Positions 1-64,000 of a DNA stretch of 64,000 bases are shown here, one piece after another (position 1 is the first letter of the stretch; each line of letters begins with the position of its first letter). The stretch is taken from NCBI RefSeq assembly GCF_943192995.1, contig NZ_CALPCP010000013.1, positions 1 to 64,000 on the forward strand, in the 5' to 3' direction. This DNA comes from Flintibacter muris (GTDB lineage: Bacteria > Bacillota > Clostridia > Oscillospirales > Oscillospiraceae). The translations under genes and the position numbers were made by a program. The notes under the pieces are model-generated. The model did no database searches. It was not told the origin of the DNA and saw nothing but the letters and a program-made list of their open reading frames with translations.

Positions 1-62
1 GGGCCTATACTTGGATTTTTACCCCCAATTTCGATTGCATATTGCGTTTGACGGGCCTTTAA

Positions 63-1589
63 TCAGCGGTTCCCTAAAATTCCATTGATCGGCGTACGGA
101 GATCGTGGGACATATGGGAGAGAAATTCACTCTTTGCAGAATTTGCCCGTCTTACCCGTTCCAGCAGCTCCATGATGGACTGCTCCTGTTTCTTCCGCGC
201 CACCATGGTCTCTGTGATGTCCTGGTGGTAGCCGTGCAGGCAGGCACCCGGTTTTTTAAACGTTTTATCTGGCACGCCGCCGCAGCGGACATAAATTTTC
301 CCCAGCTCCGGATGCTTCCAGGGATAGATTACCTCGCCCCGTCCGGTTTCCAAAATTTGCAGTACCGCGTCCTGCACCATATCCACATAGTCCGGCTCAA
401 TATTTTCAAACCAGATCCGGTAGCACTCCTCCGGATCGATCTCATCCGGTGCACCCAGGAGAATCCGCATCGTGCGGTCCGGGTACATCCTTGGCTGGCA
501 GCCCTCTTCCAGCTCAATGGTCCAGATGCCGGTTCTGGCGCCCTCCAGAATGTCCTCCAGGCTCTGCCGCGCCTCCAGCTTGTATTTTTCCTCCTGCTCC
601 ACCACGGCATTGATGTCCCGCTGGGCAAAGATCGCGCAGTTCTCCTGAGCCGTCTTCTCTGTGGCGGAAAAATGAAGCTCCATGTGCTTCAGCCCGGAAC
701 AGCTGTCGTTCACCTGGTATCGAACGGAGAACTTTTTCTTTGTTCTGAGCTGAGCAAGCACATAGTCCTTCTTTGTCACGGCGCGGAGCCGCTCCCGGTC
801 CCTGGGAACCACATATTGGGAAATATACCGCTCCACCGCCGTCTGGTAGCCGTCCTTAAACTGGGCGGCCCAATCAATCCCCGTCTGTTCACTGCTCCGG
901 TAGACCTCGCATTCGCCGGTATCGAAGTTCACCTGATAGATGCCCAGATAGTCCACGCTGAGGGCATGGAGCACGTTATAGCTCCGCTTTTGCAGCTCCC
1001 GGAACAGATTCCGCCGCTTCAGGGAGGATACGATAAAATACGCCGCGGTCTGGAGCATATTGGACGCGTATTCCAGCGACCGCACAGGGGGATTGTCCAC
1101 GCCGTAAAAGCCAATGATCCGTTTGCCGTCATAAAGGGGAACCACCACAAGGGCATGAACATCCTGCCGCTTCAGATTTTCATACTGAAGCGGCTCCGTT
1201 TCCCGGATATCCTCCAGGCGCTCAATTACGATATGCTTGCCGACCCGGAACTTCCGGTACCAGCTTGCACATACCTCCGGGGGAACATTTTGGAGATATT
1301 CCTTTTCCGGCTCCACCCCGTCAGCCGCCCACTCATAGGTGTTATCGTCGCCGCCCGACTCATTCTGCTCAAATATGTAGGTCCGTTCCCCATTCAACGC
1401 TTTTCCCAAGTGCTCCAGCAGCACCTCCAGGGACTGGTCGGGCGTTTCCTCCAGCAGGGCGACGCGAAGGCCCTCATTGATAACGGCCTCCAGATTCTGA
1501 ACACTCCGCATACCGCTGTGCCGCTCCCGTTCCCAGATCAGCGGAGCTTCATCTCCAGTCCGTTTTAAAAGTTCCCCTGAATAGTCCAT
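63..1589 (-). pseudogene. sensor histidine kinase truncated at the H-box
   Basis: The frame gives a 508-residue protein with a GAF-like N-terminal half (roughly residues 30-190, with VVVPLYDGKRIIGFYGVDN) and PAS-like segments up to about residue 470. It then reaches the classic HisKA phospho-acceptor motif SHMSHDLRTPINGI. Four residues later it stops (GNR-stop), so the rest of HisKA and the whole HATPase domain are missing. As it stands it could sense and dimerise but not autophosphorylate. The start at 1589 is chosen because GGAGGG lies 7 nt upstream and a promoter ends at 1741; the open frame continues upstream without a ribosome site. The sequence past the break (1-62) is AT-richer and non-coding, suggesting insertion or deletion at the H-box. 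Confidence 0.8.
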
Positions 1590-1740
1590 AAGCCCGCCCT
1601 CCATATAGCCCGCTTTCCGGCCATAGCCGCCGCGGCGAGTTCCGGCATGGAGAGACAACTCCTCACCGGAAAGCGCCGTTTTGGTGTCATTCCAATTTGT
1701 TTCTGTGGTTTTACCGCAGAAAATTAGAAAAGTCGGTGTC

Positions 1741-1769
1741 ATGATATCACATGTCCCTACTTTCGTCAA
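1741..1769 (-). promoter_or_regulatory. sigma-A-type promoter of the kinase gene
   Basis: On the minus strand TTGACG (1769-1764) and TATCAT (1746-1741) are separated by 17 nt. The predicted transcript begins near 1734 and has a leader of about 145 nt before the start at 1589. Confidence 0.6.
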
Positions 1770-1848
1770 TACAAAAGCACAGCTTGGCGGGCAACAGCAT
1801 TTGAAATAAACGAGAGATATGTGGAAGAACATTGCCTGTTTTGAGCGC

Positions 1849-1884
1849 AAAAAAACAGCGCCGGTAAAACCGGCGTTGTTTTTT
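1849..1884 (-). terminator. Rho-independent terminator
   Basis: A GC-rich hairpin (arms GCGCCGGT and ACCGGCGT, loop of three to four A) is flanked by runs of A on the left and T on the right, so it could work in both directions. On the minus strand it separates the fhs / ferredoxin-remnant side from the kinase promoter. Confidence 0.7.
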
Positions 1885-1889
1885 GGTCA

Positions 1890-1970
1890 TTAGCCCCGGG
1901 AAATCGCGCCCATGGGGCAGGTACCAGCGCAGGAGTTTCTCACATCTGTATCACAGAACGACACAAGCAT
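1890..1970 (-). pseudogene. remnant of a ferredoxin C-terminus
   Basis: A 26-codon frame ends in SCAGTCPMGAISRG-stop, which matches the last cluster-binding segment of clostridial 2[4Fe-4S] ferredoxins (CxxCxxCxxxCPxGAI). Here the first expected cysteines are lost: the segment reads DVRNSCAGTC rather than a CxxCxxCxxxC pattern. Upstream sequence is low-coding and runs into a palindromic repeat, so the first cluster domain is absent. The best reading is a decayed ferredoxin 3' end rather than a functional small gene; no convincing ribosome site precedes the only ATG. Confidence 0.5.
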
Positions 1971-2010
1971 ATCCCATTCAAAATTTATTTATTCTTCCGC
2001 AGTTCCAACC

Positions 2011-2142
2011 AGGCTCTCCCCTTTGTGGGGGAGCTGTCAGCCGCAGGCTGACTGGGGGGCGGTCTTAGGCTGCCTTCTTTTCGGATGGACTTCCTCCGTC
2101 ACGGCTTCGCGTGCCACCTCCCTCAGCGAGGGAGGCTTTTTT
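2011..2142. repeat. composite palindromic repeat, copy A
   Basis: The left arm is a GGGGAG-type hairpin followed by the inner palindrome CAGCCGCAGGCTG. The right arm is the inner palindrome CACGGCTTCGCGTG followed by CCTCCCTCAGCGAGGGAGG and a T-run. Related arms occur at 18431-18480, 49561-49747 and 59134-59273. It lies directly downstream of fhs and probably also terminates its transcript. Confidence 0.75.
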
Positions 2143-2145
2143 GTC

Positions 2146-3819
2146 TTAGAACAGTCCGGAAATCACGCCGTTCTCGTCGATATCAATGCGCTCGGCGGCG
2201 GGCACCTTGGGCAGGCCGGGCATGGTCATGATGTCGCCGGTGAGGGCCACGATAAAGCCGGCGCCGGCGCACACCTTCAGGTTGCGGACGGTGACCTCAA
2301 AGCCCTTGGGGGCGCCCAGCAGGGCGGCGTTGTCGGAGAAGGAGTACTGGGTCTTGGCCATGCAGATGGGCAGATCACCAAAGCCCAGGTCGGTGAGCTG
2401 CTGGGCCTGCTTCTTGGCGTTGGTGGTGAGCACCACCTTGTCGCCGTGGTACACCCGGGTGACAATGGTGTTCAGCTTCTCCTCGATAGAGGCCTTCTCG
2501 TCGTAGACGAAGGAGAACTGGTTGGGCTGCTCGCACAGCCGGACAACCTCCTCGGCCAGGGCCTTGCCGCCCTCGCCGCCCTTGGCCCAAACCTCGCTGA
2601 GGGCCACGTTGACGCCCAGCTCATTGCACTTCTTCTCCACCAGGTCCAGCTCAGCCTTGGTGTCAGTGGGGAAGGCGTTGATGGCCACCACGCAGGGCAG
2701 GCCGTAGACGTTCTTCACGTTGTCCACGTGCTGGAGCAGGTTGGGCAGACCCTTCTCCAGAGCCTCCAGGTTCTCGTTGTTCAGCTCGGGCTTGGGCACG
2801 CCGCCATGGTACTTCAGAGCCCGGACGGTGGCCACAATCACAACGGCGGAAGGCTTGAGCCCGGCCTTGCGGCACTTGATGTCGATAAACTTCTCAGCGC
2901 CCAGGTCGGCGGCAAAGCCGGCCTCGGTCACGGCGTAGTCACCCATTTTCAGGGCCATGCGGGTGGCCATGACGGAGTTGCAGCCGTGGGCAATGTTGGC
3001 AAAGGGGCCGCCGTGGATAAAGGCGGGAGCGCCCTCCAGGGTCTGCACCAGGTTGGGCTTCATGGCGTCCTTGAGCAGGGCGGCCATGGCTCCCTCGGCC
3101 TTCAGGTCGTGGGCGGTAACGGGCTTGCCGTCGTAAGTATAGGCCACGATCATCTTGCCCAGCCGCTCTTTCAGGTCGGTGATGGAGGAGGACAGGCACA
3201 GCACCGCCATAATCTCGCTGGCCACAGTGATCTCAAAGCCGTCCTCACGGGGCACGCCCTGCATCTTGCCGCCCAGGCCGTTGATAATGTGGCGCAGCTG
3301 GCGGTCGTTCATGTCCACCGCCCGCTTCCAGGTGATCTGCTTGACGTCAATGCCCAGGGCGTTGCCCTGCTGGATGTGGTTGTCCAGCATAGCAGCCATC
3401 AGGTTGTTGGCCGCGCCAATAGCGTGGAAGTCGCCGGTAAAGTGCAGGTTGATGTCCTCCATGGGCACCACCTGGGCGTAGCCGCCGCCGGCCGCACCAC
3501 CCTTCACGCCGAACACGGGGCCCAGGGAGGGCTCACGCAGGGCCACAGTGGCCTTCTTGCCGATCTTGCGCAGGCCGTCAGCCAGGCCCACCGAGGTGGT
3601 GGTCTTGCCCTCGCCGGCGGGGGTGGGGGTGATGGCGGTGACCAGGATCAGCTTGCCGTCGGGAGCTGTGGTTTCGTTGAGCAGCTTGTAGTCGATCTTG
3701 GCCTTGTAGTTGCCGTACATCTCCAGGTACTTCTCGTCAATGCCGGCGGCTGCGGCAATTTCGGTAATGCGCTTGGCGGAATGCTCCTGGGCGATCTCGA
3801 TATCAGATTTGATGCTCAT
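2146..3819 (-). CDS. fhs: formate--tetrahydrofolate ligase
   Basis: This cytoplasmic enzyme joins formate to tetrahydrofolate using ATP to give 10-formyl-THF, feeding one-carbon metabolism, purine synthesis or the methyl branch of the Wood-Ljungdahl pathway. The 557-residue length is normal for the family. Diagnostic segments are the P-loop-like [20 protein letters not shown] near residue 66, the following [19 protein letters not shown], and [15 protein letters not shown]. The ATG at 3819 has AGGAGG 9 nt upstream. It is monocistronic, with its own promoter (3893-3921) diverging from the histidine locus and a repeat immediately downstream. Histidine breakdown can yield formyl or formimino units, so the neighbourhood is suggestive, but no joint regulation is visible. 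Confidence 0.97.
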
Positions 3820-3862
3820 CTTGGTGGACCTCCTGCTTTCTTATTGATTTTGTATTCGGTCT

Positions 3863-3878
3863 TGAGGCGTGCCTCAAA
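3863..3878. promoter_or_regulatory. perfect 16-bp palindrome in the fhs leader
   Basis: TTGAGGCGTGCCTCAA is a perfect inverted repeat between the predicted transcription start (about 3886, minus strand) and the ribosome site of fhs. Position and symmetry suit an operator for a dimeric repressor, but a simple RNA hairpin is equally possible. Confidence 0.35.
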
Positions 3879-3892
3879 TTTTGACTGTCATC

Positions 3893-3921
3893 ATTATAGC
3901 GTACAAAGCCAATTCCGTAAA
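3893..3921 (-). promoter_or_regulatory. promoter of fhs
   Basis: Minus-strand TTTACG (3921-3916) and a perfect TATAAT (3898-3893) are spaced by 17 nt and point into fhs. Confidence 0.6.
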
Positions 3922-4130
3922 CCACATTTTTTTCTCACATCAGGACAAATTTATTTTTTTCGAAAGAAAAACAGCCTCTCTCCCCACTTTTTTTAACTTC
4001 GCCCTCCCGCATCCCTCAAAGTCCTTCTCTCCCAAGGGTTCTTTTTAACAGCAGAGCGCTAATGCACCGCCGCATTAGCAGTAGATTTTAATAATGCACA
4101 ACCAACTTTTTCGTGGAGACAACTTTTTTG

Positions 4131-4159
4131 TTGATTTTAACCATTGAGTGTGCTATGAT
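4131..4159 (+). promoter_or_regulatory. promoter of the histidine locus
   Basis: TTGATT (4131-4136) and TATGAT (4154-4159) are separated by 17 nt. The predicted start near 4166 leaves a leader of about 120 nt before the antiporter gene at 4289. Confidence 0.65.
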
Positions 4160-4194
4160 ACATTCGTGTCGGGGCTCCTGTTGGAGAGGGGCCC

Positions 4195-4225
4195 TTTTTC
4201 CAGGAAAACCATCCTCCTGGAAAAG
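4195..4225 (+). promoter_or_regulatory. leader hairpin upstream of the antiporter gene
   Basis: Perfect 10-bp arms TTTTCCAGGA (4196-4205) and TCCTGGAAAA (4215-4224) enclose a 9-nt loop within the predicted 5' leader. No U-run follows, so this is not a standard terminator. It may be an mRNA structure or protein target; I could not match it to a named riboswitch. Confidence 0.4.
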
Positions 4226-4288
4226 GGGATCTGGCGGAGTCGCGAAAATCGGAAGAGGAAACATATTTAAGAAAGAGGGGTACATTCT

Positions 4289-5827
4289 ATGGCAAGTAAC
4301 GAAAAAACCCGCAACGTGCGGCTGCCCAACGTAGTTGAGGCGCTGCTCCCCATCGCCGTGATGATGGGCCTGATGATCTACGGCCTGAACTTCACCAACG
4401 AGCTGTATTACGACGCGCACATGCCGCTGGCTGTGTCCATCGTGGTGGCCTGCGCCGTGGGCTGCTTCTGCGGCCACAGCTTCTCCGACATGCTGGCCGG
4501 TATGATCGACCGGCTCAACGCCACCATGGAGGCCATCCTGATTCTGTGCACCGTGGGCCTGCTGGTCGCCTCCTTCATCATGTCGGGCACCATCCCCGCT
4601 CTGATCTACTACGGTCTGAACCTCCTCACCCCCCAGCTGTTCCTGCCCATTGGCTGCGTCCTGTGCGCCATCGTGGGCCTGGCCTGCGGCTCCTCCTGGA
4701 CCGCCACCGCTACCATGGGTATTGCCATGCTGGGCATCGGCGCCGGCCTGGGCATCAATCCAGCCATCACCGCCGGTATGGTCATCTCCGGCGCCTATGT
4801 GGGCGACAAGTTCTCCCCCCTGTCCGACACCACCAACCTGGCCGCCGCCGTGTCTGAAACCGGCCTGTTCGACCACGTGACCGCCATGGTGTCCTCCACC
4901 GCCCCCACCTTTGTGATCGCTATCGTCCTGTACGCCATCATCGGCTTTGTCACTGGCGGCGGCAACTATGACCCCACTTTGGCCACCGAGCTCCAGGCCG
5001 CTTTGAAGGAGGGCTTCAATATGAGCCCCGTCCTGCTGTTGCCCATCCTGGTGGTTATCGGCGCGTGCATCATGCGTCTGCCCGGCCTGGTAGGCATCGC
5101 CCTGTCCGTGGGCACCGGCGTGCTGTTCACCATCGTTTTCCAGGGCGTGGAGAGCCTGGCCGAGATCTTCAGCATCCTGCATTACGGTTTTGAATTCGAG
5201 TCCAGCAATGAGCTGGCCTCCAGTCTGCTCACCCGGGGCGGCATGGACCACACCATGTGGACCATCAACCTGATCCTCCTGGCCGTGGCCTACGGCGGCG
5301 CCCTGGAGCGCTGCGGCTGCACCGAGACCCTGTTTGGCGGCCTCAAGAAGCACCTGAACTCTGTAGGCAGCCTGGTGTTCGCCACCATGGCCACTTCCCT
5401 GTTCTGCGACGCCACCATGTGCGACCAGTTCCTGGGCATCGGCGTCCCCGCTCCTCTGTACGTAGAGAAGTACGACGAGCTGGGCCTGGGCCGGAACATG
5501 ATGTCCCGCACGCTGGAGGACTGCGGCACCTTGTGGGCCGTCATGTTCCCCTGGACCGGCTGCGGCGCTTACCAGCAGACCACCCTGGGCATGTCCCCCT
5601 TCGTCTACTTCCCCTTCGCCTTCGTAAACCTGCTCAATCCCATTTACGCCGCCATTACCGCCTTTATGGGCCGCAACATCTTCTGGGCTGACGGCTCCTA
5701 CACCAACCTGCTGGGCAAGACCAAGGCCGGCAAGCCCGCCAAGGCTCCCGCCGAGGCCCACGAGAAGGCCCTGAAAGCTCTGGAAGCCCGCCGCGCCGCC
5801 GGCAAGGCCCCCAAGATCAACGCCTGA
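4289..5827 (+). CDS. NhaC-family sodium/proton (or substrate) antiporter
   Basis: A 512-residue multi-spanning membrane protein with about a dozen hydrophobic segments. It carries the NhaC-family signature GDKFSPLSDTTNLAAAV around residue 173 and polar intramembrane stretches such as GSSWTATATMG. Members exchange Na+ for H+, or in some branches an organic acid or amino acid, across the cytoplasmic membrane. Being first in a run that continues with histidine ammonia-lyase and a racemase-like gene, it could move histidine or export urocanate; this is inference from context only. The start has an AAGAGGGG ribosome site. The C-terminus is Lys/Ala-rich and soluble. Confidence 0.9.
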   Translation: MASNEKTRNVRLPNVVEALLPIAVMMGLMIYGLNFTNELYYDAHMPLAVSIVVACAVGCFCGHSFSDMLAGMIDRLNATMEAILILCTVGLLVASFIMSGTIPALIYYGLNLLTPQLFLPIGCVLCAIVGLACGSSWTATATMGIAMLGIGAGLGINPAITAGMVISGAYVGDKFSPLSDTTNLAAAVSETGLFDHVTAMVSSTAPTFVIAIVLYAIIGFVTGGGNYDPTLATELQAALKEGFNMSPVLLLPILVVIGACIMRLPGLVGIALSVGTGVLFTIVFQGVESLAEIFSILHYGFEFESSNELASSLLTRGGMDHTMWTINLILLAVAYGGALERCGCTETLFGGLKKHLNSVGSLVFATMATSLFCDATMCDQFLGIGVPAPLYVEKYDELGLGRNMMSRTLEDCGTLWAVMFPWTGCGAYQQTTLGMSPFVYFPFAFVNLLNPIYAAITAFMGRNIFWADGSYTNLLGKTKAGKPAKAPAEAHEKALKALEARRAAGKAPKINA

Positions 5828-5860
5828 TCCGTCTCTTTTAAGTCAGAAAGGAATTTGCCT

Positions 5861-6355
5861 GTGAGCAAAACATCTCTCCCCTGGGCCGGCCTGAGCGGCC
5901 CCATCTACACCCCCCGGGAGCTGAAACCCCGGAAGCCCCACGTTACTTACAGCTGCTGGGCCATGGTAGTGCTTCTGCTGGTGGGCGGCATCTTCACCCC
6001 CTTCAAGATCGCCCTGATTTTCAGCGCACTCTATGCCCTCACCCTGCTGACAAAAAAGGACGTGGCGGTGACCCAGCGGGGGCTGGAGATTTTCTATCAG
6101 ATGAGGATCACCACCAACTACAACTTCTGGCCCTGGGAGGAGATCAACGCCATTGTGGTCGAGGACCGCAACCATCCGGAGCTGATCGCGCTCCATTTAG
6201 GGCGCGGCAGCGCCAGCAAACGCTTCTTCTTCACCCGTCAGGACACCCAGGATATTCTGATCCTGGCCCGTGAAAAGCACCCTGGCGTTCCTATTCGCCA
6301 GCTTAACGACGCCCCCCGCTCCAAGGGTTTTTCCCGCAAGAGCAAGGGTATTTAA
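5861..6355 (+). CDS. small membrane protein with PH-like cytoplasmic domain
   Basis: A 164-residue protein with one hydrophobic hairpin (about residues 30-65, with VVLLLVGGIFTPFKIAL and IFSALYALTLL). After it comes a soluble segment resembling small bacterial membrane PH-like domains (GLEIFYQMRITTNYNFWPWEEI). The GTG at 5861 is preferred over a TTG at 5855 because AAAGGA lies 8 nt before the GTG and almost touches the TTG. It starts 33 bp after the antiporter and 110 bp before hutH, so it is probably cotranscribed. Function unknown. Confidence 0.7.
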   Translation: MSKTSLPWAGLSGPIYTPRELKPRKPHVTYSCWAMVVLLLVGGIFTPFKIALIFSALYALTLLTKKDVAVTQRGLEIFYQMRITTNYNFWPWEEINAIVVEDRNHPELIALHLGRGSASKRFFFTRQDTQDILILAREKHPGVPIRQLNDAPRSKGFSRKSKGI

Positions 6356-6465
6356 CCGCCCGCGGCCCTCAGAGGGACCCCTCCCTTTTGGGGGCCGCCC
6401 CTGTATTTTGGACACTCCCGGCGTTTAACCCGCCGGAAAATATAAATAAAGTGAGGTAATTCCCC

Positions 6466-8034
<1,569 letters not shown>

Positions 8035-8037
8035 GCT

Positions 8038-8829
8038 GTGAAGCTCAAGGTTTTGCGCGCCGACCCGGCGGGCAATATCACCCTTTTCGTTCTGGACCCG
8101 GTCCCCAAAGGGGACCGGGCGGCCCTCGCCGCCCGGCTCATGGCCCTGCACGGATCTGATGTGGAGCAGGTGGGGTTTGTCTGCTCTCCTCTCCACGACA
8201 CCGCAGGCCGGCTGGAGATGGCCGGAGGCGAATTCTGCGGCAACGCCGCCCGGGCCTTTGGCATGCTGCTGGCCAGCAGGCAGGGCGGGGCGGACCAGGT
8301 TCAGGTGGAGGTCAGCGGCTGTGTCCGGCCTGTCACAGTCAAAATCCACTGGTCCCGCCATGCCGCCCAGGCCGAAATGCCTCTGCCCCGGGAGGTACGC
8401 CCCGTCCAGATAGGGGACCGCCCCGGCACTGTGGTGGATTTAACGGGCATTGCCCACCTGGTTGTGGAAGATGTCCCCCCCAGCCTGGAGTTTTTCCAAA
8501 GGGCCGAACCTCTTTTTGCGGATATCTCAGGCCTAGAGGCCTACGGCGTGATTTTTCTGGACCGCGCCAGTGGGACCATGACTCCGCTGGTCAAGGTCCC
8601 CGCAGCGGGCACACTGGTGTGGGAGGGCAGCTGCGGCTCAGGCTCTCTGGCCGCCGCTGTCGCCCAGAGTCAAAACGCCCCTGACGGCCCCTTTGTCCGG
8701 TCCTATGTTCAGCCCGCCGGCACGGTGGAGGCCGCCGTAGTGCGACGTAAAGGTGAAGTGGTATCCGCTTATATCGGCGGCCCGGTCATACTGGACCCCC
8801 CTGGGGTGGTCGAGCTTTCAGTTATTTGA
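8038..8829 (+). CDS. DapF-fold amino-acid racemase-like protein, possibly a histidine racemase
   Basis: A 263-residue protein of the diaminopimelate-epimerase fold. Both catalytic cysteines of this PLP-independent family can be placed: C67 in GGEFCGNAARAF and C199 in EGSCGSGSLAA. The flanking residues differ from true DapF and are closer to the CntK/HisR-type branch, whose known members racemise histidine. It starts with GTG three bases after the hutH stop, so the two are almost certainly coexpressed. The inference is interconversion of D- and L-histidine to supply or regulate HutH. Proline or hydroxyproline racemases share the fold and cannot be excluded. Confidence 0.75.
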   Translation: MKLKVLRADPAGNITLFVLDPVPKGDRAALAARLMALHGSDVEQVGFVCSPLHDTAGRLEMAGGEFCGNAARAFGMLLASRQGGADQVQVEVSGCVRPVTVKIHWSRHAAQAEMPLPREVRPVQIGDRPGTVVDLTGIAHLVVEDVPPSLEFFQRAEPLFADISGLEAYGVIFLDRASGTMTPLVKVPAAGTLVWEGSCGSGSLAAAVAQSQNAPDGPFVRSYVQPAGTVEAAVVRRKGEVVSAYIGGPVILDPPGVVELSVI

Positions 8830-8848
8830 GCAAGGAGGGTTATTCCCC

Positions 8849-9187
8849 ATGCCTCGTATTCGCAACGACCCCAACGATTCCATCGACGCGCTGTTTCACG
8901 CCATTTTGTCCCTGCGGGACGTGGATGAATGCTACCTCTTTTTTGGCGATCTGCTCACCGTGCAGGAGCTGTCCGCCTTTGCTCAGCGCCTCCAGGTGGC
9001 CCGCATGCTCTCCGAGGGAAAGACCTATGAGTCCATCCGCGCCGAGATATCCACCAGCAGTTCCACCATCACACGGGTAAACACTGAACTGCGTTACGGC
9101 TCCGGAGGATACAAGATGGTGCTGGATCGTATGCGGGAGCTCTCCTCCCCCGAAGATGAGAGTCCCACCCAGCCAGAACAAGAATAA
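8849..9187 (+). CDS. TrpR-related protein YerC/YecD family
   Basis: A 112-residue helical DNA-binding protein of the TrpR-like YerC family. LFHAILSLRDVDECYLFFGD and LLTVQELSAFAQRLQVARML lead to the helix-turn-helix STSSSTITRVNTELRYGS. The start at 8849 has AAGGAGGG 9 nt upstream; the open frame extends into the racemase gene without a ribosome site. It is the last gene of the locus and is followed by a strong terminator. It may regulate the preceding histidine genes, as TrpR-type proteins sense aromatic amino acids, but no operator has been identified. Confidence 0.85.
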   Translation: MPRIRNDPNDSIDALFHAILSLRDVDECYLFFGDLLTVQELSAFAQRLQVARMLSEGKTYESIRAEISTSSSTITRVNTELRYGSGGYKMVLDRMRELSSPEDESPTQPEQE

Positions 9188-9189
9188 CA

Positions 9190-9226
9190 AGGTCCGCTTC
9201 CCGGCCGGGAAGCGGACCTGTTTTTT
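9190..9226 (+). terminator. Rho-independent terminator of the histidine locus
   Basis: Hairpin arms AGGTCCGCTTCCCG and GGGAAGCGGACCT are followed by GTTTTTT. It lies between convergent genes. Confidence 0.9.
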
Positions 9227-10397
9227 ATCCCACAGAGACGTAGTCCTTGGACACATAGCCAATGTTATCGCCGGAGTAATTGATCTTGTAGTAGCCGTTC
9301 TCCTCGCCCAGGATGGTGATAGAGGCGCCGTTTTGGGCGCTGGCCACAACGGGATGCTCCTTGCCAGGACCGGAGCGGATGTTCAGCCCCTTCTCCGCGT
9401 TGACAATCCTGCCTCTGGAGCCCACAGCGGCGGTGCCGCCGCCCTTGCCCTTACAGGTCAGGGAGGTCTCCGCGCTCACATCACCGCAGGTGGCGGTAAT
9501 GGTGACCTTGACGTCAGAACTGCCTGTATTCACGTTGGTCACCAGGCCGGTGGAGTCCACGGTGGCCGCTGTCACGTCGCTGCTGGTCCAGGTCACATCC
9601 CCCACAGCCCCTACGGGGAGCAGGTCGGCTGTCATCTGGAGAGTTGCGCCGTTATTCACGGTGGCGTCATTGTTGTTCAGCGAAATCGACTGGAGGGCCG
9701 GGGGAACAACGATAGAGTTGTTCCCGGAACTCACACTGCTCTGACTGCCCTTCTGGCTCTGACTGCTGCTCTGGCTGCTTGAATTGCTCTGGCTGGAGTT
9801 GTTTGGCTTCCTGCCGCCAAAGATGGGCGCGCCCACAAAGCGGAACACAATGAACAGCGCGCTGGCGATCAGGGCCAGGGACACCACCAGTCCGGCAATC
9901 TGGATGGGGTTGACCGGCCTGCCGTAGCCGCCGCCCCGGGTGTTGGCCACCCGCTTGCCGGCAACCCCGCCCCGTCCGGGCCGCTCGTCACAGAAGGGAC
10001 ATCGCTTGTAGGTGACAGAGTAGTCCTCACCGCAGTTCTCACAGCGGATCACGTCGGCCCGCCGGGGGGAGGACTGCCGTCCGCTGGAGCTTCCCGCGCT
10101 GCGGGGCGCCGCGGGGCGGCGCTCTCCATAGCCCCCGGCACTGCGGGAGCTCTGGGACCGCTCCCCGTAAGGGGAGGTGCTGCGGGATGGGGGCCGTTCG
10201 CCGGTGCTGCGGGTGGACTGGGGCTGGGTCCCATAGCCGCCGGTCCGAGTGCTCTGGGGCCGCTCCCCGTAACTGGAGCCGCTGTGAATCTGCTGGGTGG
10301 GGCGCTCATCATAACCGCCGGTGCTGCGGGGAGGCACTGTACGGCGCTCACCGCTGTCGCCGCTGCCGCTGGGCGGGAGAGTTGTTTTGTCTGCCAT
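9225..10397 (-). CDS. membrane protein with zinc ribbon, Big2-like and SH3b domains
   Basis: A 390-residue protein. The first 110 residues are low-complexity Gly/Ser/Arg/Pro/Tyr with repeats of the GGYGERPQSTRS type. Next come a zinc ribbon (CENCG and CPFCDE), one transmembrane helix (IAGLVVSLALIASALFIVF), a Ser/Gln-rich linker, an Ig-like Big2 domain and a C-terminal bacterial SH3 domain with LNIRSGPG. The N-terminus is therefore likely cytoplasmic and the SH3b end extracellular, positioned to bind cell wall. The start at 10397 has GGAGG 8 nt upstream; the longer frame lacks a site. It may be a cell-envelope sensor or anchor; no enzyme domain is seen. Confidence 0.8.
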   Translation of the reverse strand: MADKTTLPPSGSGDSGERRTVPPRSTGGYDERPTQQIHSGSSYGERPQSTRTGGYGTQPQSTRSTGERPPSRSTSPYGERSQSSRSAGGYGERRPAAPRSAGSSSGRQSSPRRADVIRCENCGEDYSVTYKRCPFCDERPGRGGVAGKRVANTRGGGYGRPVNPIQIAGLVVSLALIASALFIVFRFVGAPIFGGRKPNNSSQSNSSSQSSSQSQKGSQSSVSSGNNSIVVPPALQSISLNNNDATVNNGATLQMTADLLPVGAVGDVTWTSSDVTAATVDSTGLVTNVNTGSSDVKVTITATCGDVSAETSLTCKGKGGGTAAVGSRGRIVNAEKGLNIRSGPGKEHPVVASAQNGASITILGEENGYYKINYSGDNIGYVSKDYVSVG

Positions 10398-10579
10398 GGT
10401 TATTTCCTCCAAGTTTCCGTAAAAAGACTGTTTCAAAAGATAAGATGTTTTCTATTTTACAGGTATTTTTCCTTCCCGTCAACAAGTTCCGGTGGAAATA
10501 ACAAAAAATTCACGATTTTATGTCAATCTCCTCCACCCGCTCCCAACATCTTGTGTCAGGGCCGGAATTTGTCCCCTAC

Positions 10580-10608
10580 TTGACCTTCCGTCCCCTTTTC
10601 ACTATAAT
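10580..10608 (+). promoter_or_regulatory. promoter of the AAA ATPase / immunity cluster
   Basis: TTGACC (10580-10585) and a perfect TATAAT (10603-10608) with 17-nt spacing lie 32 bp before the start codon at 10640. Confidence 0.75.
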
Positions 10609-10639
10609 AGTATCACCAAAATGTAGGAGATGTTCCGCC

Positions 10640-12064
10640 ATGTCTACCGCCATCACCGCCAGTGAGGTTCACAAGCAGTACACCGAGGCTGCTGCCGCCT
10701 TTCGCAAGCTTATCCCAGACCCCTCCCTGCGCCTGACCTTCAGCCGCCAGGTGGACGGCTACATCCGCCAGTACGTCCTGGGGGTGTGGCAGGCGGACAA
10801 CGCCAGCTCCATCACCCCCCGGCACGTGGAGTTCTACAACGCCATCTGGACCCCCGGCAACCCGGTGCCCTCCGCCCTGTACTGGGAGGTGGCCTCCGGG
10901 GTGGCCAACTTTGACCTGTTCCAGCCCCCCGCCTTTTTCCAGGACCTGCGGCAATACGACCGGAGGTCGGGCACCGCCCTGGCCCGGAGGTTTGCCGACC
11001 AGCTGACCCTCCTTCTGCTCCTCTTTGCCGCAGTGGACGGGGTGGTCAGCGAGAGCGAGGCGGGCTTTGTCAATGCCTGCAATGACGCCCTGCTGGAGCT
11101 GTGCGACAAGGACGGCCTGCGTGCCAACCGCCCCGCCATCCGGGTGGACCAGTTTGTAACCCCCAGGTCCGGCCAGCCCGCCGCCCCCGCCGTAAAGGAG
11201 GAGGCGGTCCCCGCCAAGCAGGAGAAGCCCTCCCCCGCCGAGCCCGAGCCCACCCTGGACGAGCTGCTGGCCCAGCTGGACGCCCTGTGCGGCCTGGACA
11301 AGGTGAAAAAGGATGTAAAAAGCCTCATCAACCTGGTCAAGGTGCGCAAGCTCCGGGAGGAGGCCGGCCTGCCCGTGCCGCCTATGTCTCTGCATCTGGT
11401 CTTTATGGGCAATCCGGGCACTGGCAAGACCACGGTGGCCCGTCTGCTGGCCAAGATTTACCACGTTGTAGGCGTGCTGTCCAAGGGCCAGCTGGTGGAG
11501 GTGGACCGCTCCGGGCTGGTGGCCGGGTTTGTGGGCCAGACTGCTCTGAAGGCCCAGGAGGCGGTACAGAAGGCCATTGGCGGGGTGCTGTTTATCGACG
11601 AGGCCTACGCCCTGGTCAACGCCGACAGCGCCAACGACTTCGGCCACGAGGCCATTGAGGTCATTTTGAAGAACATGGAGGACCACCGGGACGATCTGAT
11701 CGTTATTGTGGCGGGCTACACCGACCGGATGGAGCAATTTATCCACTCCAATCCGGGGCTGGAGTCCCGGTTCAACAAGTACTTCTTCTTCGAGGACTAC
11801 GACGGAAAACAGCTGATGGAGATTTTCCGCTCCATGTGCGGGGCCAACGGCTACACCCTGTCAGAGGAGGGGGAGAAGTTTATGGAAAAAGACCTCCAGG
11901 AGCTCTACGAGGAGCGGGACGAGAACTTCGGCAATGCCCGGGACGTGCGCAACCTCTTCGAACAGGCGGTGGCCCGCCAGGCCGACCGGGTGTCCCAGCT
12001 GGAGGAGCCCACCAAGGAGCAGCTCATGGAGCTGCTGCCCGGAGATTTGGAGGAACCGATATGA
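10640..12064 (+). CDS. CbxX/SpoVK-type AAA+ ATPase with N-terminal TerB-like region
   Basis: A 474-residue protein. Residues 1-160 are helical and contain a TerB-like stretch (LLLLFAAVDGVVSESEAGF), followed by a Pro/Glu linker (175-205). The C-terminal AAA+ module has Walker A GNPGTGKT (257-264), Walker B GGVLFIDEAYAL (about 314-325) and SRFNKYFFF near an arginine finger. This AAA subtype includes SpoVK, RuBisCO activase CbxX and the EccA subunit of type VII secretion. The start at 10640 has TAGGAGA upstream and a clear promoter. The stop overlaps the next start (ATGA), so it heads an operon of immunity-like genes. It may remodel a toxin or secretion partner; the substrate is unknown. Confidence 0.85.
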   Translation: MSTAITASEVHKQYTEAAAAFRKLIPDPSLRLTFSRQVDGYIRQYVLGVWQADNASSITPRHVEFYNAIWTPGNPVPSALYWEVASGVANFDLFQPPAFFQDLRQYDRRSGTALARRFADQLTLLLLLFAAVDGVVSESEAGFVNACNDALLELCDKDGLRANRPAIRVDQFVTPRSGQPAAPAVKEEAVPAKQEKPSPAEPEPTLDELLAQLDALCGLDKVKKDVKSLINLVKVRKLREEAGLPVPPMSLHLVFMGNPGTGKTTVARLLAKIYHVVGVLSKGQLVEVDRSGLVAGFVGQTALKAQEAVQKAIGGVLFIDEAYALVNADSANDFGHEAIEVILKNMEDHRDDLIVIVAGYTDRMEQFIHSNPGLESRFNKYFFFEDYDGKQLMEIFRSMCGANGYTLSEEGEKFMEKDLQELYEERDENFGNARDVRNLFEQAVARQADRVSQLEEPTKEQLMELLPGDLEEPI

Positions 12065-12657
12065 TCTATCCCTATGATGAAGCAACATTCCAGAAGCACC
12101 TGGCCATCATGCGCCACGAAAAATACGAGCGGTTTGAAAAGTACCTTGTGCGGATCAATTTGAAGTGGAACGGCCCGTATTCCGGGCGCTCCCAAGCGAT
12201 TTTGCGTGCGATTGGCTTCCAGGAGGGTCGGGAGGAGCTGCTGAAAAACACCCTGGGCTTTGTCACCGGACACATCCGGACCCTCTACGAGACTTCGCTG
12301 GAGGCCATGCTCCCGGTGTTCGGCCCCGGCGGGGTGGGGAGCGAAACCGAACACGGCGTGGTGAAAACTCTGGCCGACCTCCACAACGCCCGGTCGGAGC
12401 AGGACTTCATTCGCGAGATTCAAATCAATCTGGATGATGTAAAGGACGATATCGCGGTGTTTTCCTTCATTTCCGAGCTGGAATATGAGTATGAGGCCCC
12501 GGAGGACGGCTGTGAATTTGTCTTCGACCACGACCAGCTGCTTTTCTGGGGGGACGGCAATACGGGAGATCACATTTTCGACTACGCCGACGAATTTTGG
12601 AACGGCAGCAGATGTGAGTTCACCGGGCCGCTGCCTGCCGGGGAGGAGTCCTCATGA
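12061..12657 (+). CDS. conserved hypothetical protein in the AAA/immunity operon
   Basis: A 198-residue acidic soluble protein with no signal peptide or transmembrane segment. Aromatic and acidic segments such as DGCEFVFDHDQLLFWGDG resemble in style the small immunity proteins around it. I do not recognise the family. It starts at an ATGA overlap with the AAA ATPase and ends in an ATGA overlap with the next gene, so all three are translationally coupled. Confidence 0.75.
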   Translation: MIYPYDEATFQKHLAIMRHEKYERFEKYLVRINLKWNGPYSGRSQAILRAIGFQEGREELLKNTLGFVTGHIRTLYETSLEAMLPVFGPGGVGSETEHGVVKTLADLHNARSEQDFIREIQINLDDVKDDIAVFSFISELEYEYEAPEDGCEFVFDHDQLLFWGDGNTGDHIFDYADEFWNGSRCEFTGPLPAGEESS

Positions 12658-13580
12658 TAACGCTCTGGGGCTGGGAGAAGAAGCCGCGGACCATGCTGCG
12701 GTACATCAAGATCGGGGATATTTTCTGCTTCCGGTACGGCCACCGCACCTACCGCTTCGGGCGGATCATGGCGAAGGTGATCTTCCACATCGTGGAAATT
12801 TTCGATTGCGCCTCCGACCAGCCGGTCATCACCGAGGCGGACATCCTCGCGGCAAAACGGCTTCTGGTGACACCGCTGGACACCTACCGCCTTTTCGACC
12901 GGAAGAGCGAGGGGGAGTGGCGGATCGTCGGCCATCAGGAGGACTACACCCCGCCGGAGGACGCGAGGGACATCTGGTTCTCCTGGGGAGACAGCGACTG
13001 CGGCAAAAAGTCCAACGTCTTTGACCAGACAGAGCCCATCAGTAAAGCGGAATGGCGCGCCCTGCCGCCCCTCTCCCCCGGCGGGGACTATGATGTGAAG
13101 CGGGATGTTGCGAAGCGGCTGATCGGGGCGGTGGACTGGTACCGGTATGAGACCGCCTACGGAAACGCCGCCCAGGATATCCCCCATTTCCAGTGCGGAC
13201 AGACCCCCAGCGTGCCCCACTCCCTGGAAAAACTGTTCTCCGGGAACTGGAACAAGGCCATGCAGGCCGCCAGCGACCTGTGGGCAGGTCTGTGCCACCA
13301 GCACGCCTATGTGTCCTCCGCCGCCCTGCCCGCCTATGACTTCCTGATACTCGCCCTGCAAGAGGCGGACGACAAGCTAAAGGTGGAGCTGCTGGACATT
13401 TTCCTGGGCTTTGCCGTCTGCACCGGGCGGTTCAGCTCGGACGCCCTCTGGCCCCGCCAGCTGCGGGACAAGCTGACGGCCGACCTGCCCATATTTGCCG
13501 CCCTTGCCGCTTCGGAACACGAGGAAGTCTCTGATTTTGCCCAGGACATTGTGACGGAATTGACAAAGAAGGAGGCGTAA
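12654..13580 (+). CDS. Imm26-like immunity family protein
   Basis: A 308-residue cytoplasmic protein. Residues 10-120 resemble the Imm26 family of toxin-immunity proteins (KIGDIFCFRYGHRTYRFGRI, then VTPLDTYRLF). The C-terminal part is helical and repeat-like, with no recognised domain. Imm26 proteins normally neutralise polymorphic toxins of neighbouring cells. It starts in an ATGA overlap with the upstream gene. No toxin gene is visible nearby, so it may be an orphan immunity gene or a partner of the AAA ATPase. Confidence 0.65.
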   Translation: MITLWGWEKKPRTMLRYIKIGDIFCFRYGHRTYRFGRIMAKVIFHIVEIFDCASDQPVITEADILAAKRLLVTPLDTYRLFDRKSEGEWRIVGHQEDYTPPEDARDIWFSWGDSDCGKKSNVFDQTEPISKAEWRALPPLSPGGDYDVKRDVAKRLIGAVDWYRYETAYGNAAQDIPHFQCGQTPSVPHSLEKLFSGNWNKAMQAASDLWAGLCHQHAYVSSAALPAYDFLILALQEADDKLKVELLDIFLGFAVCTGRFSSDALWPRQLRDKLTADLPIFAALAASEHEEVSDFAQDIVTELTKKEA

Positions 13581-13584
13581 CAGC

Positions 13585-14124
13585 GTGGAAACCTTTTATA
13601 CCATCTTGGAGGAGCCGGAGGTCCGGGCCATTTGGGACCGGATCTATGAGGGGCTGGCGTTCGAGCCCAGCATTCGGAAACACGTCCTGCCCTTTCAGAT
13701 TTCGGCGCCCTATCTGGTTTTGGACCTGGCCTGTGCCTCAGCGGAGCAGCTGGATCAGCTGTTTGCGGAGGTCCCCCAGGCATTTTCCCGCTGTCTGGGG
13801 GAGGACGGCTGGATGTACGCCCTGGACTGGCAGCACAGCGGCTTCCGCTACGACCCCCGCCTGCCGGTTACAGAACACACGCACTGGGTGGAGGACGAGC
13901 ACCTTGGACGCTACAACGCCTATTTCCCCGACCTCTATCCCGACGGGGACTACTACTTTTTTGTCCAGCGGGATTTAAAGTGGGGCTGGCTGGGCCACCC
14001 CTGGCGGCAGGAGATTTGGATCTTTGGCGATCCCCTCCTGGATGCCCTGTCCCCCACGCTGGAGCGGCTGGGCTTTCCGGTAAAAAGGGGGAAAACGGAG
14101 GGGTACTATGGAACCGAATCTTGA
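13585..14124 (+). CDS. DUF2716-like immunity-type protein
   Basis: A 179-residue soluble protein similar to the DUF2716 family, marked by the C-terminal pattern LYPDGDYYFFVQRDLKWGWL then GHPWRQEIWIFGDPLLDAL. Such proteins recur in contact-dependent toxin/immunity loci. It starts with GTG, supported by AAGGAGG 10 nt upstream, 4 bp after the preceding stop. It overlaps the next reading frame by 17 bp. Confidence 0.65.
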   Translation: METFYTILEEPEVRAIWDRIYEGLAFEPSIRKHVLPFQISAPYLVLDLACASAEQLDQLFAEVPQAFSRCLGEDGWMYALDWQHSGFRYDPRLPVTEHTHWVEDEHLGRYNAYFPDLYPDGDYYFFVQRDLKWGWLGHPWRQEIWIFGDPLLDALSPTLERLGFPVKRGKTEGYYGTES

Positions 14125-14877
14125 GCGCCCCTACTACCAGGACACGGGCCGCCGGCCCTATTTGTACTACGCCGCCATCGGGGGGGAGGCGGAGGAGCTG
14201 CACGTCTCCCGCTCCCGGCACCACGTGGAGGAGATGCCCCTGGGGCTGAATCTGATCAGTCTCCAGCGGCCGGAGCACAGCGAGTACATAGACCGACTGC
14301 TGGGCGGCACGCTGGGGAAAATCCTGGAGGAGCGGGACCACACCCTCTATGAAGCGGCCAAGGCCGCCCAAAGCTGGCTGGTCCTCCAGGGGGAGGTCCA
14401 AAATGACGGTGCCCTGGACTACCTGCGCAGCGCTGTGGGGTTTGTCCAGGCGGCGGTGGAGACTGGAGCCGTGGCGGTGCTGGACTTGCAGACCCTGGAG
14501 CTGTACTCCGGGAAGGGGTGGACGGAGCAGGTCTTTGTCCCCGGTTCCGCCCCTGCGAGCACGCGGTGATCCTGAGCTCCCCCTGTGAGGACGGGACCCT
14601 CTGGTTCCACACCCGGGGGATGCGGAAATTCGGTCGCCCGGATATCGGCCTCACCGGCGTCCCCCAGGGGGAGACCCAGCGGGCGGTGGCGCTCCTGAAC
14701 CAGATGATCTACGTTGAGGCTCTGGGCGCAGTCTTCACCCGCAGCGTGGGCCTGCATCTCAGCGAGTGCGAGACCTGCGTGGTTCACCCGGAGCTGACCG
14801 GCGACCTGGAGGACCCGGGCTACAACAACGAGCATTACAGCCTCCGCTGGGAGGAATGCGAATTTGAGGACGCGTAG
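14108..14877 (+). pseudogene. frameshifted DUF4261-like gene
   Basis: The first frame (14108 to a stop at 14569) has a good GGAGGGG site and gives a DUF4261-like N-terminus ending in AVLDLQTLELYSGKGWTEQV. Homology-like sequence then resumes in another frame to 14877 (PCEHAVILSSPCEDGTLWFH, GMRKFGRPDIGL). Adding one C to the C4 run at 14539-14542 restores one frame of about 256 codons (VFVPRFRPCEHAVIL). The cause could be a real mutation, slippage in a homopolymer or an assembly error. It is the last member of the immunity-like cluster. Confidence 0.7.
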
Positions 14878-14925
14878 GGGCGGGTAATACCCGTCTTGCA
14901 GATAAAAAACAAGGAGGAAATCAAT

Positions 14926-15261
14926 ATGTTAATTAACTTCAACCAGCTTCCGGAAAATGTCATCCCCCACATGCGGGGGGGCGAGGGCCAGGTGGTCAAT
15001 CGGATGCACGTGGACGGGGACAACAAGATCATGAAGGGCCTGCTGGCCCCCGGCTGCACCATCGGCCTGCACACCCACGACACCAGCAGCGAGATCATTT
15101 ACATCCTGTCCGGCACGGGCAAGGTGCTGTGCGACGGCGAGTACGAGCCCCTGTCCGCCGGGTCGGTCCACTACTGCCCCAAGGGCCATGAGCACAGCCT
15201 TATCAACGACAGCGACGGCGATTTGACCTTCTTCGCCGTGGTTCCGGAGCACGGCGCATGA
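14926..15261 (+). CDS. cupin-domain protein
   Basis: A 111-residue single-domain cupin. Motif 1 includes GLHTHDTSSEIIYILSGTG, with two histidines and a glutamate as metal ligands, and motif 2 includes HYCPKGHEHSLIN. Small cupins of this kind bind a metal and a small ligand or act as isomerases or sensors; the substrate cannot be read from sequence. ATG 14926 has AAGGAGGA 7 nt upstream. Its stop overlaps the mtaB start (ATGA). Confidence 0.88.
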   Translation: MLINFNQLPENVIPHMRGGEGQVVNRMHVDGDNKIMKGLLAPGCTIGLHTHDTSSEIIYILSGTGKVLCDGEYEPLSAGSVHYCPKGHEHSLINDSDGDLTFFAVVPEHGA

Positions 15262-16565
15262 CCGTCGCTTTTTACACCCTGGGCTGTAAGGTGAACCAGT
15301 ACGAGACCCAGGCCCTGGAGCAGCTGTTCACCGGGCGGGGCCACACCTTGGCCCCCTTCGAGGGGGAGGCGGACGTCTACATCATCAACACCTGCACTGT
15401 CACGGCGGTGAGCGACAAAAAATCCCGGCAGACCATCCGGCAGGCCCGGAAGCGGTCGCCGGAGGCTCTGGTGGCGGTGTGCGGCTGTTACCCCCAGACC
15501 CACCAGTCGGACATGGCGGACCTGCCCGTGGACCTGGTGGCGGGCACCGGGGACCGCCTGGGCTTTGTGGAGCTGGTGGAGCAGGCCTGGGCGGAGCGCC
15601 AGGAAAAGATCACCGCCCTGGACGACGTGATGAAGCGCCGGGTCTTTGAGCCCCTCCCCGCTGGGGGGCTGGAGGGCCGTACCCGTGCCATGCTCAAGGT
15701 GGAGGACGGCTGTGTCAACTTCTGCACCTATTGCATTATCCCCTACGCCCGGGGCCCAGTCCGCTCCCTGCCCCTGGCAAGTGCGGCAGCGGAGGCGGAA
15801 CGTCTGGCGGCGGAGGGCTACAAGGAGTTGGTCCTCACCGGGATTGAGATTTCCTCCTGGGGCCTGGATTTAGAGGGAAAGCCGGAGCTCATCGACCTGA
15901 TTGAGGCGGTGTGCGCCGCCGCCCCGGACTGCCGCATCCGGCTGGGCTCCCTGGAGCCCCGGACCATCACCGAGGCGTTCTGCCAGCGGGCAGTGAACCT
16001 TCCCAACCTGTGCCCTCACTTCCACCTGTCTCTCCAGTCGGGGTGCGATGCCACTCTGAAACGGATGAACCGGAAGTACGACACCGCCCGATTTATGGAG
16101 AGCGTGGGCCTGATCTGGGACTATTTTCAAACCCCCGTTCCCGCCATCACCGCCGACATGATTGTGGGCTTCCCCGGAGAGACCGACGAGGAGTTTTGTG
16201 AGTCCATTGACTTTGCCAAGCGGTGCGCCTTTTCCTCCATGCACATCTTCCCCTACTCCAGGCGCCCCGGCACCCCGGCGGCCTCCATGCCCGGCCAGGT
16301 GCCAAAGGCTGTCAAGGAGGAGCGGGCCCGGGAGGCGGCGGAGGTGGCCGCGCGGATGGAGCACAGCTATCTGGAGCAGTGGGACAAGGTGATTGTCCTC
16401 TTCGAGGAGGAGCGGGACGGCCTGTGGTGGGGCCACACCCGTCAGTACTGCAAGGTGGGGGTACCCAGCGGAGAAAACCTCCACAACCAGCTGCGGAAGA
16501 TCCAAATTACAGCGGTGGAGAAGGGCTGTCTTTTGGGCGAATTATTAAATTTGGAAAATAAGTAG
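15258..16565 (+). CDS. mtaB: tRNA (N6-threonylcarbamoyladenosine-2-methylthio) transferase MtaB
   Basis: Radical-SAM methylthiotransferase adding a methylthio group to t6A37 of ANN-decoding tRNAs. The 435-residue protein has the UPF0004 N-terminal domain with its three cluster cysteines (TLGCKVNQYE, IINTCTVT, VCGCYPQ) and the radical-SAM CxxxCxxC in DGCVNFCTYCIIPYARG (about residue 155). The TIM-barrel region carries SLQSGCDATLKRMNR, followed by a TRAM-like C-terminus. It is coupled to the cupin gene by an ATGA overlap. Length and motifs fit MtaB rather than MiaB or RimO. Confidence 0.94.
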   Translation: MTVAFYTLGCKVNQYETQALEQLFTGRGHTLAPFEGEADVYIINTCTVTAVSDKKSRQTIRQARKRSPEALVAVCGCYPQTHQSDMADLPVDLVAGTGDRLGFVELVEQAWAERQEKITALDDVMKRRVFEPLPAGGLEGRTRAMLKVEDGCVNFCTYCIIPYARGPVRSLPLASAAAEAERLAAEGYKELVLTGIEISSWGLDLEGKPELIDLIEAVCAAAPDCRIRLGSLEPRTITEAFCQRAVNLPNLCPHFHLSLQSGCDATLKRMNRKYDTARFMESVGLIWDYFQTPVPAITADMIVGFPGETDEEFCESIDFAKRCAFSSMHIFPYSRRPGTPAASMPGQVPKAVKEERAREAAEVAARMEHSYLEQWDKVIVLFEEERDGLWWGHTRQYCKVGVPSGENLHNQLRKIQITAVEKGCLLGELLNLENK

Positions 16566-16631
16566 CAACCGGGCCGCAACAGTGGTATAATAACCCAGAC
16601 TTGATTGAACCAATGAGAGGAGTCCTGCTCC

Positions 16632-17327
16632 ATGGAAAACTACAGCGCCAATCCCGGCAAGAATCTGGTCCGCGCCGTAGACGGCGTGGATTATCTGCGC
16701 ATCCCCGTAAAAACCCACCTGATTACCAAGGATGACGACATGGTGGACGTGGTAAACAAGTACCCCAGGGACAAAATGCAGGCGGGGGACATTCTGTTCA
16801 TCTCCGAAAAGGCGGTGGCCTGTACCCAGAGCCGGGCCATCCCTATGGAGGACATCAAGCCCCGGAAGCTGGCCGTCACACTGAGCCGCTACGTCACCAA
16901 AACCCCCGCCGGTATCGGCCTGGGCATCCCGGAGACTATGGAGATGGCCCTCCAGGAGTGCGGCACCCTGCGGATTTTATTCGCCGCCTTCTGCTCGGTC
17001 ATCGGCAAGCTATTGGGCAAAAAGGGCTGGTTCTACAACGTGGCCGGCCCCAAGGCCCGGGGCATTGACGGCCCCACCGAGGGCACCATCCCGCCCTATG
17101 ACCACTACGTGGTCCTTACCCCCGCCGACCCCATGGGGACGGCCAAGCGACTGGCACAGGCGCTTGGATATCCCGTCGCCATTGTGGACATCAACGATTT
17201 GGGGGCCAACATCCTAGGCTTCTCCGAGAAACAGCCCACCATGGACTGGCTGGCCCGGGCTCTTGGGGACAACCCCCTGGGCCAGGGGGAGGAATGCACC
17301 CCCATGGGCATTTTGCGCAAGGCGTAA
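16632..17327 (+). CDS. F420-0:gamma-glutamyl ligase (CofE)-like protein
   Basis: A 231-residue protein resembling the CofE fold found in many anaerobes that lack F420. Typical segments are GDILFISEKAVACTQSRA, KTPAGIGLGIPETM and VVLTPADPMGTAKRLAQAL. True CofE adds glutamate to F420-0; in Clostridia the role of this stand-alone form is unknown. ATG 16632 follows AGAGGAG and a TATAAT hexamer at about 16587. A strong terminator follows the stop. Confidence 0.8.
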   Translation: MENYSANPGKNLVRAVDGVDYLRIPVKTHLITKDDDMVDVVNKYPRDKMQAGDILFISEKAVACTQSRAIPMEDIKPRKLAVTLSRYVTKTPAGIGLGIPETMEMALQECGTLRILFAAFCSVIGKLLGKKGWFYNVAGPKARGIDGPTEGTIPPYDHYVVLTPADPMGTAKRLAQALGYPVAIVDINDLGANILGFSEKQPTMDWLARALGDNPLGQGEECTPMGILRKA

Positions 17328-17366
17328 AAAAAGCACCGGCTTTCCTGGAAAGCCGGTGCTTTTTTG
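17327..17366. terminator. bidirectional terminator
   Basis: Perfect arms AGCACCGGCTTTCC and GGAAAGCCGGTGCT are flanked by A and T runs between the convergent CofE-like and SUKH-like genes. Confidence 0.92.
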
Positions 17367-17840
17367 TCAGATTTGTATGGTCCCGTCCATGATGCGCTCC
17401 AAAAATTCCGCAAAGGAGGCGGCAGCCGTTTCGCACGCCTCAAATTCAGGCCCGCGGCCGTACACCACCGAGCCGTCCGCCATAGAGATGGCGTAATAGG
17501 CATAGCCATCCCTCACCGACAGGACAATGGGCAGATGCTGGTCCCAAAAATCTTTAATCTGGCCGGTCCACTCCCGGTCGCCCTGTGCGTTTTCCAGGCT
17601 GAGCTGTTCCCACTCATTCCAGCGCCAGGCGTGGTCCAGGCGGGTGTCGTAGTCCTCTGCGCACAGGAACCAGACCGTCTCGTCAGGGCTGAACAGCTCG
17701 CTGACTGTACCTACAAATTGGAGCCACAGGTGGGGAAGGTTGTGGTATCGGCCGGTAATCCATTGAGGCAGCGGAGGAGGTGATTCCATCTCCACCTGAC
17801 AGCCCTTGGCCCGCATGTAGTTCAAAAATCGCGCTATCAT
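17367..17840 (-). CDS. SMI1/KNR4 (SUKH)-like protein
   Basis: A 157-residue soluble protein. Its pattern LPIVLSVRDGYAYYAISM followed by GSVVYGRGPEFEACE is that of bacterial SMI1/KNR4-like proteins, a family rich in toxin immunity proteins. It overlaps the prolyl-tRNA editing gene by 4 bp (ATGA), so it is the second gene of that transcript. It is the third immunity-type family within 5 kb. Function inferred from family only. Confidence 0.7.
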   Translation of the reverse strand: MIARFLNYMRAKGCQVEMESPPPLPQWITGRYHNLPHLWLQFVGTVSELFSPDETVWFLCAEDYDTRLDHAWRWNEWEQLSLENAQGDREWTGQIKDFWDQHLPIVLSVRDGYAYYAISMADGSVVYGRGPEFEACETAAASFAEFLERIMDGTIQI

Positions 17841-18397
17841 GGTTCTTCCTTTCTGGGGTCGGGCAGGTCCACATAGACAGGCGGGTGGCCGGTGGACTCC
17901 ACAAAGCTCAGAAGGTCCTCCCGCTTGAGCTGGAGGGTGGAGGTGGAGATGCCCGGGTGGCCGCTGATGTATTCGTTCGCCATCAGGTCTTTGTCAATGA
18001 CCAGCTGGACCTGGTGTGATCTGTCGAACAGCAGCTCCAGCGCGGACACGGAGCCGGGGACAGTCTGTAGGTAATCTTGCATATGGCCGTCATCGGCGAA
18101 GGACAGCCGGGTACAGCCCAGCTGGGCGGAGAGAAATTTCGTCTTAAAGGGCTTGTCCCCCGGCATCATCAGCAGATAGAAATCGGTCTGCTGCTTATTG
18201 CACAAAAACAGGTTCTTGCAGATCTTGGAGCCCAGCACCTGTTCCACCTGGTGGCAGATCTCGATAGTGTCCGCGTGGTCGTGGTCCACCCGGACATAGG
18301 GGATGTCCAGCTCCTCCAGCCGGTCATAGATGGCGAATTCCTGAGGAATACGGTTGCCGGCGGGACGGGTGGTATATTTGGTTTGGTCTATGTACAT
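17837..18397 (-). CDS. prolyl-tRNA editing protein (ProX / YbaK-like)
   Basis: A 186-residue YbaK/ProRS-INS fold protein that deacylates mischarged tRNA(Pro), most likely Ala-tRNA(Pro). Supporting segments are YDRLEELDIPYVRVDHDHAD, SKICKNLFLCNKQQTDFYLL (the substrate-pocket lysine region) and LFDRSHQVQLVIDKDLM. The ATG at 18397 has AAGGAGCG 6 nt upstream. A palindromic repeat separates it from the amidohydrolase on the same strand. Confidence 0.88.
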   Translation of the reverse strand: MYIDQTKYTTRPAGNRIPQEFAIYDRLEELDIPYVRVDHDHADTIEICHQVEQVLGSKICKNLFLCNKQQTDFYLLMMPGDKPFKTKFLSAQLGCTRLSFADDGHMQDYLQTVPGSVSALELLFDRSHQVQLVIDKDLMANEYISGHPGISTSTLQLKREDLLSFVESTGHPPVYVDLPDPRKEEP

Positions 18398-18430
18398 GGT
18401 ATCGCTCCTTTTTTAAGATAGTCTCTAAAA

Positions 18431-18480
18431 CTCCCTCTGTCACGGCTTCGCCGTGCCGCCTCCCTCAAGGAGGGAGGCTT
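18431..18480. repeat. composite palindromic repeat, half copy B
   Basis: Only one arm is present: CTCCCTCTGTCACGG, the inner palindrome CACGGCTTCGCCGTG, then CCTCCCTCAAGGAGGGAGG. It abuts the stop codon of the amidohydrolase gene and could terminate it. The arm is nearly identical to the corresponding arms of copies A, C and D. Confidence 0.75.
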
Positions 18481-19338
18481 TCATGTTCCGCATGGAAGCC
18501 CCAGCAGTTTTTGGGCATAGCCGCCTAAAATGCCCTCCTTCTCCTCCCGGGTGAGGGGCAGCGCCTCAATGAGGGCAACGCCCTCTTTTTGGTCCCGCCA
18601 GGGGGTGTCGGTGCCAAAGAGGACCCGGCCTGGGAACTTGCGCACCATACGGACAAACTGCTCCACCTCCATCAGGGGCAGGTCGGAGGGACCGTAGTAG
18701 CCGTCCCCCAGGGGGGAGATGCGGCCCAGGGCAAAGGCGGTGTCCAGATAGACTCCGGTGTCGGGCAGCAGCGCCTCCACCCGGTCCCACTCCCGCCAGC
18801 CCCCCATGTGGGCCAGAATCAGGGGCACCGGCCCCACCTGTTTCAGGGCATTCAGCGTCATCTCCGGGGTACAGTGGTCCCGGAGGGGAAAGCCAATATC
18901 CCGGCCCGCATGGGTGAGGACGGCCAGCCCCAGCTCGCCGCAGCGGTCCAGAATGCGCAGATAGCGGATGTCATCAAAATCAATGCCCTGGTAAATGGGG
19001 TGGAGCTTAACCCCCTTCATCCCCAGGTCCGCAATCCGTGCCAGCTCCCCCTTCCAGCCGTCGAAATCCGGGTGCATGCAGCCGAAGGACCACAGGCCGG
19101 TGTCCGGACCGGTGTCGTTGAGGCGGGCTGAGGCGTCGTTGACATGGACCACCTGCCGGGCGTTGGTGGCCACGGGGAGAACCAGGCAGCCATCTATTCC
19201 GGCAACGGCCATGGAGGCCCGCAGCCCTGTTTCCGTCCCGTCAGAAAAAGCCGCCGTGTGGCACATGGACTGGAGCTTTTCTATGGTGGCCCCGGCGATT
19301 TCGTCGGGGAAGGTGTGGGTGTGGATATCGAAAATCAT
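18481..19338 (-). CDS. amidohydrolase-family metal-dependent hydrolase
   Basis: A 285-residue TIM-barrel hydrolase. Metal-site residues are visible as MIFDIHTHTFP at the N-terminus, GVKLHPIYQG (about residue 120), TLILTHAG-like AVLTHAGRD, LILAHMGG and LFGTDTPW near the end. This set fits the amidohydrolase-2/TatD-like group acting on small amides, esters or cyclic compounds; the substrate is unknown. ATG 19338 is used because GGAAAGGAAG lies just upstream; the extra 71 codons of the open frame have no ribosome site. Confidence 0.85.
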   Translation of the reverse strand: MIFDIHTHTFPDEIAGATIEKLQSMCHTAAFSDGTETGLRASMAVAGIDGCLVLPVATNARQVVHVNDASARLNDTGPDTGLWSFGCMHPDFDGWKGELARIADLGMKGVKLHPIYQGIDFDDIRYLRILDRCGELGLAVLTHAGRDIGFPLRDHCTPEMTLNALKQVGPVPLILAHMGGWREWDRVEALLPDTGVYLDTAFALGRISPLGDGYYGPSDLPLMEVEQFVRMVRKFPGRVLFGTDTPWRDQKEGVALIEALPLTREEKEGILGGYAQKLLGLPCGT

Positions 19339-19429
19339 AGAAGCACGCTTCCTTTCCGGGTAAAAGTGGCGAAGCCCATGGTACAGCATACCACAGGCTC
19401 CGCCGGTTGAAAAGAGGAAGAGGGGAATT

Positions 19430-21004
19430 TTATTGAGGGTCGCCCAGGGCCTGGCTCTTGCGGACGGTGACCTTCTCCTCATAACAGGAAAAGGCGTTGT
19501 CCACCAGTTCCTTTTTGGGCTTGGCAGTGATGAGGGACACCACCGGCACAATAATCAGCCCGGCGATCATGCAGAAGGCGCCGCAGTTGATGGGAGAGAC
19601 CAGCAGGGCGGGGAAGCTGGCGCTCAGGGGAGAGATATCAGCCAGCATGACTGCAGTGGAAAAGATAAAGCTGCACCAGCAGGCGATTTTGGTGGTCCCT
19701 CTCCAGTACAGGCCGTAAAGGAAGGGAGCCAGGAAGGCTCCGGCCAGAGCGCCCCAGGACACGCCCATCAGCTGGGCGATAAAGGTGACAGTGGACTTAT
19801 ACTGGATAATAGCCAACACCACCGAGATGGCGATAAACACCACGATCAGACACCGCATGATGAAGACCTGCTGTTTTTCGTCCATTTTTTTCACCACATG
19901 GCCCTTGAGCAGGTCCAAGGTGAGGGTGGAACTGGAGGTGAGCACCAGGGAGCTGAGAGTGGACATTGAGGCGGACAGCACCAGAATGACCACCACGGCC
20001 AGCAGCAGGTCAGGCAGTCCGGAGAGCATGGCGGGGATCACGGCGTCAAAGCCGCCCACTGGGGTGCCCGCCTCGGTGACCCCCACCACGCCGGCGAACA
20101 GCCGTCCAAAGCCGCCCAGGAAGTAGCCGCCCCCGGCCACCACCATGGCGAAGAGGGTGGAGATTACAGTGCCGGTGTTGATGGACTTCTCGCTCTTGAT
20201 GGCGTAAAATTTCTGCACCATCTGGGGCAGGCCCCAGGTACCCAGGGAGGTGAGAAGGACCACACCCAGCAGATTCACCGGATCAGGGCCAAAGAAGGAG
20301 GCAAACACACCCGGAGCGCTGGCCACAGGGCCGGAGGCGGTTTCAGTGGGCACCTGAGCCAGCTTGGTCAGAGCCACCATAAAACCGCCCTGACTGTGGA
20401 GCACCGCGAAGATGACGGCGGAGATGCCGAAGAGCATGATAATGCCCTGAATAAAGTCGTTAATGGCGGTAGCCATATAGCCTCCGGCGATGACGTAGAC
20501 ACCAGTAAGGATGGCCATTACAATAACACAAACGGAGTAGTCAATGTCAAAGGCCATGCCAAACAGCCGGGATAAGCCGTTGTACAGGCTGGCGGTGTAG
20601 GGGATCAGGAAGATGAAGATAATCACCGAGGCGGCAATTTTCAACGAGGTGGAGCCAAACCGCTTGCCGAAGAACTCGGGCATGGTGGCCGAATCCAGGT
20701 GCTGCGTCATAATGCGGGTACGCCGGCCCAGCACCACCCAGGCCAGCAGAGAGCCCAGCACCGCGTTGCCAATGCCCGCCCAGGTGGCGGCAATGCCATA
20801 CTTCCAGCCAAACTGACCGGCGTAGCCCACAAAGACCACAGCGGAGAAATAGGACGTGCCGTAAGCAAAGGCGGTGAGCCAGGGCCCCACCGACCGTCCG
20901 CCCAGCACAAAACCGCTGACGTCAGTGGCGTTTTTTCGGCAGTACAGGCCAATGCCTACCATAACCCCAAAGAACACCAGCAGCATCATCAACTTAATTG
21001 CCAT
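19430..21004 (-). CDS. sodium:solute symporter family protein (SSS, PutP-like)
   Basis: A 524-residue inner-membrane protein with about 13 transmembrane segments. SSS-type features are GFVLGGRSVGPWLTAFAYGT near the N-terminus, AIKSEKSINTGT, and LLAVVVILVLSASMSTLSSL with the sodium-site serines. Members couple Na+ entry to uptake of proline, pantothenate or other small solutes; the substrate is not assignable. ATG 21004 follows AAGGAGAGG. It lies 92 bp upstream of the amidohydrolase on the same strand, which could act on its substrate. Confidence 0.9.
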   Translation of the reverse strand: MAIKLMMLLVFFGVMVGIGLYCRKNATDVSGFVLGGRSVGPWLTAFAYGTSYFSAVVFVGYAGQFGWKYGIAATWAGIGNAVLGSLLAWVVLGRRTRIMTQHLDSATMPEFFGKRFGSTSLKIAASVIIFIFLIPYTASLYNGLSRLFGMAFDIDYSVCVIVMAILTGVYVIAGGYMATAINDFIQGIIMLFGISAVIFAVLHSQGGFMVALTKLAQVPTETASGPVASAPGVFASFFGPDPVNLLGVVLLTSLGTWGLPQMVQKFYAIKSEKSINTGTVISTLFAMVVAGGGYFLGGFGRLFAGVVGVTEAGTPVGGFDAVIPAMLSGLPDLLLAVVVILVLSASMSTLSSLVLTSSSTLTLDLLKGHVVKKMDEKQQVFIMRCLIVVFIAISVVLAIIQYKSTVTFIAQLMGVSWGALAGAFLAPFLYGLYWRGTTKIACWCSFIFSTAVMLADISPLSASFPALLVSPINCGAFCMIAGLIIVPVVSLITAKPKKELVDNAFSCYEEKVTVRKSQALGDPQ

Positions 21005-21555
21005 ATGGAACAGTCCTCTCCTTTACGTCGCTTTGACGCTTTGTACCGTTGAAGTGTAACGCAATAAAGCCGAAATGTCAAGAGGGAATGTTTCTATTCC
21101 CCCGAAATTTCCAACGGAAAATGGCTGATTATCTCCAAAAAACCTCGACTTATGGGGATACAAGCAGGATTTTAAGCAGAATTTACTACCAATTTGCAAC
21201 TTTTGAGGGAAAGAACCTTGATATGCCGTCCGGAACTCTGCAAGCCCAAACACCAGCACACAGCATTGAGAAAGAATAAATGAAAACTGCATACGGCGTA
21301 TATGCGGCGTTTCTCTATCCCACTATAGGGAGAACAGGAACGCCGCTACAGCCAAATATAGAGGCTAAAAATGCGTCACTCATCTCAAGTTGTCGTTGGG
21401 TGACGCATTTCTATATCAATCAGGCCTTGTTTGAAAAATAAACATTGCACAAAGCCTGTGTATAGGATATCAAGAGAACAATTGTCAAGGGGGATTTCAC
21501 CATAAAGATGAAATCCCCCTGATAAACTGGAAGCTGTCTTATACATCTGCTAGAG
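21005..21555. other. AT-rich intergenic stretch with two perfect hairpins
   Basis: No convincing gene is seen. It contains an 11-bp stem AAATGCGTCAC / GTGACGCATTT (21369-21410, 20-nt loop) and a 12-bp stem AGGGGGATTTCA / TGAAATCCCCCT (21488-21520, 9-nt loop). Neither is followed by a long T-run on either strand. The stretch marks the border between the GC-rich chromosome and the mobile region. Confidence 0.5.
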
Positions 21556-21756
21556 TTACTGCTGCTTTCTGAATGTAATTACAAATCCCCCTTTAATCTG
21601 TACTGATGTCGCCATGTAATCGTATGTCACAAGTTCCCATCCATCAGCAGCCCTTTCGTTGATTAACTGGTCTAATACTGCTATATCGTTTGCGTCTGCT
21701 TTGTCGGAAAACCACTTGGTTCCGACCATCAAAATTTCTGTTTTGTAAGTGTACAT
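21556..21756 (-). CDS. DUF4177 small protein
   Basis: A 66-residue soluble protein with the DUF4177 pattern: NDIAVLDQLINERAADGWEL then VTYDYMATSVQIKGGFVITF. ATG 21756 is preceded by AGGAGG. The family is common in Firmicutes genomes and mobile elements; function unknown. Confidence 0.8.
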   Translation of the reverse strand: MYTYKTEILMVGTKWFSDKADANDIAVLDQLINERAADGWELVTYDYMATSVQIKGGFVITFRKQQ

Positions 21757-21944
21757 GATTTATTTCCTCCTATTATGAATCATAGTTTCCAAAATACAGA
21801 TTCCGATTTTTCGAATTGGCACTGGCCCAGTATACCATCAGTATAAGCACTTTTCAACCCTCTTTTATAGAAGCGGAGTAGCAGCAAGCAATGCCCCGGT
21901 ATATACCCGGTGCCGCTTGTTGGTGGCCGATGGTCCCCAAGCCC

Positions 21945-21979
21945 CTTGTGCATCGGTGCAGCTCCGCCCGATGCACAAG
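21945..21979. repeat. perfect 12-bp inverted repeat in decayed element DNA
   Basis: CTTGTGCATCGG and CCGATGCACAAG flank an 11-nt loop. Two further small hairpins follow at about 22059-22095 (ACTGCC-GCA-GGCAGT and a CCCGC/GCGGG stem). Clusters of inverted repeats like this occur near transfer origins and in remnants of conjugative elements, but no relaxase gene is present here. Confidence 0.45.
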
Positions 21980-22145
21980 CCGCCGGTGGTGTCTGCTGGC
22001 CTGTCCATACTGGGCAGGGAAGGGACATCCGGCGGGCCGCCCCTCGGAGAGCGCACGACTGCCGCAGGCAGTACCGCCGCCCGCTTGCGGGTGGTGAGTG
22101 AGTGCGTTCTTCGAGAGGGCTGACAAAGAGAACGGAGCGCCCAGG

Positions 22146-22388
22146 TCATCCCCGGACGCTCCCGCTTCGGTCCTCTCCTGCTGGTAGATCGCCGTCCCTC
22201 CAGCCTGTGTCATTTTGCCACAAACGAACCTCAGTCAACGTATAGTAGTGGTCTGGTGAAACCACCCTTGATACATTACATCCCAAAACAGAGTTCCTAA
22301 GAGCTGCCTCAAGCTGTGTTACATAAAATTGCGGTGGTGGAGAATCAGGCCACCGACCGCTCCTTCCGTATTGGACAGATGAAAAATG
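22146..22388 (-). pseudogene. start-less coding fragment
   Basis: An 80-codon frame between stops has protein-like composition (for example QFYVTQLEAALRNSVL and SPDHYYTLTEVRLWQND) but no start codon with a ribosome site. The same region carries strong hairpins. I do not recognise the parent gene. It is most likely debris of the mobile element to its right. Confidence 0.3.
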
Positions 22389-22525
22389 TTACGTGAATCG
22401 GTTGGAAAAATAGTCCCAGGAAGTCCTGAGAGACATCAGGATTTCCCAGGATAAAAAGCAGCATAGATGCGGACACGCAGCAGCTAAAGCACAAATAAGC
22501 TGTTTTTATTATGATTTAACCGACC

Positions 22526-22957
22526 TTATTCAATACCGTTTTCCTGATTTGTGGAACGAAAATCCTCTTGTGTTCCTTCATTTAAATCAAAACACATAGT
22601 TTTAGCGTCAGAAACCCAAAAGCCCCGTACCCGATATCGTTTTCCTGGAACCCATCCCTCTCCAACGACACTGCGTAAGGGATCCAACAAGTTTTTATTG
22701 CCGATTGTAACAACTCCCTTTTGTTCATTCTTAGGTTTGGAGAATTTAAACGCCTTGGACTCACTGCTTTTGCAGGCGCGTATTGCGAATACCTTTGCTT
22801 TCGGGTCGAGCAAACAGAGTACATATGCCGGATAGCCTAGATATTCAATTACTTTTTTTGTAAATGTGACCCCGTTTTGATTAATGAATAAATCCGGATA
22901 AGCGTTTACATTAGCGTCGATTGTTTCAAAGTTCAAAGCGGAAAAATCAAAATTCAT
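22526..22957 (-). CDS. hypothetical protein coupled to the serine recombinase
   Basis: A 143-residue soluble protein with no domain I recognise. It has an alpha/beta look (TKKVIEYLGYPAYVLCLLDP, AFKFSKPKNEQKGVVTIGN). Its start overlaps the recombinase stop by 4 bp (ATGA), so it is expressed with it. That arrangement suggests an accessory such as a directionality factor or element-maintenance protein; this is inference from position only. Confidence 0.65.
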   Translation of the reverse strand: MNFDFSALNFETIDANVNAYPDLFINQNGVTFTKKVIEYLGYPAYVLCLLDPKAKVFAIRACKSSESKAFKFSKPKNEQKGVVTIGNKNLLDPLRSVVGEGWVPGKRYRVRGFWVSDAKTMCFDLNEGTQEDFRSTNQENGIE

Positions 22958-24174
22958 ACTTGTGCCTGCCTTTCGAGTTTAGGATCGGATACTTCTCCAA
23001 TTATTTTTAAAAATTCTTTGCGGTCATCATAATTCCAGCGCTTATCCAGCACAAAATATCCCTTAAAGAGTCCGTCTTTTATACGTGTTGCTACTATGCG
23101 GCTCCCCAACCGCCGGAGTTTTGATGTTCTCTTTACTGTCTGATGTAGAGAAAGAATTTCCTGCACTTTGTTCCAATCATTTTTCTTAATAATTGCATCG
23201 TGATGGTTTTCCTTAAAATACTTATTTAAATCGACATTCTTCACCGATTTATGTGTACGAAAATCCTTTGTATATGTCTTTTGCATTAGCGCGTCGCCAC
23301 AATATTTCTCATTAAGCAGAATACTTCTGACGGTTCCAGGTGACCAATGATCACGCCCCATTGGAGATCTAATTTGCTGTTCTGTTAGAGCAGCTGCAAT
23401 TTCAGTGGCAGTCGCCCCTTCTAAACAACTGTCGTAAATATACTCTACAATTTTTGCTTCAGTTGGCTCTATAACCAGCCGTCCAAAATGGTCACGATAA
23501 TATCCGAGTGTATTATGTACAGAAAACTTATAGACACCGTCTGCCATTCGCCATCGGATACCGGCCTTGATTGCTTCGCTCTTTTGCTGCGACTCAAGCT
23601 CTGCCAACGCGGACAGGATCGCAATTAGAAGGTTGTTATTGCTATCACCGGTAGAGGTAATGCCCTCTGTTTCAAAAGAAACCGTTACTGGTGGATTCAG
23701 GCTGGACAGAATGCGAAGATTATCAAGAATGTCAACAATATTTCTGCCAAATCGGTTAATGCCCTTTGTGAGTATGAGATCAATTCGTCCGTCCACGGCG
23801 TCCGATATCATTTTTTGAAATCCCAACCGTTTATTGACAGAAGTACCGCTTATTCCTTCGTCTTGGTATATTTCAACCAATTCCCACATTGGATTGCTTT
23901 CGATTTTCTTTCTGTAATGGGATATCTGCATTTCAAAGCTGCCCAGCTGCTGTTCTTCCTGCGTACTCACCCGGCAATACGCGGCCACTCGCAGTTTGGG
24001 CGATTCCTGCGCCAAGGGCTCTTTTTTAGGCGGTGGAATTACAATTACACCATTGCCGCCGCGATTTCGAGCAATTTCTTCCTGTAATCTGCGTCTCTCC
24101 TGCTCTCTGCGCTCCGCTTTGCTGTTCGTTCTCCTTGCGGATTCTATTTTGTCTGAATCCAGCAGTTTGGCCAT
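22954..24174 (-). CDS. large serine recombinase
   Basis: A 406-residue site-specific recombinase. A charged coiled N-terminal extension of about 60 residues precedes the resolvase domain: RVAAYCRVSTQEEQQLGSFE with catalytic Ser70, YQDEGISGTS, and LILTKGINRFGRN with active-site arginines. The recombinase domain follows (HNTLGYYRDHFGRLVIEPTE, IRSPMGRDHWSPGTVRSILL). It integrates or excises DNA by a double-strand break with a 2-bp overlap. ATG 24174 follows GGAGATGGAG. It sits immediately beside an interrupted methyltransferase start, suggesting its own insertion site. The 406-residue length is shorter than many phage integrases. Confidence 0.92.
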   Translation of the reverse strand: MAKLLDSDKIESARRTNSKAERREQERRRLQEEIARNRGGNGVIVIPPPKKEPLAQESPKLRVAAYCRVSTQEEQQLGSFEMQISHYRKKIESNPMWELVEIYQDEGISGTSVNKRLGFQKMISDAVDGRIDLILTKGINRFGRNIVDILDNLRILSSLNPPVTVSFETEGITSTGDSNNNLLIAILSALAELESQQKSEAIKAGIRWRMADGVYKFSVHNTLGYYRDHFGRLVIEPTEAKIVEYIYDSCLEGATATEIAAALTEQQIRSPMGRDHWSPGTVRSILLNEKYCGDALMQKTYTKDFRTHKSVKNVDLNKYFKENHHDAIIKKNDWNKVQEILSLHQTVKRTSKLRRLGSRIVATRIKDGLFKGYFVLDKRWNYDDRKEFLKIIGEVSDPKLERQAQV

Positions 24175-24211
24175 ACTCCATCTCCTTATAAACGAACAAC
24201 AATGACATATT

Positions 24212-24316
24212 TCAATAGGACAGCCAAAAGGTCTGGCTGTGGTCTTTCTCGTAGCCTTTGCCCCGCCAATCGGCGGCAAACTGTTTTGCGGCAGCGTGGC
24301 GCTGTGTGTCTGTCAT
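24212..24316 (-). pseudogene. 5' fragment of a MmeI-like DNA methyltransferase, interrupted
   Basis: ATG 24316, with GGGAG upstream, opens 34 codons that match the usual N-terminus of large class-I DNA methyltransferase / type IIL enzymes (AAKQFAADWRGKGYEK then SQTFWLS). After FWLS, where such proteins continue with LLRDV, the frame reads one codon and stops. The recombinase gene begins 38 bp beyond. The break therefore looks like the element-chromosome junction near 24217. The 3' part of the methyltransferase is not seen in this window. Confidence 0.6.
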
Positions 24317-24451
24317 AGCGGCAGCTCCCATATAGCTTTTCCATTATACCATAACGACCTTGAAATGTCATGGTATTATAGAAAATGTCCAGGGTTAAAT
24401 GCAGAAAAATCCAAAATTGATTTTTATGAAATATTCACAAAAGCAGCTCAT

Positions 24452-24554
24452 TTTCTTTGCTTTTGGAGGTTAGGTATTGCTTGAGAATTCCACCTCACCT
24501 TCAGAATCGGCCCGTTCAGGGCCGTTTTGCATCTTCTTCACGTTATTTCGAAAT
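24452..24554. repeat. left member of a direct repeat flanking an IS fragment
   Basis: Begins TTTTCTTTGCTTTTGGAGG, contains CTTCAGAATCGGCC and the hairpin CGGCCC-gttca-GGGCCG, and ends TTCACGTTATTT. It aligns with 24987-25097 over its full length in the same orientation, with substitutions that keep the hairpin. Confidence 0.75.
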
Positions 24555-24566
24555 GTGGTTATCCCT

Positions 24567-24902
24567 TTAACTCAGCCGGACAGAGGTGCCGACAGCAAGG
24601 GACAGGCGCTCCAGCAAAGCGCCATCAAAGTTGCGGCGGCTGAAGCGGAAGCAATATTCGTCCAGATAGGACTGTAAATTGTCTTTTGGCAGACCATGAT
24701 AGGCACCCAGGATGAACGCTTTTGTGTTGCTGATCACGATGTGCAGCCAGTGAAGCAGGCCGGAGTTAGGATCATAGGGACTGTGCTCATGGGTGTACCC
24801 CTCCAATGCTGGAATATAGCTGCGGTAACCGTCGCTCCGGATCGTGCTGCCCACAGCGAATGAGGACTGGGCAAATTTCTTATATGTGTTTCGGTATGCC
24901 AT
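24567..24902 (-). pseudogene. IS1595-type transposase, C-terminal fragment
   Basis: The frame encodes 111 residues matching the C-terminal third of IS1595-family transposases: STIRSDGYRSYIPALEGYTH, PNSGLLHWLHIVISNTKAFI (DDE-type core with the Asn/His segment), LPKDNLQSYLDEYCFRFSRR. The zinc-ribbon N-terminus and first catalytic Asp are missing. Oddly, an ATG at 24902 has a perfect AGGAGG upstream, so a short protein might be made. A terminator precedes it. Direct repeats flank it on both sides. Confidence 0.75.
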
Positions 24903-24938
24903 ATTGGTTTTCCTCCTGAGTAAGATGGGAAACAAAAA

Positions 24939-24984
24939 ACCGCCCCTGGCCCATCGGATTACTTCCAACAGGTCAGGGGCGGTT
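24939..24984 (-). terminator. terminator upstream of the transposase fragment
   Basis: Minus-strand arms AACCGCCCCTG and CAGGGGCGGTT, with a 24-nt loop, are followed by TTTTTTG. It would stop transcripts arriving from the tRNA side. Confidence 0.65.
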
Positions 24985-24986
24985 GG

Positions 24987-25097
24987 TTTTCTTTGCTTTT
25001 TGGAGGTTTTGAGCATCACTCGAGAGTTCGACCCCCTCCAGCTTCAGAATCGGCCAATTTCGGGCCGATTTGCATCTTTTTCACGTTATTTTAAAAT
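24987..25097. repeat. right member of the direct repeat flanking the IS fragment
   Basis: Shares the start TTTTCTTTGCTTTTTGGAGG, the core CTTCAGAATCGGCC, a hairpin with arms ATCGGCC and GGCCGAT, and the end TTCACGTTATTTTAAAAT with the left copy at 24452-24554. It lies between the IS fragment and the tRNA gene. Confidence 0.75.
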
Positions 25098-25164
25098 AAT
25101 GCTTCCAGAAATTTCAAGTCTTAACTCTTCTGTTTTGTTTTCTCTGATTTCTGCTAAAAAAATG

Positions 25165-25194
25165 AAAAACACCACATTCTCATGTGGTGTTTTT
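25165..25194 (-). terminator. terminator of tRNA-Arg
   Basis: Arms AAAAACACCACA and TGTGGTGTTTTT with a 6-nt loop lie just downstream of the tRNA 3' end on the minus strand. Confidence 0.8.
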
Positions 25195-25222
25195 CGCCTG
25201 CATCTTTTTTGGCGACACAGGT

Positions 25223-25299
25223 TGGTACGGGCGAAGGGATTCGAACCCCCGACCTACTGGTTCGTAGCCAGTCACTCTATCCAACTGAGCTACGCCCGC
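25223..25299 (-). tRNA. tRNA-Arg (anticodon ACG)
   Basis: A 77-nt cloverleaf with encoded CCA. The acceptor GCGGGCG pairs with CGCCCGT, the D-arm begins GCTCAGTTGG, and the anticodon loop CTACGAA sits in the stem ACTGG/CCAGT. The T-arm is GGGGGTTCGAATCCC-like, and discriminator A is followed by CCA. ACG (modified to ICG) reads CGU, CGC and CGA. It has its own promoter and terminator. tRNA genes are common integration targets, and the mobile debris on its left fits that. Confidence 0.95.
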
Positions 25300-25335
25300 A
25301 TACCGTAAAGAGGTATTCCTCTTAACAGCTTTGTT

Positions 25336-25364
25336 ATTATAGCACAGTCTTTTTTTAAATGCAA
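25336..25364 (-). promoter_or_regulatory. promoter of tRNA-Arg
   Basis: Minus-strand TTGCAT (25364-25359) and TATAAT (25341-25336) are separated by 17 nt, 37 bp before the mature tRNA 5' end. Confidence 0.75.
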
Positions 25365-25397
25365 GAGGTAATTTCCAGTTTTTTAAGTTTTGTTGAT

Positions 25398-25559
25398 TTA
25401 TTGTTGTTTGCCTTCTATGCTTTCAAATGCTTTGATCGCAATAGGTCTAGTTATATCGCTTGCCATCATAACGTCCACATCAACAATCACACAGTCTCCG
25501 GCACGAACCTTCTGATGGACTTTTCTCCCCAGAATTTTTTGTGCAAATGTCAGCCTCAT
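25398..25559 (-). pseudogene. N-terminal fragment of an aconitase / isopropylmalate dehydratase large subunit
   Basis: A 53-codon frame starting at ATG 25559 (AAGGAGA upstream) matches the first domain start of LeuC/DmdA-type dehydratases: LTFAQKILGRKVHQKVRAGD, then VDVDVMMASDITRPIAIKAF. The full protein is about 420 residues and would carry the 4Fe-4S cysteines further on; here it stops after EGKQQ. It is best read as a truncated remnant next to the tRNA. Confidence 0.6.
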
Positions 25560-25702
25560 ATTTGGATTCTCCTTTTAGTTGTTCCATTAAGTAGAACTAT
25601 GCTTAAATTCAGGGTCGGTGATAAGCTGGCGGGGATTTTGAAAAATATAAACTGCTCAAATTCGTCGTCATAGAAGTAATATAGCAGGACGGCTTCTGGC
25701 AT
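25556..25702 (-). CDS. 48-residue hypothetical ORF overlapping the dehydratase fragment
   Basis: ATG 25702 has AGAAGGAGG upstream, and the stop overlaps the next start (ATATGA), the arrangement of genuine coupled genes. The product, starting MPEAVLLYYFYDDEFEQFIF, is not recognised. It may be the truncated tail or leader of a decayed operon. Confidence 0.35.
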   Translation of the reverse strand: MPEAVLLYYFYDDEFEQFIFFKIPASLSPTLNLSIVLLNGTTKRRIQI

Positions 25703-25725
25703 AATCGTTGCCTCCTTCTAGGCGT

Positions 25726-25754
25726 AAAAAAGCACGATTTCACAATCGTGCTTT
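25726..25754 (-). terminator. Rho-independent terminator, minus strand
   Basis: Arms AAAGCACGATT and AATCGTGCTTT are followed on the minus strand by a T-run. It lies about 155 bp beyond the SIR2 gene and probably ends the SIR2/HExxH transcript. Confidence 0.75.
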
Positions 25755-25910
25755 CAGGGATGTTGATTTTTGTCTCAAAGTCTTGCTTTTTTCGGTAACC
25801 GTTCAACTTTTTCGAGGTTTCACAAGGTTCTTTATCAGCCCCCAATGCAGGACACTTTCATACATTTATTGGAAGTGAGGGCGCAGTGCACCCATTCTGG
25901 GGATGGCAGG

Positions 25911-27242
25911 CTATATCAGCGACAGCAACGTCTCGGGGATGTCATCAACCGACACCCAGATCGGATAAAACCCATAACGGGCCCAGTAGTTTTCTTTCAT
26001 ATAGAGCAGTTTTCTGAGGAGCATGAGCGTATCCCTCCGGATGTTCTCGGCAGTGGTGCCCTTGGAAAGGTGGCTGCGGCAAATGCTCATCCAGATATCC
26101 TTGACAAGCTCATTGATCGTCAGGATCAGGTAGTGCCTGGGCCCATTGGTCCTCCGCGCACCGGGGGTATCCATCTGCCGCAAAATCCGCCGGAAATTAT
26201 AATCGTCTGCGGAAAATCCCACGAAAACGCAGCTGTTTCGATTCAGATAGTAGGACTGTATGCTGTTCTGCCAGTTATAAGCCTCATAGCGTTCTGTGTC
26301 ATAGTAACTGTCCTCCGACAGGATGATACTCCGGGATTCCCGGAGGAAGGTGAGGTCGGGATCCTGTCGGCTTTCCCTTCTGGGTATGCACCCATGGACA
26401 TGGAAAATATGAATCGGGTCCTTGGACTTTTTTGCGCATTTACCGCTCCACTCCCCCGGATGGGAGATAATCCGCCCTGGCGGAACATCAAACAGCTTGA
26501 TCAAATACTCCTCGACCAAGGTGTCAAAGTTGTAGGTCAGCGCACACCGGAATCCATTTTTAGCCCGCAGGAGGTAGGCGGCAGCGCACAGGGATTCGCT
26601 GCGTGCCAAAGCCAAGAGTTTTTCCTCCCGGTTCAGCGCACCGGAGGCCTGGTCCGGGTGCTCAGCCTCCCAGTTTTTCAAAAAATCCTGGGGCTTTGTG
26701 CTGTCCTCTACGATGACAGAAACGATCTCTTTAATCAATTCCTCTCCCGATCTTCTCTGTCCGGGCTTTCCCAGAGTCTGCGCGATATATTGCCCGGACT
26801 CCAGTACATTGATCCCGCTGAACAAGGTAAGCTCTTTCGAGATCAGCTCCTGCTCCAGCCTGGACAGCCGCCTGTGGTCGGTCTCATCGGCGTCCGGCTT
26901 GTCCCTCTGGTTCTTATAGTCATAGTACTTCATCGCGTGGCCGGCCATCTGCGAGACCAACCCCTGCCAGGTGGGCATCTTCATCGGGATGCTGATCCCG
27001 GCGCCGAGGACCAGCGCGGTCTGGCCTGACTTCATCGTCTGGCGGATCTCCTGAAGATAGTTCTCCTGCTGCTCCATATGCCGCCCCAGCAGGTCTTTTA
27101 CCAAAGGCACATCAATACACGCACCGCAGCCAGCCGGGAATTCCCTCCAGTCTTTCCCGGTAAATCCGCAGTAACAGCTCTTGTCCGGAGCCTGGACCAG
27201 GCGTTTGCAGTCCAGCCGCTCAGGTGCTTTCGTCAAAGCCAT
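25911..27242 (-). CDS. SIR2-family (SIR2_2-like) defence-type protein
   Basis: A 443-residue protein. Residues 74-90 hold the Rossmann nucleotide loop ALVLGAGISIPMKMPTWQGL. TYNFDTLVEEYL (236-247) gives the Asn/Asp of the active site, HVHG (281-284) the catalytic His, and a late FVGFSADDYNFRRIL a family-typical segment. In defence systems such domains degrade NAD+ on phage sensing and cause abortive infection. The N-terminus is unusual, with cysteines at 12, 23, 25, 39 and 42 that may bind zinc. It overlaps the upstream large gene by 23 bp, so the two form one unit. The ATG at 27242 is very close to its GGAGG; a TTG two codons in would be better spaced. Confidence 0.85.
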   Translation of the reverse strand: MALTKAPERLDCKRLVQAPDKSCYCGFTGKDWREFPAGCGACIDVPLVKDLLGRHMEQQENYLQEIRQTMKSGQTALVLGAGISIPMKMPTWQGLVSQMAGHAMKYYDYKNQRDKPDADETDHRRLSRLEQELISKELTLFSGINVLESGQYIAQTLGKPGQRRSGEELIKEIVSVIVEDSTKPQDFLKNWEAEHPDQASGALNREEKLLALARSESLCAAAYLLRAKNGFRCALTYNFDTLVEEYLIKLFDVPPGRIISHPGEWSGKCAKKSKDPIHIFHVHGCIPRRESRQDPDLTFLRESRSIILSEDSYYDTERYEAYNWQNSIQSYYLNRNSCVFVGFSADDYNFRRILRQMDTPGARRTNGPRHYLILTINELVKDIWMSICRSHLSKGTTAENIRRDTLMLLRKLLYMKENYWARYGFYPIWVSVDDIPETLLSLI

Positions 27243-30216
27243 TCACCTCCCCTATTGAAATCAGGCTGGAAAACATTTGGACTACCCCATCGCTGTCCAC
27301 ATTACCATCCAGCAGACGGATCCGCTTAAAGGCACGCTGATACAGCTTCATACCGTCATGCTGGGCGCTGTTATAGTCATTTTGACACAGGCGCAGATAT
27401 GCCTCCAGGGGTTCCGCCACCCATTCGCAGTGTTGACGATATGTCCGCAGAAGGAGATCTATTTGATTGGCGACATCCTCATATTTAAGGCGCTTTTCCG
27501 GCATCTGATGCCTGCCTAGATTTTCAACGGCGGCCTTCAGCTCTTTCCGGACCGCCTGGGTAAGGGCAGTCTTCTCATCGTTTATGGCGTCGGGAAAACA
27601 GACCCTCAGTACGGAGGAGATCCGAAAGACGTGTGGGGCATCCCTGGGCAGCGAGACCAACACATTCCACTCCTCAAAAACGAAGGCTAAGATGTAATCC
27701 ACCGGCGATGCATCCAACCGCATGCACGCTTCAAGGTCGGCAAAGGTCTCACTGTAGCAGTTGAATACCAGCTGTTCCAGGATATTGCCCAAATTGCAGT
27801 CGCCAAAAACTCCAATCTGGTCCTGCCGGGGCGGCTGACAGAGCGAGTCCATTAACAGCTGATTGAGGATCGCCACAATAAACCGTCTCAGGTCCTGGGC
27901 CCTGAACTCCCCCGTGCTGTCGAACCAGTCAAGGTAACTTGCCAGCCGCCGCCGTTCCACAGCGCAGAAGGTCAGGCTTTTCTCCGCCGCCTGCAGGATA
28001 TCATTGCAGCGGTCGTAAAAACGGACAGCGGTATTCAGCATCTCGCGGTACAGGACCGCTACCAACTCACTGTAGGGGTAGCGGTTTTCCAGGGGGCCGT
28101 CGGTTTTGCGGTACCAGAGGAATTGCCTGGACAGCTCCTCCTGAAGCCACTGCATCAGATCCGCACTCATATAATTTCTCTCGTCCCAGCAGAAGCGGGC
28201 ACTGTCCTGGCAGCATCGCTGGCCTAAAATGTTTTGCAAGGCCTTTGCAACCGCCTCGCACAGCCCCTGAACCTCGCCCGCCCAGCAGGCCCTGATCTCG
28301 CTGCTTAAGCTGTCATCCTCCACCTGAAATGTGGATTTCAGGCAGGAAATCATAGATTCACAGTAATCCTGCTCAGAAAAAAGCGAATAGGCCAAAAACC
28401 GTCCGAAGTAGCGAGCGGTAAAATCAAGGATGTAATCAACCCGATCCTTTCTGCGCCTGTTTCCACAGTAGTGCATGCACTCATGCGTCATGCGAAGCAC
28501 CGCGCCGCCGCAGTCAAACAGAGCCATCTCCGACATGTGGGTAATCAGGGGCATATTCTCAACCAAATCCTCTCGCGCTCCTTGCTTACCGCGAGATACC
28601 CTGCGTACATCCGGCTCAAGGTCGGAGAAAATATTGTTTGTATGGGTGTGGTCACAGCCGCCGCTGCAAACAAGAAAGGCGTAGCGGGAAACTTTATTTG
28701 CCTCCTCATCCAAAACATCCTCGACAAACTTGTTCTGCCACCGATTGTAGGCCAGCAGCAGGGCGGTAGCGGAGCTCACAGACGCATGGTTATACCGCTC
28801 GTTCTCCATGGAAAAGCAGTCTGAGCGGGACAGGTCGGCGAGAAAACTTCCCACCTGAGACACAAAGATTTCCAGCGCTTCCTCGATCCGCTCCCACTGC
28901 TCATTCATCTTCTCGTCCAGTTCTTCGCGCTTCGCATCATCCCTCTCCTGCTCCAGGTCCTGCTTGATAAGCGCCACCGCTTCCAGTCCTCGATCCAGGC
29001 TGTTGGTAAAGGCAAGCAGCCATTGATCCATAATTTTCTTCAGCGCACGGTTGTGGGGCTGCCGGCAGATATTTTCAATGGCAGTCACCCGTTCCCATGT
29101 GGCGCTGAAAAGCCGCATATGCCTGTTTGTCTCGTCCAGAAGCTTCCAGTACTTAATCAAGACATCTCGCAATTTTGTTATTCTCTGATTCCGTGGATTG
29201 GGTGCGGAAAATTTAGCCCATTTTTGTGTTTCCGCCGTATAGCTCACCGAGCGCTGGAGGGTTGACTCTGTGCTGATCACCAGATTTTTGATCTTACCCG
29301 TCCCTTTCTTGTGGTCCGCCATAACCATACGCAGCAATTCGCTGAAATCCTGTCCCTCCTTTGAGTTCAGCAGACAATCTGACGAGCCGGAAAGCTGATA
29401 GACATCAGCAAAATCCCCCACACGGCGCCGCAGCTCACCTATAGGTGTGCCAGGCTTCATATGGACGCGCATGGACAGACGAATCCCCTGCCGATGCCCA
29501 TCGCTGCAGATGGGGCGTTCCGGTCTTTTGGGGCAAATATGATAGACCGGCATAACATAATCGGTGGAAAGTATCGCCTTGCCTTCAGACACTGCGCGGT
29601 GCAGATATTCAATCAGCACCGGCGCAAACGACCAGTCCTTCTCCGCCAGCAGAATGCAGTAGTCGGAATATCCCAGGCTCGGTAAAATACATAAATGGAT
29701 ATCTTCTGTCCCGGCCTGTGCAAAGGAAACCGGAATCTCATCCTGAACCCCTTGGGGAAGATACTTGCCGTCTCGGATTATCTGGGCAAACCGCTCCAGC
29801 TGTTCCCCGCATACGTCCTGGGGCCATCGCCCCTTAAAATCATCGGTCAGGTTGACCAGCGCCACAGTGACGCAGGGATAACGGTCCAGAAGCGCGGATA
29901 TATTTCCCTGCCAGCTCTGATAATCCAGGCCGCAGTCCTCCAAACGCCCGATCATTTTCGAGGCAGGAAAGAGCAGTTTAATCGGATAGCCGCTCAACGG
30001 GTAGGAGGGTATGCTCTGCTTTTCGGTCTTGGAATTTCTGCTGTCAAACCGAATAGCAGAGGCCCCGGGGGAAAAACCCAGCCAATATTTAACCGGTTGA
30101 AATGTAATCCGGTCAAAGTATCCTAAAATGTAGTCGTCCCCATGGTGCGGTGCCCACAAAATATCCTTTTCCAGCTTAATCGTTATACCGCAAGGTTTTG
30201 TGTTATGATCTCCCAT
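27220..30216 (-). CDS. large protein with HExxH motif, partner of the SIR2 protein
   Basis: A 998-residue cytoplasmic protein with no family I can name. It contains one zinc-protease motif, HECMH at 578-582, within GGAVLRMTHECMHYCG, preceded by a possible metal-binding CSGGCDHTH at 517-525. The N-terminal 200 residues have two similar-looking segments, YILGYFDRI at 30 and LGYSDYCILL at 181, hinting at a duplicated sensor fold. Residues 340-510 are helical and charged, likely coiled coil. ATG 30216 follows AGAGG. It begins just after a terminator, so it heads a two-gene operon with SIR2. The architecture (large sensor plus NADase-like effector) suggests anti-phage defence, with the protease as sensor or regulator; this is inference. 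Confidence 0.75.
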   Translation of the reverse strand: MGDHNTKPCGITIKLEKDILWAPHHGDDYILGYFDRITFQPVKYWLGFSPGASAIRFDSRNSKTEKQSIPSYPLSGYPIKLLFPASKMIGRLEDCGLDYQSWQGNISALLDRYPCVTVALVNLTDDFKGRWPQDVCGEQLERFAQIIRDGKYLPQGVQDEIPVSFAQAGTEDIHLCILPSLGYSDYCILLAEKDWSFAPVLIEYLHRAVSEGKAILSTDYVMPVYHICPKRPERPICSDGHRQGIRLSMRVHMKPGTPIGELRRRVGDFADVYQLSGSSDCLLNSKEGQDFSELLRMVMADHKKGTGKIKNLVISTESTLQRSVSYTAETQKWAKFSAPNPRNQRITKLRDVLIKYWKLLDETNRHMRLFSATWERVTAIENICRQPHNRALKKIMDQWLLAFTNSLDRGLEAVALIKQDLEQERDDAKREELDEKMNEQWERIEEALEIFVSQVGSFLADLSRSDCFSMENERYNHASVSSATALLLAYNRWQNKFVEDVLDEEANKVSRYAFLVCSGGCDHTHTNNIFSDLEPDVRRVSRGKQGAREDLVENMPLITHMSEMALFDCGGAVLRMTHECMHYCGNRRRKDRVDYILDFTARYFGRFLAYSLFSEQDYCESMISCLKSTFQVEDDSLSSEIRACWAGEVQGLCEAVAKALQNILGQRCCQDSARFCWDERNYMSADLMQWLQEELSRQFLWYRKTDGPLENRYPYSELVAVLYREMLNTAVRFYDRCNDILQAAEKSLTFCAVERRRLASYLDWFDSTGEFRAQDLRRFIVAILNQLLMDSLCQPPRQDQIGVFGDCNLGNILEQLVFNCYSETFADLEACMRLDASPVDYILAFVFEEWNVLVSLPRDAPHVFRISSVLRVCFPDAINDEKTALTQAVRKELKAAVENLGRHQMPEKRLKYEDVANQIDLLLRTYRQHCEWVAEPLEAYLRLCQNDYNSAQHDGMKLYQRAFKRIRLLDGNVDSDGVVQMFSSLISIGEVNGFDEST

Positions 30217-30268
30217 TGCAAAATCCTCTCATCTCTATTCTATAAGTCTTTCGCAGTTTAGTATAAAA

Positions 30269-30301
30269 GAGCCCCCGCGAAACAAAATTTCGCAGGGGCT
30301 C
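30269..30301 (-). terminator. terminator of the small peptide gene
   Basis: Minus-strand arms GAGCCCCTGCGAAA and TTTCGCGGGGGCTC (one mismatch, 5-nt loop) are followed by TTTTAT. It separates the peptide gene from the HExxH/SIR2 operon. Confidence 0.85.
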
Positions 30302-30306
30302 GGTTA

Positions 30307-30513
30307 TTAAGGACGTTTCCCGGGGGGGGCCACACGTGACAGTCCTCCAAAGGAGGCATGAGGTCCGTCCAAATCAATTCCAGGCCCACCCAAAGAAACA
30401 TCGGGGGGGCCTATCTTGACTGTGGTTTTTTCAACCGTGCCATAGAAGGATGACACGCCGCGAGACCCTTTCGCCTTCCGATCGGCAAAACGATTCTGCT
30501 TAAATCCAGGCAT
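30307..30513 (-). CDS. 68-residue Gly/Pro-rich small peptide, unknown
   Basis: ATG 30513 has GGAAAGG 8 nt upstream. The first 35 residues are basic (MPGFKQNRFADRKAKGSRG). The rest is a repetitive Gly/Pro/Asp stretch with PPDVSLGGPGIDLDGPHASF and ends VAPPGKRP. There is no transmembrane helix and no cysteine. It has its own promoter, a leader of about 280 nt and its own terminator, so it is an independent unit between two defence operons. A basic leader followed by a Gly-rich core resembles modified-peptide precursors, but no modification enzyme is visible. It may instead belong to the SIR2/HExxH system or be a small toxin. Confidence 0.55.
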   Translation of the reverse strand: MPGFKQNRFADRKAKGSRGVSSFYGTVEKTTVKIGPPDVSLGGPGIDLDGPHASFGGLSRVAPPGKRP

Positions 30514-30797
30514 GATAATCACCTTTCCAATGGAATCAGCAAGCGGTCCTCTTTGCGACCCATTTCAATTCACATTGAACGTCTTGTGCTTTGCACGGTT
30601 CAGTACTTGCAATCTACCTTCAATTTCATTGAAGTTCCCCCGGATTGCAACGTACTTCCGCCGCATTAAATAGTAGTGGACCGTAATTTGGCTCCCGTGC
30701 CTCTGTAAAGGTAATTCCCTTTACAGATCGATAAAACACTCATGCCTGGTTTTCCAAGCACTGTAAATGTTTTTCGCTTGACGGCGCAAGATCGTTC
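30514..30797 (-). ncRNA. long structured leader or small RNA upstream of the peptide gene
   Basis: About 284 nt of predicted transcript precede the peptide start. It folds locally into CTGTAAAGG/CCTTTACAG (30703-30726), CTTCAAT/ATTGAAG (30618-30634), TTCAAT/ATTGAA (30564-30579) and a GTGC/GCAC stem. The second and third share the same arm sequence about 50 nt apart. No known riboswitch consensus was recognised. It could be a cis-regulator, an independent RNA or a set of operator palindromes. Confidence 0.4.
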
Positions 30798-30803
30798 CTA
30801 AAT

Positions 30804-30833
30804 ATTTTACCACAGGGAGCCTACATTTTGCAA
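30804..30833 (-). promoter_or_regulatory. promoter of the leader / peptide transcript
   Basis: Minus-strand TTGCAA (30833-30828) and TAAAAT (30809-30804) are spaced by 18 nt in AT-rich DNA. Transcription would start near 30797. Confidence 0.5.
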
Positions 30834-31074
30834 TAGCCAAAGAAAATTTTCACAGCACGAAAGATTAAACTTTTCAATTTGCAATTTTAACCAAATTTTC
30901 TCATTTTATGTATTTTTATAACTTTTTATCGTATATGAACATGCCACCACCAAGAGTTCTTTAAAAACCGCACCTGATCTTTCCCATTCTGCTCCCAGTC
31001 CCGACAGGACCCATTACCCTGCCCCGTCCGCCAAATATCTGCCAGCCTCACCACTTCGCATCAAAAGGAGCGTT

Positions 31075-31173
31075 TTATTTGCGTTGCCTGTTTGCAGACA
31101 TCATCAAAAGCTGCTCCAGCCAAGCTGTCCAGTCCTTCACGCCGCCGGCGTCAGCATCGTACCAGAAGATCAT
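31075..31173 (-). pseudogene. C-terminal remnant of an unidentified protein
   Basis: A frame ending in IFWYDADAGGVKDWTAWLEQ and then LLMMSANRQRK-stop continues upstream to a stop immediately after the HNH gene, without its own good start except ATG 31173. Composition is protein-like. It probably derives from a gene truncated when the ATPase/HNH pair was inserted. Parent family unknown. Confidence 0.35.
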
Positions 31174-31217
31174 CTCTCCATCGAAGGTGGTCCAAATCTC
31201 TTTATACCGTCAGTCTA

Positions 31218-32375
31218 TCAAGATTTCTCTTCGGTCAGGCCTTTTATCTCCATGTCGATGTCGTGAGTCAGCTTTCCCAGGGGGCGCCGGCCCCATTGGG
31301 CCTGGTCGATGTCCATCAGATACATCATGGTCTTCACGTCCTGGAGTGTGTGAAAGGCATCTGGAAACATGCTGCACAGGGTTTGCAGATACTCGCTGCT
31401 GAACACGTAATTTTTCCAAAACAGGTATAAAATATAATCCTTATGTTTGTTGTAAAGAGGTACCAGCTGAAACAAATCCTTGGAGGCCTCAACCCTGTCC
31501 CGCAGCTTTTCCGGAAGACCTCCGTCCACAGTATCCAGCGTCACACTGAATTCCTCCTGTGTGTCTTGACAGCCTGTCAGGTAGCGCAGGCTTTTCTCCG
31601 GCCTGGTGCGGAATACCACCCTTGTCCCCATCTGGTCCGAATAGGGGTACAGCACCTCCTCATCCCGGTCTCCCTTACTCTGGTTGCACAGGCCGCAGGA
31701 GGGAATCAGGTTCATGAGGGAAACGGCGAAATACGGGTATTTCGATTGGCTCTTGTAGTGGTCGAACTGCGGTCTGGACGTTCCCTCCCCCTCCGTCAAG
31801 GTCACAGTGTACAGCCGGTTACAGTAGGGGCACACGTTGACATCCATATATTCCAGCAGCTTCGCCGCCAGGGGATTGCTGGAAAAGTCCTTGTAGCGGA
31901 ACACCTCGTTTAGAAGCTTCTGAACGGATTCTTTTTTCTGGATTGCCCCAATCATTCTCAGCGCCTGGGGCAGCTCGTCCATTTTCACCGTCAGCAGCGT
32001 CCGCAGATTGCCTCGCCGGACCGCAGGCCCGCCCCCCGCCGTGTACAAATACCAGTACAGCTCCGGGCTGGCTTTCCAGATCAGTTTCGCGGCCAGCAGA
32101 CGGTCCTGCGCCAGCCGCTCCTCCTTGGAGTCCGCCGGGCCTGCGATGTGGTACTTCTTCAACAGCTTCAGATATTTTTTGGTCCGCATTCGGGCTCTTT
32201 TCCCGGATTTCTTCAAAAAATCTTCGGGTGCTATCGTAATTCCTCTCACATGCAATACCCGGCCATCCAGGACATCTTCCGGATCAAATGGCAGCACATA
32301 TGCTGCCAGATATAAATAGCAGTCCAGAATCGCATCTCCCCGGGGGTGCTCTTTATAGGTCAAAATCCGTATCAT
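31218..32375 (-). CDS. HNH endonuclease, PtuB-like
   Basis: A 385-residue nuclease. The HNH fold is clear: CPYCNR (182-187) starts a zinc knuckle, FDHYK (204-208) carries the catalytic His, NLIPSCGLCNQSKGD supplies Asn222 and the second CxxC (227-230). An N-terminal helical region of 170 residues and a C-terminal helical region surround it. ATG 32375 lies within the last codons of the ATPase gene (23-bp overlap), so the pair is coupled. In Septu systems the PtuA ATPase controls a PtuB HNH nuclease that cuts phage or host nucleic acid; this pair has the same layout. The longer open frame upstream has no ribosome site. Confidence 0.85.
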   Translation of the reverse strand: MIRILTYKEHPRGDAILDCYLYLAAYVLPFDPEDVLDGRVLHVRGITIAPEDFLKKSGKRARMRTKKYLKLLKKYHIAGPADSKEERLAQDRLLAAKLIWKASPELYWYLYTAGGGPAVRRGNLRTLLTVKMDELPQALRMIGAIQKKESVQKLLNEVFRYKDFSSNPLAAKLLEYMDVNVCPYCNRLYTVTLTEGEGTSRPQFDHYKSQSKYPYFAVSLMNLIPSCGLCNQSKGDRDEEVLYPYSDQMGTRVVFRTRPEKSLRYLTGCQDTQEEFSVTLDTVDGGLPEKLRDRVEASKDLFQLVPLYNKHKDYILYLFWKNYVFSSEYLQTLCSMFPDAFHTLQDVKTMMYLMDIDQAQWGRRPLGKLTHDIDMEIKGLTEEKS

Positions 32376-34440
32376 GCTTCCTCCTGTCCCGTTCCTGCCT
32401 GAGCCGGCAGTATTCCCGCTCCAGCTCCTCGTCCGAAAGCCGGCGGACCCGGTCATCCCTCCTGCGCCACGGCAGCTTCTGCTCCAGCTCCTCAATCCAC
32501 AGCAGCGCCTTCCGGCGGATGATCGGCTCCGCGATCAGCTCCGCGCAGGGGCGGTACCGGTGCTCCAGCAAATAGCCAAGCTCCTCCGTCTGCCCCTTTG
32601 AATTGGACGCCAGAGCGGCCTCCACTCCTTTCAGATCCTCAAAAAGGCGGTCGATCTTGCGCCGGGCAAAGCGCCCGATGGTACCGTTTTTCAGGAAAAA
32701 GCTGTCCCGAAACAGGAGGTGGATGTTCTGCCCAAAGGTCCCTCCATGGGCGGACTCGTCCACAACAGCGCAATGGCGCTCCGGGTCCAGCTTTAAGTAG
32801 ATCACGTTCTGCTGTGGGACGTCGCTCAGCAAAATCGGTGAATGGGTGGAAAGTATGATCTGAATATCCTGGCAGCACTGCGGGGGATATATCCGGGGCA
32901 GGAACGCTGTCAGCAGGTCAATCAGTTCCAACTGCCAGTCGGGATGATAGGTCAGGTCTGCCTCGTCAATGAGCAGGATAACGCTGTCACACACAACAGC
33001 TTGATCATTCCGGAATTTGTTGATAATACGGTAATCTTCAGCCTTGGAGCTGGCGTAATCTTCCCCGAAGATATAGTAGAGGGACGCAAACAGGCTGAGC
33101 AGGCTGTTTTCCCCGCTGCTGAGCCCCCAGTGGAAATCCAGAAAATAATCCGGCTCACAAATCCGGCGGTATTTTTCCAAAAACTCCATAAACCACTCTG
33201 TATCCGTTGCATCAACGAAAAAAGTGATAGATGTGCGCTCCGTGTCCAGATGAAACGTGCCCCATAACTTCGTTTCAAGCCTGAAATGCTCTTCCAGCTT
33301 CTCATTCCCAATAAATTGCAAAAATTTCAGGCAATGCTCCTTCAGTGTCTTCCATTCTATAGCGAAGCAATTCATGATAGAATCAATTTCTACCCACGCT
33401 TCTTCCACCGTTCCACTGTAATGAACCGCACTCGGTTCCCATTCTGCAAGCAGCTTCTGGAGCCTGACCTTCTCTATGTCATCCATCCCGTTTGCCGCAC
33501 TTCTGACTGCGCACCAGATAGCGCACCGTTTTAACTGCTCTCTCAAAAGAATATACCCATAATTTGAGATTGGGTCTGTCCTGCGGTTTAGCTCCTTGTC
33601 CCGGGGTGGATACAGTTCAGAAAATAACAGTTCATCAATCTTCCACGCCGAAAAATCGTTGTCATCATAATAATCGTTCGTATCCAGCGCGGAGGACAAA
33701 CGGTTGTCCAGCAGCAGGTCAATATAGAGCCTCTCCGGCACAGGCATCGGATAGCCCTCCTCCTTTAGTCCAACACATGTCTGGCGCTGGCGCTTATCGA
33801 AGACAAATTTGATCTGCTTGTACTGCTCATACAAAAGGTAGGATTCCAATTCCAATGAACCGGAGCGCGAGGCCTGATTTACATCCTTGTCAGCGTCAGA
33901 CACGAGCAGATTTCCCACTGAGCAGTCATAAAGTGGGGCGGACCGGTCGCTGGGATACCACTGGCTTCTCCGGCTGTCCCGCACGGTCAGCGCGTTGGTC
34001 AAATAAATCAGCTTTGTCCTGCCCAAAATACGGCTCACGCTGTCGCGATCCAACCACTTCGGCAGGCTATAGTTCCCAAAGCCCTTCCACTCTCTTACCG
34101 GAGCGACATTCCGCTCCGGATTATAGTACCCAACCAGCTTATCGCCCTCTTGAAAAATCAATATGCCCTCTGCGTCTCCATTCCCGCTACCATGGGCATC
34201 CAGAAAAAGCTCTATAACGGCCTGCATCAGACTCGTTTTCCCCGCGCCGTTGCTGCCCACAACAACACTGAGGCCGCTGATATTCTCTCCCCAAAACCGC
34301 TCCGGGAGGCGGAATTTGGTATCTGACGCAGTAAGCCTGCCGGTCTCTCCATCAAAATGCAGCCGCATCTCCGGGCTAAAATTGAACTCCACTTCACGAA
34401 GATTGCAGTATTTATTGATATACAGATATATTAACCGCAT
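32353..34440 (-). CDS. ABC-type AAA ATPase of a Septu-like defence pair, PtuA-like
   Basis: A 695-residue SMC/ABC-like ATPase. Walker A is VVGSNGAGKTSL at 60-71, the ABC signature is LSSGEN near residue 440, Walker B is VILLIDEADLTYHP, and the H-loop is STHSPILLSD. The central 300 residues are helical, with no transmembrane segments. ATG 34440 has GGGAGGG 6 nt upstream. It is followed directly by an HNH nuclease, the gene order of Septu and of retron-associated PtuAB effectors. No reverse transcriptase is nearby, so a retron is not indicated. It is larger than typical PtuA. Confidence 0.82.
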   Translation of the reverse strand: MRLIYLYINKYCNLREVEFNFSPEMRLHFDGETGRLTASDTKFRLPERFWGENISGLSVVVGSNGAGKTSLMQAVIELFLDAHGSGNGDAEGILIFQEGDKLVGYYNPERNVAPVREWKGFGNYSLPKWLDRDSVSRILGRTKLIYLTNALTVRDSRRSQWYPSDRSAPLYDCSVGNLLVSDADKDVNQASRSGSLELESYLLYEQYKQIKFVFDKRQRQTCVGLKEEGYPMPVPERLYIDLLLDNRLSSALDTNDYYDDNDFSAWKIDELLFSELYPPRDKELNRRTDPISNYGYILLREQLKRCAIWCAVRSAANGMDDIEKVRLQKLLAEWEPSAVHYSGTVEEAWVEIDSIMNCFAIEWKTLKEHCLKFLQFIGNEKLEEHFRLETKLWGTFHLDTERTSITFFVDATDTEWFMEFLEKYRRICEPDYFLDFHWGLSSGENSLLSLFASLYYIFGEDYASSKAEDYRIINKFRNDQAVVCDSVILLIDEADLTYHPDWQLELIDLLTAFLPRIYPPQCCQDIQIILSTHSPILLSDVPQQNVIYLKLDPERHCAVVDESAHGGTFGQNIHLLFRDSFFLKNGTIGRFARRKIDRLFEDLKGVEAALASNSKGQTEELGYLLEHRYRPCAELIAEPIIRRKALLWIEELEQKLPWRRRDDRVRRLSDEELEREYCRLRQERDRRKHDTDFDL

Positions 34441-34634
34441 ATAGCCCTCCCCATAATTACGGTTTCTCTCCTCCGTGGAGGGAGCTTGCCGTTTGTGTGT
34501 TTTTAGGGATATTATACCGATTGCCCAAACAAAATCAACCGCGTCCTTTTAAGTATGACTGTTTCAAGATTAAATCCCCCTCGGTACAAGGCTTCTTTGA
34601 CGCATCTTTTTTGCCAACGAAACACACTTTTTCG

Positions 34635-34671
34635 CAGTCAGGACCACCCGCATAACGGGTGGTCCTGACTG
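34635..34671. repeat. perfect 16-bp inverted repeat
   Basis: CAGTCAGGACCACCCG and its exact complement flank a 5-nt loop. Neither side has a strong T-run. It marks the right border of the defence island in an otherwise gene-free 400-bp stretch (34441-34851) where I see no other feature. Confidence 0.6.
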
Positions 34672-34851
34672 TTTAGGAAAAGAATAACAAAATTATCGCC
34701 TGCAAGTCCGCACTTGTGTGAGGCCAGGAGGAAAATGGCAAAACAGGTTTGCCGTGCCTCAACCTGGCACCCCCAAAACTTCTCCACTATCCGATTAGAG
34801 AAATCCTTCCAGCGTACGGTGTCGAACCGGGAAAACAAGCCTGTTTTGTGC

Positions 34852-35895
34852 TTATAATTTCTGCACACTGTTTCCCTCAAAAAAAGTAGGCTCAATAATA
34901 ATGTTGGAGCTGATATACGGCTGAGTATCCCGCTTAGAGGACTTACGGGCCTGAATACGCTCCAGCATTTGCTTAACCGCCGCCTGCCCCAGCGCCCTCT
35001 GGTTCGCGCCGAAAGTGGAAAAGGAGATTTCCGGTATCATGCTGGTTTGAACGGGGTCTAGGGAGATCAAACTTAGGTCTTTGGGAATCTGTTTCCCCAT
35101 CTTCCGGCACTGCAGATAAAAGTCAATGGCCACCTCGTGAGACAAGCTGATAACAGCTGTGGTGTTCGGATGTTCCTGGAACACTCGAGACACATCAAAG
35201 GGATTGCGGCTTTTCAGCGCGTCTGAATAAGAGGTGATATCAATTTCATAGACGCTGCTTTCTGAAAAGGGAAAGCCGCTGTCCATCAATGCGCACCGGT
35301 ATCCCCAGTAGGCGTTGCGCCCGGCGATCATGGTCTGCGGAACACCCAGCAGAACGATATGTCTGTGTCCCATAGACAGCAGATATAGTACCGATTGATA
35401 GGCGGCCTTTTGATCGTCGCCCAAAATGGAGTCACAGGAGGAGGCCAGGTCCTGCCGGTGGATCATTACAATGGGCATGTCGCTGTTGGTAGCCTGCATC
35501 AATTTTTTGGGGGTCGCACTTGCTGTCACCAAAAAGGTCCCTGCCAGTTTGTTGGCCATAGCGACGTCCAGATAAGAGTCACACAGCTCTGTGCTGTAGT
35601 CGCTGTTGCACAGCCAAACCATGTAATTGTGATCGTACAGTCCCTTTTGAATGACCTTTGCGATCTCAATTTGGGCAATACTGGAGATGTTGCCGACAAT
35701 CAGGGCCACCGTATTAGAAAATCCCTGCGCCAGGCTCTGAGCCATCTTATTGGGCTGATAGCCGGTCTCCTGAATCACGTGCTCCACAAGCCGACGGCTC
35801 CTGGCGCTGACATTGGGACTATTTTGCAGAACGCGGGAAACCGTGGCGCGGGACAGTCCGCAAGCCTTTGCGATATCATCAATCGTTGTACTCAT
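34852..35895 (-). CDS. LacI-family transcriptional regulator
   Basis: A 347-residue repressor. The N-terminal helix-turn-helix is typical (TTIDDIAKACGLSRATVSRV, hinge GYQPNKMAQSLAQG), followed by a periplasmic-binding-protein-like ligand domain (VALIVGNISSIAQIEIAKVI, HRHIVLLGVP). ATG 35895 is taken because MSTTIDDIA is the normal family start and the alternative upstream TTG has no site. It lies next to the nitrilase gene and the TRAP cluster. Two AGCGCT-centred sites in the divergent control region are likely its operators. Confidence 0.92.
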   Translation of the reverse strand: MSTTIDDIAKACGLSRATVSRVLQNSPNVSARSRRLVEHVIQETGYQPNKMAQSLAQGFSNTVALIVGNISSIAQIEIAKVIQKGLYDHNYMVWLCNSDYSTELCDSYLDVAMANKLAGTFLVTASATPKKLMQATNSDMPIVMIHRQDLASSCDSILGDDQKAAYQSVLYLLSMGHRHIVLLGVPQTMIAGRNAYWGYRCALMDSGFPFSESSVYEIDITSYSDALKSRNPFDVSRVFQEHPNTTAVISLSHEVAIDFYLQCRKMGKQIPKDLSLISLDPVQTSMIPEISFSTFGANQRALGQAAVKQMLERIQARKSSKRDTQPYISSNIIIEPTFFEGNSVQKL

Positions 35896-35979
35896 AACTG
35901 AACTACGCTCCTGCAAACATTACTGTTTTCAGTTATAAATATACACGATCACGCGCTTGTTGTCAAATGCGGCTGTATT

Positions 35980-36798
35980 TCAGCGCAGAGTGTAGCAATC
36001 AGGGCGGCGGTTCTGCCAGGTGGCCAGCCGCTGACGGACCTGCTCCTGATAGTCCATATCCAACTGGGCATAAGCAATGCTGACCTTGTTGGGACATTGG
36101 GCCAGTACAGTTCCCCAAGGGTCCACTACACAGGATCGGCCAAAGGGGATTTCTGAGGACATTTGGCCGTATTGGTTTACAGCGACCACATAGGTCTGAT
36201 TGAGGAGAGCTGTACAGTTTACCAACGCATCCCAGTGATCGGTGCGGGGGGGCAGGGGGTTACCAGCAGGCCAAAAAGCGGGGACAAAAATAATATTGGC
36301 CCCCTCCTGAACCATGCCGCGGGCTAACTCTGGGAAGCGCAGGTCATAGCAAACCATCATACCCACTCGTCCGATATCTGTATCGAATACGGCGCTGTGG
36401 CTGCCGGCCTCTACGGTCTCCGACTCGTCATAGTTCATCGCCTTCATCAGGTGTATTTTGTCGTACTGCCCAATGATTTCTCCTTCTCTGTTGATAAACA
36501 GCTCAGTGTTGTAGTATTTTCCATTCTCCGCCAAACGGTGAAATGTACCCGGGATTAGGTTGACGTGATGCTTTTGGGCCAGTTCCCGCATCTGAGTGAC
36601 AAAATAGCCGTCCAGATCTTCAGGCTTACCAAGCCGGGTGGCCTCAGCGGCATCCACATCGTAGTAACAGTCCTCCGGAAAAACAGCGATGTCCACGCCT
36701 CCTTCCTGAACGGCCTGCTCCACCATTCGTGCAATCAGCGCAACATTTTCCTTGGGAGTACCGACAGTGTCTGACTGGCACAGCGCTACCTTTACCAT
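35980..36798 (-). CDS. carbon-nitrogen hydrolase (nitrilase superfamily)
   Basis: A 272-residue amidase-type enzyme with the complete Glu-Lys-Cys triad: FPEDCYYD (Glu about 43), YDKIHLMKAM (Lys about 111) and MMVCYDLRFPE (Cys about 148). The superfamily hydrolyses amides, N-carbamoyl compounds or nitriles in the cytoplasm. ATG 36798 has AAGGAGG 7 nt upstream. It is divergent from the creatininase-family gene and the TRAP operon, so it probably degrades an amide taken up by that transporter. Exact substrate unknown. Confidence 0.9.
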   Translation of the reverse strand: MVKVALCQSDTVGTPKENVALIARMVEQAVQEGGVDIAVFPEDCYYDVDAAEATRLGKPEDLDGYFVTQMRELAQKHHVNLIPGTFHRLAENGKYYNTELFINREGEIIGQYDKIHLMKAMNYDESETVEAGSHSAVFDTDIGRVGMMVCYDLRFPELARGMVQEGANIIFVPAFWPAGNPLPPRTDHWDALVNCTALLNQTYVVAVNQYGQMSSEIPFGRSCVVDPWGTVLAQCPNKVSIAYAQLDMDYQEQVRQRLATWQNRRPDCYTLR

Positions 36799-36840
36799 AA
36801 ATAATACCTCCTTCAATTACTTTTTGCGCGTCTCCATAAT

Positions 36841-36856
36841 GAAAGCGCTACCAATT
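36841..36856. promoter_or_regulatory. putative LacI-type operator 1
   Basis: GAAAGCGCTACCAATT has the palindromic AGCGCT core usual for LacI-family sites and lies 43 bp before the nitrilase start. It matches the site at 37049 in 14 of 16 positions. Confidence 0.6.
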
Positions 36857-37048
36857 TTATGTATGTGGCGTATAAATAACAGTTTTCACGCTATGCTTAC
36901 TATGCTTTATTTCAAGAGTAAAGTCAATAATAAACATAGAAAAATCAGACTTTATACACTATTTTCGTCGTTATGTACAATTCATGGTCTGAATTTTGTG
37001 TAAAATATGAATTGAATTTTAGGCGGAAAAGTTGTAAGTTTGTAAATA

Positions 37049-37064
37049 GAGAGCGCTCCCAATT
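37049..37064. promoter_or_regulatory. putative LacI-type operator 2
   Basis: GAGAGCGCTCCCAATT is nearly identical to operator 1 and lies 86 bp before the creatininase-family start. The two sites, 208 bp apart, could allow looping across the divergent promoters. Confidence 0.6.
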
Positions 37065-37149
37065 CGCGGTGAATATTTGCTAATTACCGGATCCAGGCAG
37101 AGAGAACCTGCCGCAACCTGATTACAGTTTCTTTGGAGGAAAAGTAAAT

Positions 37150-37890
37150 ATGAGAACCAATATTGTCAGCGAAATGTCCTGGGTCGAGTTCGACCAGCGC
37201 CGAAAGGAGACGAATACTGTCATTCTTCCTTCCGGCGCCACCGAGGTCTATGGTCCACATCTGCCAATGGGCAGCGATATTCTGGTCTCCCGCAAAATTG
37301 CGGAGTTGGTGGCGGAACAGACTGGCGCCCTGGTAGGGCCCAGTCTGGAGGTGGGGCAGTCTTATGACTTGAACGCCTTCCCAGGTACAATCGCCACCCG
37401 GAGCTCCCATTTGAAAGCGGTCTACCGGGATATCTGTGAGGGCTTTATTAAGTGGGGATTCCAGAACATTTTTATTGTCAACAGCCATGTGGCCAATACA
37501 CAGCCTCTGAATGAGCTGATGGATGAGTTACGGCAGGAGCATGGGGTAAACGGCGGACTGATTGCTTTCTGGCAGTACATTCCTGGCCTGACCCAAGATC
37601 TGTGGGAAACAGACACTCCCCATGGCCATGCCAGTGAGGCGGGCACGTCGGTGCTGCTCCACCTTTTCCCGGAATTGGTAGACATGAGCAAGGCGGTCAA
37701 CTCCCCTGCTCTGATTGAGGACCCCTACCCTCGCATTACAGTCTATACAGATTTCATTGAGTACACAAAAACCGGCACCTTGGGCGATGCCACCAAGGGG
37801 ACCGCTGAAAAAGGCGCGGAGACGGTTAAGCGGGCTGTGGACGAAATCAGTGCTTTTATCAATGAGTGCATGATTTCAAAAAAACAGTAA
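37150..37890 (+). CDS. creatininase-family amidohydrolase
   Basis: A 246-residue protein of the creatinine amidohydrolase / MftE family. Core motifs are ILPSGATEVYGPHLPMGSD near residue 25, NSHVANTQPL (about 114) and HGHASEAGTS (about 160). In the classic ExH metal motif the His is replaced by Tyr (EVY), while the downstream GPHLP His, Asp and HGHASEAG remain. The enzyme may therefore be mononuclear or act on another cyclic amide. TTGGAGGA lies upstream of ATG 37150. First gene of an operon with the TRAP transporter 64 bp downstream, facing the nitrilase. Confidence 0.85.
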   Translation: MRTNIVSEMSWVEFDQRRKETNTVILPSGATEVYGPHLPMGSDILVSRKIAELVAEQTGALVGPSLEVGQSYDLNAFPGTIATRSSHLKAVYRDICEGFIKWGFQNIFIVNSHVANTQPLNELMDELRQEHGVNGGLIAFWQYIPGLTQDLWETDTPHGHASEAGTSVLLHLFPELVDMSKAVNSPALIEDPYPRITVYTDFIEYTKTGTLGDATKGTAEKGAETVKRAVDEISAFINECMISKKQ

Positions 37891-37954
37891 ACTCTGGAAG
37901 CAGAAGTAGAGTTTGCACCATAAAGGAATACGGATAATGTGTAGGAGGTTTTAT

Positions 37955-39007
37955 ATGAAAAAGTTACTTGCTGCGGTTCTTACCTTTGCAATGTGTCTGA
38001 GCCTTGCGGCGTGCGGCAATCAAAGCAGCCCCAGTCAGGCATCCTCTTCTGTTAAATCTGACGGCACTGCCCAAAGCACATTTGAGAAGATGACGATCAA
38101 GGTCTCGTATTCCACAGGAGACAATGGCCTGGATGGAATTGCCTGCGCTAAGCTAAAGGAGCTTGTGGCGGAACGGACTGACGGTGCCGTGACAATCGAG
38201 GGCTACGGAAATGCCCAACTGGCCGGCGGCGATATGGACCGCATGGTTGAGCTGCTTATCCAGGGCGGCGCATATGACATGTGTATCCTTTCTGAGGCTG
38301 TGATGGAGAGCATCAACCCTGAGTTTTATATTTTGGAATCACCCTTTGTATTTAAAAGCTATGAGGATGCCTATGAGCGCATTGACTCGGAAGAGGGCCA
38401 GCAGTGGCTGAAGGATGAGTTCAATGAAACCGGCCTGACTTACCTGGCCAGCCTTGGAAACGGCATTTTACAGATGACCAACTCCAAGCACCCGGTGTAT
38501 GAGCCCGCCGACCTGGCCGACCTGCGCTTCCGCGTCTATGGTGATAACGATATGCGCCTGATTAAGGCTCTGGGCGGCGACGCGTTTGTAATGAGCTTCT
38601 CCGAACTCTATTCCGCTCTGCAGCAGAAGACGGTAGATGGACAAATCAACGGCTTGGCCACCATCGCCTCTGCCAATCTGCAGGAGGTCCAGAGCTACTG
38701 CACCATTATGAATATGTCGCTGTCTACATTCCACATTGTATGTAATACTAACGCTTGGGATGGTTACAGTGAGGAACTGCGGCAAGTTCTGGAGGAGTGC
38801 GCCAAGGAGGCGGCCCAGTATGCAAGAGAAGAGCTTTCCAGCCAGGAAGCAGGCCTGCGTAGCGAGTTTGAGACTCAAGGCATGACCTTCTGCGATCTGA
38901 CCGACGAACAGTTGAACGCCTTTAAGGAACTGGCCCGTCCGGTTACTGAAGAAAATCTGGCTGGTATGGATGAGAAGACCCTTCAGGTTTGGGGCCTGGA
39001 CTCATAA
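37955..39007 (+). CDS. TRAP transporter substrate-binding lipoprotein (DctP type)
   Basis: A 350-residue solute-binding protein. It has a lipoprotein signal (MKKLLAAVLTF, lipobox LAAC with Cys at about 21), a Ser-rich linker, then the DctP fold with YASLGNGILQMTNSKHPVYE and ADLRFRVYGDNDMRLIKAL. It would be anchored outside the membrane and deliver an organic acid-like solute to the DctQM permease. ATG 37955 has TAGGAGG 6 nt upstream; the earlier in-frame start at 37913 lacks one. Substrate unknown; neighbours suggest an amide or carbamoyl carboxylate. Confidence 0.93.
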   Translation: MKKLLAAVLTFAMCLSLAACGNQSSPSQASSSVKSDGTAQSTFEKMTIKVSYSTGDNGLDGIACAKLKELVAERTDGAVTIEGYGNAQLAGGDMDRMVELLIQGGAYDMCILSEAVMESINPEFYILESPFVFKSYEDAYERIDSEEGQQWLKDEFNETGLTYLASLGNGILQMTNSKHPVYEPADLADLRFRVYGDNDMRLIKALGGDAFVMSFSELYSALQQKTVDGQINGLATIASANLQEVQSYCTIMNMSLSTFHIVCNTNAWDGYSEELRQVLEECAKEAAQYAREELSSQEAGLRSEFETQGMTFCDLTDEQLNAFKELARPVTEENLAGMDEKTLQVWGLDS

Positions 39008-39093
39008 GTCTTTCCAGACATAAACCTGCCCGCGGGTAGAGCCGCTTTATTCACGCGGGCAATAAGCCACTGAATCAGAAGGAGATTCTTTTC

Positions 39094-39600
39094 ATGAAAA
39101 AGCTGTACCCAAATGACAGGCTGGCCGCGTTGATCTTTGCGGTAATGCTGTTTATCACGTTTATGAACGTTGTCTCCCGCTATGTGCTGCGTTTGGGAAT
39201 CTCATGGTCGGAAGAGGTCGTAGCCCATCTGGCGGTTTTGCTCTCAGGCCTGGGGGCGTCCCAGGCGGTGCGAAATGAGTCGCACTATGATATCCCGCTT
39301 CTGGAAGGACTGGTCTCTCCAAGAGTTTCCCGTTGTTTTAAAGTGTTCAGTGCGGTGCTTAATATGCTGTTTTGCATCTATATGACCTATGCGGGAATTA
39401 CCATGGTGCAGCAGCAGTTTAAGTTGGGAAAGGTAACTACTATGCTGCGCTGGCCAGAGTGGGTCTGGGGACTTGCGGTTCCAATCGGCTGCGGCTTTAT
39501 GGCGTATTATTCCATTATTGTGCTGATCCGTACTCTGCGGCACCGCGGACAGGAGCTGTCAGGACCGGAGGGGTCAGACGCTAAGGGGGAGACGGAATGA
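39094..39600 (+). CDS. TRAP transporter small permease (DctQ type)
   Basis: A 168-residue membrane protein with four transmembrane helices and the DctQ pattern RYVLRLGISWSEEVVAHLAV. AGAAGGAG precedes ATG 39094, and the stop overlaps the large permease start (ATGA). It scaffolds the large subunit in the cytoplasmic membrane. Confidence 0.92.
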   Translation: MKKLYPNDRLAALIFAVMLFITFMNVVSRYVLRLGISWSEEVVAHLAVLLSGLGASQAVRNESHYDIPLLEGLVSPRVSRCFKVFSAVLNMLFCIYMTYAGITMVQQQFKLGKVTTMLRWPEWVWGLAVPIGCGFMAYYSIIVLIRTLRHRGQELSGPEGSDAKGETE

Positions 39601-40889
39601 TTGGGTTCATTGTTCTATTTCTGTTCCTGGCCCTGGTGTTGATCGGGGCGCCCATTGGTACATCCATGGGCGTGGCCGGGTTGGTCTGTCTGGTTCTGGA
39701 TGGAACCACGCTGACGGTAGTACCGTACAACTACTACTCCTCCCTGACCAGCTTTGTGCTGTTGGCAATTCCCTACTTTATTTTGGGCGGCGCAATTATG
39801 GAGCGCGCAGGCATTTCCAGCCGCCTAATCCGCTTTGCGCAGGCCATGGTAGGGCATGTGCGTGGTGGATTGGCCATTGTATGTGTGATCGTGTGCTGCT
39901 TTTTTGCCGCCATCTGCGGCTCTGGACCGGCCACTGTGGCGGCCCTGGGAATGATCCTGGTTCCCGCCATGATGGATGTGGGCCATGAACCGGGCTCCTC
40001 TGCAGCACTGATGGCGACGGCGGGCTCCATCGGCATTATCATCCCACCCTCTATTGTCTTTATTGTATATGCGTCCATTACCGGTGTATCCACCAGCGAT
40101 CTGTTTATGGCCGGAATCATCCCCGGAATTTTGATGGGCGCTCTGCTGATTGCCGCCTGTCTGTTGACCACGGACAAAAAAAAGCTGAAAGTCTTACCGA
40201 AAGCCAGCTCAAGGGAGCGGTGGAACGCATTTAAGGATGCCTTTTGGGGACTTTTGATGCCTGTGATTATTCTGGGTGGAATTTATGGCGGTATCTTTAC
40301 CGCTACAGAAGCCGCCGCAGTGGCCGCTGTCTACGGACTATTTGTAGGTGTAGTTATCTACCGGACATTGAAGTTTTCGGACATTGTGGAGGTGTTCAGC
40401 GCCGCCTGCGAGACCAGCGGACAGACTATGTTTACGATTGGAACTGCCGCCCTGTTCTCCTATGTGCTGACCGTCTCCGGAATCTCCGGCTCTGTTACTA
40501 CGCTGCTCAAGACCTTTACCAATGGCAGCACAGTGGTATTTCTTATTATTGTAAACATTATCCTACTGATTGCGGGCTGCTTTATCGACGGAAACTGCTG
40601 TCAGTACATTTTCACCCCGATCTTTTATCCCATCTGTGTCAGCCTGGGGTACAGCCCCATTGCACTGGGCGTTGTGATGTCGATGAACACAGCTGTCGGC
40701 ATGGTAACACCCCCTGTTGGCTGTAACCTGAACGTAGTAAGCGGCGTAACTGGAATCAAATTCAAGGAGGTTGTCAAGGGCGTTATTCCCTATGTTATTG
40801 CCGGACTGATTGCGCTGCTTCTGGTAACTTACATTCCCGACATTGCAACCTTCCTCCCGGATCAGCTTGCCCGGATTCGTGCGCAATAA
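39597..40889 (+). CDS. TRAP transporter large permease (DctM type)
   Basis: A 430-residue permease with 11-12 hydrophobic segments and DctM hallmarks: PYFILGGAIMERAGISSRLI, CGSGPATVAALGMILVPAM, AGSIGIIIPPSIVFIVYA and NTAVGMVTPPVGCNLNVVSG. It carries out Na+-driven uptake of the solute bound by DctP. It is coupled to the small subunit and followed by a strong terminator, closing the operon. Confidence 0.95.
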   Translation: MIGFIVLFLFLALVLIGAPIGTSMGVAGLVCLVLDGTTLTVVPYNYYSSLTSFVLLAIPYFILGGAIMERAGISSRLIRFAQAMVGHVRGGLAIVCVIVCCFFAAICGSGPATVAALGMILVPAMMDVGHEPGSSAALMATAGSIGIIIPPSIVFIVYASITGVSTSDLFMAGIIPGILMGALLIAACLLTTDKKKLKVLPKASSRERWNAFKDAFWGLLMPVIILGGIYGGIFTATEAAAVAAVYGLFVGVVIYRTLKFSDIVEVFSAACETSGQTMFTIGTAALFSYVLTVSGISGSVTTLLKTFTNGSTVVFLIIVNIILLIAGCFIDGNCCQYIFTPIFYPICVSLGYSPIALGVVMSMNTAVGMVTPPVGCNLNVVSGVTGIKFKEVVKGVIPYVIAGLIALLLVTYIPDIATFLPDQLARIRAQ

Positions 40890-40896
40890 AGCAGAC

Positions 40897-40928
40897 AAGC
40901 TCCGGTTAAAACCGGAGCTTGTTTTTTT
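40897..40928 (+). terminator. terminator of the TRAP operon
   Basis: Arms AAGCTCCGGTT and AACCGGAGCTT are followed by GTTTTTTT. It also sits at the 3' end of the convergent 42-residue ORF. Confidence 0.9.
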
Positions 40929-41055
40929 ACCCGCCTTTGATATATACAACTGTCAGTACAACTGCAATCAGGAGGCAGAAAATTCCCAGCCCCACGGTTA
41001 CCCGGTTATGAACAGGCAGTTTTGCGTTCCAGAACCGTTTGATCCAATCTTTCAT
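40927..41055 (-). CDS. 42-residue single-span membrane protein
   Basis: The frame encodes a short basic start (MKDWIKRFWNAKLPVHNR), then one hydrophobic helix (VTVGLGIFCLLIAVVLTVVY) and IKGG-stop. Positive-inside topology is good. The ribosome site is only fair (GGTCGGATGG). It may be a genuine small membrane protein on the opposite strand between the TRAP and permease genes; function unknown. Confidence 0.4.
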   Translation of the reverse strand: MKDWIKRFWNAKLPVHNRVTVGLGIFCLLIAVVLTVVYIKGG

Positions 41056-41125
41056 ACCACACCATCCGACCTTATTGTTTTTTCAGTATACCATAATTAA
41101 CACCAAAAGAAAAGGGGGAGATTTT

Positions 41126-42607
41126 ATGCGTGATTCTGGGGGAAAACCCTCCGAACAATCCGCTTCAACCGAATTGCGCCAAGGGATTCAGGGCTGGCAG
41201 GTGGCCTTTATCGGCCTTGGCGGGGTAATTGGTTCCTGCTATTTTTTGGGACTTGGCGCTCTAATCCGAGACATGGGGCCCGCTGTACTGCTGGCATTTC
41301 TTTTAGTGGGTGTCATTGTCTACGGCATGATGATCGCCTATGCGGAGCTGCTGGTCAATCTGCCCCGAACCGGCTCCTTTGTGTCATACACCTGCGAATT
41401 TTTGGGAGAGACGGCCTCGGTTGGAATCGGCTGGTCCTTTTGGTTCAACTGGGTGTGCTATGTCCCTTCGGAGGCACTTGCGGCAGCCATGGTGCTAAAT
41501 ACATTTTTCCCAGGCCATACGGGTGCTTATGCCATCGGTGCTCTGGCGATGCTGACAGTTATAAATCTGAGCGCTGTAGACGTATTTGCCCGAGTGGAGT
41601 CCACACTGGCCATTATTAAGGTGTGCGCGGTCATTTTATTTTCCGTGATTGCGTTTGGAATCTGGATTGGCCTTTGGGGCGCCGAGGGCTTTCTGGGCTC
41701 CAGCGTCAATTTTGGAGCCGGTTCCTTTGTCCAAAACCTGTTTCCCAACGGGGCTGGCGTGGTACTGACCAACATGGTAGTAGTGCTTGTCACCTTTCAG
41801 GGCACTGAAATCGTGGGGCTGGCCGCATCGGAAACCCAGAATCCCGACGTGGCGGTACCAGCAGCCTGCAAAAGCGTTACATACCGCATTGCCTGCCTGT
41901 ATCTGGTTCCAATTCTTTTGATTTTGGGTATTTTCCCAAGCGAAAACGCCACATTAGACGGCTCGGTCTTTGCCCAGGTCCTGTCCTACTACGGCCTTAA
42001 CTTCTGGGCGGGTTTGTTCTCAGCCGCGGTTTTGATTGCTGCGTTCAGCTGCGCCAATACCGGCTTTTATGGAACGGTTCGCTGCCTGTATGGGCTATCT
42101 GTAGAGGGGCTGGCCCCCAAAATCTTCTCTAAGTTAGATAAAAATGGAAGCCCAAGGCCTGCTGTGCTCTTTACCTTAGCCGCCATGTGGTTGGTGTTGA
42201 TGCTGGGACTGTTTGCCGGTGGCGGTGTTCTGTATGAGAGCTTGCTGAGCGTCTCCGGTTTTACCGGCACGCTGGCCTGGATTGGCATTATCGCATCACA
42301 GATGATGTTTCGTCGCCGGCTGCGCCGAAACGGATATATCCCCGAGAAGTGCCTGCAGGCCGCCGTATCTGAGAAAAAGAGATGGGTGCCTATGTTTGCG
42401 CTGGTTGCCCAGATTGTCTGCCTCATAATGCTGGCATTCGGCGAGGGACAGCAGCTGGTGTTTCTGATCGCCCTCTTAGCTGTCGCTATTCCGGTTTGTG
42501 TCTCTCTTTGCCTAAAGAAAACAGGGGTGGTGCCCTCTGTTCCCCACAACAGCGAGCCGAACTTTGAAACAAAATTTCCAAAGAAACAGCATGAAAGGAT
42601 CTGTTAA
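41126..42607 (+). CDS. APC-family amino-acid permease
   Basis: A 493-residue membrane protein with 12 predicted helices, resembling AAT/GABA-permease transporters: WQVAFIGLGGVIGSCYFLGL with the backbone-binding glycines, and FQGTEIVGLAASETQNPDVA in helix 6. It imports amino acids or amines with protons. ATG 41126 follows GGGGGAG; the longer frame from 41039 has no site. It follows the TRAP terminator, so it has its own transcript. The next gene overlaps its end by 17 bp. Confidence 0.92.
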   Translation: MRDSGGKPSEQSASTELRQGIQGWQVAFIGLGGVIGSCYFLGLGALIRDMGPAVLLAFLLVGVIVYGMMIAYAELLVNLPRTGSFVSYTCEFLGETASVGIGWSFWFNWVCYVPSEALAAAMVLNTFFPGHTGAYAIGALAMLTVINLSAVDVFARVESTLAIIKVCAVILFSVIAFGIWIGLWGAEGFLGSSVNFGAGSFVQNLFPNGAGVVLTNMVVVLVTFQGTEIVGLAASETQNPDVAVPAACKSVTYRIACLYLVPILLILGIFPSENATLDGSVFAQVLSYYGLNFWAGLFSAAVLIAAFSCANTGFYGTVRCLYGLSVEGLAPKIFSKLDKNGSPRPAVLFTLAAMWLVLMLGLFAGGGVLYESLLSVSGFTGTLAWIGIIASQMMFRRRLRRNGYIPEKCLQAAVSEKKRWVPMFALVAQIVCLIMLAFGEGQQLVFLIALLAVAIPVCVSLCLKKTGVVPSVPHNSEPNFETKFPKKQHERIC

Positions 42608-43478
42608 TTTGCTGCTTGGTATCCTCTATATTGCCGCCGCATCTTTTTTGTTTGGCGTGATTCCCTCTGGCAATAATTATGTTCTGCTTCGAGGAATGGA
42701 AGCAGATTGTCTGTTATGCTATCAGACGGTTACTATGGTATTGGGTGCAGCCTGTCTGCTGATAGTAAAGAAGCTTTCGATAAAAATTCCGATTAAGGAT
42801 ATCTTGGAGCTCTTTGTTTTAGGCGCTGTTGGTATGGGTGTAACCGACTATCTGCTCAATCTTGCCTATGAATTGCTTCCGGTTAGTACTGTGGTAATGC
42901 TGCACTTTCTCTATCCAGCCATTGTCTTGATTATCTCCTGTGGGGTATTTCACCAGGGGATTTCCATCTTTTCCGCCGGGGCTGTGTTATTGAGTATCTT
43001 TGGTCTGGTTTTAGTCAGTGACCTGCAGGGGGGCATTAGCCTGCAGGGTGTCATATTTGCCTTGGGCTCCGCTTTGTCATACGCCTTCTTTGTAACCGCC
43101 AATCAGCATGGTCAGGTCAATCGGCTGCCTCTTATGCTCAAGCTGTTTTACATGTCCCTGATTACAATGATAATTTATCTTATTAAGACCGGTGTTAGTC
43201 ACCATTTTTCGCTTCCAGCCGATTTAAAAACAGGTGCGATAGCGATTGGGGTAGTTGGCTTGGGCTCCTTGCTGGCATTCTATTTGATCACTGCCGGAAT
43301 TAAGCAGATAGGAGCAAGGAAAGCGTCGTTTTTAAATATGCTGGAGCCTGTGGCCGGTGTTTTTTTAAGTGTTCTGATCTATCGAGAGTCTTTCCCGCTT
43401 CGCTCGCTGATTGGATGTCTGTGTATCATAGGATCTGTACTGTTTATCGCATTTGACGGCAAGGGGACCGCAGATTGA
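42591..43478 (+). CDS. EamA/DMT-family transporter
   Basis: A 295-residue protein with ten hydrophobic helices in two EamA repeats (first around IAAASFLFGVIPSGNNYVLL, second ending FLSVLIYRESFPLRSLIGCL). Family members export amino acids, metabolites or drugs. ATG 42591 lies inside the permease gene, implying coupling; no independent ribosome site is clear. Base composition is AT-richer than most genes of the window. Confidence 0.85.
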   Translation: MKGSVNLLLGILYIAAASFLFGVIPSGNNYVLLRGMEADCLLCYQTVTMVLGAACLLIVKKLSIKIPIKDILELFVLGAVGMGVTDYLLNLAYELLPVSTVVMLHFLYPAIVLIISCGVFHQGISIFSAGAVLLSIFGLVLVSDLQGGISLQGVIFALGSALSYAFFVTANQHGQVNRLPLMLKLFYMSLITMIIYLIKTGVSHHFSLPADLKTGAIAIGVVGLGSLLAFYLITAGIKQIGARKASFLNMLEPVAGVFLSVLIYRESFPLRSLIGCLCIIGSVLFIAFDGKGTAD

Positions 43479-43933
43479 TTGCCAGGCGGCAAAATTGCTG
43501 GTCCATTTAAGACAGTTCCACATTCACCTACCAACTGTGTTTTCTGGAGTTCCTGCCTCATTTCTACCTGACAGAACATGTCAAAGAAACCGCCATCCTT
43601 TGTATAGTCAAAGCACTTCACAAGAATCAAAATGATTCTTGTGAAGTCTGTGGCGATTTTCGCTGCAGCGGGCCGCTTATGCAGCCTGGCTTTGGATTCA
43701 TAGGCAGCACCTGCGTGCTTTGCACGCCCATCGGGCATTAGCCCACTGGATGAAAACGCGAACTGCGTTTTTTCAAGTGTGTTGACTATATCAAAAGGAA
43801 TGGCGGTTTTTTGTTTTATTGACTAAGCTGCCGCAGGGAAACACAAAAGGCAAATAAAAGAAGGTATCAAGTCTGAGCAAAATATGATATACTGTAAACT
43901 GAGCTTTATTTGCTGGCAAGGAGGTAACCGTCA
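43479..43933. other. intergenic stretch with perfect palindrome and hairpins
   Basis: No convincing gene. It contains a perfect 13-bp inverted repeat CTTCACAAGAATC / GATTCTTGTGAAG with a 5-nt loop (43616-43646). A chain of smaller hairpins follows at 43710-43775 (GCGTGC-ttt-GCACGC, GGGC-atta-GCCC, and AAACGC-gaact-GCGTTTTTT, which resembles a terminator). A -10-like TATACT lies near 43890, ahead of the TetR gene. Confidence 0.5.
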
Positions 43934-44491
43934 ATGCCTAATTTTACGAAAAAAGCCATCAAGGATACCTTTCTTTCACTGCTGGATGAACGTCCTCTGA
44001 ACCGGATCACGGTGAAGGACATTGTGGAGTCCTGCGGGATCAACCGCAACTCCTTTTACTACCACTTTGAGGACCTGCCCGCCCTGCTGGAGGAGATCAT
44101 CGCCGAACGGGTGCGGGAATTAATAGACAGCCACCCTACGATGGACTCCCTGGAGGACTGCTGCGACACTGCGGCGGAATTTGTACAGCAAAACCGCCGT
44201 GCGATTTTCCATATCTACCACTCTCTGAGCCGGGAGGTCTTTGAGCGCCATCTGATGGAGGTCTGCGAGTATGTGGTGCGGACCTATGTGGAGGTGGACT
44301 TTGCCGGCCGGCCTGTGGACCAGCAGGACAAGGAGATGCTCATCCGCTACCACAAGTGTGAGGTCTTTGGCAATGTGATCGACTGGCTGAACAGCGGGAT
44401 GGAGTACGACATCTCCGCCTACTTCCACCGGATCTACCAGCTCAAGCGGGGCTGGGAAGGAGAGGTCCTTCGCCGGGACGTGAATACATAG
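43934..44491 (+). CDS. TetR-family regulator
   Basis: A 185-residue regulator. The N-terminal helix-turn-helix is RITVKDIVESCGINRNSFYY, and the C-terminal half matches the TetR_C_8 (DhaS-like) type with YHKCEVFGNVIDWLNSGM. AAGGAGG precedes ATG 43934. It faces the MMPL exporter gene convergently with only 5 bp between stops and is the natural candidate to control that exporter. Confidence 0.9.
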   Translation: MPNFTKKAIKDTFLSLLDERPLNRITVKDIVESCGINRNSFYYHFEDLPALLEEIIAERVRELIDSHPTMDSLEDCCDTAAEFVQQNRRAIFHIYHSLSREVFERHLMEVCEYVVRTYVEVDFAGRPVDQQDKEMLIRYHKCEVFGNVIDWLNSGMEYDISAYFHRIYQLKRGWEGEVLRRDVNT

Positions 44492-44496
44492 CGCTG

Positions 44497-46626
44497 TCAG
44501 GAGGCTTTGCCCGCAGGGGCGGCCTCCTGCTTTACTTTGCGCCGGCGCTCTCTGGGCGGCGGCGCATTACGCCAGTTCAGGCCGGTTTTGCTGAACACCG
44601 GCTCACAGACATACAGCACCGCCGGCATCAGGAAGATGCTCACCAGGGCGGAAATGAGGGCTCCCCGAGACAGCATGACGCAGATGGAGCCGATCAGGTC
44701 GATGGAGGAGACGAAGGACACGCCCAGGGTGGCGCAGAACAGCACCAGAGCGCTGGTGACAATGGAGGCATCTGAGGAGGAGGCGGCGATGCGGATGGCC
44801 TCCTCCCGGCTCTTTCCGGAGCGCAGCTCCTCCTGAAAGCGGGAGGTCATCAGGATGGCGTAGTCCACCGTGGCCCCCAGCTGGACACAGCTGATAATGG
44901 TGGGAGCGATGAAGGGAATCTCAGTGCCCAGGAAGTAGCAGCAGCCCTGGTTGATGAAGATGGCCAGCTCAATGGTGGCCACCAGCACCAGAGGGACAGT
45001 GACAGATCGGAACACAAAGGCAATAATAAGGAAAATGGCGGCGATAGAGATGTAGTTGGTGATCTGAAAGTCCACCGAGGAGGTGTCGATCAGGTCCCGG
45101 TACATGGCGCCCTCGCCGGTGACCATGGCCTCCGGGTCATAGTGGAAGATAATCTCGTTCATCTGGTCCAGCTGACGGGCCACCTGGTCGGTGGCCGGCT
45201 CATAGCTGGAGTTGATCATCATCAGCTGATAGCCCTCCTGCCGCAGCATATCCTTTACCTCACTGGGGACAAAGAAGTCCGGGATACCGGTACCCAGCAT
45301 GCTGTGGTAGGACACCACCGAGGTGATCCCGGGCACCGCTTCCATCCGGGTCTCCAGCTCATTCATATCGGAGGCGGAGATGTCGTCCCGCAGGACCACA
45401 AAGTGGGAGGTGGCCATATCAAAGTCGTTTTTCAGCTTCTCATTGCTGATAATAGAGGGCAGGTCCCGGGGCAGGGACTCATCCAGCTTGTAGTAGATTT
45501 CCGCGTGCCGCTGGGCATACACTGCGGGCAGGAAGAGCACCAGGGTGAGGACCACAATGGGCACCCGGCGGCGGATGATAAAGCTGTTGACCCGGTCGAA
45601 GGAGGGGATCAGGGTTTTGTGCCGGTGCTTGTCGATCTGCTTGTCAAAAATCAGTACCAGAGATGGCAGCACCAGAATGACGGTGGCCACTCCCAGCACC
45701 ACGCCCTTGGCCATCACAATGCCGATATCCCGGCCCAAAGTCAGGCGCATGAAGCACAGGGCCAGAAAGCCGGCGATGGTGGTCAGGCTGGAGCCGGACA
45801 GGGACCGAAACGCCGCAATGATGGCCTGGGTCATGGCGTCCCGCTTGTCGTCGTAGTGCTCCCGCTCCTCCTCATACCGGTGGTAGAGGAAGATGGAGTA
45901 GTCCATGGTCACCCCCAGCTGCAAGACGGCGGCAATGGCCTTGGTGATATAGGAGATTTCCCCCAGAAAAATGTTGCTTCCAAAGTTGTAGACCACCGCC
46001 ATACCGATACTGGCCAGGTAGACAAAGGGAAGCACGGTGGACTCCAGGGTGACCGACATGGCCGCTAGGGCCAGCAGCACTGCCAGGCCCACAAAGATGG
46101 GCAGCTCACTGTCCATCACATCCCGGGTGTCCTTCACCACCACGGAGAAGCCGGCCAGAAAGCAGTTCTCATTGCACACCCGGCGCACCTGCTCAATGGC
46201 CTCCATGGTTTCGTCGGAGGCGCCGGCGTGGTCATACTGAATCAGCATCATGGTAGCCTTTCCGGAGAAAAACATATCCCGGAAGTTGGCTGGAATCATC
46301 TCCACCGGTACCTGGATGCCCACCAGGTTGCTGATCCAGATGGCGCTGGATACGCCGGGAACCTCCTTGATATCCTGAATCAGCCGGTTGGTGTAGCCCG
46401 CAGGCATGTTCTCCACAATGAGCATGCTGGTGGCCGCCATGTGGAAGGGCTCCTCCAGCATCTGTTCCCCCTGGGAGGAGGGCAAATCCTGGGGCAGATA
46501 GGACAGAATATCATAGTTGATGCGGGTGGCGGCATAGCCGATTATGGCGGGAATCAGCATCAGCAGGGCGATAAGGGCCACCAGTTTGGGCTTTCGGGTC
46601 AGCTTATGGGCAATTTTTTCCACCAT
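44497..46626 (-). CDS. MMPL/RND-family exporter
   Basis: A 709-residue membrane protein with two RND repeats. Each has one N-terminal helix, a large extracellular loop and a block of five helices; the conserved LQLGVTMDYSIFLYHRY and its second-half counterpart VQLGATVDYAILMTSRF carry the proton-relay residues. MMPL proteins export lipids or peptides by proton motive force. ATG 46626 has GAAAGGAGGG upstream. The gene follows by 16 bp a large secreted coiled-coil protein, so the two are one operon and probably one machine. Confidence 0.92.
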   Translation of the reverse strand: MVEKIAHKLTRKPKLVALIALLMLIPAIIGYAATRINYDILSYLPQDLPSSQGEQMLEEPFHMAATSMLIVENMPAGYTNRLIQDIKEVPGVSSAIWISNLVGIQVPVEMIPANFRDMFFSGKATMMLIQYDHAGASDETMEAIEQVRRVCNENCFLAGFSVVVKDTRDVMDSELPIFVGLAVLLALAAMSVTLESTVLPFVYLASIGMAVVYNFGSNIFLGEISYITKAIAAVLQLGVTMDYSIFLYHRYEEEREHYDDKRDAMTQAIIAAFRSLSGSSLTTIAGFLALCFMRLTLGRDIGIVMAKGVVLGVATVILVLPSLVLIFDKQIDKHRHKTLIPSFDRVNSFIIRRRVPIVVLTLVLFLPAVYAQRHAEIYYKLDESLPRDLPSIISNEKLKNDFDMATSHFVVLRDDISASDMNELETRMEAVPGITSVVSYHSMLGTGIPDFFVPSEVKDMLRQEGYQLMMINSSYEPATDQVARQLDQMNEIIFHYDPEAMVTGEGAMYRDLIDTSSVDFQITNYISIAAIFLIIAFVFRSVTVPLVLVATIELAIFINQGCCYFLGTEIPFIAPTIISCVQLGATVDYAILMTSRFQEELRSGKSREEAIRIAASSSDASIVTSALVLFCATLGVSFVSSIDLIGSICVMLSRGALISALVSIFLMPAVLYVCEPVFSKTGLNWRNAPPPRERRRKVKQEAAPAGKAS

Positions 46627-46642
46627 AGGGCGGGCCCTCCTT

Positions 46643-49321
46643 TCAATGGAAGATGCCGGTAATGGCGCTCCAGAAGTCTTTGAACATCTGGGCCACCCGG
46701 CCCCAGAAGGTGGTCTCCGCCCTGGCGGCCATCTCCTCTGCGGCCTGGTCCGGCTCCTCCGCCTTGATCTCCTGGGTCCGGATCAGAACCTGAACGCTGG
46801 ACGGAGCGGGGTTGCGGCTGTCGGTGAGGGAGACGGCCTCCGCTTCTGCGTCCATCAGCAAAATGTTGTTGATATCCCCGGTGTACTCGTTCCATGTGTC
46901 CTCAATGATGGTATTGATGGTGGACTTGGCGTCCCGGACGTCGCCGGTGGCGGCCATGGCCTTGGCGGTCTGGCGCAGGGTGGCGGCCAGCCCGCGGAGG
47001 GCCTGCCGGGTGCCGCTGTCCAGCTGGTTTCCGGAGGTCTTCATCAGCGACTCGGTGTCTGCCAGCAGGGTCTCCAGGTCCCGGAGGGCGGAGGAGGCCG
47101 AGGTGCTCAGGCTGCCCACGTTGGCGATTCCCTCCTGGAGGGTGGGCTCATACTCATTGAGGATATTGCGCAGGGCGTCTATGTCACCCAGAACGCCCTG
47201 GAGCTTTTCGGAGGACTGGCGCAGGGCGGCAGACAAGTCCTCGGCGCTGTCGATCAGGTCGATCAGATCGTCCACATCATCACACAGGTCAGCCAGCTCC
47301 CCCACCACTCTGCCGGTGGGACGGGTAATGCTGTCAATGGTGCTGTTCAGCTCATTCTGGATGGTGTTGATCTTGTTGCTGGCCTGATTCAGAGCGCTGT
47401 CCAGGCCGTCTACAATCAGGTCCACCGCCGCGCCGCCCACGGTCTGCTTCTCGTCGGAAGCGGCGGCGGGGCTGGGAGTATCGCCGGTTCCCTCCTCATT
47501 GGACAGACTTTCGGCGGTGACATTGTCAATGTACAGCCCGCTGCCTGCCATGGCGGCGGACAGCAGTCCCCCGCCGGAACCGAAGGCGGCGGAGAGGGCC
47601 GCGCCCGCTGTACCGGATACGCTCTGCTCCGGTTCCGCCTGGGTCTCTGTTCCGGTTTCGGATGTGACCGCTTCAGCCTCCACAGTTTCACCTTCAGCCT
47701 CGGGCTCAGCAGGCTCAGACGGCTCCTCCGCCTCGGGGACCGTCCTCTGTTCGGCGTTTTTCTCCGCCGGGCCGCTATTATAGACGGTCCACAGGTCGCT
47801 CATCTGCTTGGCGGTTTTGTCGTCCACGCCGGGGAGGGTTCCGCAGAACTGCTGAAAGCTCAGGCTGCCCTTGGCCTGGTACATGGCGTCCGTCTGCGCC
47901 TTTGCCCCCTGGGCCGCCTGCCACTCTGACGCTACCCCCATCGCCTCGGCCTGCTGCTGGGTCAGACCGACCAGGCTTTTGATCCCGGCAATCTGCTCCG
48001 GGCTCTGCCCTTGAAGCTGCAGCATTTTGGCCATAAACTCCACGTCGTTGGTCTCGTTGTAGGCGCTTCCCACCTGCTTTGTCTTGTCCACCTGGTCCTT
48101 CAGGTTGGACGTGTTTCTGTCGCCGCTGCTGCTGCCGCCCATGTGGCTGTCGCCCAGGGCCCGCTGGAGGGAGCGCAGACTGCTCTTCATATCGGCCAGC
48201 CCGCGGACCACCTGGCGCACGTCGCTGGCCCCGCTCTCCAGGCCCGTCAGGGCCTTCTCCAAGTCATTGAGCTGGGTCCGGAGGGACACCACCGTGTCCG
48301 TCATGCTGCCCAGCACCGCCTTGGAGCCGGTAATGGTCTGGCTGAGGGCCAGGGTCCGCTGCTCCACCGGCTCCAGCAGTTGGGCAATGTTGGACAGGTC
48401 TCCCCGCAGCACCCCGGCCTCGTCATAGAGCTGACCCTTGCCGACGGAGATGGTGCCCCGGGCGGCGTCCAGCTGGTCCAGACCGCTGGCGGAGGCGTAC
48501 AGGCCGTCCTGCACGTTGTTCAGCGCGTCCAGAAGGGCGTCCAGACTGCCGGAGAGGTTTTTGTAATCCTCCTCCAGGTCGTCCTTGCGCTGGCTCAGCT
48601 TGGCAATCTCCTCCAGCTGGGCCAGGGTGGCGGGCACCATCAGGACGGTCAGGCCGCCAAAGGAGAAATCCTCGCTGCCCACCCGGATGGAAAAGTGCTG
48701 TTCCTCCCCAGGCAGGGCCAGGAAGAGGACGGTGCGCAGATTGCCCACCAGCTGGACCTGAGCCCCAGGCGCCTCCAGAGAGAGGATATCATCCTCATTG
48801 AACAGGGCCATGGCCTCCAGTGTGTAGTTGTACCGGGCATAGCTGCTGGCCTTTTCGTTGGGGACGATATCCAGAAAAATCTCCACCACACCGGTTTTTC
48901 CCGCCAGATCCTCCGCCTTGGCGGGGACCCCGTTGAGGGTATAGCGCAGGGTGATGGTCCAGGGCAGCTCCCGGAAGGGGGCGGCGGTTTTGCCCTCAAA
49001 GTAGAAATGGGACGGGACCTGGTCAAATTGGAAGGTGGCGCTGCCCGCCTCCAGAGCGGCGGGGGTGCTGTCGGTCAGGTTGACCACCTCGTCGTAGCTG
49101 CCGTAATCGGTGACAGAGCCGGCCCCGTTCAGGGCGTAGCTCTTGACCACACTGCCCTCCAGCAGATTTCCGTAGTAATCCAGCGTGGCATAATAGGCCT
49201 CATCACAGGTGGGAGTCACACCGTCGCCAATGGCGGCCGCCCCGACAGGTACCGCACAGCCCCCCGTCATAACTGCGGCCATGACCAGCGCAAGAACCCG
49301 ATGCTTGTGATTGTTCCTCAT
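46643..49321 (-). CDS. secreted coiled-coil partner of the MMPL exporter
   Basis: An 892-residue protein with a signal peptide (HRVLALVMAAVMTGGC, cleavage near AAAIGDG). It has a beta-rich N-terminal domain of about 220 residues, long heptad-rich coiled coils (about 240-400 and 640-840) and an acidic Glu/Pro/Ala linker (about 520-580). The C-terminus is amphipathic (FWGRVAQMFKDFWSAITGIF). The layout resembles YhgE/Pip-like proteins, which work with MMPL or type VII secretion partners. It is probably surface-exposed and links the exporter to the envelope. Confidence 0.78.
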   Translation of the reverse strand: MRNNHKHRVLALVMAAVMTGGCAVPVGAAAIGDGVTPTCDEAYYATLDYYGNLLEGSVVKSYALNGAGSVTDYGSYDEVVNLTDSTPAALEAGSATFQFDQVPSHFYFEGKTAAPFRELPWTITLRYTLNGVPAKAEDLAGKTGVVEIFLDIVPNEKASSYARYNYTLEAMALFNEDDILSLEAPGAQVQLVGNLRTVLFLALPGEEQHFSIRVGSEDFSFGGLTVLMVPATLAQLEEIAKLSQRKDDLEEDYKNLSGSLDALLDALNNVQDGLYASASGLDQLDAARGTISVGKGQLYDEAGVLRGDLSNIAQLLEPVEQRTLALSQTITGSKAVLGSMTDTVVSLRTQLNDLEKALTGLESGASDVRQVVRGLADMKSSLRSLQRALGDSHMGGSSSGDRNTSNLKDQVDKTKQVGSAYNETNDVEFMAKMLQLQGQSPEQIAGIKSLVGLTQQQAEAMGVASEWQAAQGAKAQTDAMYQAKGSLSFQQFCGTLPGVDDKTAKQMSDLWTVYNSGPAEKNAEQRTVPEAEEPSEPAEPEAEGETVEAEAVTSETGTETQAEPEQSVSGTAGAALSAAFGSGGGLLSAAMAGSGLYIDNVTAESLSNEEGTGDTPSPAAASDEKQTVGGAAVDLIVDGLDSALNQASNKINTIQNELNSTIDSITRPTGRVVGELADLCDDVDDLIDLIDSAEDLSAALRQSSEKLQGVLGDIDALRNILNEYEPTLQEGIANVGSLSTSASSALRDLETLLADTESLMKTSGNQLDSGTRQALRGLAATLRQTAKAMAATGDVRDAKSTINTIIEDTWNEYTGDINNILLMDAEAEAVSLTDSRNPAPSSVQVLIRTQEIKAEEPDQAAEEMAARAETTFWGRVAQMFKDFWSAITGIFH

Positions 49322-49560
49322 TTTAAATCACTCCTCTGAACACTGCCCGCCAGCCATTACCGGCGGGAGATTACTTTCGATTTTAATGAGGAAGCTTGTC
49401 CCCTTCAATAGACAGCTTTTGGCAAATGCCTAAATTTTCACCACCCAATTTATTTTGATCAAAAAAGGGCGCAATGCGCCCTCATTTCCATTAAATGTAT
49501 GCAAACGTCCCACTTTGGGGCGTTTTCCCTCGTTATATAGAGAGCCCACCCGCCGCAGCG

Positions 49561-49747
49561 AAAAGCCTCCTTTCGCAAAGGAGGTGGCACGGCGGAGCCG
49601 TGACGGAGGATTGTATTTCGTCGCAGACGAAATGTGCGCAGCAAATGAGAATTGCATAAATCTTGTTTATTTCATACATTTTGCTTCGCAAAATACAATC
49701 CTCAGTCAGCCTGCGGCTGACAGCTCCTTTGCGAAAGGAGCTTTTTT
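49561..49747. repeat. composite palindromic repeat, copy C
   Basis: The left end AAGCCTCCTTTCGCAAAGGAGG is followed by CACGGCGGAGCCGTG. The centre is an inverted repeat GAGGATTGTATTT / AATACAATCCTC. The right end is CAGCCTGCGGCTG followed by CTCCTTTGCGAAAGGAGC and a T-run. Same two-arm design as copies A and D, with a longer palindromic middle. It lies between divergent genes. The rest of 49322-49785 holds only a GGGCGCAATGCGCCC hairpin at about 49468. Confidence 0.8.
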
Positions 49748-49785
49748 CGGGCTCAATTACTTTTACATGTTAAGGAGGAATTTCT

Positions 49786-50280
49786 ATGTCCAGCAAACAC
49801 ACAGCCAACTACCAGCTCTGCCAGTGGGAGGAAGATGACGCCGTGCGGCGTATCGACTTCAACGAGGACAACTTGAAGATCGACAGGGTGCTCAAGGAGA
49901 CGGCCAATGCGGTGACGGCGGAGGTCAACGCCAGGGCGTCGGCGGTGGCGTCGCTGAACTACTCGCTGGCCAGGAGGGGGAATTGCAGCGTCCAGACCAG
50001 CGCTTATGTCGGAGACGGCAACACAGTTAAAACCCTCTCCTTCACCTCCATGCCGAAGTTTGTGGTCATTATCGGCCCCCAGGGAGCGGCGCTCCTGAGC
50101 TATAACGCCGGCGTCTCCTTCGTCCAGGATTCCGCCCACGGGATTCTGCCTACCACCCTCGACGTCTCATGGAACGGTTCCCAGCTTTCCATCACCGAAA
50201 ACGGCAACCTTGACAGCAGAATCATGATGAATATACCTAACCGAAACTATTTCGTTGTCTCTTTCCACGACGTGTCTTAA
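49786..50280 (+). CDS. phage-tail-like hypothetical protein
   Basis: A 164-residue soluble protein. The start, MSSKHTANYQLCQWEEDDAV then RRIDFNEDNLKIDRVLKE, is characteristic of proteins found beside phage tail fibres in Firmicutes, but no other phage gene is near. The C-terminal half is beta-rich. AAGGAGGA precedes ATG 49786 and a hairpin follows the stop. Function unknown. Confidence 0.65.
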   Translation: MSSKHTANYQLCQWEEDDAVRRIDFNEDNLKIDRVLKETANAVTAEVNARASAVASLNYSLARRGNCSVQTSAYVGDGNTVKTLSFTSMPKFVVIIGPQGAALLSYNAGVSFVQDSAHGILPTTLDVSWNGSQLSITENGNLDSRIMMNIPNRNYFVVSFHDVS

Positions 50281-50287
50281 TGTAAAA

Positions 50288-50316
50288 GGGACCCCGGGCC
50301 AAAGCCCGGGGTCTCT
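50288..50316. terminator. hairpin between convergent genes
   Basis: Arms GACCCCGGGC and GCCCGGGGTC with a CAAA loop. The T-run is weak, but the position between two convergent stops fits a terminator. Confidence 0.65.
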
Positions 50317-50346
50317 GTGCTTTACCACATATCCATAAACTGTTTC

Positions 50347-53300
50347 TTACTCAGAGAAAGTAACAGTTATGACGGACACATCGGTAGCACCGATAGCGTC
50401 AAAGGTGAATTCCATCTCAGCGGTCGTTCCATCCGTACCAACAGTAAACGCAGTACCCTTGGCAAACTCAGGAATAACAGCCGCATTCGCAAACGTACCA
50501 GCCGCAGCTGCGCCTGTGGCCGAAATGGCGGCCTTCAAATCCTTAGTTCCAACCGTGCCAGCGGTGGTGAACTTCAGAGTGACCTTCAGAGTAGCATCGG
50601 CTTTCACCAGTGTAGCGGCATTCGCAGTCGTTGTAGTAACCTTGTCTCCGTCAGCAACAACCAGAGCCATAATGGGAGTATTGGTGCTAGTGTCGATGGA
50701 GTTGCCGGTGCTCGCTCCGGTCGTTACAGCAGTAACGGTGCTGGCAGTCAGGTTGAAGTAACCCTTATCGCTATTGGTGTTAATGATAGCACCATCCGCA
50801 ACATTGGTAGCAGCGTTGGATACAGCAGCGGTCTTTGTGCCAGTGGTGTCTATATAAACGTAGAGGTTCGCACTGCTGAGGGTCTTACCAGCCGCACTCA
50901 GAACACCAGTGACGGTCTTAGCAACGCTCGTGCCGTCGGCTACGACATCCTTGCCATCGACCTTGACATATATTACCGAGTCAGTGGTCGCGTCGCCGAT
51001 GTTGATCGTGCCAACGTTCAGGCCATTCACTGTCATACCGGTGATATTTCCGTTCAGGTCCTTCACAGCTACAGCTGTATAGTCGGTTTTCGCATTGACC
51101 CACTCAACAGCGAGAGGCACCTTCTGGGCCATCGTGGTCAACGAATCGGCAGCCTTGTCGGTCTGCAGGTTAATAACAGCACCGTCAGCCTTCACCCAAC
51201 CGTGGATGACCTTAGGCACATTGTTCTCAGCCTTCGTGACGATCACGTCGCCCTCAGGCATGGTGAAGAAGTACCCCTTGTTGGCTTCAATAGCGGTTGC
51301 AGAAATCGCCGTATAATTACCCTTGTCGCTCACAGCGAATTCATTGGTAGCAAATCCAACTCCATCTTCGGCAAACTTGACCGCAATAACCTTGTCCTTA
51401 GCAGCCTTCACGGGGAGGTCCTGCCACTTGTCAGCCGCGATGCCGGCGATAGTAGCGGGATTGCTACCGGCATCCAGCACAGCGAACTTGAGGCCAGTTA
51501 CCCCAGAAGCAACCTCAACGTTGTACTCAACAGCGGGAGTGGGAGGCGTGGCAGCCTTCACATTGCCGATCACGATCTTGACGATCTTGCCGCCCTCAGC
51601 CTTAGCGGCAGCCAGGTTAACGGCAGTGTTGCCAGTGGTATCGACAGTCGCACCGCTCGCGGTGGTAGAAGTCATGCCAGTGTAAGTGGCTTTCACAGTA
51701 CCGACGTCCTCATAGCCATCGGGCCTGGTGTACTTGAAGGAGAGGGCAACACCATTGCCGCCGATAGCCAGCTTATCTACCGCAGTGTTACCGGTGCCAT
51801 CCTTAATGTTCGCAGCGTCAATTTCGGTCTCCTTGGTGCCGTCGGTCACATAGTACTCCACAACCGCATACTTCCAAGTGACATTGGTAATCTCAACGGT
51901 GATCTTGTCGCTGGAGCTGACCTGCTCACGATCGAGAGCGGTTTTCAGGTCATTGAGGTTCGCAGAGGCAGTGTACTCCTTCGCGTTAGCGTCGTAAGTG
52001 GCGCTATTGTTGGTGCCCTCAGTCAGCTTATCGCCGTTCACCTTTACAGTGTACTTGAAGGTAACATCTCCCGCAGCACCATTGACGCCATCGGCCCACT
52101 CGGGAGCCTTGAAGGTCACATTCAAGGTGGACGCGTTGGTGAACTTGTTGATTTCCACACTGCCGCTGACAGACTCGATGGGCTCATTCTTGCCGGCGGT
52201 GACACTGCTGCCCGGGGTCTGGCTGCCACTGTTGGTACCGGGCTTCTTGTTGTCGGGAGCCTTGTTCAGGTCGTTGATGATAATGGTGGTAGCGCGGCCA
52301 TTCTCGAAGAGGGCCATAATCTGAACGCTGGCCAGATCGAAGGAGCCGGAATCCTCAGCGTTCATCTCGCGCAGGGCCTGCTCCAGGCCGACATAGCCCT
52401 TGTAGCCGTCGGTGGTGGAGTCGAACCAGTCAGCGCCCTTGCCGTTGCCGTTCTTGCCGGCCAGAGCCAGGACGGTCTTCACGTCGGGATCGACGGAGAA
52501 GCCGCGGGTCTCATTCTTGGCGGTGTACAGGGTGCCGTTCTTGTAGGACAGGCCGTCCACAGTGGTGATGTCCCGCAGAACAACGGTGTTGTACTCGTCG
52601 GTGGAGTCCTCAACGTCCACGACCTCGGCGATCCACTTGGCGATATCGACCGCAGGCCACTTCTTGTCGTTGACGTACTCGACCGCGTCGGCCCGGCGGA
52701 CGTTGCCGCTGGCGTCGTACTTGATCTCATACCACTGGCCCTGAGCCATGTTGCTGGGGTGCAGGTACTCGGGCTGGTCGCCGACCTCTCTCAGGGTGAC
52801 GATCTCGCCGTTGACAACGGCCTTACGCAGCCAGGTCCACTCGCCGTCGCCGGACTTGGTGTCGGAGGTGTGCTTGTAGGACTCCTCCTCCAGGCCGGAG
52901 GTGTGGATGTAGGCGTAGTTGCTGCTGGCGCCCTCGTCCTCACCGATCACAACAGCGGCAATCACAATGCCCTTGTTGTCATACAGGGTGTAGATCTCGG
53001 CGGCGGGATAGGCGTAGCCGCCCTCGCCGGCGCCCAGCTCGGTGGCAATCAGGTTGGCGTTCTTCACGCCGGTGGTGACGGAGTCCACGTCGTCAATGAT
53101 CCACTTGTAGATGCCGCTGGGTCCAAAGTCATCATCCACGGCGACCTTCTCCAGACCCACAGTCAGGTACACGGTGTCGTCGTTGCCGTAGACATAGTCG
53201 CTGGTAGCAGCGGCGGAGGCCTTCAGGGACACGCGCTTGGTGTTGATGGCCTTGGTGTCGTTGCCCTTGGAGTCGGTAGTGCCGTCATTGAACACATCAA

Positions 53301-55347
53301 CGTCCTGAGCGAACTGGCCGATCTTGATGGTGCTGCTGGTGGCGTTGACGGCGGCGGCCACGGGCACCATCTTCAGGGTGTACACACCGTTGTTGTCCAC
53401 GGTGTAGGTGCACCAGGTGTTCAGCTGGGACAGGTTCACAGTCTGGCCAACACCAGTGTTGTGGTACATCAGGCCGTGGTTGGTGTGAGCGGTGCCGTCG
53501 GCGTTGTACTGGCCGCAGCGGCTCTTGCTCAGGTCAATCTTGACGGTCTCCATGGTGCCGTCCAGGTGGATGATGTTGCCGTCAACCTGCTTGGCGTACA
53601 GGTTGCTGGCCCCAGCCTCCAGGCCGGTCAGGAACACGTACTGATCAGGATTCTCGTTGCGCTCCAGGCCGATCAGGTAGCCGTACTCGTCCAGAATGAC
53701 GTTGTAGGTCAGCTCCTTCAGGTTCAGCGCGCCGTCAAAGCTGGTCCAGTTCTCAATGGCCTCCACGTCGTAGCGGGCGGTGGTGGCGTGGTCATACTGC
53801 TGGCCGCCGGTGGTCACGTGGTCAAACAGCTTGAAGGCGTCCACAGTGACAGCGCTGAGAATCTCGGGGGCCTCAATGGTCTGGATTTCGCCGTCAGCCA
53901 CGGTGACCAGGTACAGCTCATCCTTCTTCACATCAGGCACCAGGCTGAAGTCCTCACCCTTGGCGTAGATGTCGCAGAAGTCCTTCTCCTTACCTGTATC
54001 CTCCACCTTGTTCTTCACCTTGTCGGTGGACTTCACAAAGATGGGGGAATCCTTGGTGCCCTTGTTGTCCAGGCGCCAGGTACGCAGCTCTACATCATCA
54101 TTCTTGGCGTCATAGTCCTCGTTGGACTTGGCCAGATAGGTGTTGATGACGGAGATGTAGACCCAGTAGGTGTTGGAGTTGGCGTTGCTCTTGGTAAACT
54201 CGGTATCCACATAGACCTGGGTCAGCACGCCGTTGCCGGTGTTGCCCACAGCGTCCTTGTTGGTACGGTACAGGTCGTCCTTGGTAAAGGCGGCGCTGCC
54301 CAGAATGCCAGAGGCGTTGGTGTCGGGGTTGGTACCCACAATCTGCACGCCGTCGATCTCAATCTGGAAGTTGTAGGTGTCAACGGTGCTCTTGCCCAGC
54401 AGATCGTACAAGGTCTGGCCGGTCACCTTGGCGGTGTAGCTCTCTTTCAGCAGCTCATTCTTCACGTAGGTGCCGATATCCTTGCCCTTGTACTCCCAGC
54501 GGCGGGCGGGGCGGCCAAAGACGTCCCACTCACGGTCAGCAATGGTGCTGCCCTCGCCGTACAGCTTCAGCTCGCCGTTGTACAGCTGCTCGCCCAGCTC
54601 CACAATGGGGGCGTTGTTGGTGGAGCCCATGGAGGTGGCGTTCACGGAGCTGATGGAGGTAGCAAAAGCTTCCCAGCTGGTGACAAAGACGTAGTTGACC
54701 TTGCCGTTGGTGGCAATCACGTTGCCCTCGGAGTCAAAGTAGTTCAGGGTGTTGCCGTCAGGGCGAACCATGCCGCTCTTCAGAGCATTCAGCACCATCT
54801 GAGCCACCTGATTACGGGTCATGGGCTCGGTGGCGCTGGAACCAACGCCCTTGAAGATGCCGATGTTGTTGCCCTGGAGGACGGTGGAGACCTCAAAGCC
54901 GTTGGCGTAGTCGCTCTGGTACTTGAAGTAGCCCAGGGCACGCATCAGCATGGAGGCGGCCTCCACAGCGGTCACAGTGGCGCCGGGATCGTACACGCCG
55001 TCGCCGCGGCCGGACACAATGCCGTTGGCGGCGCAGGCGCCGACCCAGCCCCGGGCCCAGTCGTACACGTCGTCAAAGGGGCAGGTAGCAGTATAGTAGT
55101 TGTAATCCAGGTTCAGCAGCTTGCCCATGACAACCGCCATCTCAGCGCGGTTGACGGAACGCTCAGGGCCAAAGCCCCGCTCGTCGCCGACCATGACTTC
55201 GATGGTCTGCAGAACCTCGATCGCTTCGACGTTGTCAGTTTCGCTGACATCGTCGTAGCCCGCAGCCGCGCTGGAACCGACAACCATCATGCCCAGGAGC
55301 ATGACAGAAGCCAGAGTGAGGCTGAGGGCCCGCTTCAGGTTTCTCAT
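50347..55347 (-). CDS. S-layer-homology-domain surface protein, 1666 residues
   Basis: A large secreted protein with signal peptide (LSLTLASVMLLGMMVVGSSA). It has three SLH repeats in the first 190 residues (YDDVSETDNVEAIEVLQTI, CPFDDVYDWARGWVGACAAN, EPMTRNQVAQMVLNALKSG), which bind pyruvylated wall polysaccharide. The remaining 1450 residues are Thr/Ala/Asp/Val-rich, beta-strand-like, with a Pro/Gly/Ser linker near 1040 and a series of Ig-like modules to the C-terminus. There are few cysteines and no enzyme motif. It is likely the main S-layer or a surface-array protein. AAAGGAGG precedes ATG 55347. Strong codon bias creates an open 5-kb antisense frame. Confidence 0.9.
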   Translation of the reverse strand: MRNLKRALSLTLASVMLLGMMVVGSSAAAGYDDVSETDNVEAIEVLQTIEVMVGDERGFGPERSVNRAEMAVVMGKLLNLDYNYYTATCPFDDVYDWARGWVGACAANGIVSGRGDGVYDPGATVTAVEAASMLMRALGYFKYQSDYANGFEVSTVLQGNNIGIFKGVGSSATEPMTRNQVAQMVLNALKSGMVRPDGNTLNYFDSEGNVIATNGKVNYVFVTSWEAFATSISSVNATSMGSTNNAPIVELGEQLYNGELKLYGEGSTIADREWDVFGRPARRWEYKGKDIGTYVKNELLKESYTAKVTGQTLYDLLGKSTVDTYNFQIEIDGVQIVGTNPDTNASGILGSAAFTKDDLYRTNKDAVGNTGNGVLTQVYVDTEFTKSNANSNTYWVYISVINTYLAKSNEDYDAKNDDVELRTWRLDNKGTKDSPIFVKSTDKVKNKVEDTGKEKDFCDIYAKGEDFSLVPDVKKDELYLVTVADGEIQTIEAPEILSAVTVDAFKLFDHVTTGGQQYDHATTARYDVEAIENWTSFDGALNLKELTYNVILDEYGYLIGLERNENPDQYVFLTGLEAGASNLYAKQVDGNIIHLDGTMETVKIDLSKSRCGQYNADGTAHTNHGLMYHNTGVGQTVNLSQLNTWCTYTVDNNGVYTLKMVPVAAAVNATSSTIKIGQFAQDVDVFNDGTTDSKGNDTKAINTKRVSLKASAAATSDYVYGNDDTVYLTVGLEKVAVDDDFGPSGIYKWIIDDVDSVTTGVKNANLIATELGAGEGGYAYPAAEIYTLYDNKGIVIAAVVIGEDEGASSNYAYIHTSGLEEESYKHTSDTKSGDGEWTWLRKAVVNGEIVTLREVGDQPEYLHPSNMAQGQWYEIKYDASGNVRRADAVEYVNDKKWPAVDIAKWIAEVVDVEDSTDEYNTVVLRDITTVDGLSYKNGTLYTAKNETRGFSVDPDVKTVLALAGKNGNGKGADWFDSTTDGYKGYVGLEQALREMNAEDSGSFDLASVQIMALFENGRATTIIINDLNKAPDNKKPGTNSGSQTPGSSVTAGKNEPIESVSGSVEINKFTNASTLNVTFKAPEWADGVNGAAGDVTFKYTVKVNGDKLTEGTNNSATYDANAKEYTASANLNDLKTALDREQVSSSDKITVEITNVTWKYAVVEYYVTDGTKETEIDAANIKDGTGNTAVDKLAIGGNGVALSFKYTRPDGYEDVGTVKATYTGMTSTTASGATVDTTGNTAVNLAAAKAEGGKIVKIVIGNVKAATPPTPAVEYNVEVASGVTGLKFAVLDAGSNPATIAGIAADKWQDLPVKAAKDKVIAVKFAEDGVGFATNEFAVSDKGNYTAISATAIEANKGYFFTMPEGDVIVTKAENNVPKVIHGWVKADGAVINLQTDKAADSLTTMAQKVPLAVEWVNAKTDYTAVAVKDLNGNITGMTVNGLNVGTINIGDATTDSVIYVKVDGKDVVADGTSVAKTVTGVLSAAGKTLSSANLYVYIDTTGTKTAAVSNAATNVADGAIINTNSDKGYFNLTASTVTAVTTGASTGNSIDTSTNTPIMALVVADGDKVTTTTANAATLVKADATLKVTLKFTTAGTVGTKDLKAAISATGAAAAGTFANAAVIPEFAKGTAFTVGTDGTTAEMEFTFDAIGATDVSVITVTFSE

Positions 55348-55417
55348 TCGGATTTCCTCCTTTAATTTTTTTCGGCCTGAGAGGGGCCGGTCTGGTCAAA
55401 CGCATCCTCGTCCGATC

Positions 55418-55697
55418 TTTGGTAGACCCCGTAAGTCCAACCTTTTTGCCGGAAAATTCTACATTTTGACCAAAAAATCAGAGGTTTTTTAACGTTCCCG
55501 CCCTACCACCGCCGTGTCACGCCTCTTGCATGGTATTAAAGATTGCAAAAACGGATAGAAATCCGCAAAAATCACCTGATTTGATATAAAAAAGTGCGGA
55601 CCGGTAGACACCTGGTAGATGACCTGGAAAATGGAAAACCCGCCAATCCCTTGTGCCGCAAGGGATTGGCTGGTTTTGAGGTAGACATTTGGTAGAC
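55418..55697. repeat. spaced GGTAGAC direct repeats around a long hairpin
   Basis: GGTAGAC-type octamers occur at 55421, and as pairs 11 bp apart at 55603/55614 and 55680/55691. Between the two pairs is a long hairpin (55635-55677): AAAACC and GCCAATCCCTTG pair with CAAGGGATTGGC and GGTTTT with one mismatch and a 5-nt loop. One-turn-spaced repeats flanking a hairpin suit a binding array for a recombinase or regulator. It lies in the 490-bp gap between divergent SLH genes. Confidence 0.5.
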
Positions 55698-55750
55698 GTG
55701 GCCTATATATTCATCCCGCCCAGTCCCCTTTGATTTCCATAAAAATATAG

Positions 55751-55780
55751 TTGAGCCAGCCGGGCTCTTCGTGTTATACT
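55751..55780 (+). promoter_or_regulatory. promoter of the SLH-GH25 gene
   Basis: TTGAGC (55751-55756) and TATACT (55775-55780) are spaced by 18 nt, 58 bp before the start. Confidence 0.6.
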
Positions 55781-55838
55781 GACAGGGTACGACATTGGGA
55801 GAGACTCCCAAAAAACGCAGATCAAGAGAGCGAGGAGA

Positions 55839-57260
55839 ATGATGAAAAAATGCAGATCCCTGGCCGCCGGCCTGGCGCTGGCGCTAACCCTGAGCCTGAC
55901 CCCTGCCCATGCTAACAAGACAACCTACTTGGATGTGGATGACGCAATCTGGTACTCCACACCAATCGCCTTCTGCCAGCAGCACACTCTGATGGATGGC
56001 GTGAACAAGGGTTCCTTCCAGCCTGAGGCCCCATTGACCCGGGCCGTTTTGGCCGAGGCCCTCTACCGTCTGGAGGGCTCTGCCCTGGAGGCGGCAGGGG
56101 CGGAGGACAACCAGGATGAGGAACCCCCCTTCACCGATGTGACAGTGGATCACCCCAATTTCGCAGCCATCCGCTGGGCCAAGGCCAACGGCGTGGTCAA
56201 CGGCTATCCGGATGGTACCTTCCGGCCGGAGGCCTCCATTACCCGGGAAGAGATCGCCGTACTGCTGTGGACCAACCGGGGACAGGAATCCGCAGCCCAG
56301 TCCCCTTATACAGACCGGGCTGACATTTCCGACTGGGCTCTTACCGCCGTGGAGTGGGCCTATGGAGCCAAGATGATGTCCGGCAACACAGACGGCACCT
56401 TCCTGCCTCAAAACAACACCACCCGGGCGGAGGGCGCCACCATCATCATGAACTATGCCCAAGCCTACTACGGTATAAGCTATGGCTACACCCTCCCGGC
56501 CCCAAAAACCATTCGGAGCAATACATATTCTAATGAGTACTACAGTCTGGATGAGGAGACGGGATATCTCTCTTACCGCTATGGATCCGCTGTTCGGGGC
56601 ATTGATGTCTCCGCCCACCAGAAGGAAATCGACTGGTCCCGGGTGGCCGCCACCGGCATGGACTTTGCCATGATCCGGGCCGGCTATCGGGGCTACACCC
56701 TGGGCACCATCCAGAAGGATGAGTACTTTGACGCCAACATGACGGGTGCCCTCTCCAACGGTATGGAGGTGGGAGTATACTTCTTCTCCCAGGCCCTCAC
56801 TCCCGCCGAAGCGGAGGAGGAGGCCTACCAGCTGCTGGAGTGGCAGAAGGGCTACCGGGTCACCTACCCGGTGGTCTTCGACTGGGAGGAGCAGGATAAG
56901 GAGGATTCCCGCACCAGGGGCACTGACGGCAACACCGTCACCGCCTGCGCCCTGGCCTTCTGCAAGGTGATTAAGGACGCCGGCTATACCCCCATGACCT
57001 ATGGCAGTCCCACAAAGGTGTACAGCGGGGGCCTCCAGCTGGAGTATTTGCAGGATTACCCCTTCTGGCTGGCCCACTACACCAAGGATACCGCCCCCAC
57101 CAGCTTCCGCTACCACTACAACATGTGGCAGTACTCCAGCAGCGGCGTGGTGGATGGGATTGATGGCCGGGTGGATCTGAACATCTGCCTGACCCCCAAC
57201 TGGAGTAATTGGAACAACCAGAGCAGCGCGCCCAATTACGACTGGCTCCTGCCCTTCTGA
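55839..57260 (+). CDS. SLH-anchored GH25 lysozyme-like hydrolase
   Basis: A 473-residue secreted enzyme. The signal peptide (LAAGLALALTLSLTPAHA) is followed by three SLH repeats to about residue 210 (for example IRWAKANGVVNGYPDGTFRP and VEWAYGAKMMSGNTDGTFLP). The catalytic glycosyl hydrolase family 25 domain is about 245-460, with RGIDVSAHQKEIDW, FAMIRAGYRGY and PVVFDWEEQ supplying the Asp/Glu catalytic residues. It cleaves peptidoglycan glycan strands at the cell surface. GAGGAG sits very close to the first ATG, so the second (55842) may be used. It is divergent from the giant SLH gene and probably serves wall remodelling. Confidence 0.92.
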   Translation: MMKKCRSLAAGLALALTLSLTPAHANKTTYLDVDDAIWYSTPIAFCQQHTLMDGVNKGSFQPEAPLTRAVLAEALYRLEGSALEAAGAEDNQDEEPPFTDVTVDHPNFAAIRWAKANGVVNGYPDGTFRPEASITREEIAVLLWTNRGQESAAQSPYTDRADISDWALTAVEWAYGAKMMSGNTDGTFLPQNNTTRAEGATIIMNYAQAYYGISYGYTLPAPKTIRSNTYSNEYYSLDEETGYLSYRYGSAVRGIDVSAHQKEIDWSRVAATGMDFAMIRAGYRGYTLGTIQKDEYFDANMTGALSNGMEVGVYFFSQALTPAEAEEEAYQLLEWQKGYRVTYPVVFDWEEQDKEDSRTRGTDGNTVTACALAFCKVIKDAGYTPMTYGSPTKVYSGGLQLEYLQDYPFWLAHYTKDTAPTSFRYHYNMWQYSSSGVVDGIDGRVDLNICLTPNWSNWNNQSSAPNYDWLLPF

Positions 57261-57396
57261 GCCGCCGCAACCACAGGTTGCGGAAACTTCCAGCCCTTGC
57301 TGGTAGATTGCAACCGCCTTTTCTGATATCGTTGAAGACACAGGTTTGCCGCCCACAGGGTGGAAACCCAAAAGATAGCAGAGAGGAGAGCTGAAT

Positions 57397-58059
57397 ATGA
57401 AGCTCAATGAAAAGATCGCTTACTACCGCCGGACCAAAAAGCTGTCTCAGGAGGAATTGGCCACCCATGTGGGGGTGTCCCGTCAGGCCGTGAGCAAATG
57501 GGAGCTGGGTGAGGCGTCCCCCGACATTGGCAAGCTGCTGGCCCTGTCAAAGGCCTTCGGCGTCACCACTGACCACCTTTTAAATGAAGACGAGGAGCCG
57601 GAACGGGACGCACCCCCAGAGCCGGAGTCCGCCTCGACCTTTCAAGCACCCCCGCCGCCCCCACAGGACACGCCTGGATCCAATCTCCCCGGCTTTATTG
57701 GAAAGATGGTCCGCCGGTGGGGCTGGCTGGCCGGCATCTATATCGCCCTCCAGGGGGCGGGGGTAGCACTGGTAGGCATCATTGCCCGGTGGGGCTTTGG
57801 CAGTATGTTTGCCGCCTCCAACCAGATGATGGGCGGCTTTAGCGGCTTCGGGGGCGGCTGGACCTACGATGGTCCCCCGGAGCTGGAGGGGGCCGTGATG
57901 GACGCGCTGGGCGTCACCCCCCAGGCATCCCCCCTTTCCGGAATCCAGAGCTTCTTCCTGGGCTTTACCACTCTGATTCTTGTAATTGGGATTGCGGCCG
58001 TCATTGCCGGGCTGCTCCTGGCCTACGTGCTGTGGAAGAGGGGCAAAAAGGGAGAATAA
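57397..58059 (+). CDS. XRE-type regulator with membrane domain (first)
   Basis: A 220-residue protein. The helix-turn-helix is at 1-65 (LSQEELATHVGVSRQAVSKW), a Pro/Glu-rich linker runs 65-100, then there are two or three hydrophobic helices (WLAGIYIALQGAGVALVGII and FFLGFTTLILVIGIAAVIAG). The protein would hold a DNA-binding head at the membrane. AGAGGAGAG precedes ATG 57397. It is followed by a second protein of the same design. Confidence 0.85.
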   Translation: MKLNEKIAYYRRTKKLSQEELATHVGVSRQAVSKWELGEASPDIGKLLALSKAFGVTTDHLLNEDEEPERDAPPEPESASTFQAPPPPPQDTPGSNLPGFIGKMVRRWGWLAGIYIALQGAGVALVGIIARWGFGSMFAASNQMMGGFSGFGGGWTYDGPPELEGAVMDALGVTPQASPLSGIQSFFLGFTTLILVIGIAAVIAGLLLAYVLWKRGKKGE

Positions 58060-58177
58060 CCCCCGCGCAACCGGAAATTGACAGAAAAATCCTCAAACGC
58101 AACAGAAAATCGGTGGAGTTGCGGGCTCTGTTCGGGTATGCTGGAGCCATTCCAAACATAAGGAGGTACATCCAAAA

Positions 58178-59074
58178 ATGGCATTTTCCGATAACCTGCA
58201 ATTTCTCCGTAACCGCCAGGGCCAAACTCAGGAGCAGCTGGCCGAGATACTGGAGGTCTCCCGCCAGTCCGTCAGCAAATGGGAGAGCGCCCAGAGTTTT
58301 CCTGAGATGGACACCATTCTGCGCATCTGCGACTTATACCAGGTGAACCTGGACACCCTGCTTCGGGGCAGCGTGGAGGACAGCCTGGTGGAGGACACCG
58401 CCCAGTACGACCAATTTATGAACCGCTTCTCCCGGCGCATGGCCTTTGCTGTGGGAAGCATTATCGCGGGGGTGGGCCTGTGCGGCCTGCTGGACGCCAA
58501 GGGCGTTTCAGAGTATCTGATCTTTGCCGTTCTGCTTTTGATTGTGGCGGTGTGCGTGGTGGTCATTGTGGCCTCTTCTCTCCAAAAAGAGAATTTCTCC
58601 AAGCAGTACCCCGTTATCACCGACTTCTACACGGAACAGGAGAAGCGGGCTTTCCGGCAAAAATTTGTCTGGTTCATCTCTGGAGGCGTGGGGGCCATTC
58701 TCTTCGACGTAGCCCTGCTGCTGCTGTTTTTCGCCAAATTTCCCGAGGAGGAACCCTTTGAGTCCTACGCGATGTCCGTCTTCCTGCTCATTGTGGCCGG
58801 GGCGGTGACCTCCTTCGTCTACGCTGGCATTCAAGAGGAGAAGTACAAAATTGACGAGTACAACCGGGACAACAACCCCACCCCGGAGGTGAAAAAGCGC
58901 AAGGGCCTCATCAATACCATCTGTGCCGCTCTGATGACGCTGGTCACCGCCCTCTATGTAGGCCTTGGCCTGGCCCTGGACCTGTGGCGCACCGCATGGT
59001 GGGTGTTTGCCGTGGGCGGTATCCTGTGCGCCGTGGTAAACATTGTGCTGGACCCTTACAGGGATGAGAACTGA
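58178..59074 (+). CDS. XRE-type regulator with membrane domain (second)
   Basis: A 298-residue protein with a helix-turn-helix at 1-65 (TQEQLAEILEVSRQSVSKWE) and six hydrophobic helices in three hairpins (AFAVGSIIAGVGLCGLLDA, FAVLLLIVAVCVVVIVASSL, and others). It resembles membrane-bound XRE regulators of Firmicutes that control neighbouring membrane genes. TAAGGAGG precedes ATG 58178. A terminator follows. Confidence 0.87.
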   Translation: MAFSDNLQFLRNRQGQTQEQLAEILEVSRQSVSKWESAQSFPEMDTILRICDLYQVNLDTLLRGSVEDSLVEDTAQYDQFMNRFSRRMAFAVGSIIAGVGLCGLLDAKGVSEYLIFAVLLLIVAVCVVVIVASSLQKENFSKQYPVITDFYTEQEKRAFRQKFVWFISGGVGAILFDVALLLLFFAKFPEEEPFESYAMSVFLLIVAGAVTSFVYAGIQEEKYKIDEYNRDNNPTPEVKKRKGLINTICAALMTLVTALYVGLGLALDLWRTAWWVFAVGGILCAVVNIVLDPYRDEN

Positions 59075-59097
59075 ACTCTGTCCCAAAATCAACAAAC

Positions 59098-59123
59098 GCG
59101 CCCCGGCCAAAAGGCCGGGGCGC
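59098..59123 (+). terminator. terminator of the XRE gene pair
   Basis: Perfect arms GCGCCCCGGCC and GGCCGGGGCGC with an AAAA loop, 24 bp after the stop. Confidence 0.75.
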
Positions 59124-59133
59124 TCAGACTATT

Positions 59134-59273
59134 AAAAAAGCCTCCCTCTTTGAGGGAGGTGGCACGGCGAAGCCGTGACGGAGGGAGTTTTATGCAACAA
59201 AACTACGGATTTTCTCCGGTTCACTCCCTCAGTCACCGCCTGCGGCGGCGGCAGCTCCCTCAGAGAGGGAGCC
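59134..59273. repeat. composite palindromic repeat, copy D
   Basis: The left arm AGCCTCCCTCTTTGAGGGAGG continues into CACGGCGAAGCCGTG and CGGAGGGAG. The right arm is CTCCCTCAGTCACCGCC, then a GCGG-rich hairpin and CTCCCTCAGAGAGGGAGC. The middle is a 37-bp unique core. This is the best-preserved copy. Confidence 0.82.
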
Positions 59274-59307
59274 AGAAATTCCCAATAGAAGTTTTGGACA
59301 AACTGTA

Positions 59308-59331
59308 CGCCCTGGCCTTTTGGCCAGGGCG
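59308..59331 (-). terminator. terminator of the DtxR-family gene
   Basis: Arms CGCCCTGGCC and GGCCAGGGCG with a 4-nt loop lie 22 bp downstream of the regulator stop on the minus strand. Confidence 0.6.
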
Positions 59332-59352
59332 CTCCTTCTTATTGGCGGAGGC

Positions 59353-59745
59353 TCAGGCGGGACCGTCGAAAATTTTCACCCCGCATTTCAGGGCGTGCTC
59401 CTTGATTTTGGCATAAGTCTCCTCGCTCAGGTCGTGCTCTATTTTGCAGGCGTCAGCGGCGGCCGCATCCTCGCTGACGCCCAGGCAGATTAAAAATTGG
59501 GTCAGCAGCTTGTGCCGGTCGTAGATGCGCTGGGCAATCTCCTCCCCCGGCGGGAGCAGGGTAATATAGCCGTCAGCGTCCATTTCAATGTAGCCGTTCT
59601 CCCGGAACCGCTTCATTGCCACGCTGACGCTGGGTTTGGTCAACTCCAGCTGATGGACCACATCGATAGACCGCACCATACCCTGGCGCTCACGCAGGAT
59701 CAGGATAGCCTCCAGATAGTCCTCGGCGGATTCGTAAATATTCAT
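59353..59745 (-). CDS. DtxR/MntR-family metal-dependent regulator
   Basis: A 130-residue repressor. The winged helix is formed by SAEDYLEAILILRERQG and LTKPSVSVAMKRFRENGYI. The dimerisation domain has conserved metal ligands (ACKIEHDLSEETYAKIKEHA), and no SH3 domain, as in short Feo-linked members. ATG 59745 has AAGGAAG upstream; an 18-codon upstream extension lacks a site. It diverges from feoAAB. Three matching palindromes at that operon are the likely Fe2+-dependent targets. Confidence 0.92.
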   Translation of the reverse strand: MNIYESAEDYLEAILILRERQGMVRSIDVVHQLELTKPSVSVAMKRFRENGYIEMDADGYITLLPPGEEIAQRIYDRHKLLTQFLICLGVSEDAAAADACKIEHDLSEETYAKIKEHALKCGVKIFDGPA

Positions 59746-59815
59746 CAAGACCCACTTCCTTTTCTTTTTTAGACTATCATAAACAGACAAAAAAATCAAG
59801 AGAATAAAAAAATGC

Positions 59816-59844
59816 TTGACAACTTCGGTTAGCTATAGTAAACT
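59816..59844 (+). promoter_or_regulatory. promoter of the feo operon
   Basis: TTGACA (59816-59821) and TAAACT (59839-59844) are 17 nt apart. The first operator palindrome lies inside the spacer and -10, so repressor binding would block polymerase. Confidence 0.7.
59828..59843. promoter_or_regulatory. feo operator 1
   Basis: GTTAGCTATAGTAAAC is an imperfect version of GTTAGC-N4-GCTAAC, overlapping the -10 element. Confidence 0.6.
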
Positions 59845-59856
59845 TTCGTTGAAATG

Positions 59857-59872
59857 GTTAGCTGTTGCTAAC
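59857..59872. promoter_or_regulatory. feo operator 2
   Basis: GTTAGCTGTTGCTAAC has perfect 6-bp arms and lies just after the predicted transcription start. It resembles DtxR/IdeR-type sites. Confidence 0.75.
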
Positions 59873-59891
59873 TTTGTAAAGGAGGGTCCCT

Positions 59892-60104
59892 ATGATGCCG
59901 CTGACAATGGCAAAAACGGGGGAAACTGTAACCATCCGTAAGATTACCGGCAAGGATGAGGTGCGCCAGCATCTGGCTGAGCTGGGTTTTGTGGTGGACA
60001 GCGATGTAACGGTGGTCAACCAGATCGCAGGCAATCTGATTGTTCAGGTAAAGGACAGCCGGGTGGCCCTGAATCATGGCATGGCCAACCGTATCATGGT
60101 GTAA
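59892..60104 (+). CDS. feoA: FeoA-domain protein (first)
   Basis: A 70-residue SH3-like protein that assists FeoB-mediated ferrous iron uptake. It shows the FeoA pattern KTGETVTIRKITGKDEVRQH, LAELGFVVDSDVTVV and a VALNHGMANRIMV end. AAGGAGGG precedes two adjacent ATGs; the first is used. It is the first gene of the operon. Confidence 0.9.
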   Translation: MMPLTMAKTGETVTIRKITGKDEVRQHLAELGFVVDSDVTVVNQIAGNLIVQVKDSRVALNHGMANRIMV

Positions 60105-60117
60105 AGGAGAGAAACAT

Positions 60118-60339
60118 ATGAAAACGCTGAAAGATGTTAAGGTAGGCGAAACCGCCACGGTGGCCCGTCTCCACGGCGAGGGCCCGGTGAAACGCCGCAT
60201 CATGGATATGGGCATCACCAAGGGCGTGGAAATTTTTGTCCGCAAGGTGGCCCCCCTGGGCGACCCCATGGAGCTCAATGTCCGGGGCTATGAGCTGTCT
60301 GTCCGCAAGGGCGACGCGGAGATGATTGAGGTCAACTGA
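60118..60339 (+). CDS. feoA: FeoA-domain protein (second)
   Basis: A 73-residue FeoA protein with KVGETATVARLHGEGPVKRR, IMDMGITKGVEIFVRKVAPL and GYELSVRKGDAEMIEV. It is more canonical than the first copy. AAGGAGAG precedes ATG 60118, 13 bp after the first feoA. Tandem feoA genes are common in Clostridia. Confidence 0.93.
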   Translation: MKTLKDVKVGETATVARLHGEGPVKRRIMDMGITKGVEIFVRKVAPLGDPMELNVRGYELSVRKGDAEMIEVN

Positions 60340-60355
60340 TTTTTTCAGCCGACAG

Positions 60356-60371
60356 GTTAGCTGTGGCTAAT
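60356..60371. promoter_or_regulatory. feo operator 3, inside the operon
   Basis: GTTAGCTGTGGCTAAT matches operator 2 except in one spacer base and the last base. It lies just before the feoB ribosome site and may allow separate control of feoB or act as a roadblock. Confidence 0.6.
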
Positions 60372-60391
60372 TCGAGAGGAGAGAAGCAGCA

Positions 60392-62776
60392 ATGAGCATC
60401 AAAATCGCCTTAGCGGGCAATCCCAACTGCGGAAAGACCACGCTGTTCAACGCGCTGACCGGGTCCAGCCAGTATGTGGGCAACTGGCCCGGCGTTACCG
60501 TAGAAAAGAAGGAGGGCAAGCTGAAGGGCCACAAGGACGTGGTGATTCAGGACCTGCCCGGCATCTATTCCCTGTCCCCTTACACGCTGGAAGAGGTGGT
60601 CGCCCGGAATTACCTGGTGAAGGAACAGCCTGATGCCATCCTGAACATTGTGGACGGCACCAATATTGAACGCAACCTGTACTTAACCACACAGCTCATT
60701 GAGCTGGGCCTGCCCGTGGTGGTGGCGGTGAACATGATCGACCTGGTGCGGAAAAACGGCGACCGGATTGACCTGAAAAAGCTGGGGGAGGCCCTGGGCT
60801 GTCAGGTGGTTGAGATGTCCGCCCTGAAGAATGAGGGAGGGCTGGAGGCCGCCCAGGCGGCGGTGGAGCTGGCAAAGGTCCACCGGGACCGGGAGCTGCC
60901 CCACGTCTTCACCGGCAGCGTGGAGCACGCCCTTGCCCACATTGAGGAGTCTGTTGAGGGCATGGTGGACGGCCGCTATCTGCGGTGGTACGCCATCAAG
61001 CTCTTTGAGCGGGACGAGAAGGTGCTGGAGGAGCTGGCCCTCAGTGAGGAGCTGAAATCCCACCTGGCTCAGCACATTGCCGACTGCGAAAAGGAACTGG
61101 ACGACGACGCGGAATCCATCATCACCAACCAGCGCTACGCCTACATCAGCGGCGTGGTGGGCAAGGCGGTGAAAAAGAAGGCCGCCAAGGGCAGTCTGTC
61201 CGTCTCTGACAAGATCGACCAGATCGTCACCAACCGCATTCTGGCCCTGCCCATTTTTGTGGCGGCCATGTTCCTGGTGTACGCCATCGCCATGGGCGGC
61301 TGGAGCGTCTCCATCGGCACCGCCCTCACCGACTGGGCCAACGACGGCCTGTTTGGTGACGGCTGGCTGGTCCCCTTTGTCTCCGACGCGGACGGCTGGG
61401 ATGAGGCCCTGGGCGAGTTTGAGGACGCCGGTGTTATCATTGATGCCTACGAAGCTGGCGACACTGAGGCCTACTTCTATGATGATGAGTCCGGCGACAC
61501 CGACGTCGTTGAGCTAAATGAGGAGATTTACAACGAGGCCCTGGCTGTGGAGGAACCCGATCCCTCCGACTTCGGCACCTGGGTGCCCGGCATCCCCGCC
61601 ATTATCGGCGGCTGGCTGGAGGCCGCGGGCTGCGGTGAGGTTCTCACCGGCCTGATTCTGGACGGCATTGTGGGCGGCGTGGGTGCCGTGCTGGGCTTTG
61701 TACCCCAGATGCTGGTGCTGTTCCTGCTGCTGGCCATCCTGGAGGACATTGGCTATATGTCCCGCATTGCCTTTATCATGGACCGTATTTTCCGCCGTTT
61801 CGGCCTGTCCGGCAAGAGCTTTATTCCTATGCTGGTGGCCACCGGCTGCGGCATCCCCGGCATCATGGCCTCCCGCACCATTGAGCAGGACCGTGACAGG
61901 AAGATGACCATTATGACCACCACCTTTATGCCCTGCGGTGCCAAGCTGCCCATTATTGCCCTGTTCGCCGGCGCCCTGTTTGGCCACTCCAGCCTGGTGG
62001 CCGCCTCCGCCTACTTTATTGGCATTGGCTCTGTGATTGTCTCGGGCATTATGCTGAAAAAGCTCAAGGCCTTTGCCGGTGAGCCCGCCCCCTTTGTCAT
62101 GGAGCTGCCCGCCTACCACACCCCCTCCGCCGGCAATGTCCTGCGGGCCACCTGGGAGCGGGGCTGGTCCTTCATCAAGCGGGCCGGTACTGTCATTCTG
62201 CTGTCCACCATTATCCTCTGGTTCCTGAGCAACTTTGGCTTTACAGCGGACGGCTTCGGCATGGTGGAGGACACAGACGCCTCCATCCTGGGCGCCATTG
62301 GCGGCGCGATCTGCTGGATTTTCGCTCCTCTGGGCTTTGGCAACTGGCAGGCCACCGTGGCCACCATCACCGGTCTTATTGCCAAGGAGGAGGTCCCCGC
62401 TACCATGGGCGTTCTGTATCCGGGCAACCTGACCGCGGAGGTGGGCACCCTGTTCACCGGCCTGACCGCTTACTCCTTTATGATCTTCAATCTGCTGTGC
62501 GCCCCCTGTTTTGCCGCCATGGGCGCCATCAAGCGGGAGATGAACAACGCCAAGTGGACCTTCGCCGCTATCGGCTACATGTGCCTGTGGGCCTATGTGC
62601 TGGCGCTGATCGTCTATCAGATTGGCGGCGTGATTCTGGGCGAGGTCTCCTTCGGTATTGGCACCATAGCAGCCGTGGCTCTGGTGGTCGGGATCATCTA
62701 CATGCTGGTCCGCAAAGGCTATCAGGGAGAGGCAAAGTCCAGCCTGACCTCAGTTTCTGCCGCAGCGGCCCGGTGA
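60392..62776 (+). CDS. feoB: ferrous iron transport protein B
   Basis: A 794-residue Fe2+ transporter. The N-terminal G domain has G1 GNPNCGKTTLFN, G3 DLPGIYSL and G4 NMIDLVRK, followed by a helical GDI-like domain (about 170-275). The membrane part has two inverted Gate motifs (GYMSRIAFIMDRIFRRFGLS; LLCAPCFAAMGAIKREM) and the core CGIPGIMASR. A Glu/Asp-rich loop of about 90 residues (310-400) between the first two helices is unusually long and would lie outside the membrane. GAGAGGAGAG precedes ATG 60392. It is the third gene of the operon. Confidence 0.97.
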   Translation: MSIKIALAGNPNCGKTTLFNALTGSSQYVGNWPGVTVEKKEGKLKGHKDVVIQDLPGIYSLSPYTLEEVVARNYLVKEQPDAILNIVDGTNIERNLYLTTQLIELGLPVVVAVNMIDLVRKNGDRIDLKKLGEALGCQVVEMSALKNEGGLEAAQAAVELAKVHRDRELPHVFTGSVEHALAHIEESVEGMVDGRYLRWYAIKLFERDEKVLEELALSEELKSHLAQHIADCEKELDDDAESIITNQRYAYISGVVGKAVKKKAAKGSLSVSDKIDQIVTNRILALPIFVAAMFLVYAIAMGGWSVSIGTALTDWANDGLFGDGWLVPFVSDADGWDEALGEFEDAGVIIDAYEAGDTEAYFYDDESGDTDVVELNEEIYNEALAVEEPDPSDFGTWVPGIPAIIGGWLEAAGCGEVLTGLILDGIVGGVGAVLGFVPQMLVLFLLLAILEDIGYMSRIAFIMDRIFRRFGLSGKSFIPMLVATGCGIPGIMASRTIEQDRDRKMTIMTTTFMPCGAKLPIIALFAGALFGHSSLVAASAYFIGIGSVIVSGIMLKKLKAFAGEPAPFVMELPAYHTPSAGNVLRATWERGWSFIKRAGTVILLSTIILWFLSNFGFTADGFGMVEDTDASILGAIGGAICWIFAPLGFGNWQATVATITGLIAKEEVPATMGVLYPGNLTAEVGTLFTGLTAYSFMIFNLLCAPCFAAMGAIKREMNNAKWTFAAIGYMCLWAYVLALIVYQIGGVILGEVSFGIGTIAAVALVVGIIYMLVRKGYQGEAKSSLTSVSAAAAR

Positions 62777-62789
62777 AAGGAGAAGCAGT

Positions 62790-62930
62790 ATGACCCCTGG
62801 AGAAATTGTCGTCCTTCTGGCCCTGGCGGGCGTGGTAGGACTGGCGGTTCGCTCCCTGTGGAAGAGCCACAAGGCGGGCGGACACTGTAACGGTGATTGC
62901 AGTCAATGCAGCGGCTGTCATCATAAATAG
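62790..62930 (+). CDS. FeoB-associated Cys-rich membrane protein
   Basis: A 46-residue protein with one N-terminal helix (EIVVLLALAGVVGLAVRSLW) and a cytoplasmic tail with three cysteines plus histidines (GGHCNGDCSQCSGCHHK). This class follows feoB in many anaerobes and may hand over or bind iron. AAAGGAG precedes ATG 62790, 13 bp after feoB. A terminator follows. Confidence 0.88.
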   Translation: MTPGEIVVLLALAGVVGLAVRSLWKSHKAGGHCNGDCSQCSGCHHK

Positions 62931-62938
62931 GCCATAGA

Positions 62939-62975
62939 GAACCGGTCCCCTGATCGCGCGGGGGACCGGTTTCCC
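62939..62975 (+). terminator. terminator of the feo operon
   Basis: Arms AACCGGTCCCC and GGGGACCGGTT are followed by TCCCTT. The T-run is short but the stem is strong. Confidence 0.75.
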
Positions 62976-63098
62976 TTATGTTTTTGATCGAAAAAGGCTA
63001 AAAAAGCAAAAAAGTTCTTGCATAATGAAGGTCCATACTGTACAATGAAAAACAGCAATTTCCAGCAGCCAAGGAAAAAATAAGGAGGAAAACCAAGC

Positions 63099-63965
63099 AT
63101 GAAATTCAGAAAAATCCTGAGTACCCTGCTGGCCGCCGCCCTGATGTGCGGTATGCTCTGCACTGCCGCCTTCGCGGAGGAGGGCGACACTGCCGCCCCC
63201 GGCGCTGAGGCCGGCGAGACCGTTTCCAACACTTCGGTTACTGACCCCGCCGAGGGTACCGACCCCGCTGAGGGTACCGACCCCGCTGAGGGTACCGACC
63301 CCGCTGAGGGCACCGACCCTGCCGAGGGCACTGACCCCGCCGAGGGCACCGACCCTGCCGAGGGCACCGACCCTGCCGAGGGCACCGACCCTGCCGAGGG
63401 CACTGACCCCGCCGAGAGCACCGACCCCGCCGAGAGCACTGACCCCGCCGAGAGCACTGACCCCGCCGAGAGCACCGATCCCGCCGAGAGCACCGATCCT
63501 GTTGTAACCGTAGACGAGATCCCCGCTGAGGGCACCGCCCTGGCCGCCTCCCAGAGCATCACTGTGGATGGCACCGCCGTGGAGTTCGCCGCCTACGCTT
63601 TGCTGGATGAAAACGGCAACCTGACCAACTATGTCAAGCTGCGTGACGTGGCCGTGGCCATCAACGGCACCGACGCCCAGTTTGAGGTAGGCTTTGACGG
63701 CTCCATCCTCCTCACCACCAAGACCGCCTACAGCGGCGCCGCCGATACCGCCACCCCCTTCTCCGGCGACCACCCCTACAAGGGCGGCGCTCAGACCGTC
63801 AAGGTGGACGGCAAGGACGTGGCTATGACCGCCATCACCCTCTATGACGAGAACGGCGGCGGCTACAACTACTTCAAGCTCCGCGACCTGGGCGCTGTGC
63901 TGGGCTTTACCGTGGGCTACAGCAACGAAACCGGCATCTCCATCACCACCTCCGCCGCCGAGTAA
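63099..63965 (+). CDS. secreted repeat protein with copper-amine-oxidase-N-like domain
   Basis: A 288-residue protein. The signal peptide (ILSTLLAAALMCGMLCTAAF) precedes a low-complexity region of 14 tandem TDPAEG/TDPAES hexapeptides (about 48-131). A C-terminal domain follows with paired strands and helices (YALLDENGNLTNYVKLRDVA and YFKLRDLGAVLGFTVGY), like copper-amine-oxidase N-terminal domains found in many surface proteins of this group. TAAGGAGGA precedes ATG 63099. The acidic, Pro-rich repeat is likely an extended wall-spanning spacer. Function unknown. Confidence 0.85.
   Translation: MKFRKILSTLLAAALMCGMLCTAAFAEEGDTAAPGAEAGETVSNTSVTDPAEGTDPAEGTDPAEGTDPAEGTDPAEGTDPAEGTDPAEGTDPAEGTDPAEGTDPAESTDPAESTDPAESTDPAESTDPAESTDPVVTVDEIPAEGTALAASQSITVDGTAVEFAAYALLDENGNLTNYVKLRDVAVAINGTDAQFEVGFDGSILLTTKTAYSGAADTATPFSGDHPYKGGAQTVKVDGKDVAMTAITLYDENGGGYNYFKLRDLGAVLGFTVGYSNETGISITTSAAE
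63240..63491 (+). repeat. 14 x 18-bp tandem repeat coding TDPAE(G/S)
   Basis: Nine units end in a GGT or GGC glycine codon, then five end in AGC serine. Third-position differences (GGT early, GGC later) show blocks of local duplication. A fifteenth unit is degenerate (TDPVV). Confidence 0.92.
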
Positions 63966-64000
63966 GCAGCAGCCAAAAATCTGCTTGTCAAGAATAATCC

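Follow-up and report, generated by a model that had tools for sequence, protein, structure and literature searches.

A SIR2 enzyme encoded with a large zinc-protease-like protein and a small protein in Flintibacter muris: a three-gene candidate for a SIR2-based defence module

The window analysed here is the whole stretch of 64,000 nucleotides at positions 1–64,000 of the forward strand of contig NZ_CALPCP010000013.1 from Flintibacter muris (GCF_943192995.1). As shown in Table 1, it carries a unit of three genes, whose products are a small protein, a large protein resembling zinc proteases, and a SIR2 enzyme. An earlier, sequence-only reading had described the SIR2 and 998-residue open reading frames, their 23 bp overlap and a HECMH motif at residue 578, and all of these are present. 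The mobile setting that it noted beside a Septu-like pair is likewise borne out: upstream of the module, an HNH protein and an AAA ATPase (31218–34440, −) match the Septu-like PADLOC candidate PDC-M62; a serine recombinase gene (22954–24279, −) and a tRNA-Arg (25223–25299, −) border the defence genes and may mark an integration site; and two 59-nt direct repeats (24496–25097, 85% identical, 543 apart) flank the remnant of an IS1595-type transposase. Within 20000–38000, nothing but the tRNA scored above the gathering score of an RNA family. Farther along the window, two frames overlap on opposite strands (50317–55365, +, 1682 aa; 50347–55347, −, 1666 aa), and only one of them is likely to be real.

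Table 1. Features of the three-gene unit and their positions in the window.
Feature	Position	Strand	Basis or remarks
SIR2_2-domain protein, 443 aa, presumed NADase effector	25911..27242	-	Pfam, PADLOC, alignment of 8 homologues
Large gluzincin-like protein, 998 aa	27220..30216	-	N-terminal barrel, helical middle, HECMH 578-582, SETFAD 822-827
Large-protein catalytic region, residues 470-985	27262..28809	-	pLDDT 81.5, pTM 0.85, folded alone
Chlorite-dismutase-like double ferredoxin barrel, large-protein residues 4-232	29521..30207	-	Predicted structure
Terminator-like hairpin between small ORF and large gene, 15 pairs and a T-run	30269..30301	-	z -6.8
Small ORF, 68 aa, ATG start, SSFYGT motif, third component	30307..30513	-	Similarity to the L002, L026 and L027 ORFs
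Structured leader 5' of the small ORF, possible regulatory RNA	30514..30795	-	z -4.76 against shuffles; no Rfam match
Promoter-like TTGCAA-18-TAAAAT, extended -10, weak candidate	30804..30833	-	Such sites no commoner than in shuffles

The large gene is rare and patchily distributed in the genome samples searched, which overlap between ranks. Including the window's own genome, it was found in 3 of 394 genomes of the order by protein search, and by profile search in 11 of 400 of the family and 1 of 398 of the phylum, the last being the genome itself; two other families gave 1/207 and 1/38, each the already-known member, and two genera gave 2/10 and 2/7, again known members. A profile search of the class gave 3 of 391, of which one match (G571, E 9e-4) was dropped since it contains four in-frame stops and is surrounded by unrelated ORFs. 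Searches of plasmids, phages and viral contigs gave no homologue. Eight strong members are treated below, namely the window, L002 (an uncultured Lachnospiraceae MAG from the GTDB contigs), G136, G275, G443, G924, G1013 and G1046, together with six distant relatives (G1059, G1092, G1051, G1018, G1117 and G1116; loci L028–L033). In G924 a contig break divides the module, so that its small ORF and its SIR2 gene are on different contigs.

As in the earlier reading, the large protein could not be matched to a named defence family: PADLOC gave no match, and the best matches in the other libraries were at chance level (E 0.051 in Pfam, 0.12 in NCBIfam, 0.049 in PHROGs). Among the sequences of solved structures there was no match by sequence, and a profile reached E 0.19; no large protein scanned reached an NCBIfam cut-off, the best match being KdpD_non_kinase for the L011 protein (E 0.0011); and Foldseek against viral models gave no match at E 0.001. 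The conserved features are two motifs, HExxH and E-x-[FY]-[AS]-D, which are invariant in all eight strong members and present in five of the six distant relatives, the sixth (L028) lacking the second motif and seemingly being broken off. With the interrupted L028 left out, HExxH and E-x-x-x-D occur in 13 of the 13 aligned catalytic regions. HExxH followed by a downstream Glu in E-x-x-x-D is, by sequence pattern, a gluzincin-type protease signature, gluzincin, M48, M1 and M13 being the class names that we take to belong to it. The suggestion that the large protein may be a protease gains support from the second conserved motif, and the model of the catalytic region shows weak structural matches to gluzincin metalloproteases (M48, M1, M13). 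The large protein has HExxH and the Glu of E-x-x-x-D in common with these enzymes, but it has no sequence match to them and carries large unassigned helical regions and an N-terminal barrel.

The N-terminus, whose duplicated appearance was remarked upon earlier, is predicted to form a chlorite-dismutase-like double ferredoxin barrel. The barrel is a conserved extra module of the large protein, and its fold matches to chlorite dismutase and coproheme decarboxylase have about 4–13% identity among the matches listed. The likeness to these enzymes is one of fold and does not extend to their conserved proximal His; because no His in residues 1–300 is invariant among the eight strong members, haem binding by the barrel is unlikely. 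A further motif, CSGGCDHTH, which had been put forward as a possible metal site, is not conserved in homologues and was rejected.

The SIR2 protein is a clear SIR2_2 protein (Pfam PF13289, E 5.3e-16, 59.4 bits where the family cut-off is 24.5), and its PADLOC similarity to LmuA and ThsA is strongest over the N-terminal SIR2 strip. Its SIR2 motifs in the window are TYNFD (236–240) and HVHG (281–284). In the alignment, HxHG is found in 8/8 SIR2 homologues and the Asn of TYN in six, L026 and L027 having TYD; the window protein has both the Asn and the His, which we take to be the catalytic residues. Passages of PMC10286901 describe SIR2 defence proteins as working through NAD+ depletion. The subfamily was not found in viral contigs, and in plasmids it gave one weak Klebsiella match (23.7% identity over 67% of the query) with no such partner among the listed neighbours. 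Ahead of the SIR2 domain (27117–27209, −), the window protein has a Cys cluster (C12, C23, C25, C39 and C42), which is also present in L002 and L006 and missing from the other five, and which may be a zinc knuckle.

The SIR2 gene lies directly 3′ of the large gene in all eight strong loci, the window included, either overlapping it or at most 3 nt away. The coupling to SIR2 proposed earlier is thus conserved in the strong branch, whereas in the distant branch no SIR2-profile match adjoins the large gene of any of the six relatives on the stretches covered. Within the strong branch, no homologue occurs without SIR2 and none matches a housekeeping family. Over 28 pairs, identity ranges from 18.7 to 89.5% for the large protein, whose pairs are 19–51% identical apart from one of about 90%, and from 24.0 to 90.7% for SIR2. 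The two proteins diverge in step (Pearson 0.989, Mantel p 2e-4), also when G924, which is near-identical to L005, is left out (r 0.974, p 8e-4). Since the seven strong-member genomes searched hold just 1–3 SIR2_2 genes each, the adjacency is not due to chance. In a reciprocal SIR2 search of 137 genomes of the order, the two close matches were the known pairs, and a third, more distant SIR2 (G039) had no large-gene profile match within 9.2 kb.

An ORF of 61–71 aa stands upstream of the large gene in 8/8 strong loci. Shuffle controls showed that an ORF of at least 55 aa at this position is common by chance (4–84%), so the case for a small gene rests on similarity and promoter and not on the open frame. 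The window and L002 ORFs are 45% identical over 49 residues (E 2e-12, single comparison); among ten small ORFs, 7 of 45 pairs reached p < 0.02 (300 shuffles each), comprising all six pairs among the window, L002, L026 and L027, which have SFYG in common, and the pair L005–L024. The ORFs of L006 (with SSYHG), L011, L029 and L033 have no significant similarity to the others. Over their C-terminal halves the small proteins are divergent, and the codon changes between L005 and L024 (9 synonymous, 9 nonsynonymous; 5, 6 and 10 by codon position) are uninformative. In six of the eight strong loci the small ORF has an exact TTGACA-16..18-TAnnnT promoter in front of it, against 0.05 expected from shuffles; the window and L002 have no exact TTGACA promoter there, and the window holds 5 promoter-like sites against 4.5 in shuffles. 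Six strong loci have a hairpin in the gap that separates the small ORF from the large gene, with z values of −5.1 in L011, −3.9 in L026 and L027, −3.1 in L006 and −1.9 in L002 besides that of the window; the L011 hairpin has no T-run, and L005 and L024 have no clear hairpin.

In the distant branch the neighbours are different. A short ORF, of 67 aa in L029 and 64 aa in L033, lies about 105–120 nt before the large gene; no convincing small ORF stands upstream in L030–L032, and L028, apparently cut by an insertion as judged by eye, starts at the contig edge. L029 and L033 also encode homologous DS2_3-like proteins (30% identity), at distances of 0.5 kb and 1.6 kb on the upstream side of the large gene. 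These match NCBIfam DS2_3_antiphage with E 1.9e-30 and 6.7e-29, scoring 106 and 101 bits where the cut-off is 630, and show weak Pfam matches, below the cut-offs, to DACNH (both) and DAC (L033) (E 1.4e-3, 3.6e-4 and 0.019). By eye, the large genes of L030 and L032 follow membrane-bound-looking genes, and that of L031 follows a 303-aa protein itself preceded by a membrane-looking gene; the upstream genes of L030 and L032 have no similarity to each other.

By profile comparison, the module fits no PADLOC or NCBIfam system searched. SIR2 NADases in phage defence are known with ATPase, TIR, Argonaute or fused sensors. The module resembles the SIR2-effector systems (ThsA, DSR1/DSR2, SIR2-HerA, SIR2-APAZ/pAgo and AVAST) in having a SIR2-type presumed NADase, here beside a candidate defence pair, and differs from them in that its SIR2 is a separate protein of 443 aa with metalloprotease-like and small-protein partners and no long DSR fusion. 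What defines Thoeris, DSR and SIR2-HerA is taken here partly from general background. Thoeris combines SIR2 carrying a SLOG domain with a TIR partner, ThsB, whereas no TIR or SLOG Pfam match was found in the four proteins scanned (P0001–P0004), and the ThsA profiles match the SIR2 protein (P0002) mainly over residues 57–101. DSR1 and DSR2 are single proteins of more than 1000 aa with an N-terminal SIR2, and the SIR2 protein here scores 11.4 bits with Dsr1 against a cut-off of 1400. No HerA, PIWI, pAgo/APAZ or STAND partner or fusion was matched in the large protein (P0001) or in P0002, except that the SIR2 strip of P0002 weakly matches the PADLOC model of pAgo-associated SIR2 (E 0.05). DS2 does not fit either: the DS2_3 resemblance is confined to the proteins near the distant L029 and L033, no DS2 match occurs in P0001–P0004, and DS2_2 (294 positions) was not found in G000, G1092 or G1116.

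Two further likenesses concern the mode of control. A passage of PMC3014915 describes Lit as an HExxH metalloprotease of T4 exclusion whose action depends on a peptide; HExxH is common to both, but here it belongs to a protein of about 1000 aa with a SIR2 partner, and Pfam searches up to E 1 listed no Lit family either for P0001 or for the 13 catalytic regions (12 families listed). In Sofic/AS1 (PMC12249575), a defence toxin is kept in check by a small protein encoded next to it; there the toxin is FIC and the small gene lies downstream. No SIR2-protease defence system was recognised in the open literature, as represented by titles, the beginnings of abstracts and some passages and with subscription papers and preprints mostly outside it; the zincin or SIR2 passages of PMC3506569, PMC3702460, PMC9503650 and PMC8195603 concern other things.

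The proposal of a SIR2-coupled candidate defence system agrees with the adjacency in the strong loci, the co-divergence, the patchiness and the lack of a catalogued fit; it was incomplete in counting two genes, the unit having three. The module appears to arm its SIR2 enzyme in a new manner within SIR2-based defence. The reading that we prefer, though we hold it with somewhat less than even confidence, is that of a rare, horizontally moving three-gene abortive-infection module whose SIR2 NADase is under the control of a protease, with the small protein acting either as a restraint on that protease or as its target for cleavage; confidence is higher for the defence role and for the protease and SIR2 chemistry, and lower for the direction of control. 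An abundant small protein would be made from its own promoter, partly insulated by the terminator, and would hold the large, presumably cytosolic gluzincin-like metalloprotease in check or serve as its decoy substrate, with the ferredoxin barrel as a possible sensor domain. Infection would remove, titrate or alter the small protein; the protease so released would switch on the tightly coupled SIR2 partner, either by cleaving it or inside a shared complex, with depletion of NAD+ by that partner as the outcome. If true, a metalloprotease and an upstream small protein would constitute a new way to control a SIR2 NADase and would make the idea of a proteolytic switch triggering NAD+ depletion in bacteria directly testable.

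A broader possibility, which we consider less probable than not by a clear measure, is a modular immune platform, undescribed so far, whose constant core is a small-protein-gated gluzincin protease with a barrel sensor and whose partners are interchangeable between branches: a SIR2 NADase, a DS2_3/DAC-like cyclase-type protein, or membrane proteins. Proteolysis would then connect the sensing of infection with signalling by NAD+ or nucleotides in bacteria, and a protease core near a cyclase-like protein would tie proteolysis to nucleotide signalling.

The chief rival, which is rather unlikely, reverses the roles: an NAD-derived nucleotide made by SIR2 on infection would bind the barrel and trigger proteolysis of a host or phage protein, and the DAC-like protein near distant relatives would play this part through a different nucleotide. 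Lit, for comparison, cleaves EF-Tu. The DS2_3-like proteins that L029 and L033 have in the place of SIR2, as if a constant protease answered exchangeable nucleotide enzymes, and the conservation of the barrel as an extra module speak for this reversal; however, the DAC and DACNH matches are below the Pfam cut-offs, their genes are 0.5 and 1.6 kb from the protease gene, and the SIR2 defence proteins in the passages of PMC10286901 act via NAD+ depletion. A toxin–antitoxin or addiction module on a mobile island, with the small ORF as antitoxin, the protease/SIR2 pair as toxin and no dedicated phage sensing, is improbable: the small protein heads the unit, in many loci behind a promoter of its own and followed by a hairpin, in a mobile context with patchy distribution, but a multidomain partner of 1000 aa is oversized, usual toxins of such modules being far smaller, and the unit adjoins a Septu-like candidate pair. 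It is very improbable that the genes form a peptide-maturation cluster, in which the small ORF would be a GGPG-containing precursor followed by a hairpin, the large protein its leader protease and SIR2 a modifying enzyme; gene order and the composition of the window and L002 small proteins are compatible with it, but no transporter or maturation enzyme was recognised among the listed neighbours, and the small proteins differ over their C-terminal halves. That the two larger genes are simply a housekeeping or metabolic pair, for which the enzyme-like character of both proteins is the whole case, is most unlikely in view of the rarity in order, family and phylum, the mobile setting and the absence of a Pfam or NCBIfam housekeeping match.

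In addition, two proteins were observed near modules of other strong members. Beside the G275 module is encoded a protein that matches a response regulator and, weakly, DUF4062 (L005 6647–7537, −), and a 356-aa protein that appears by eye to be of the nucleotide-cyclase type is encoded near the G136 module (L006 2683–3753, −).
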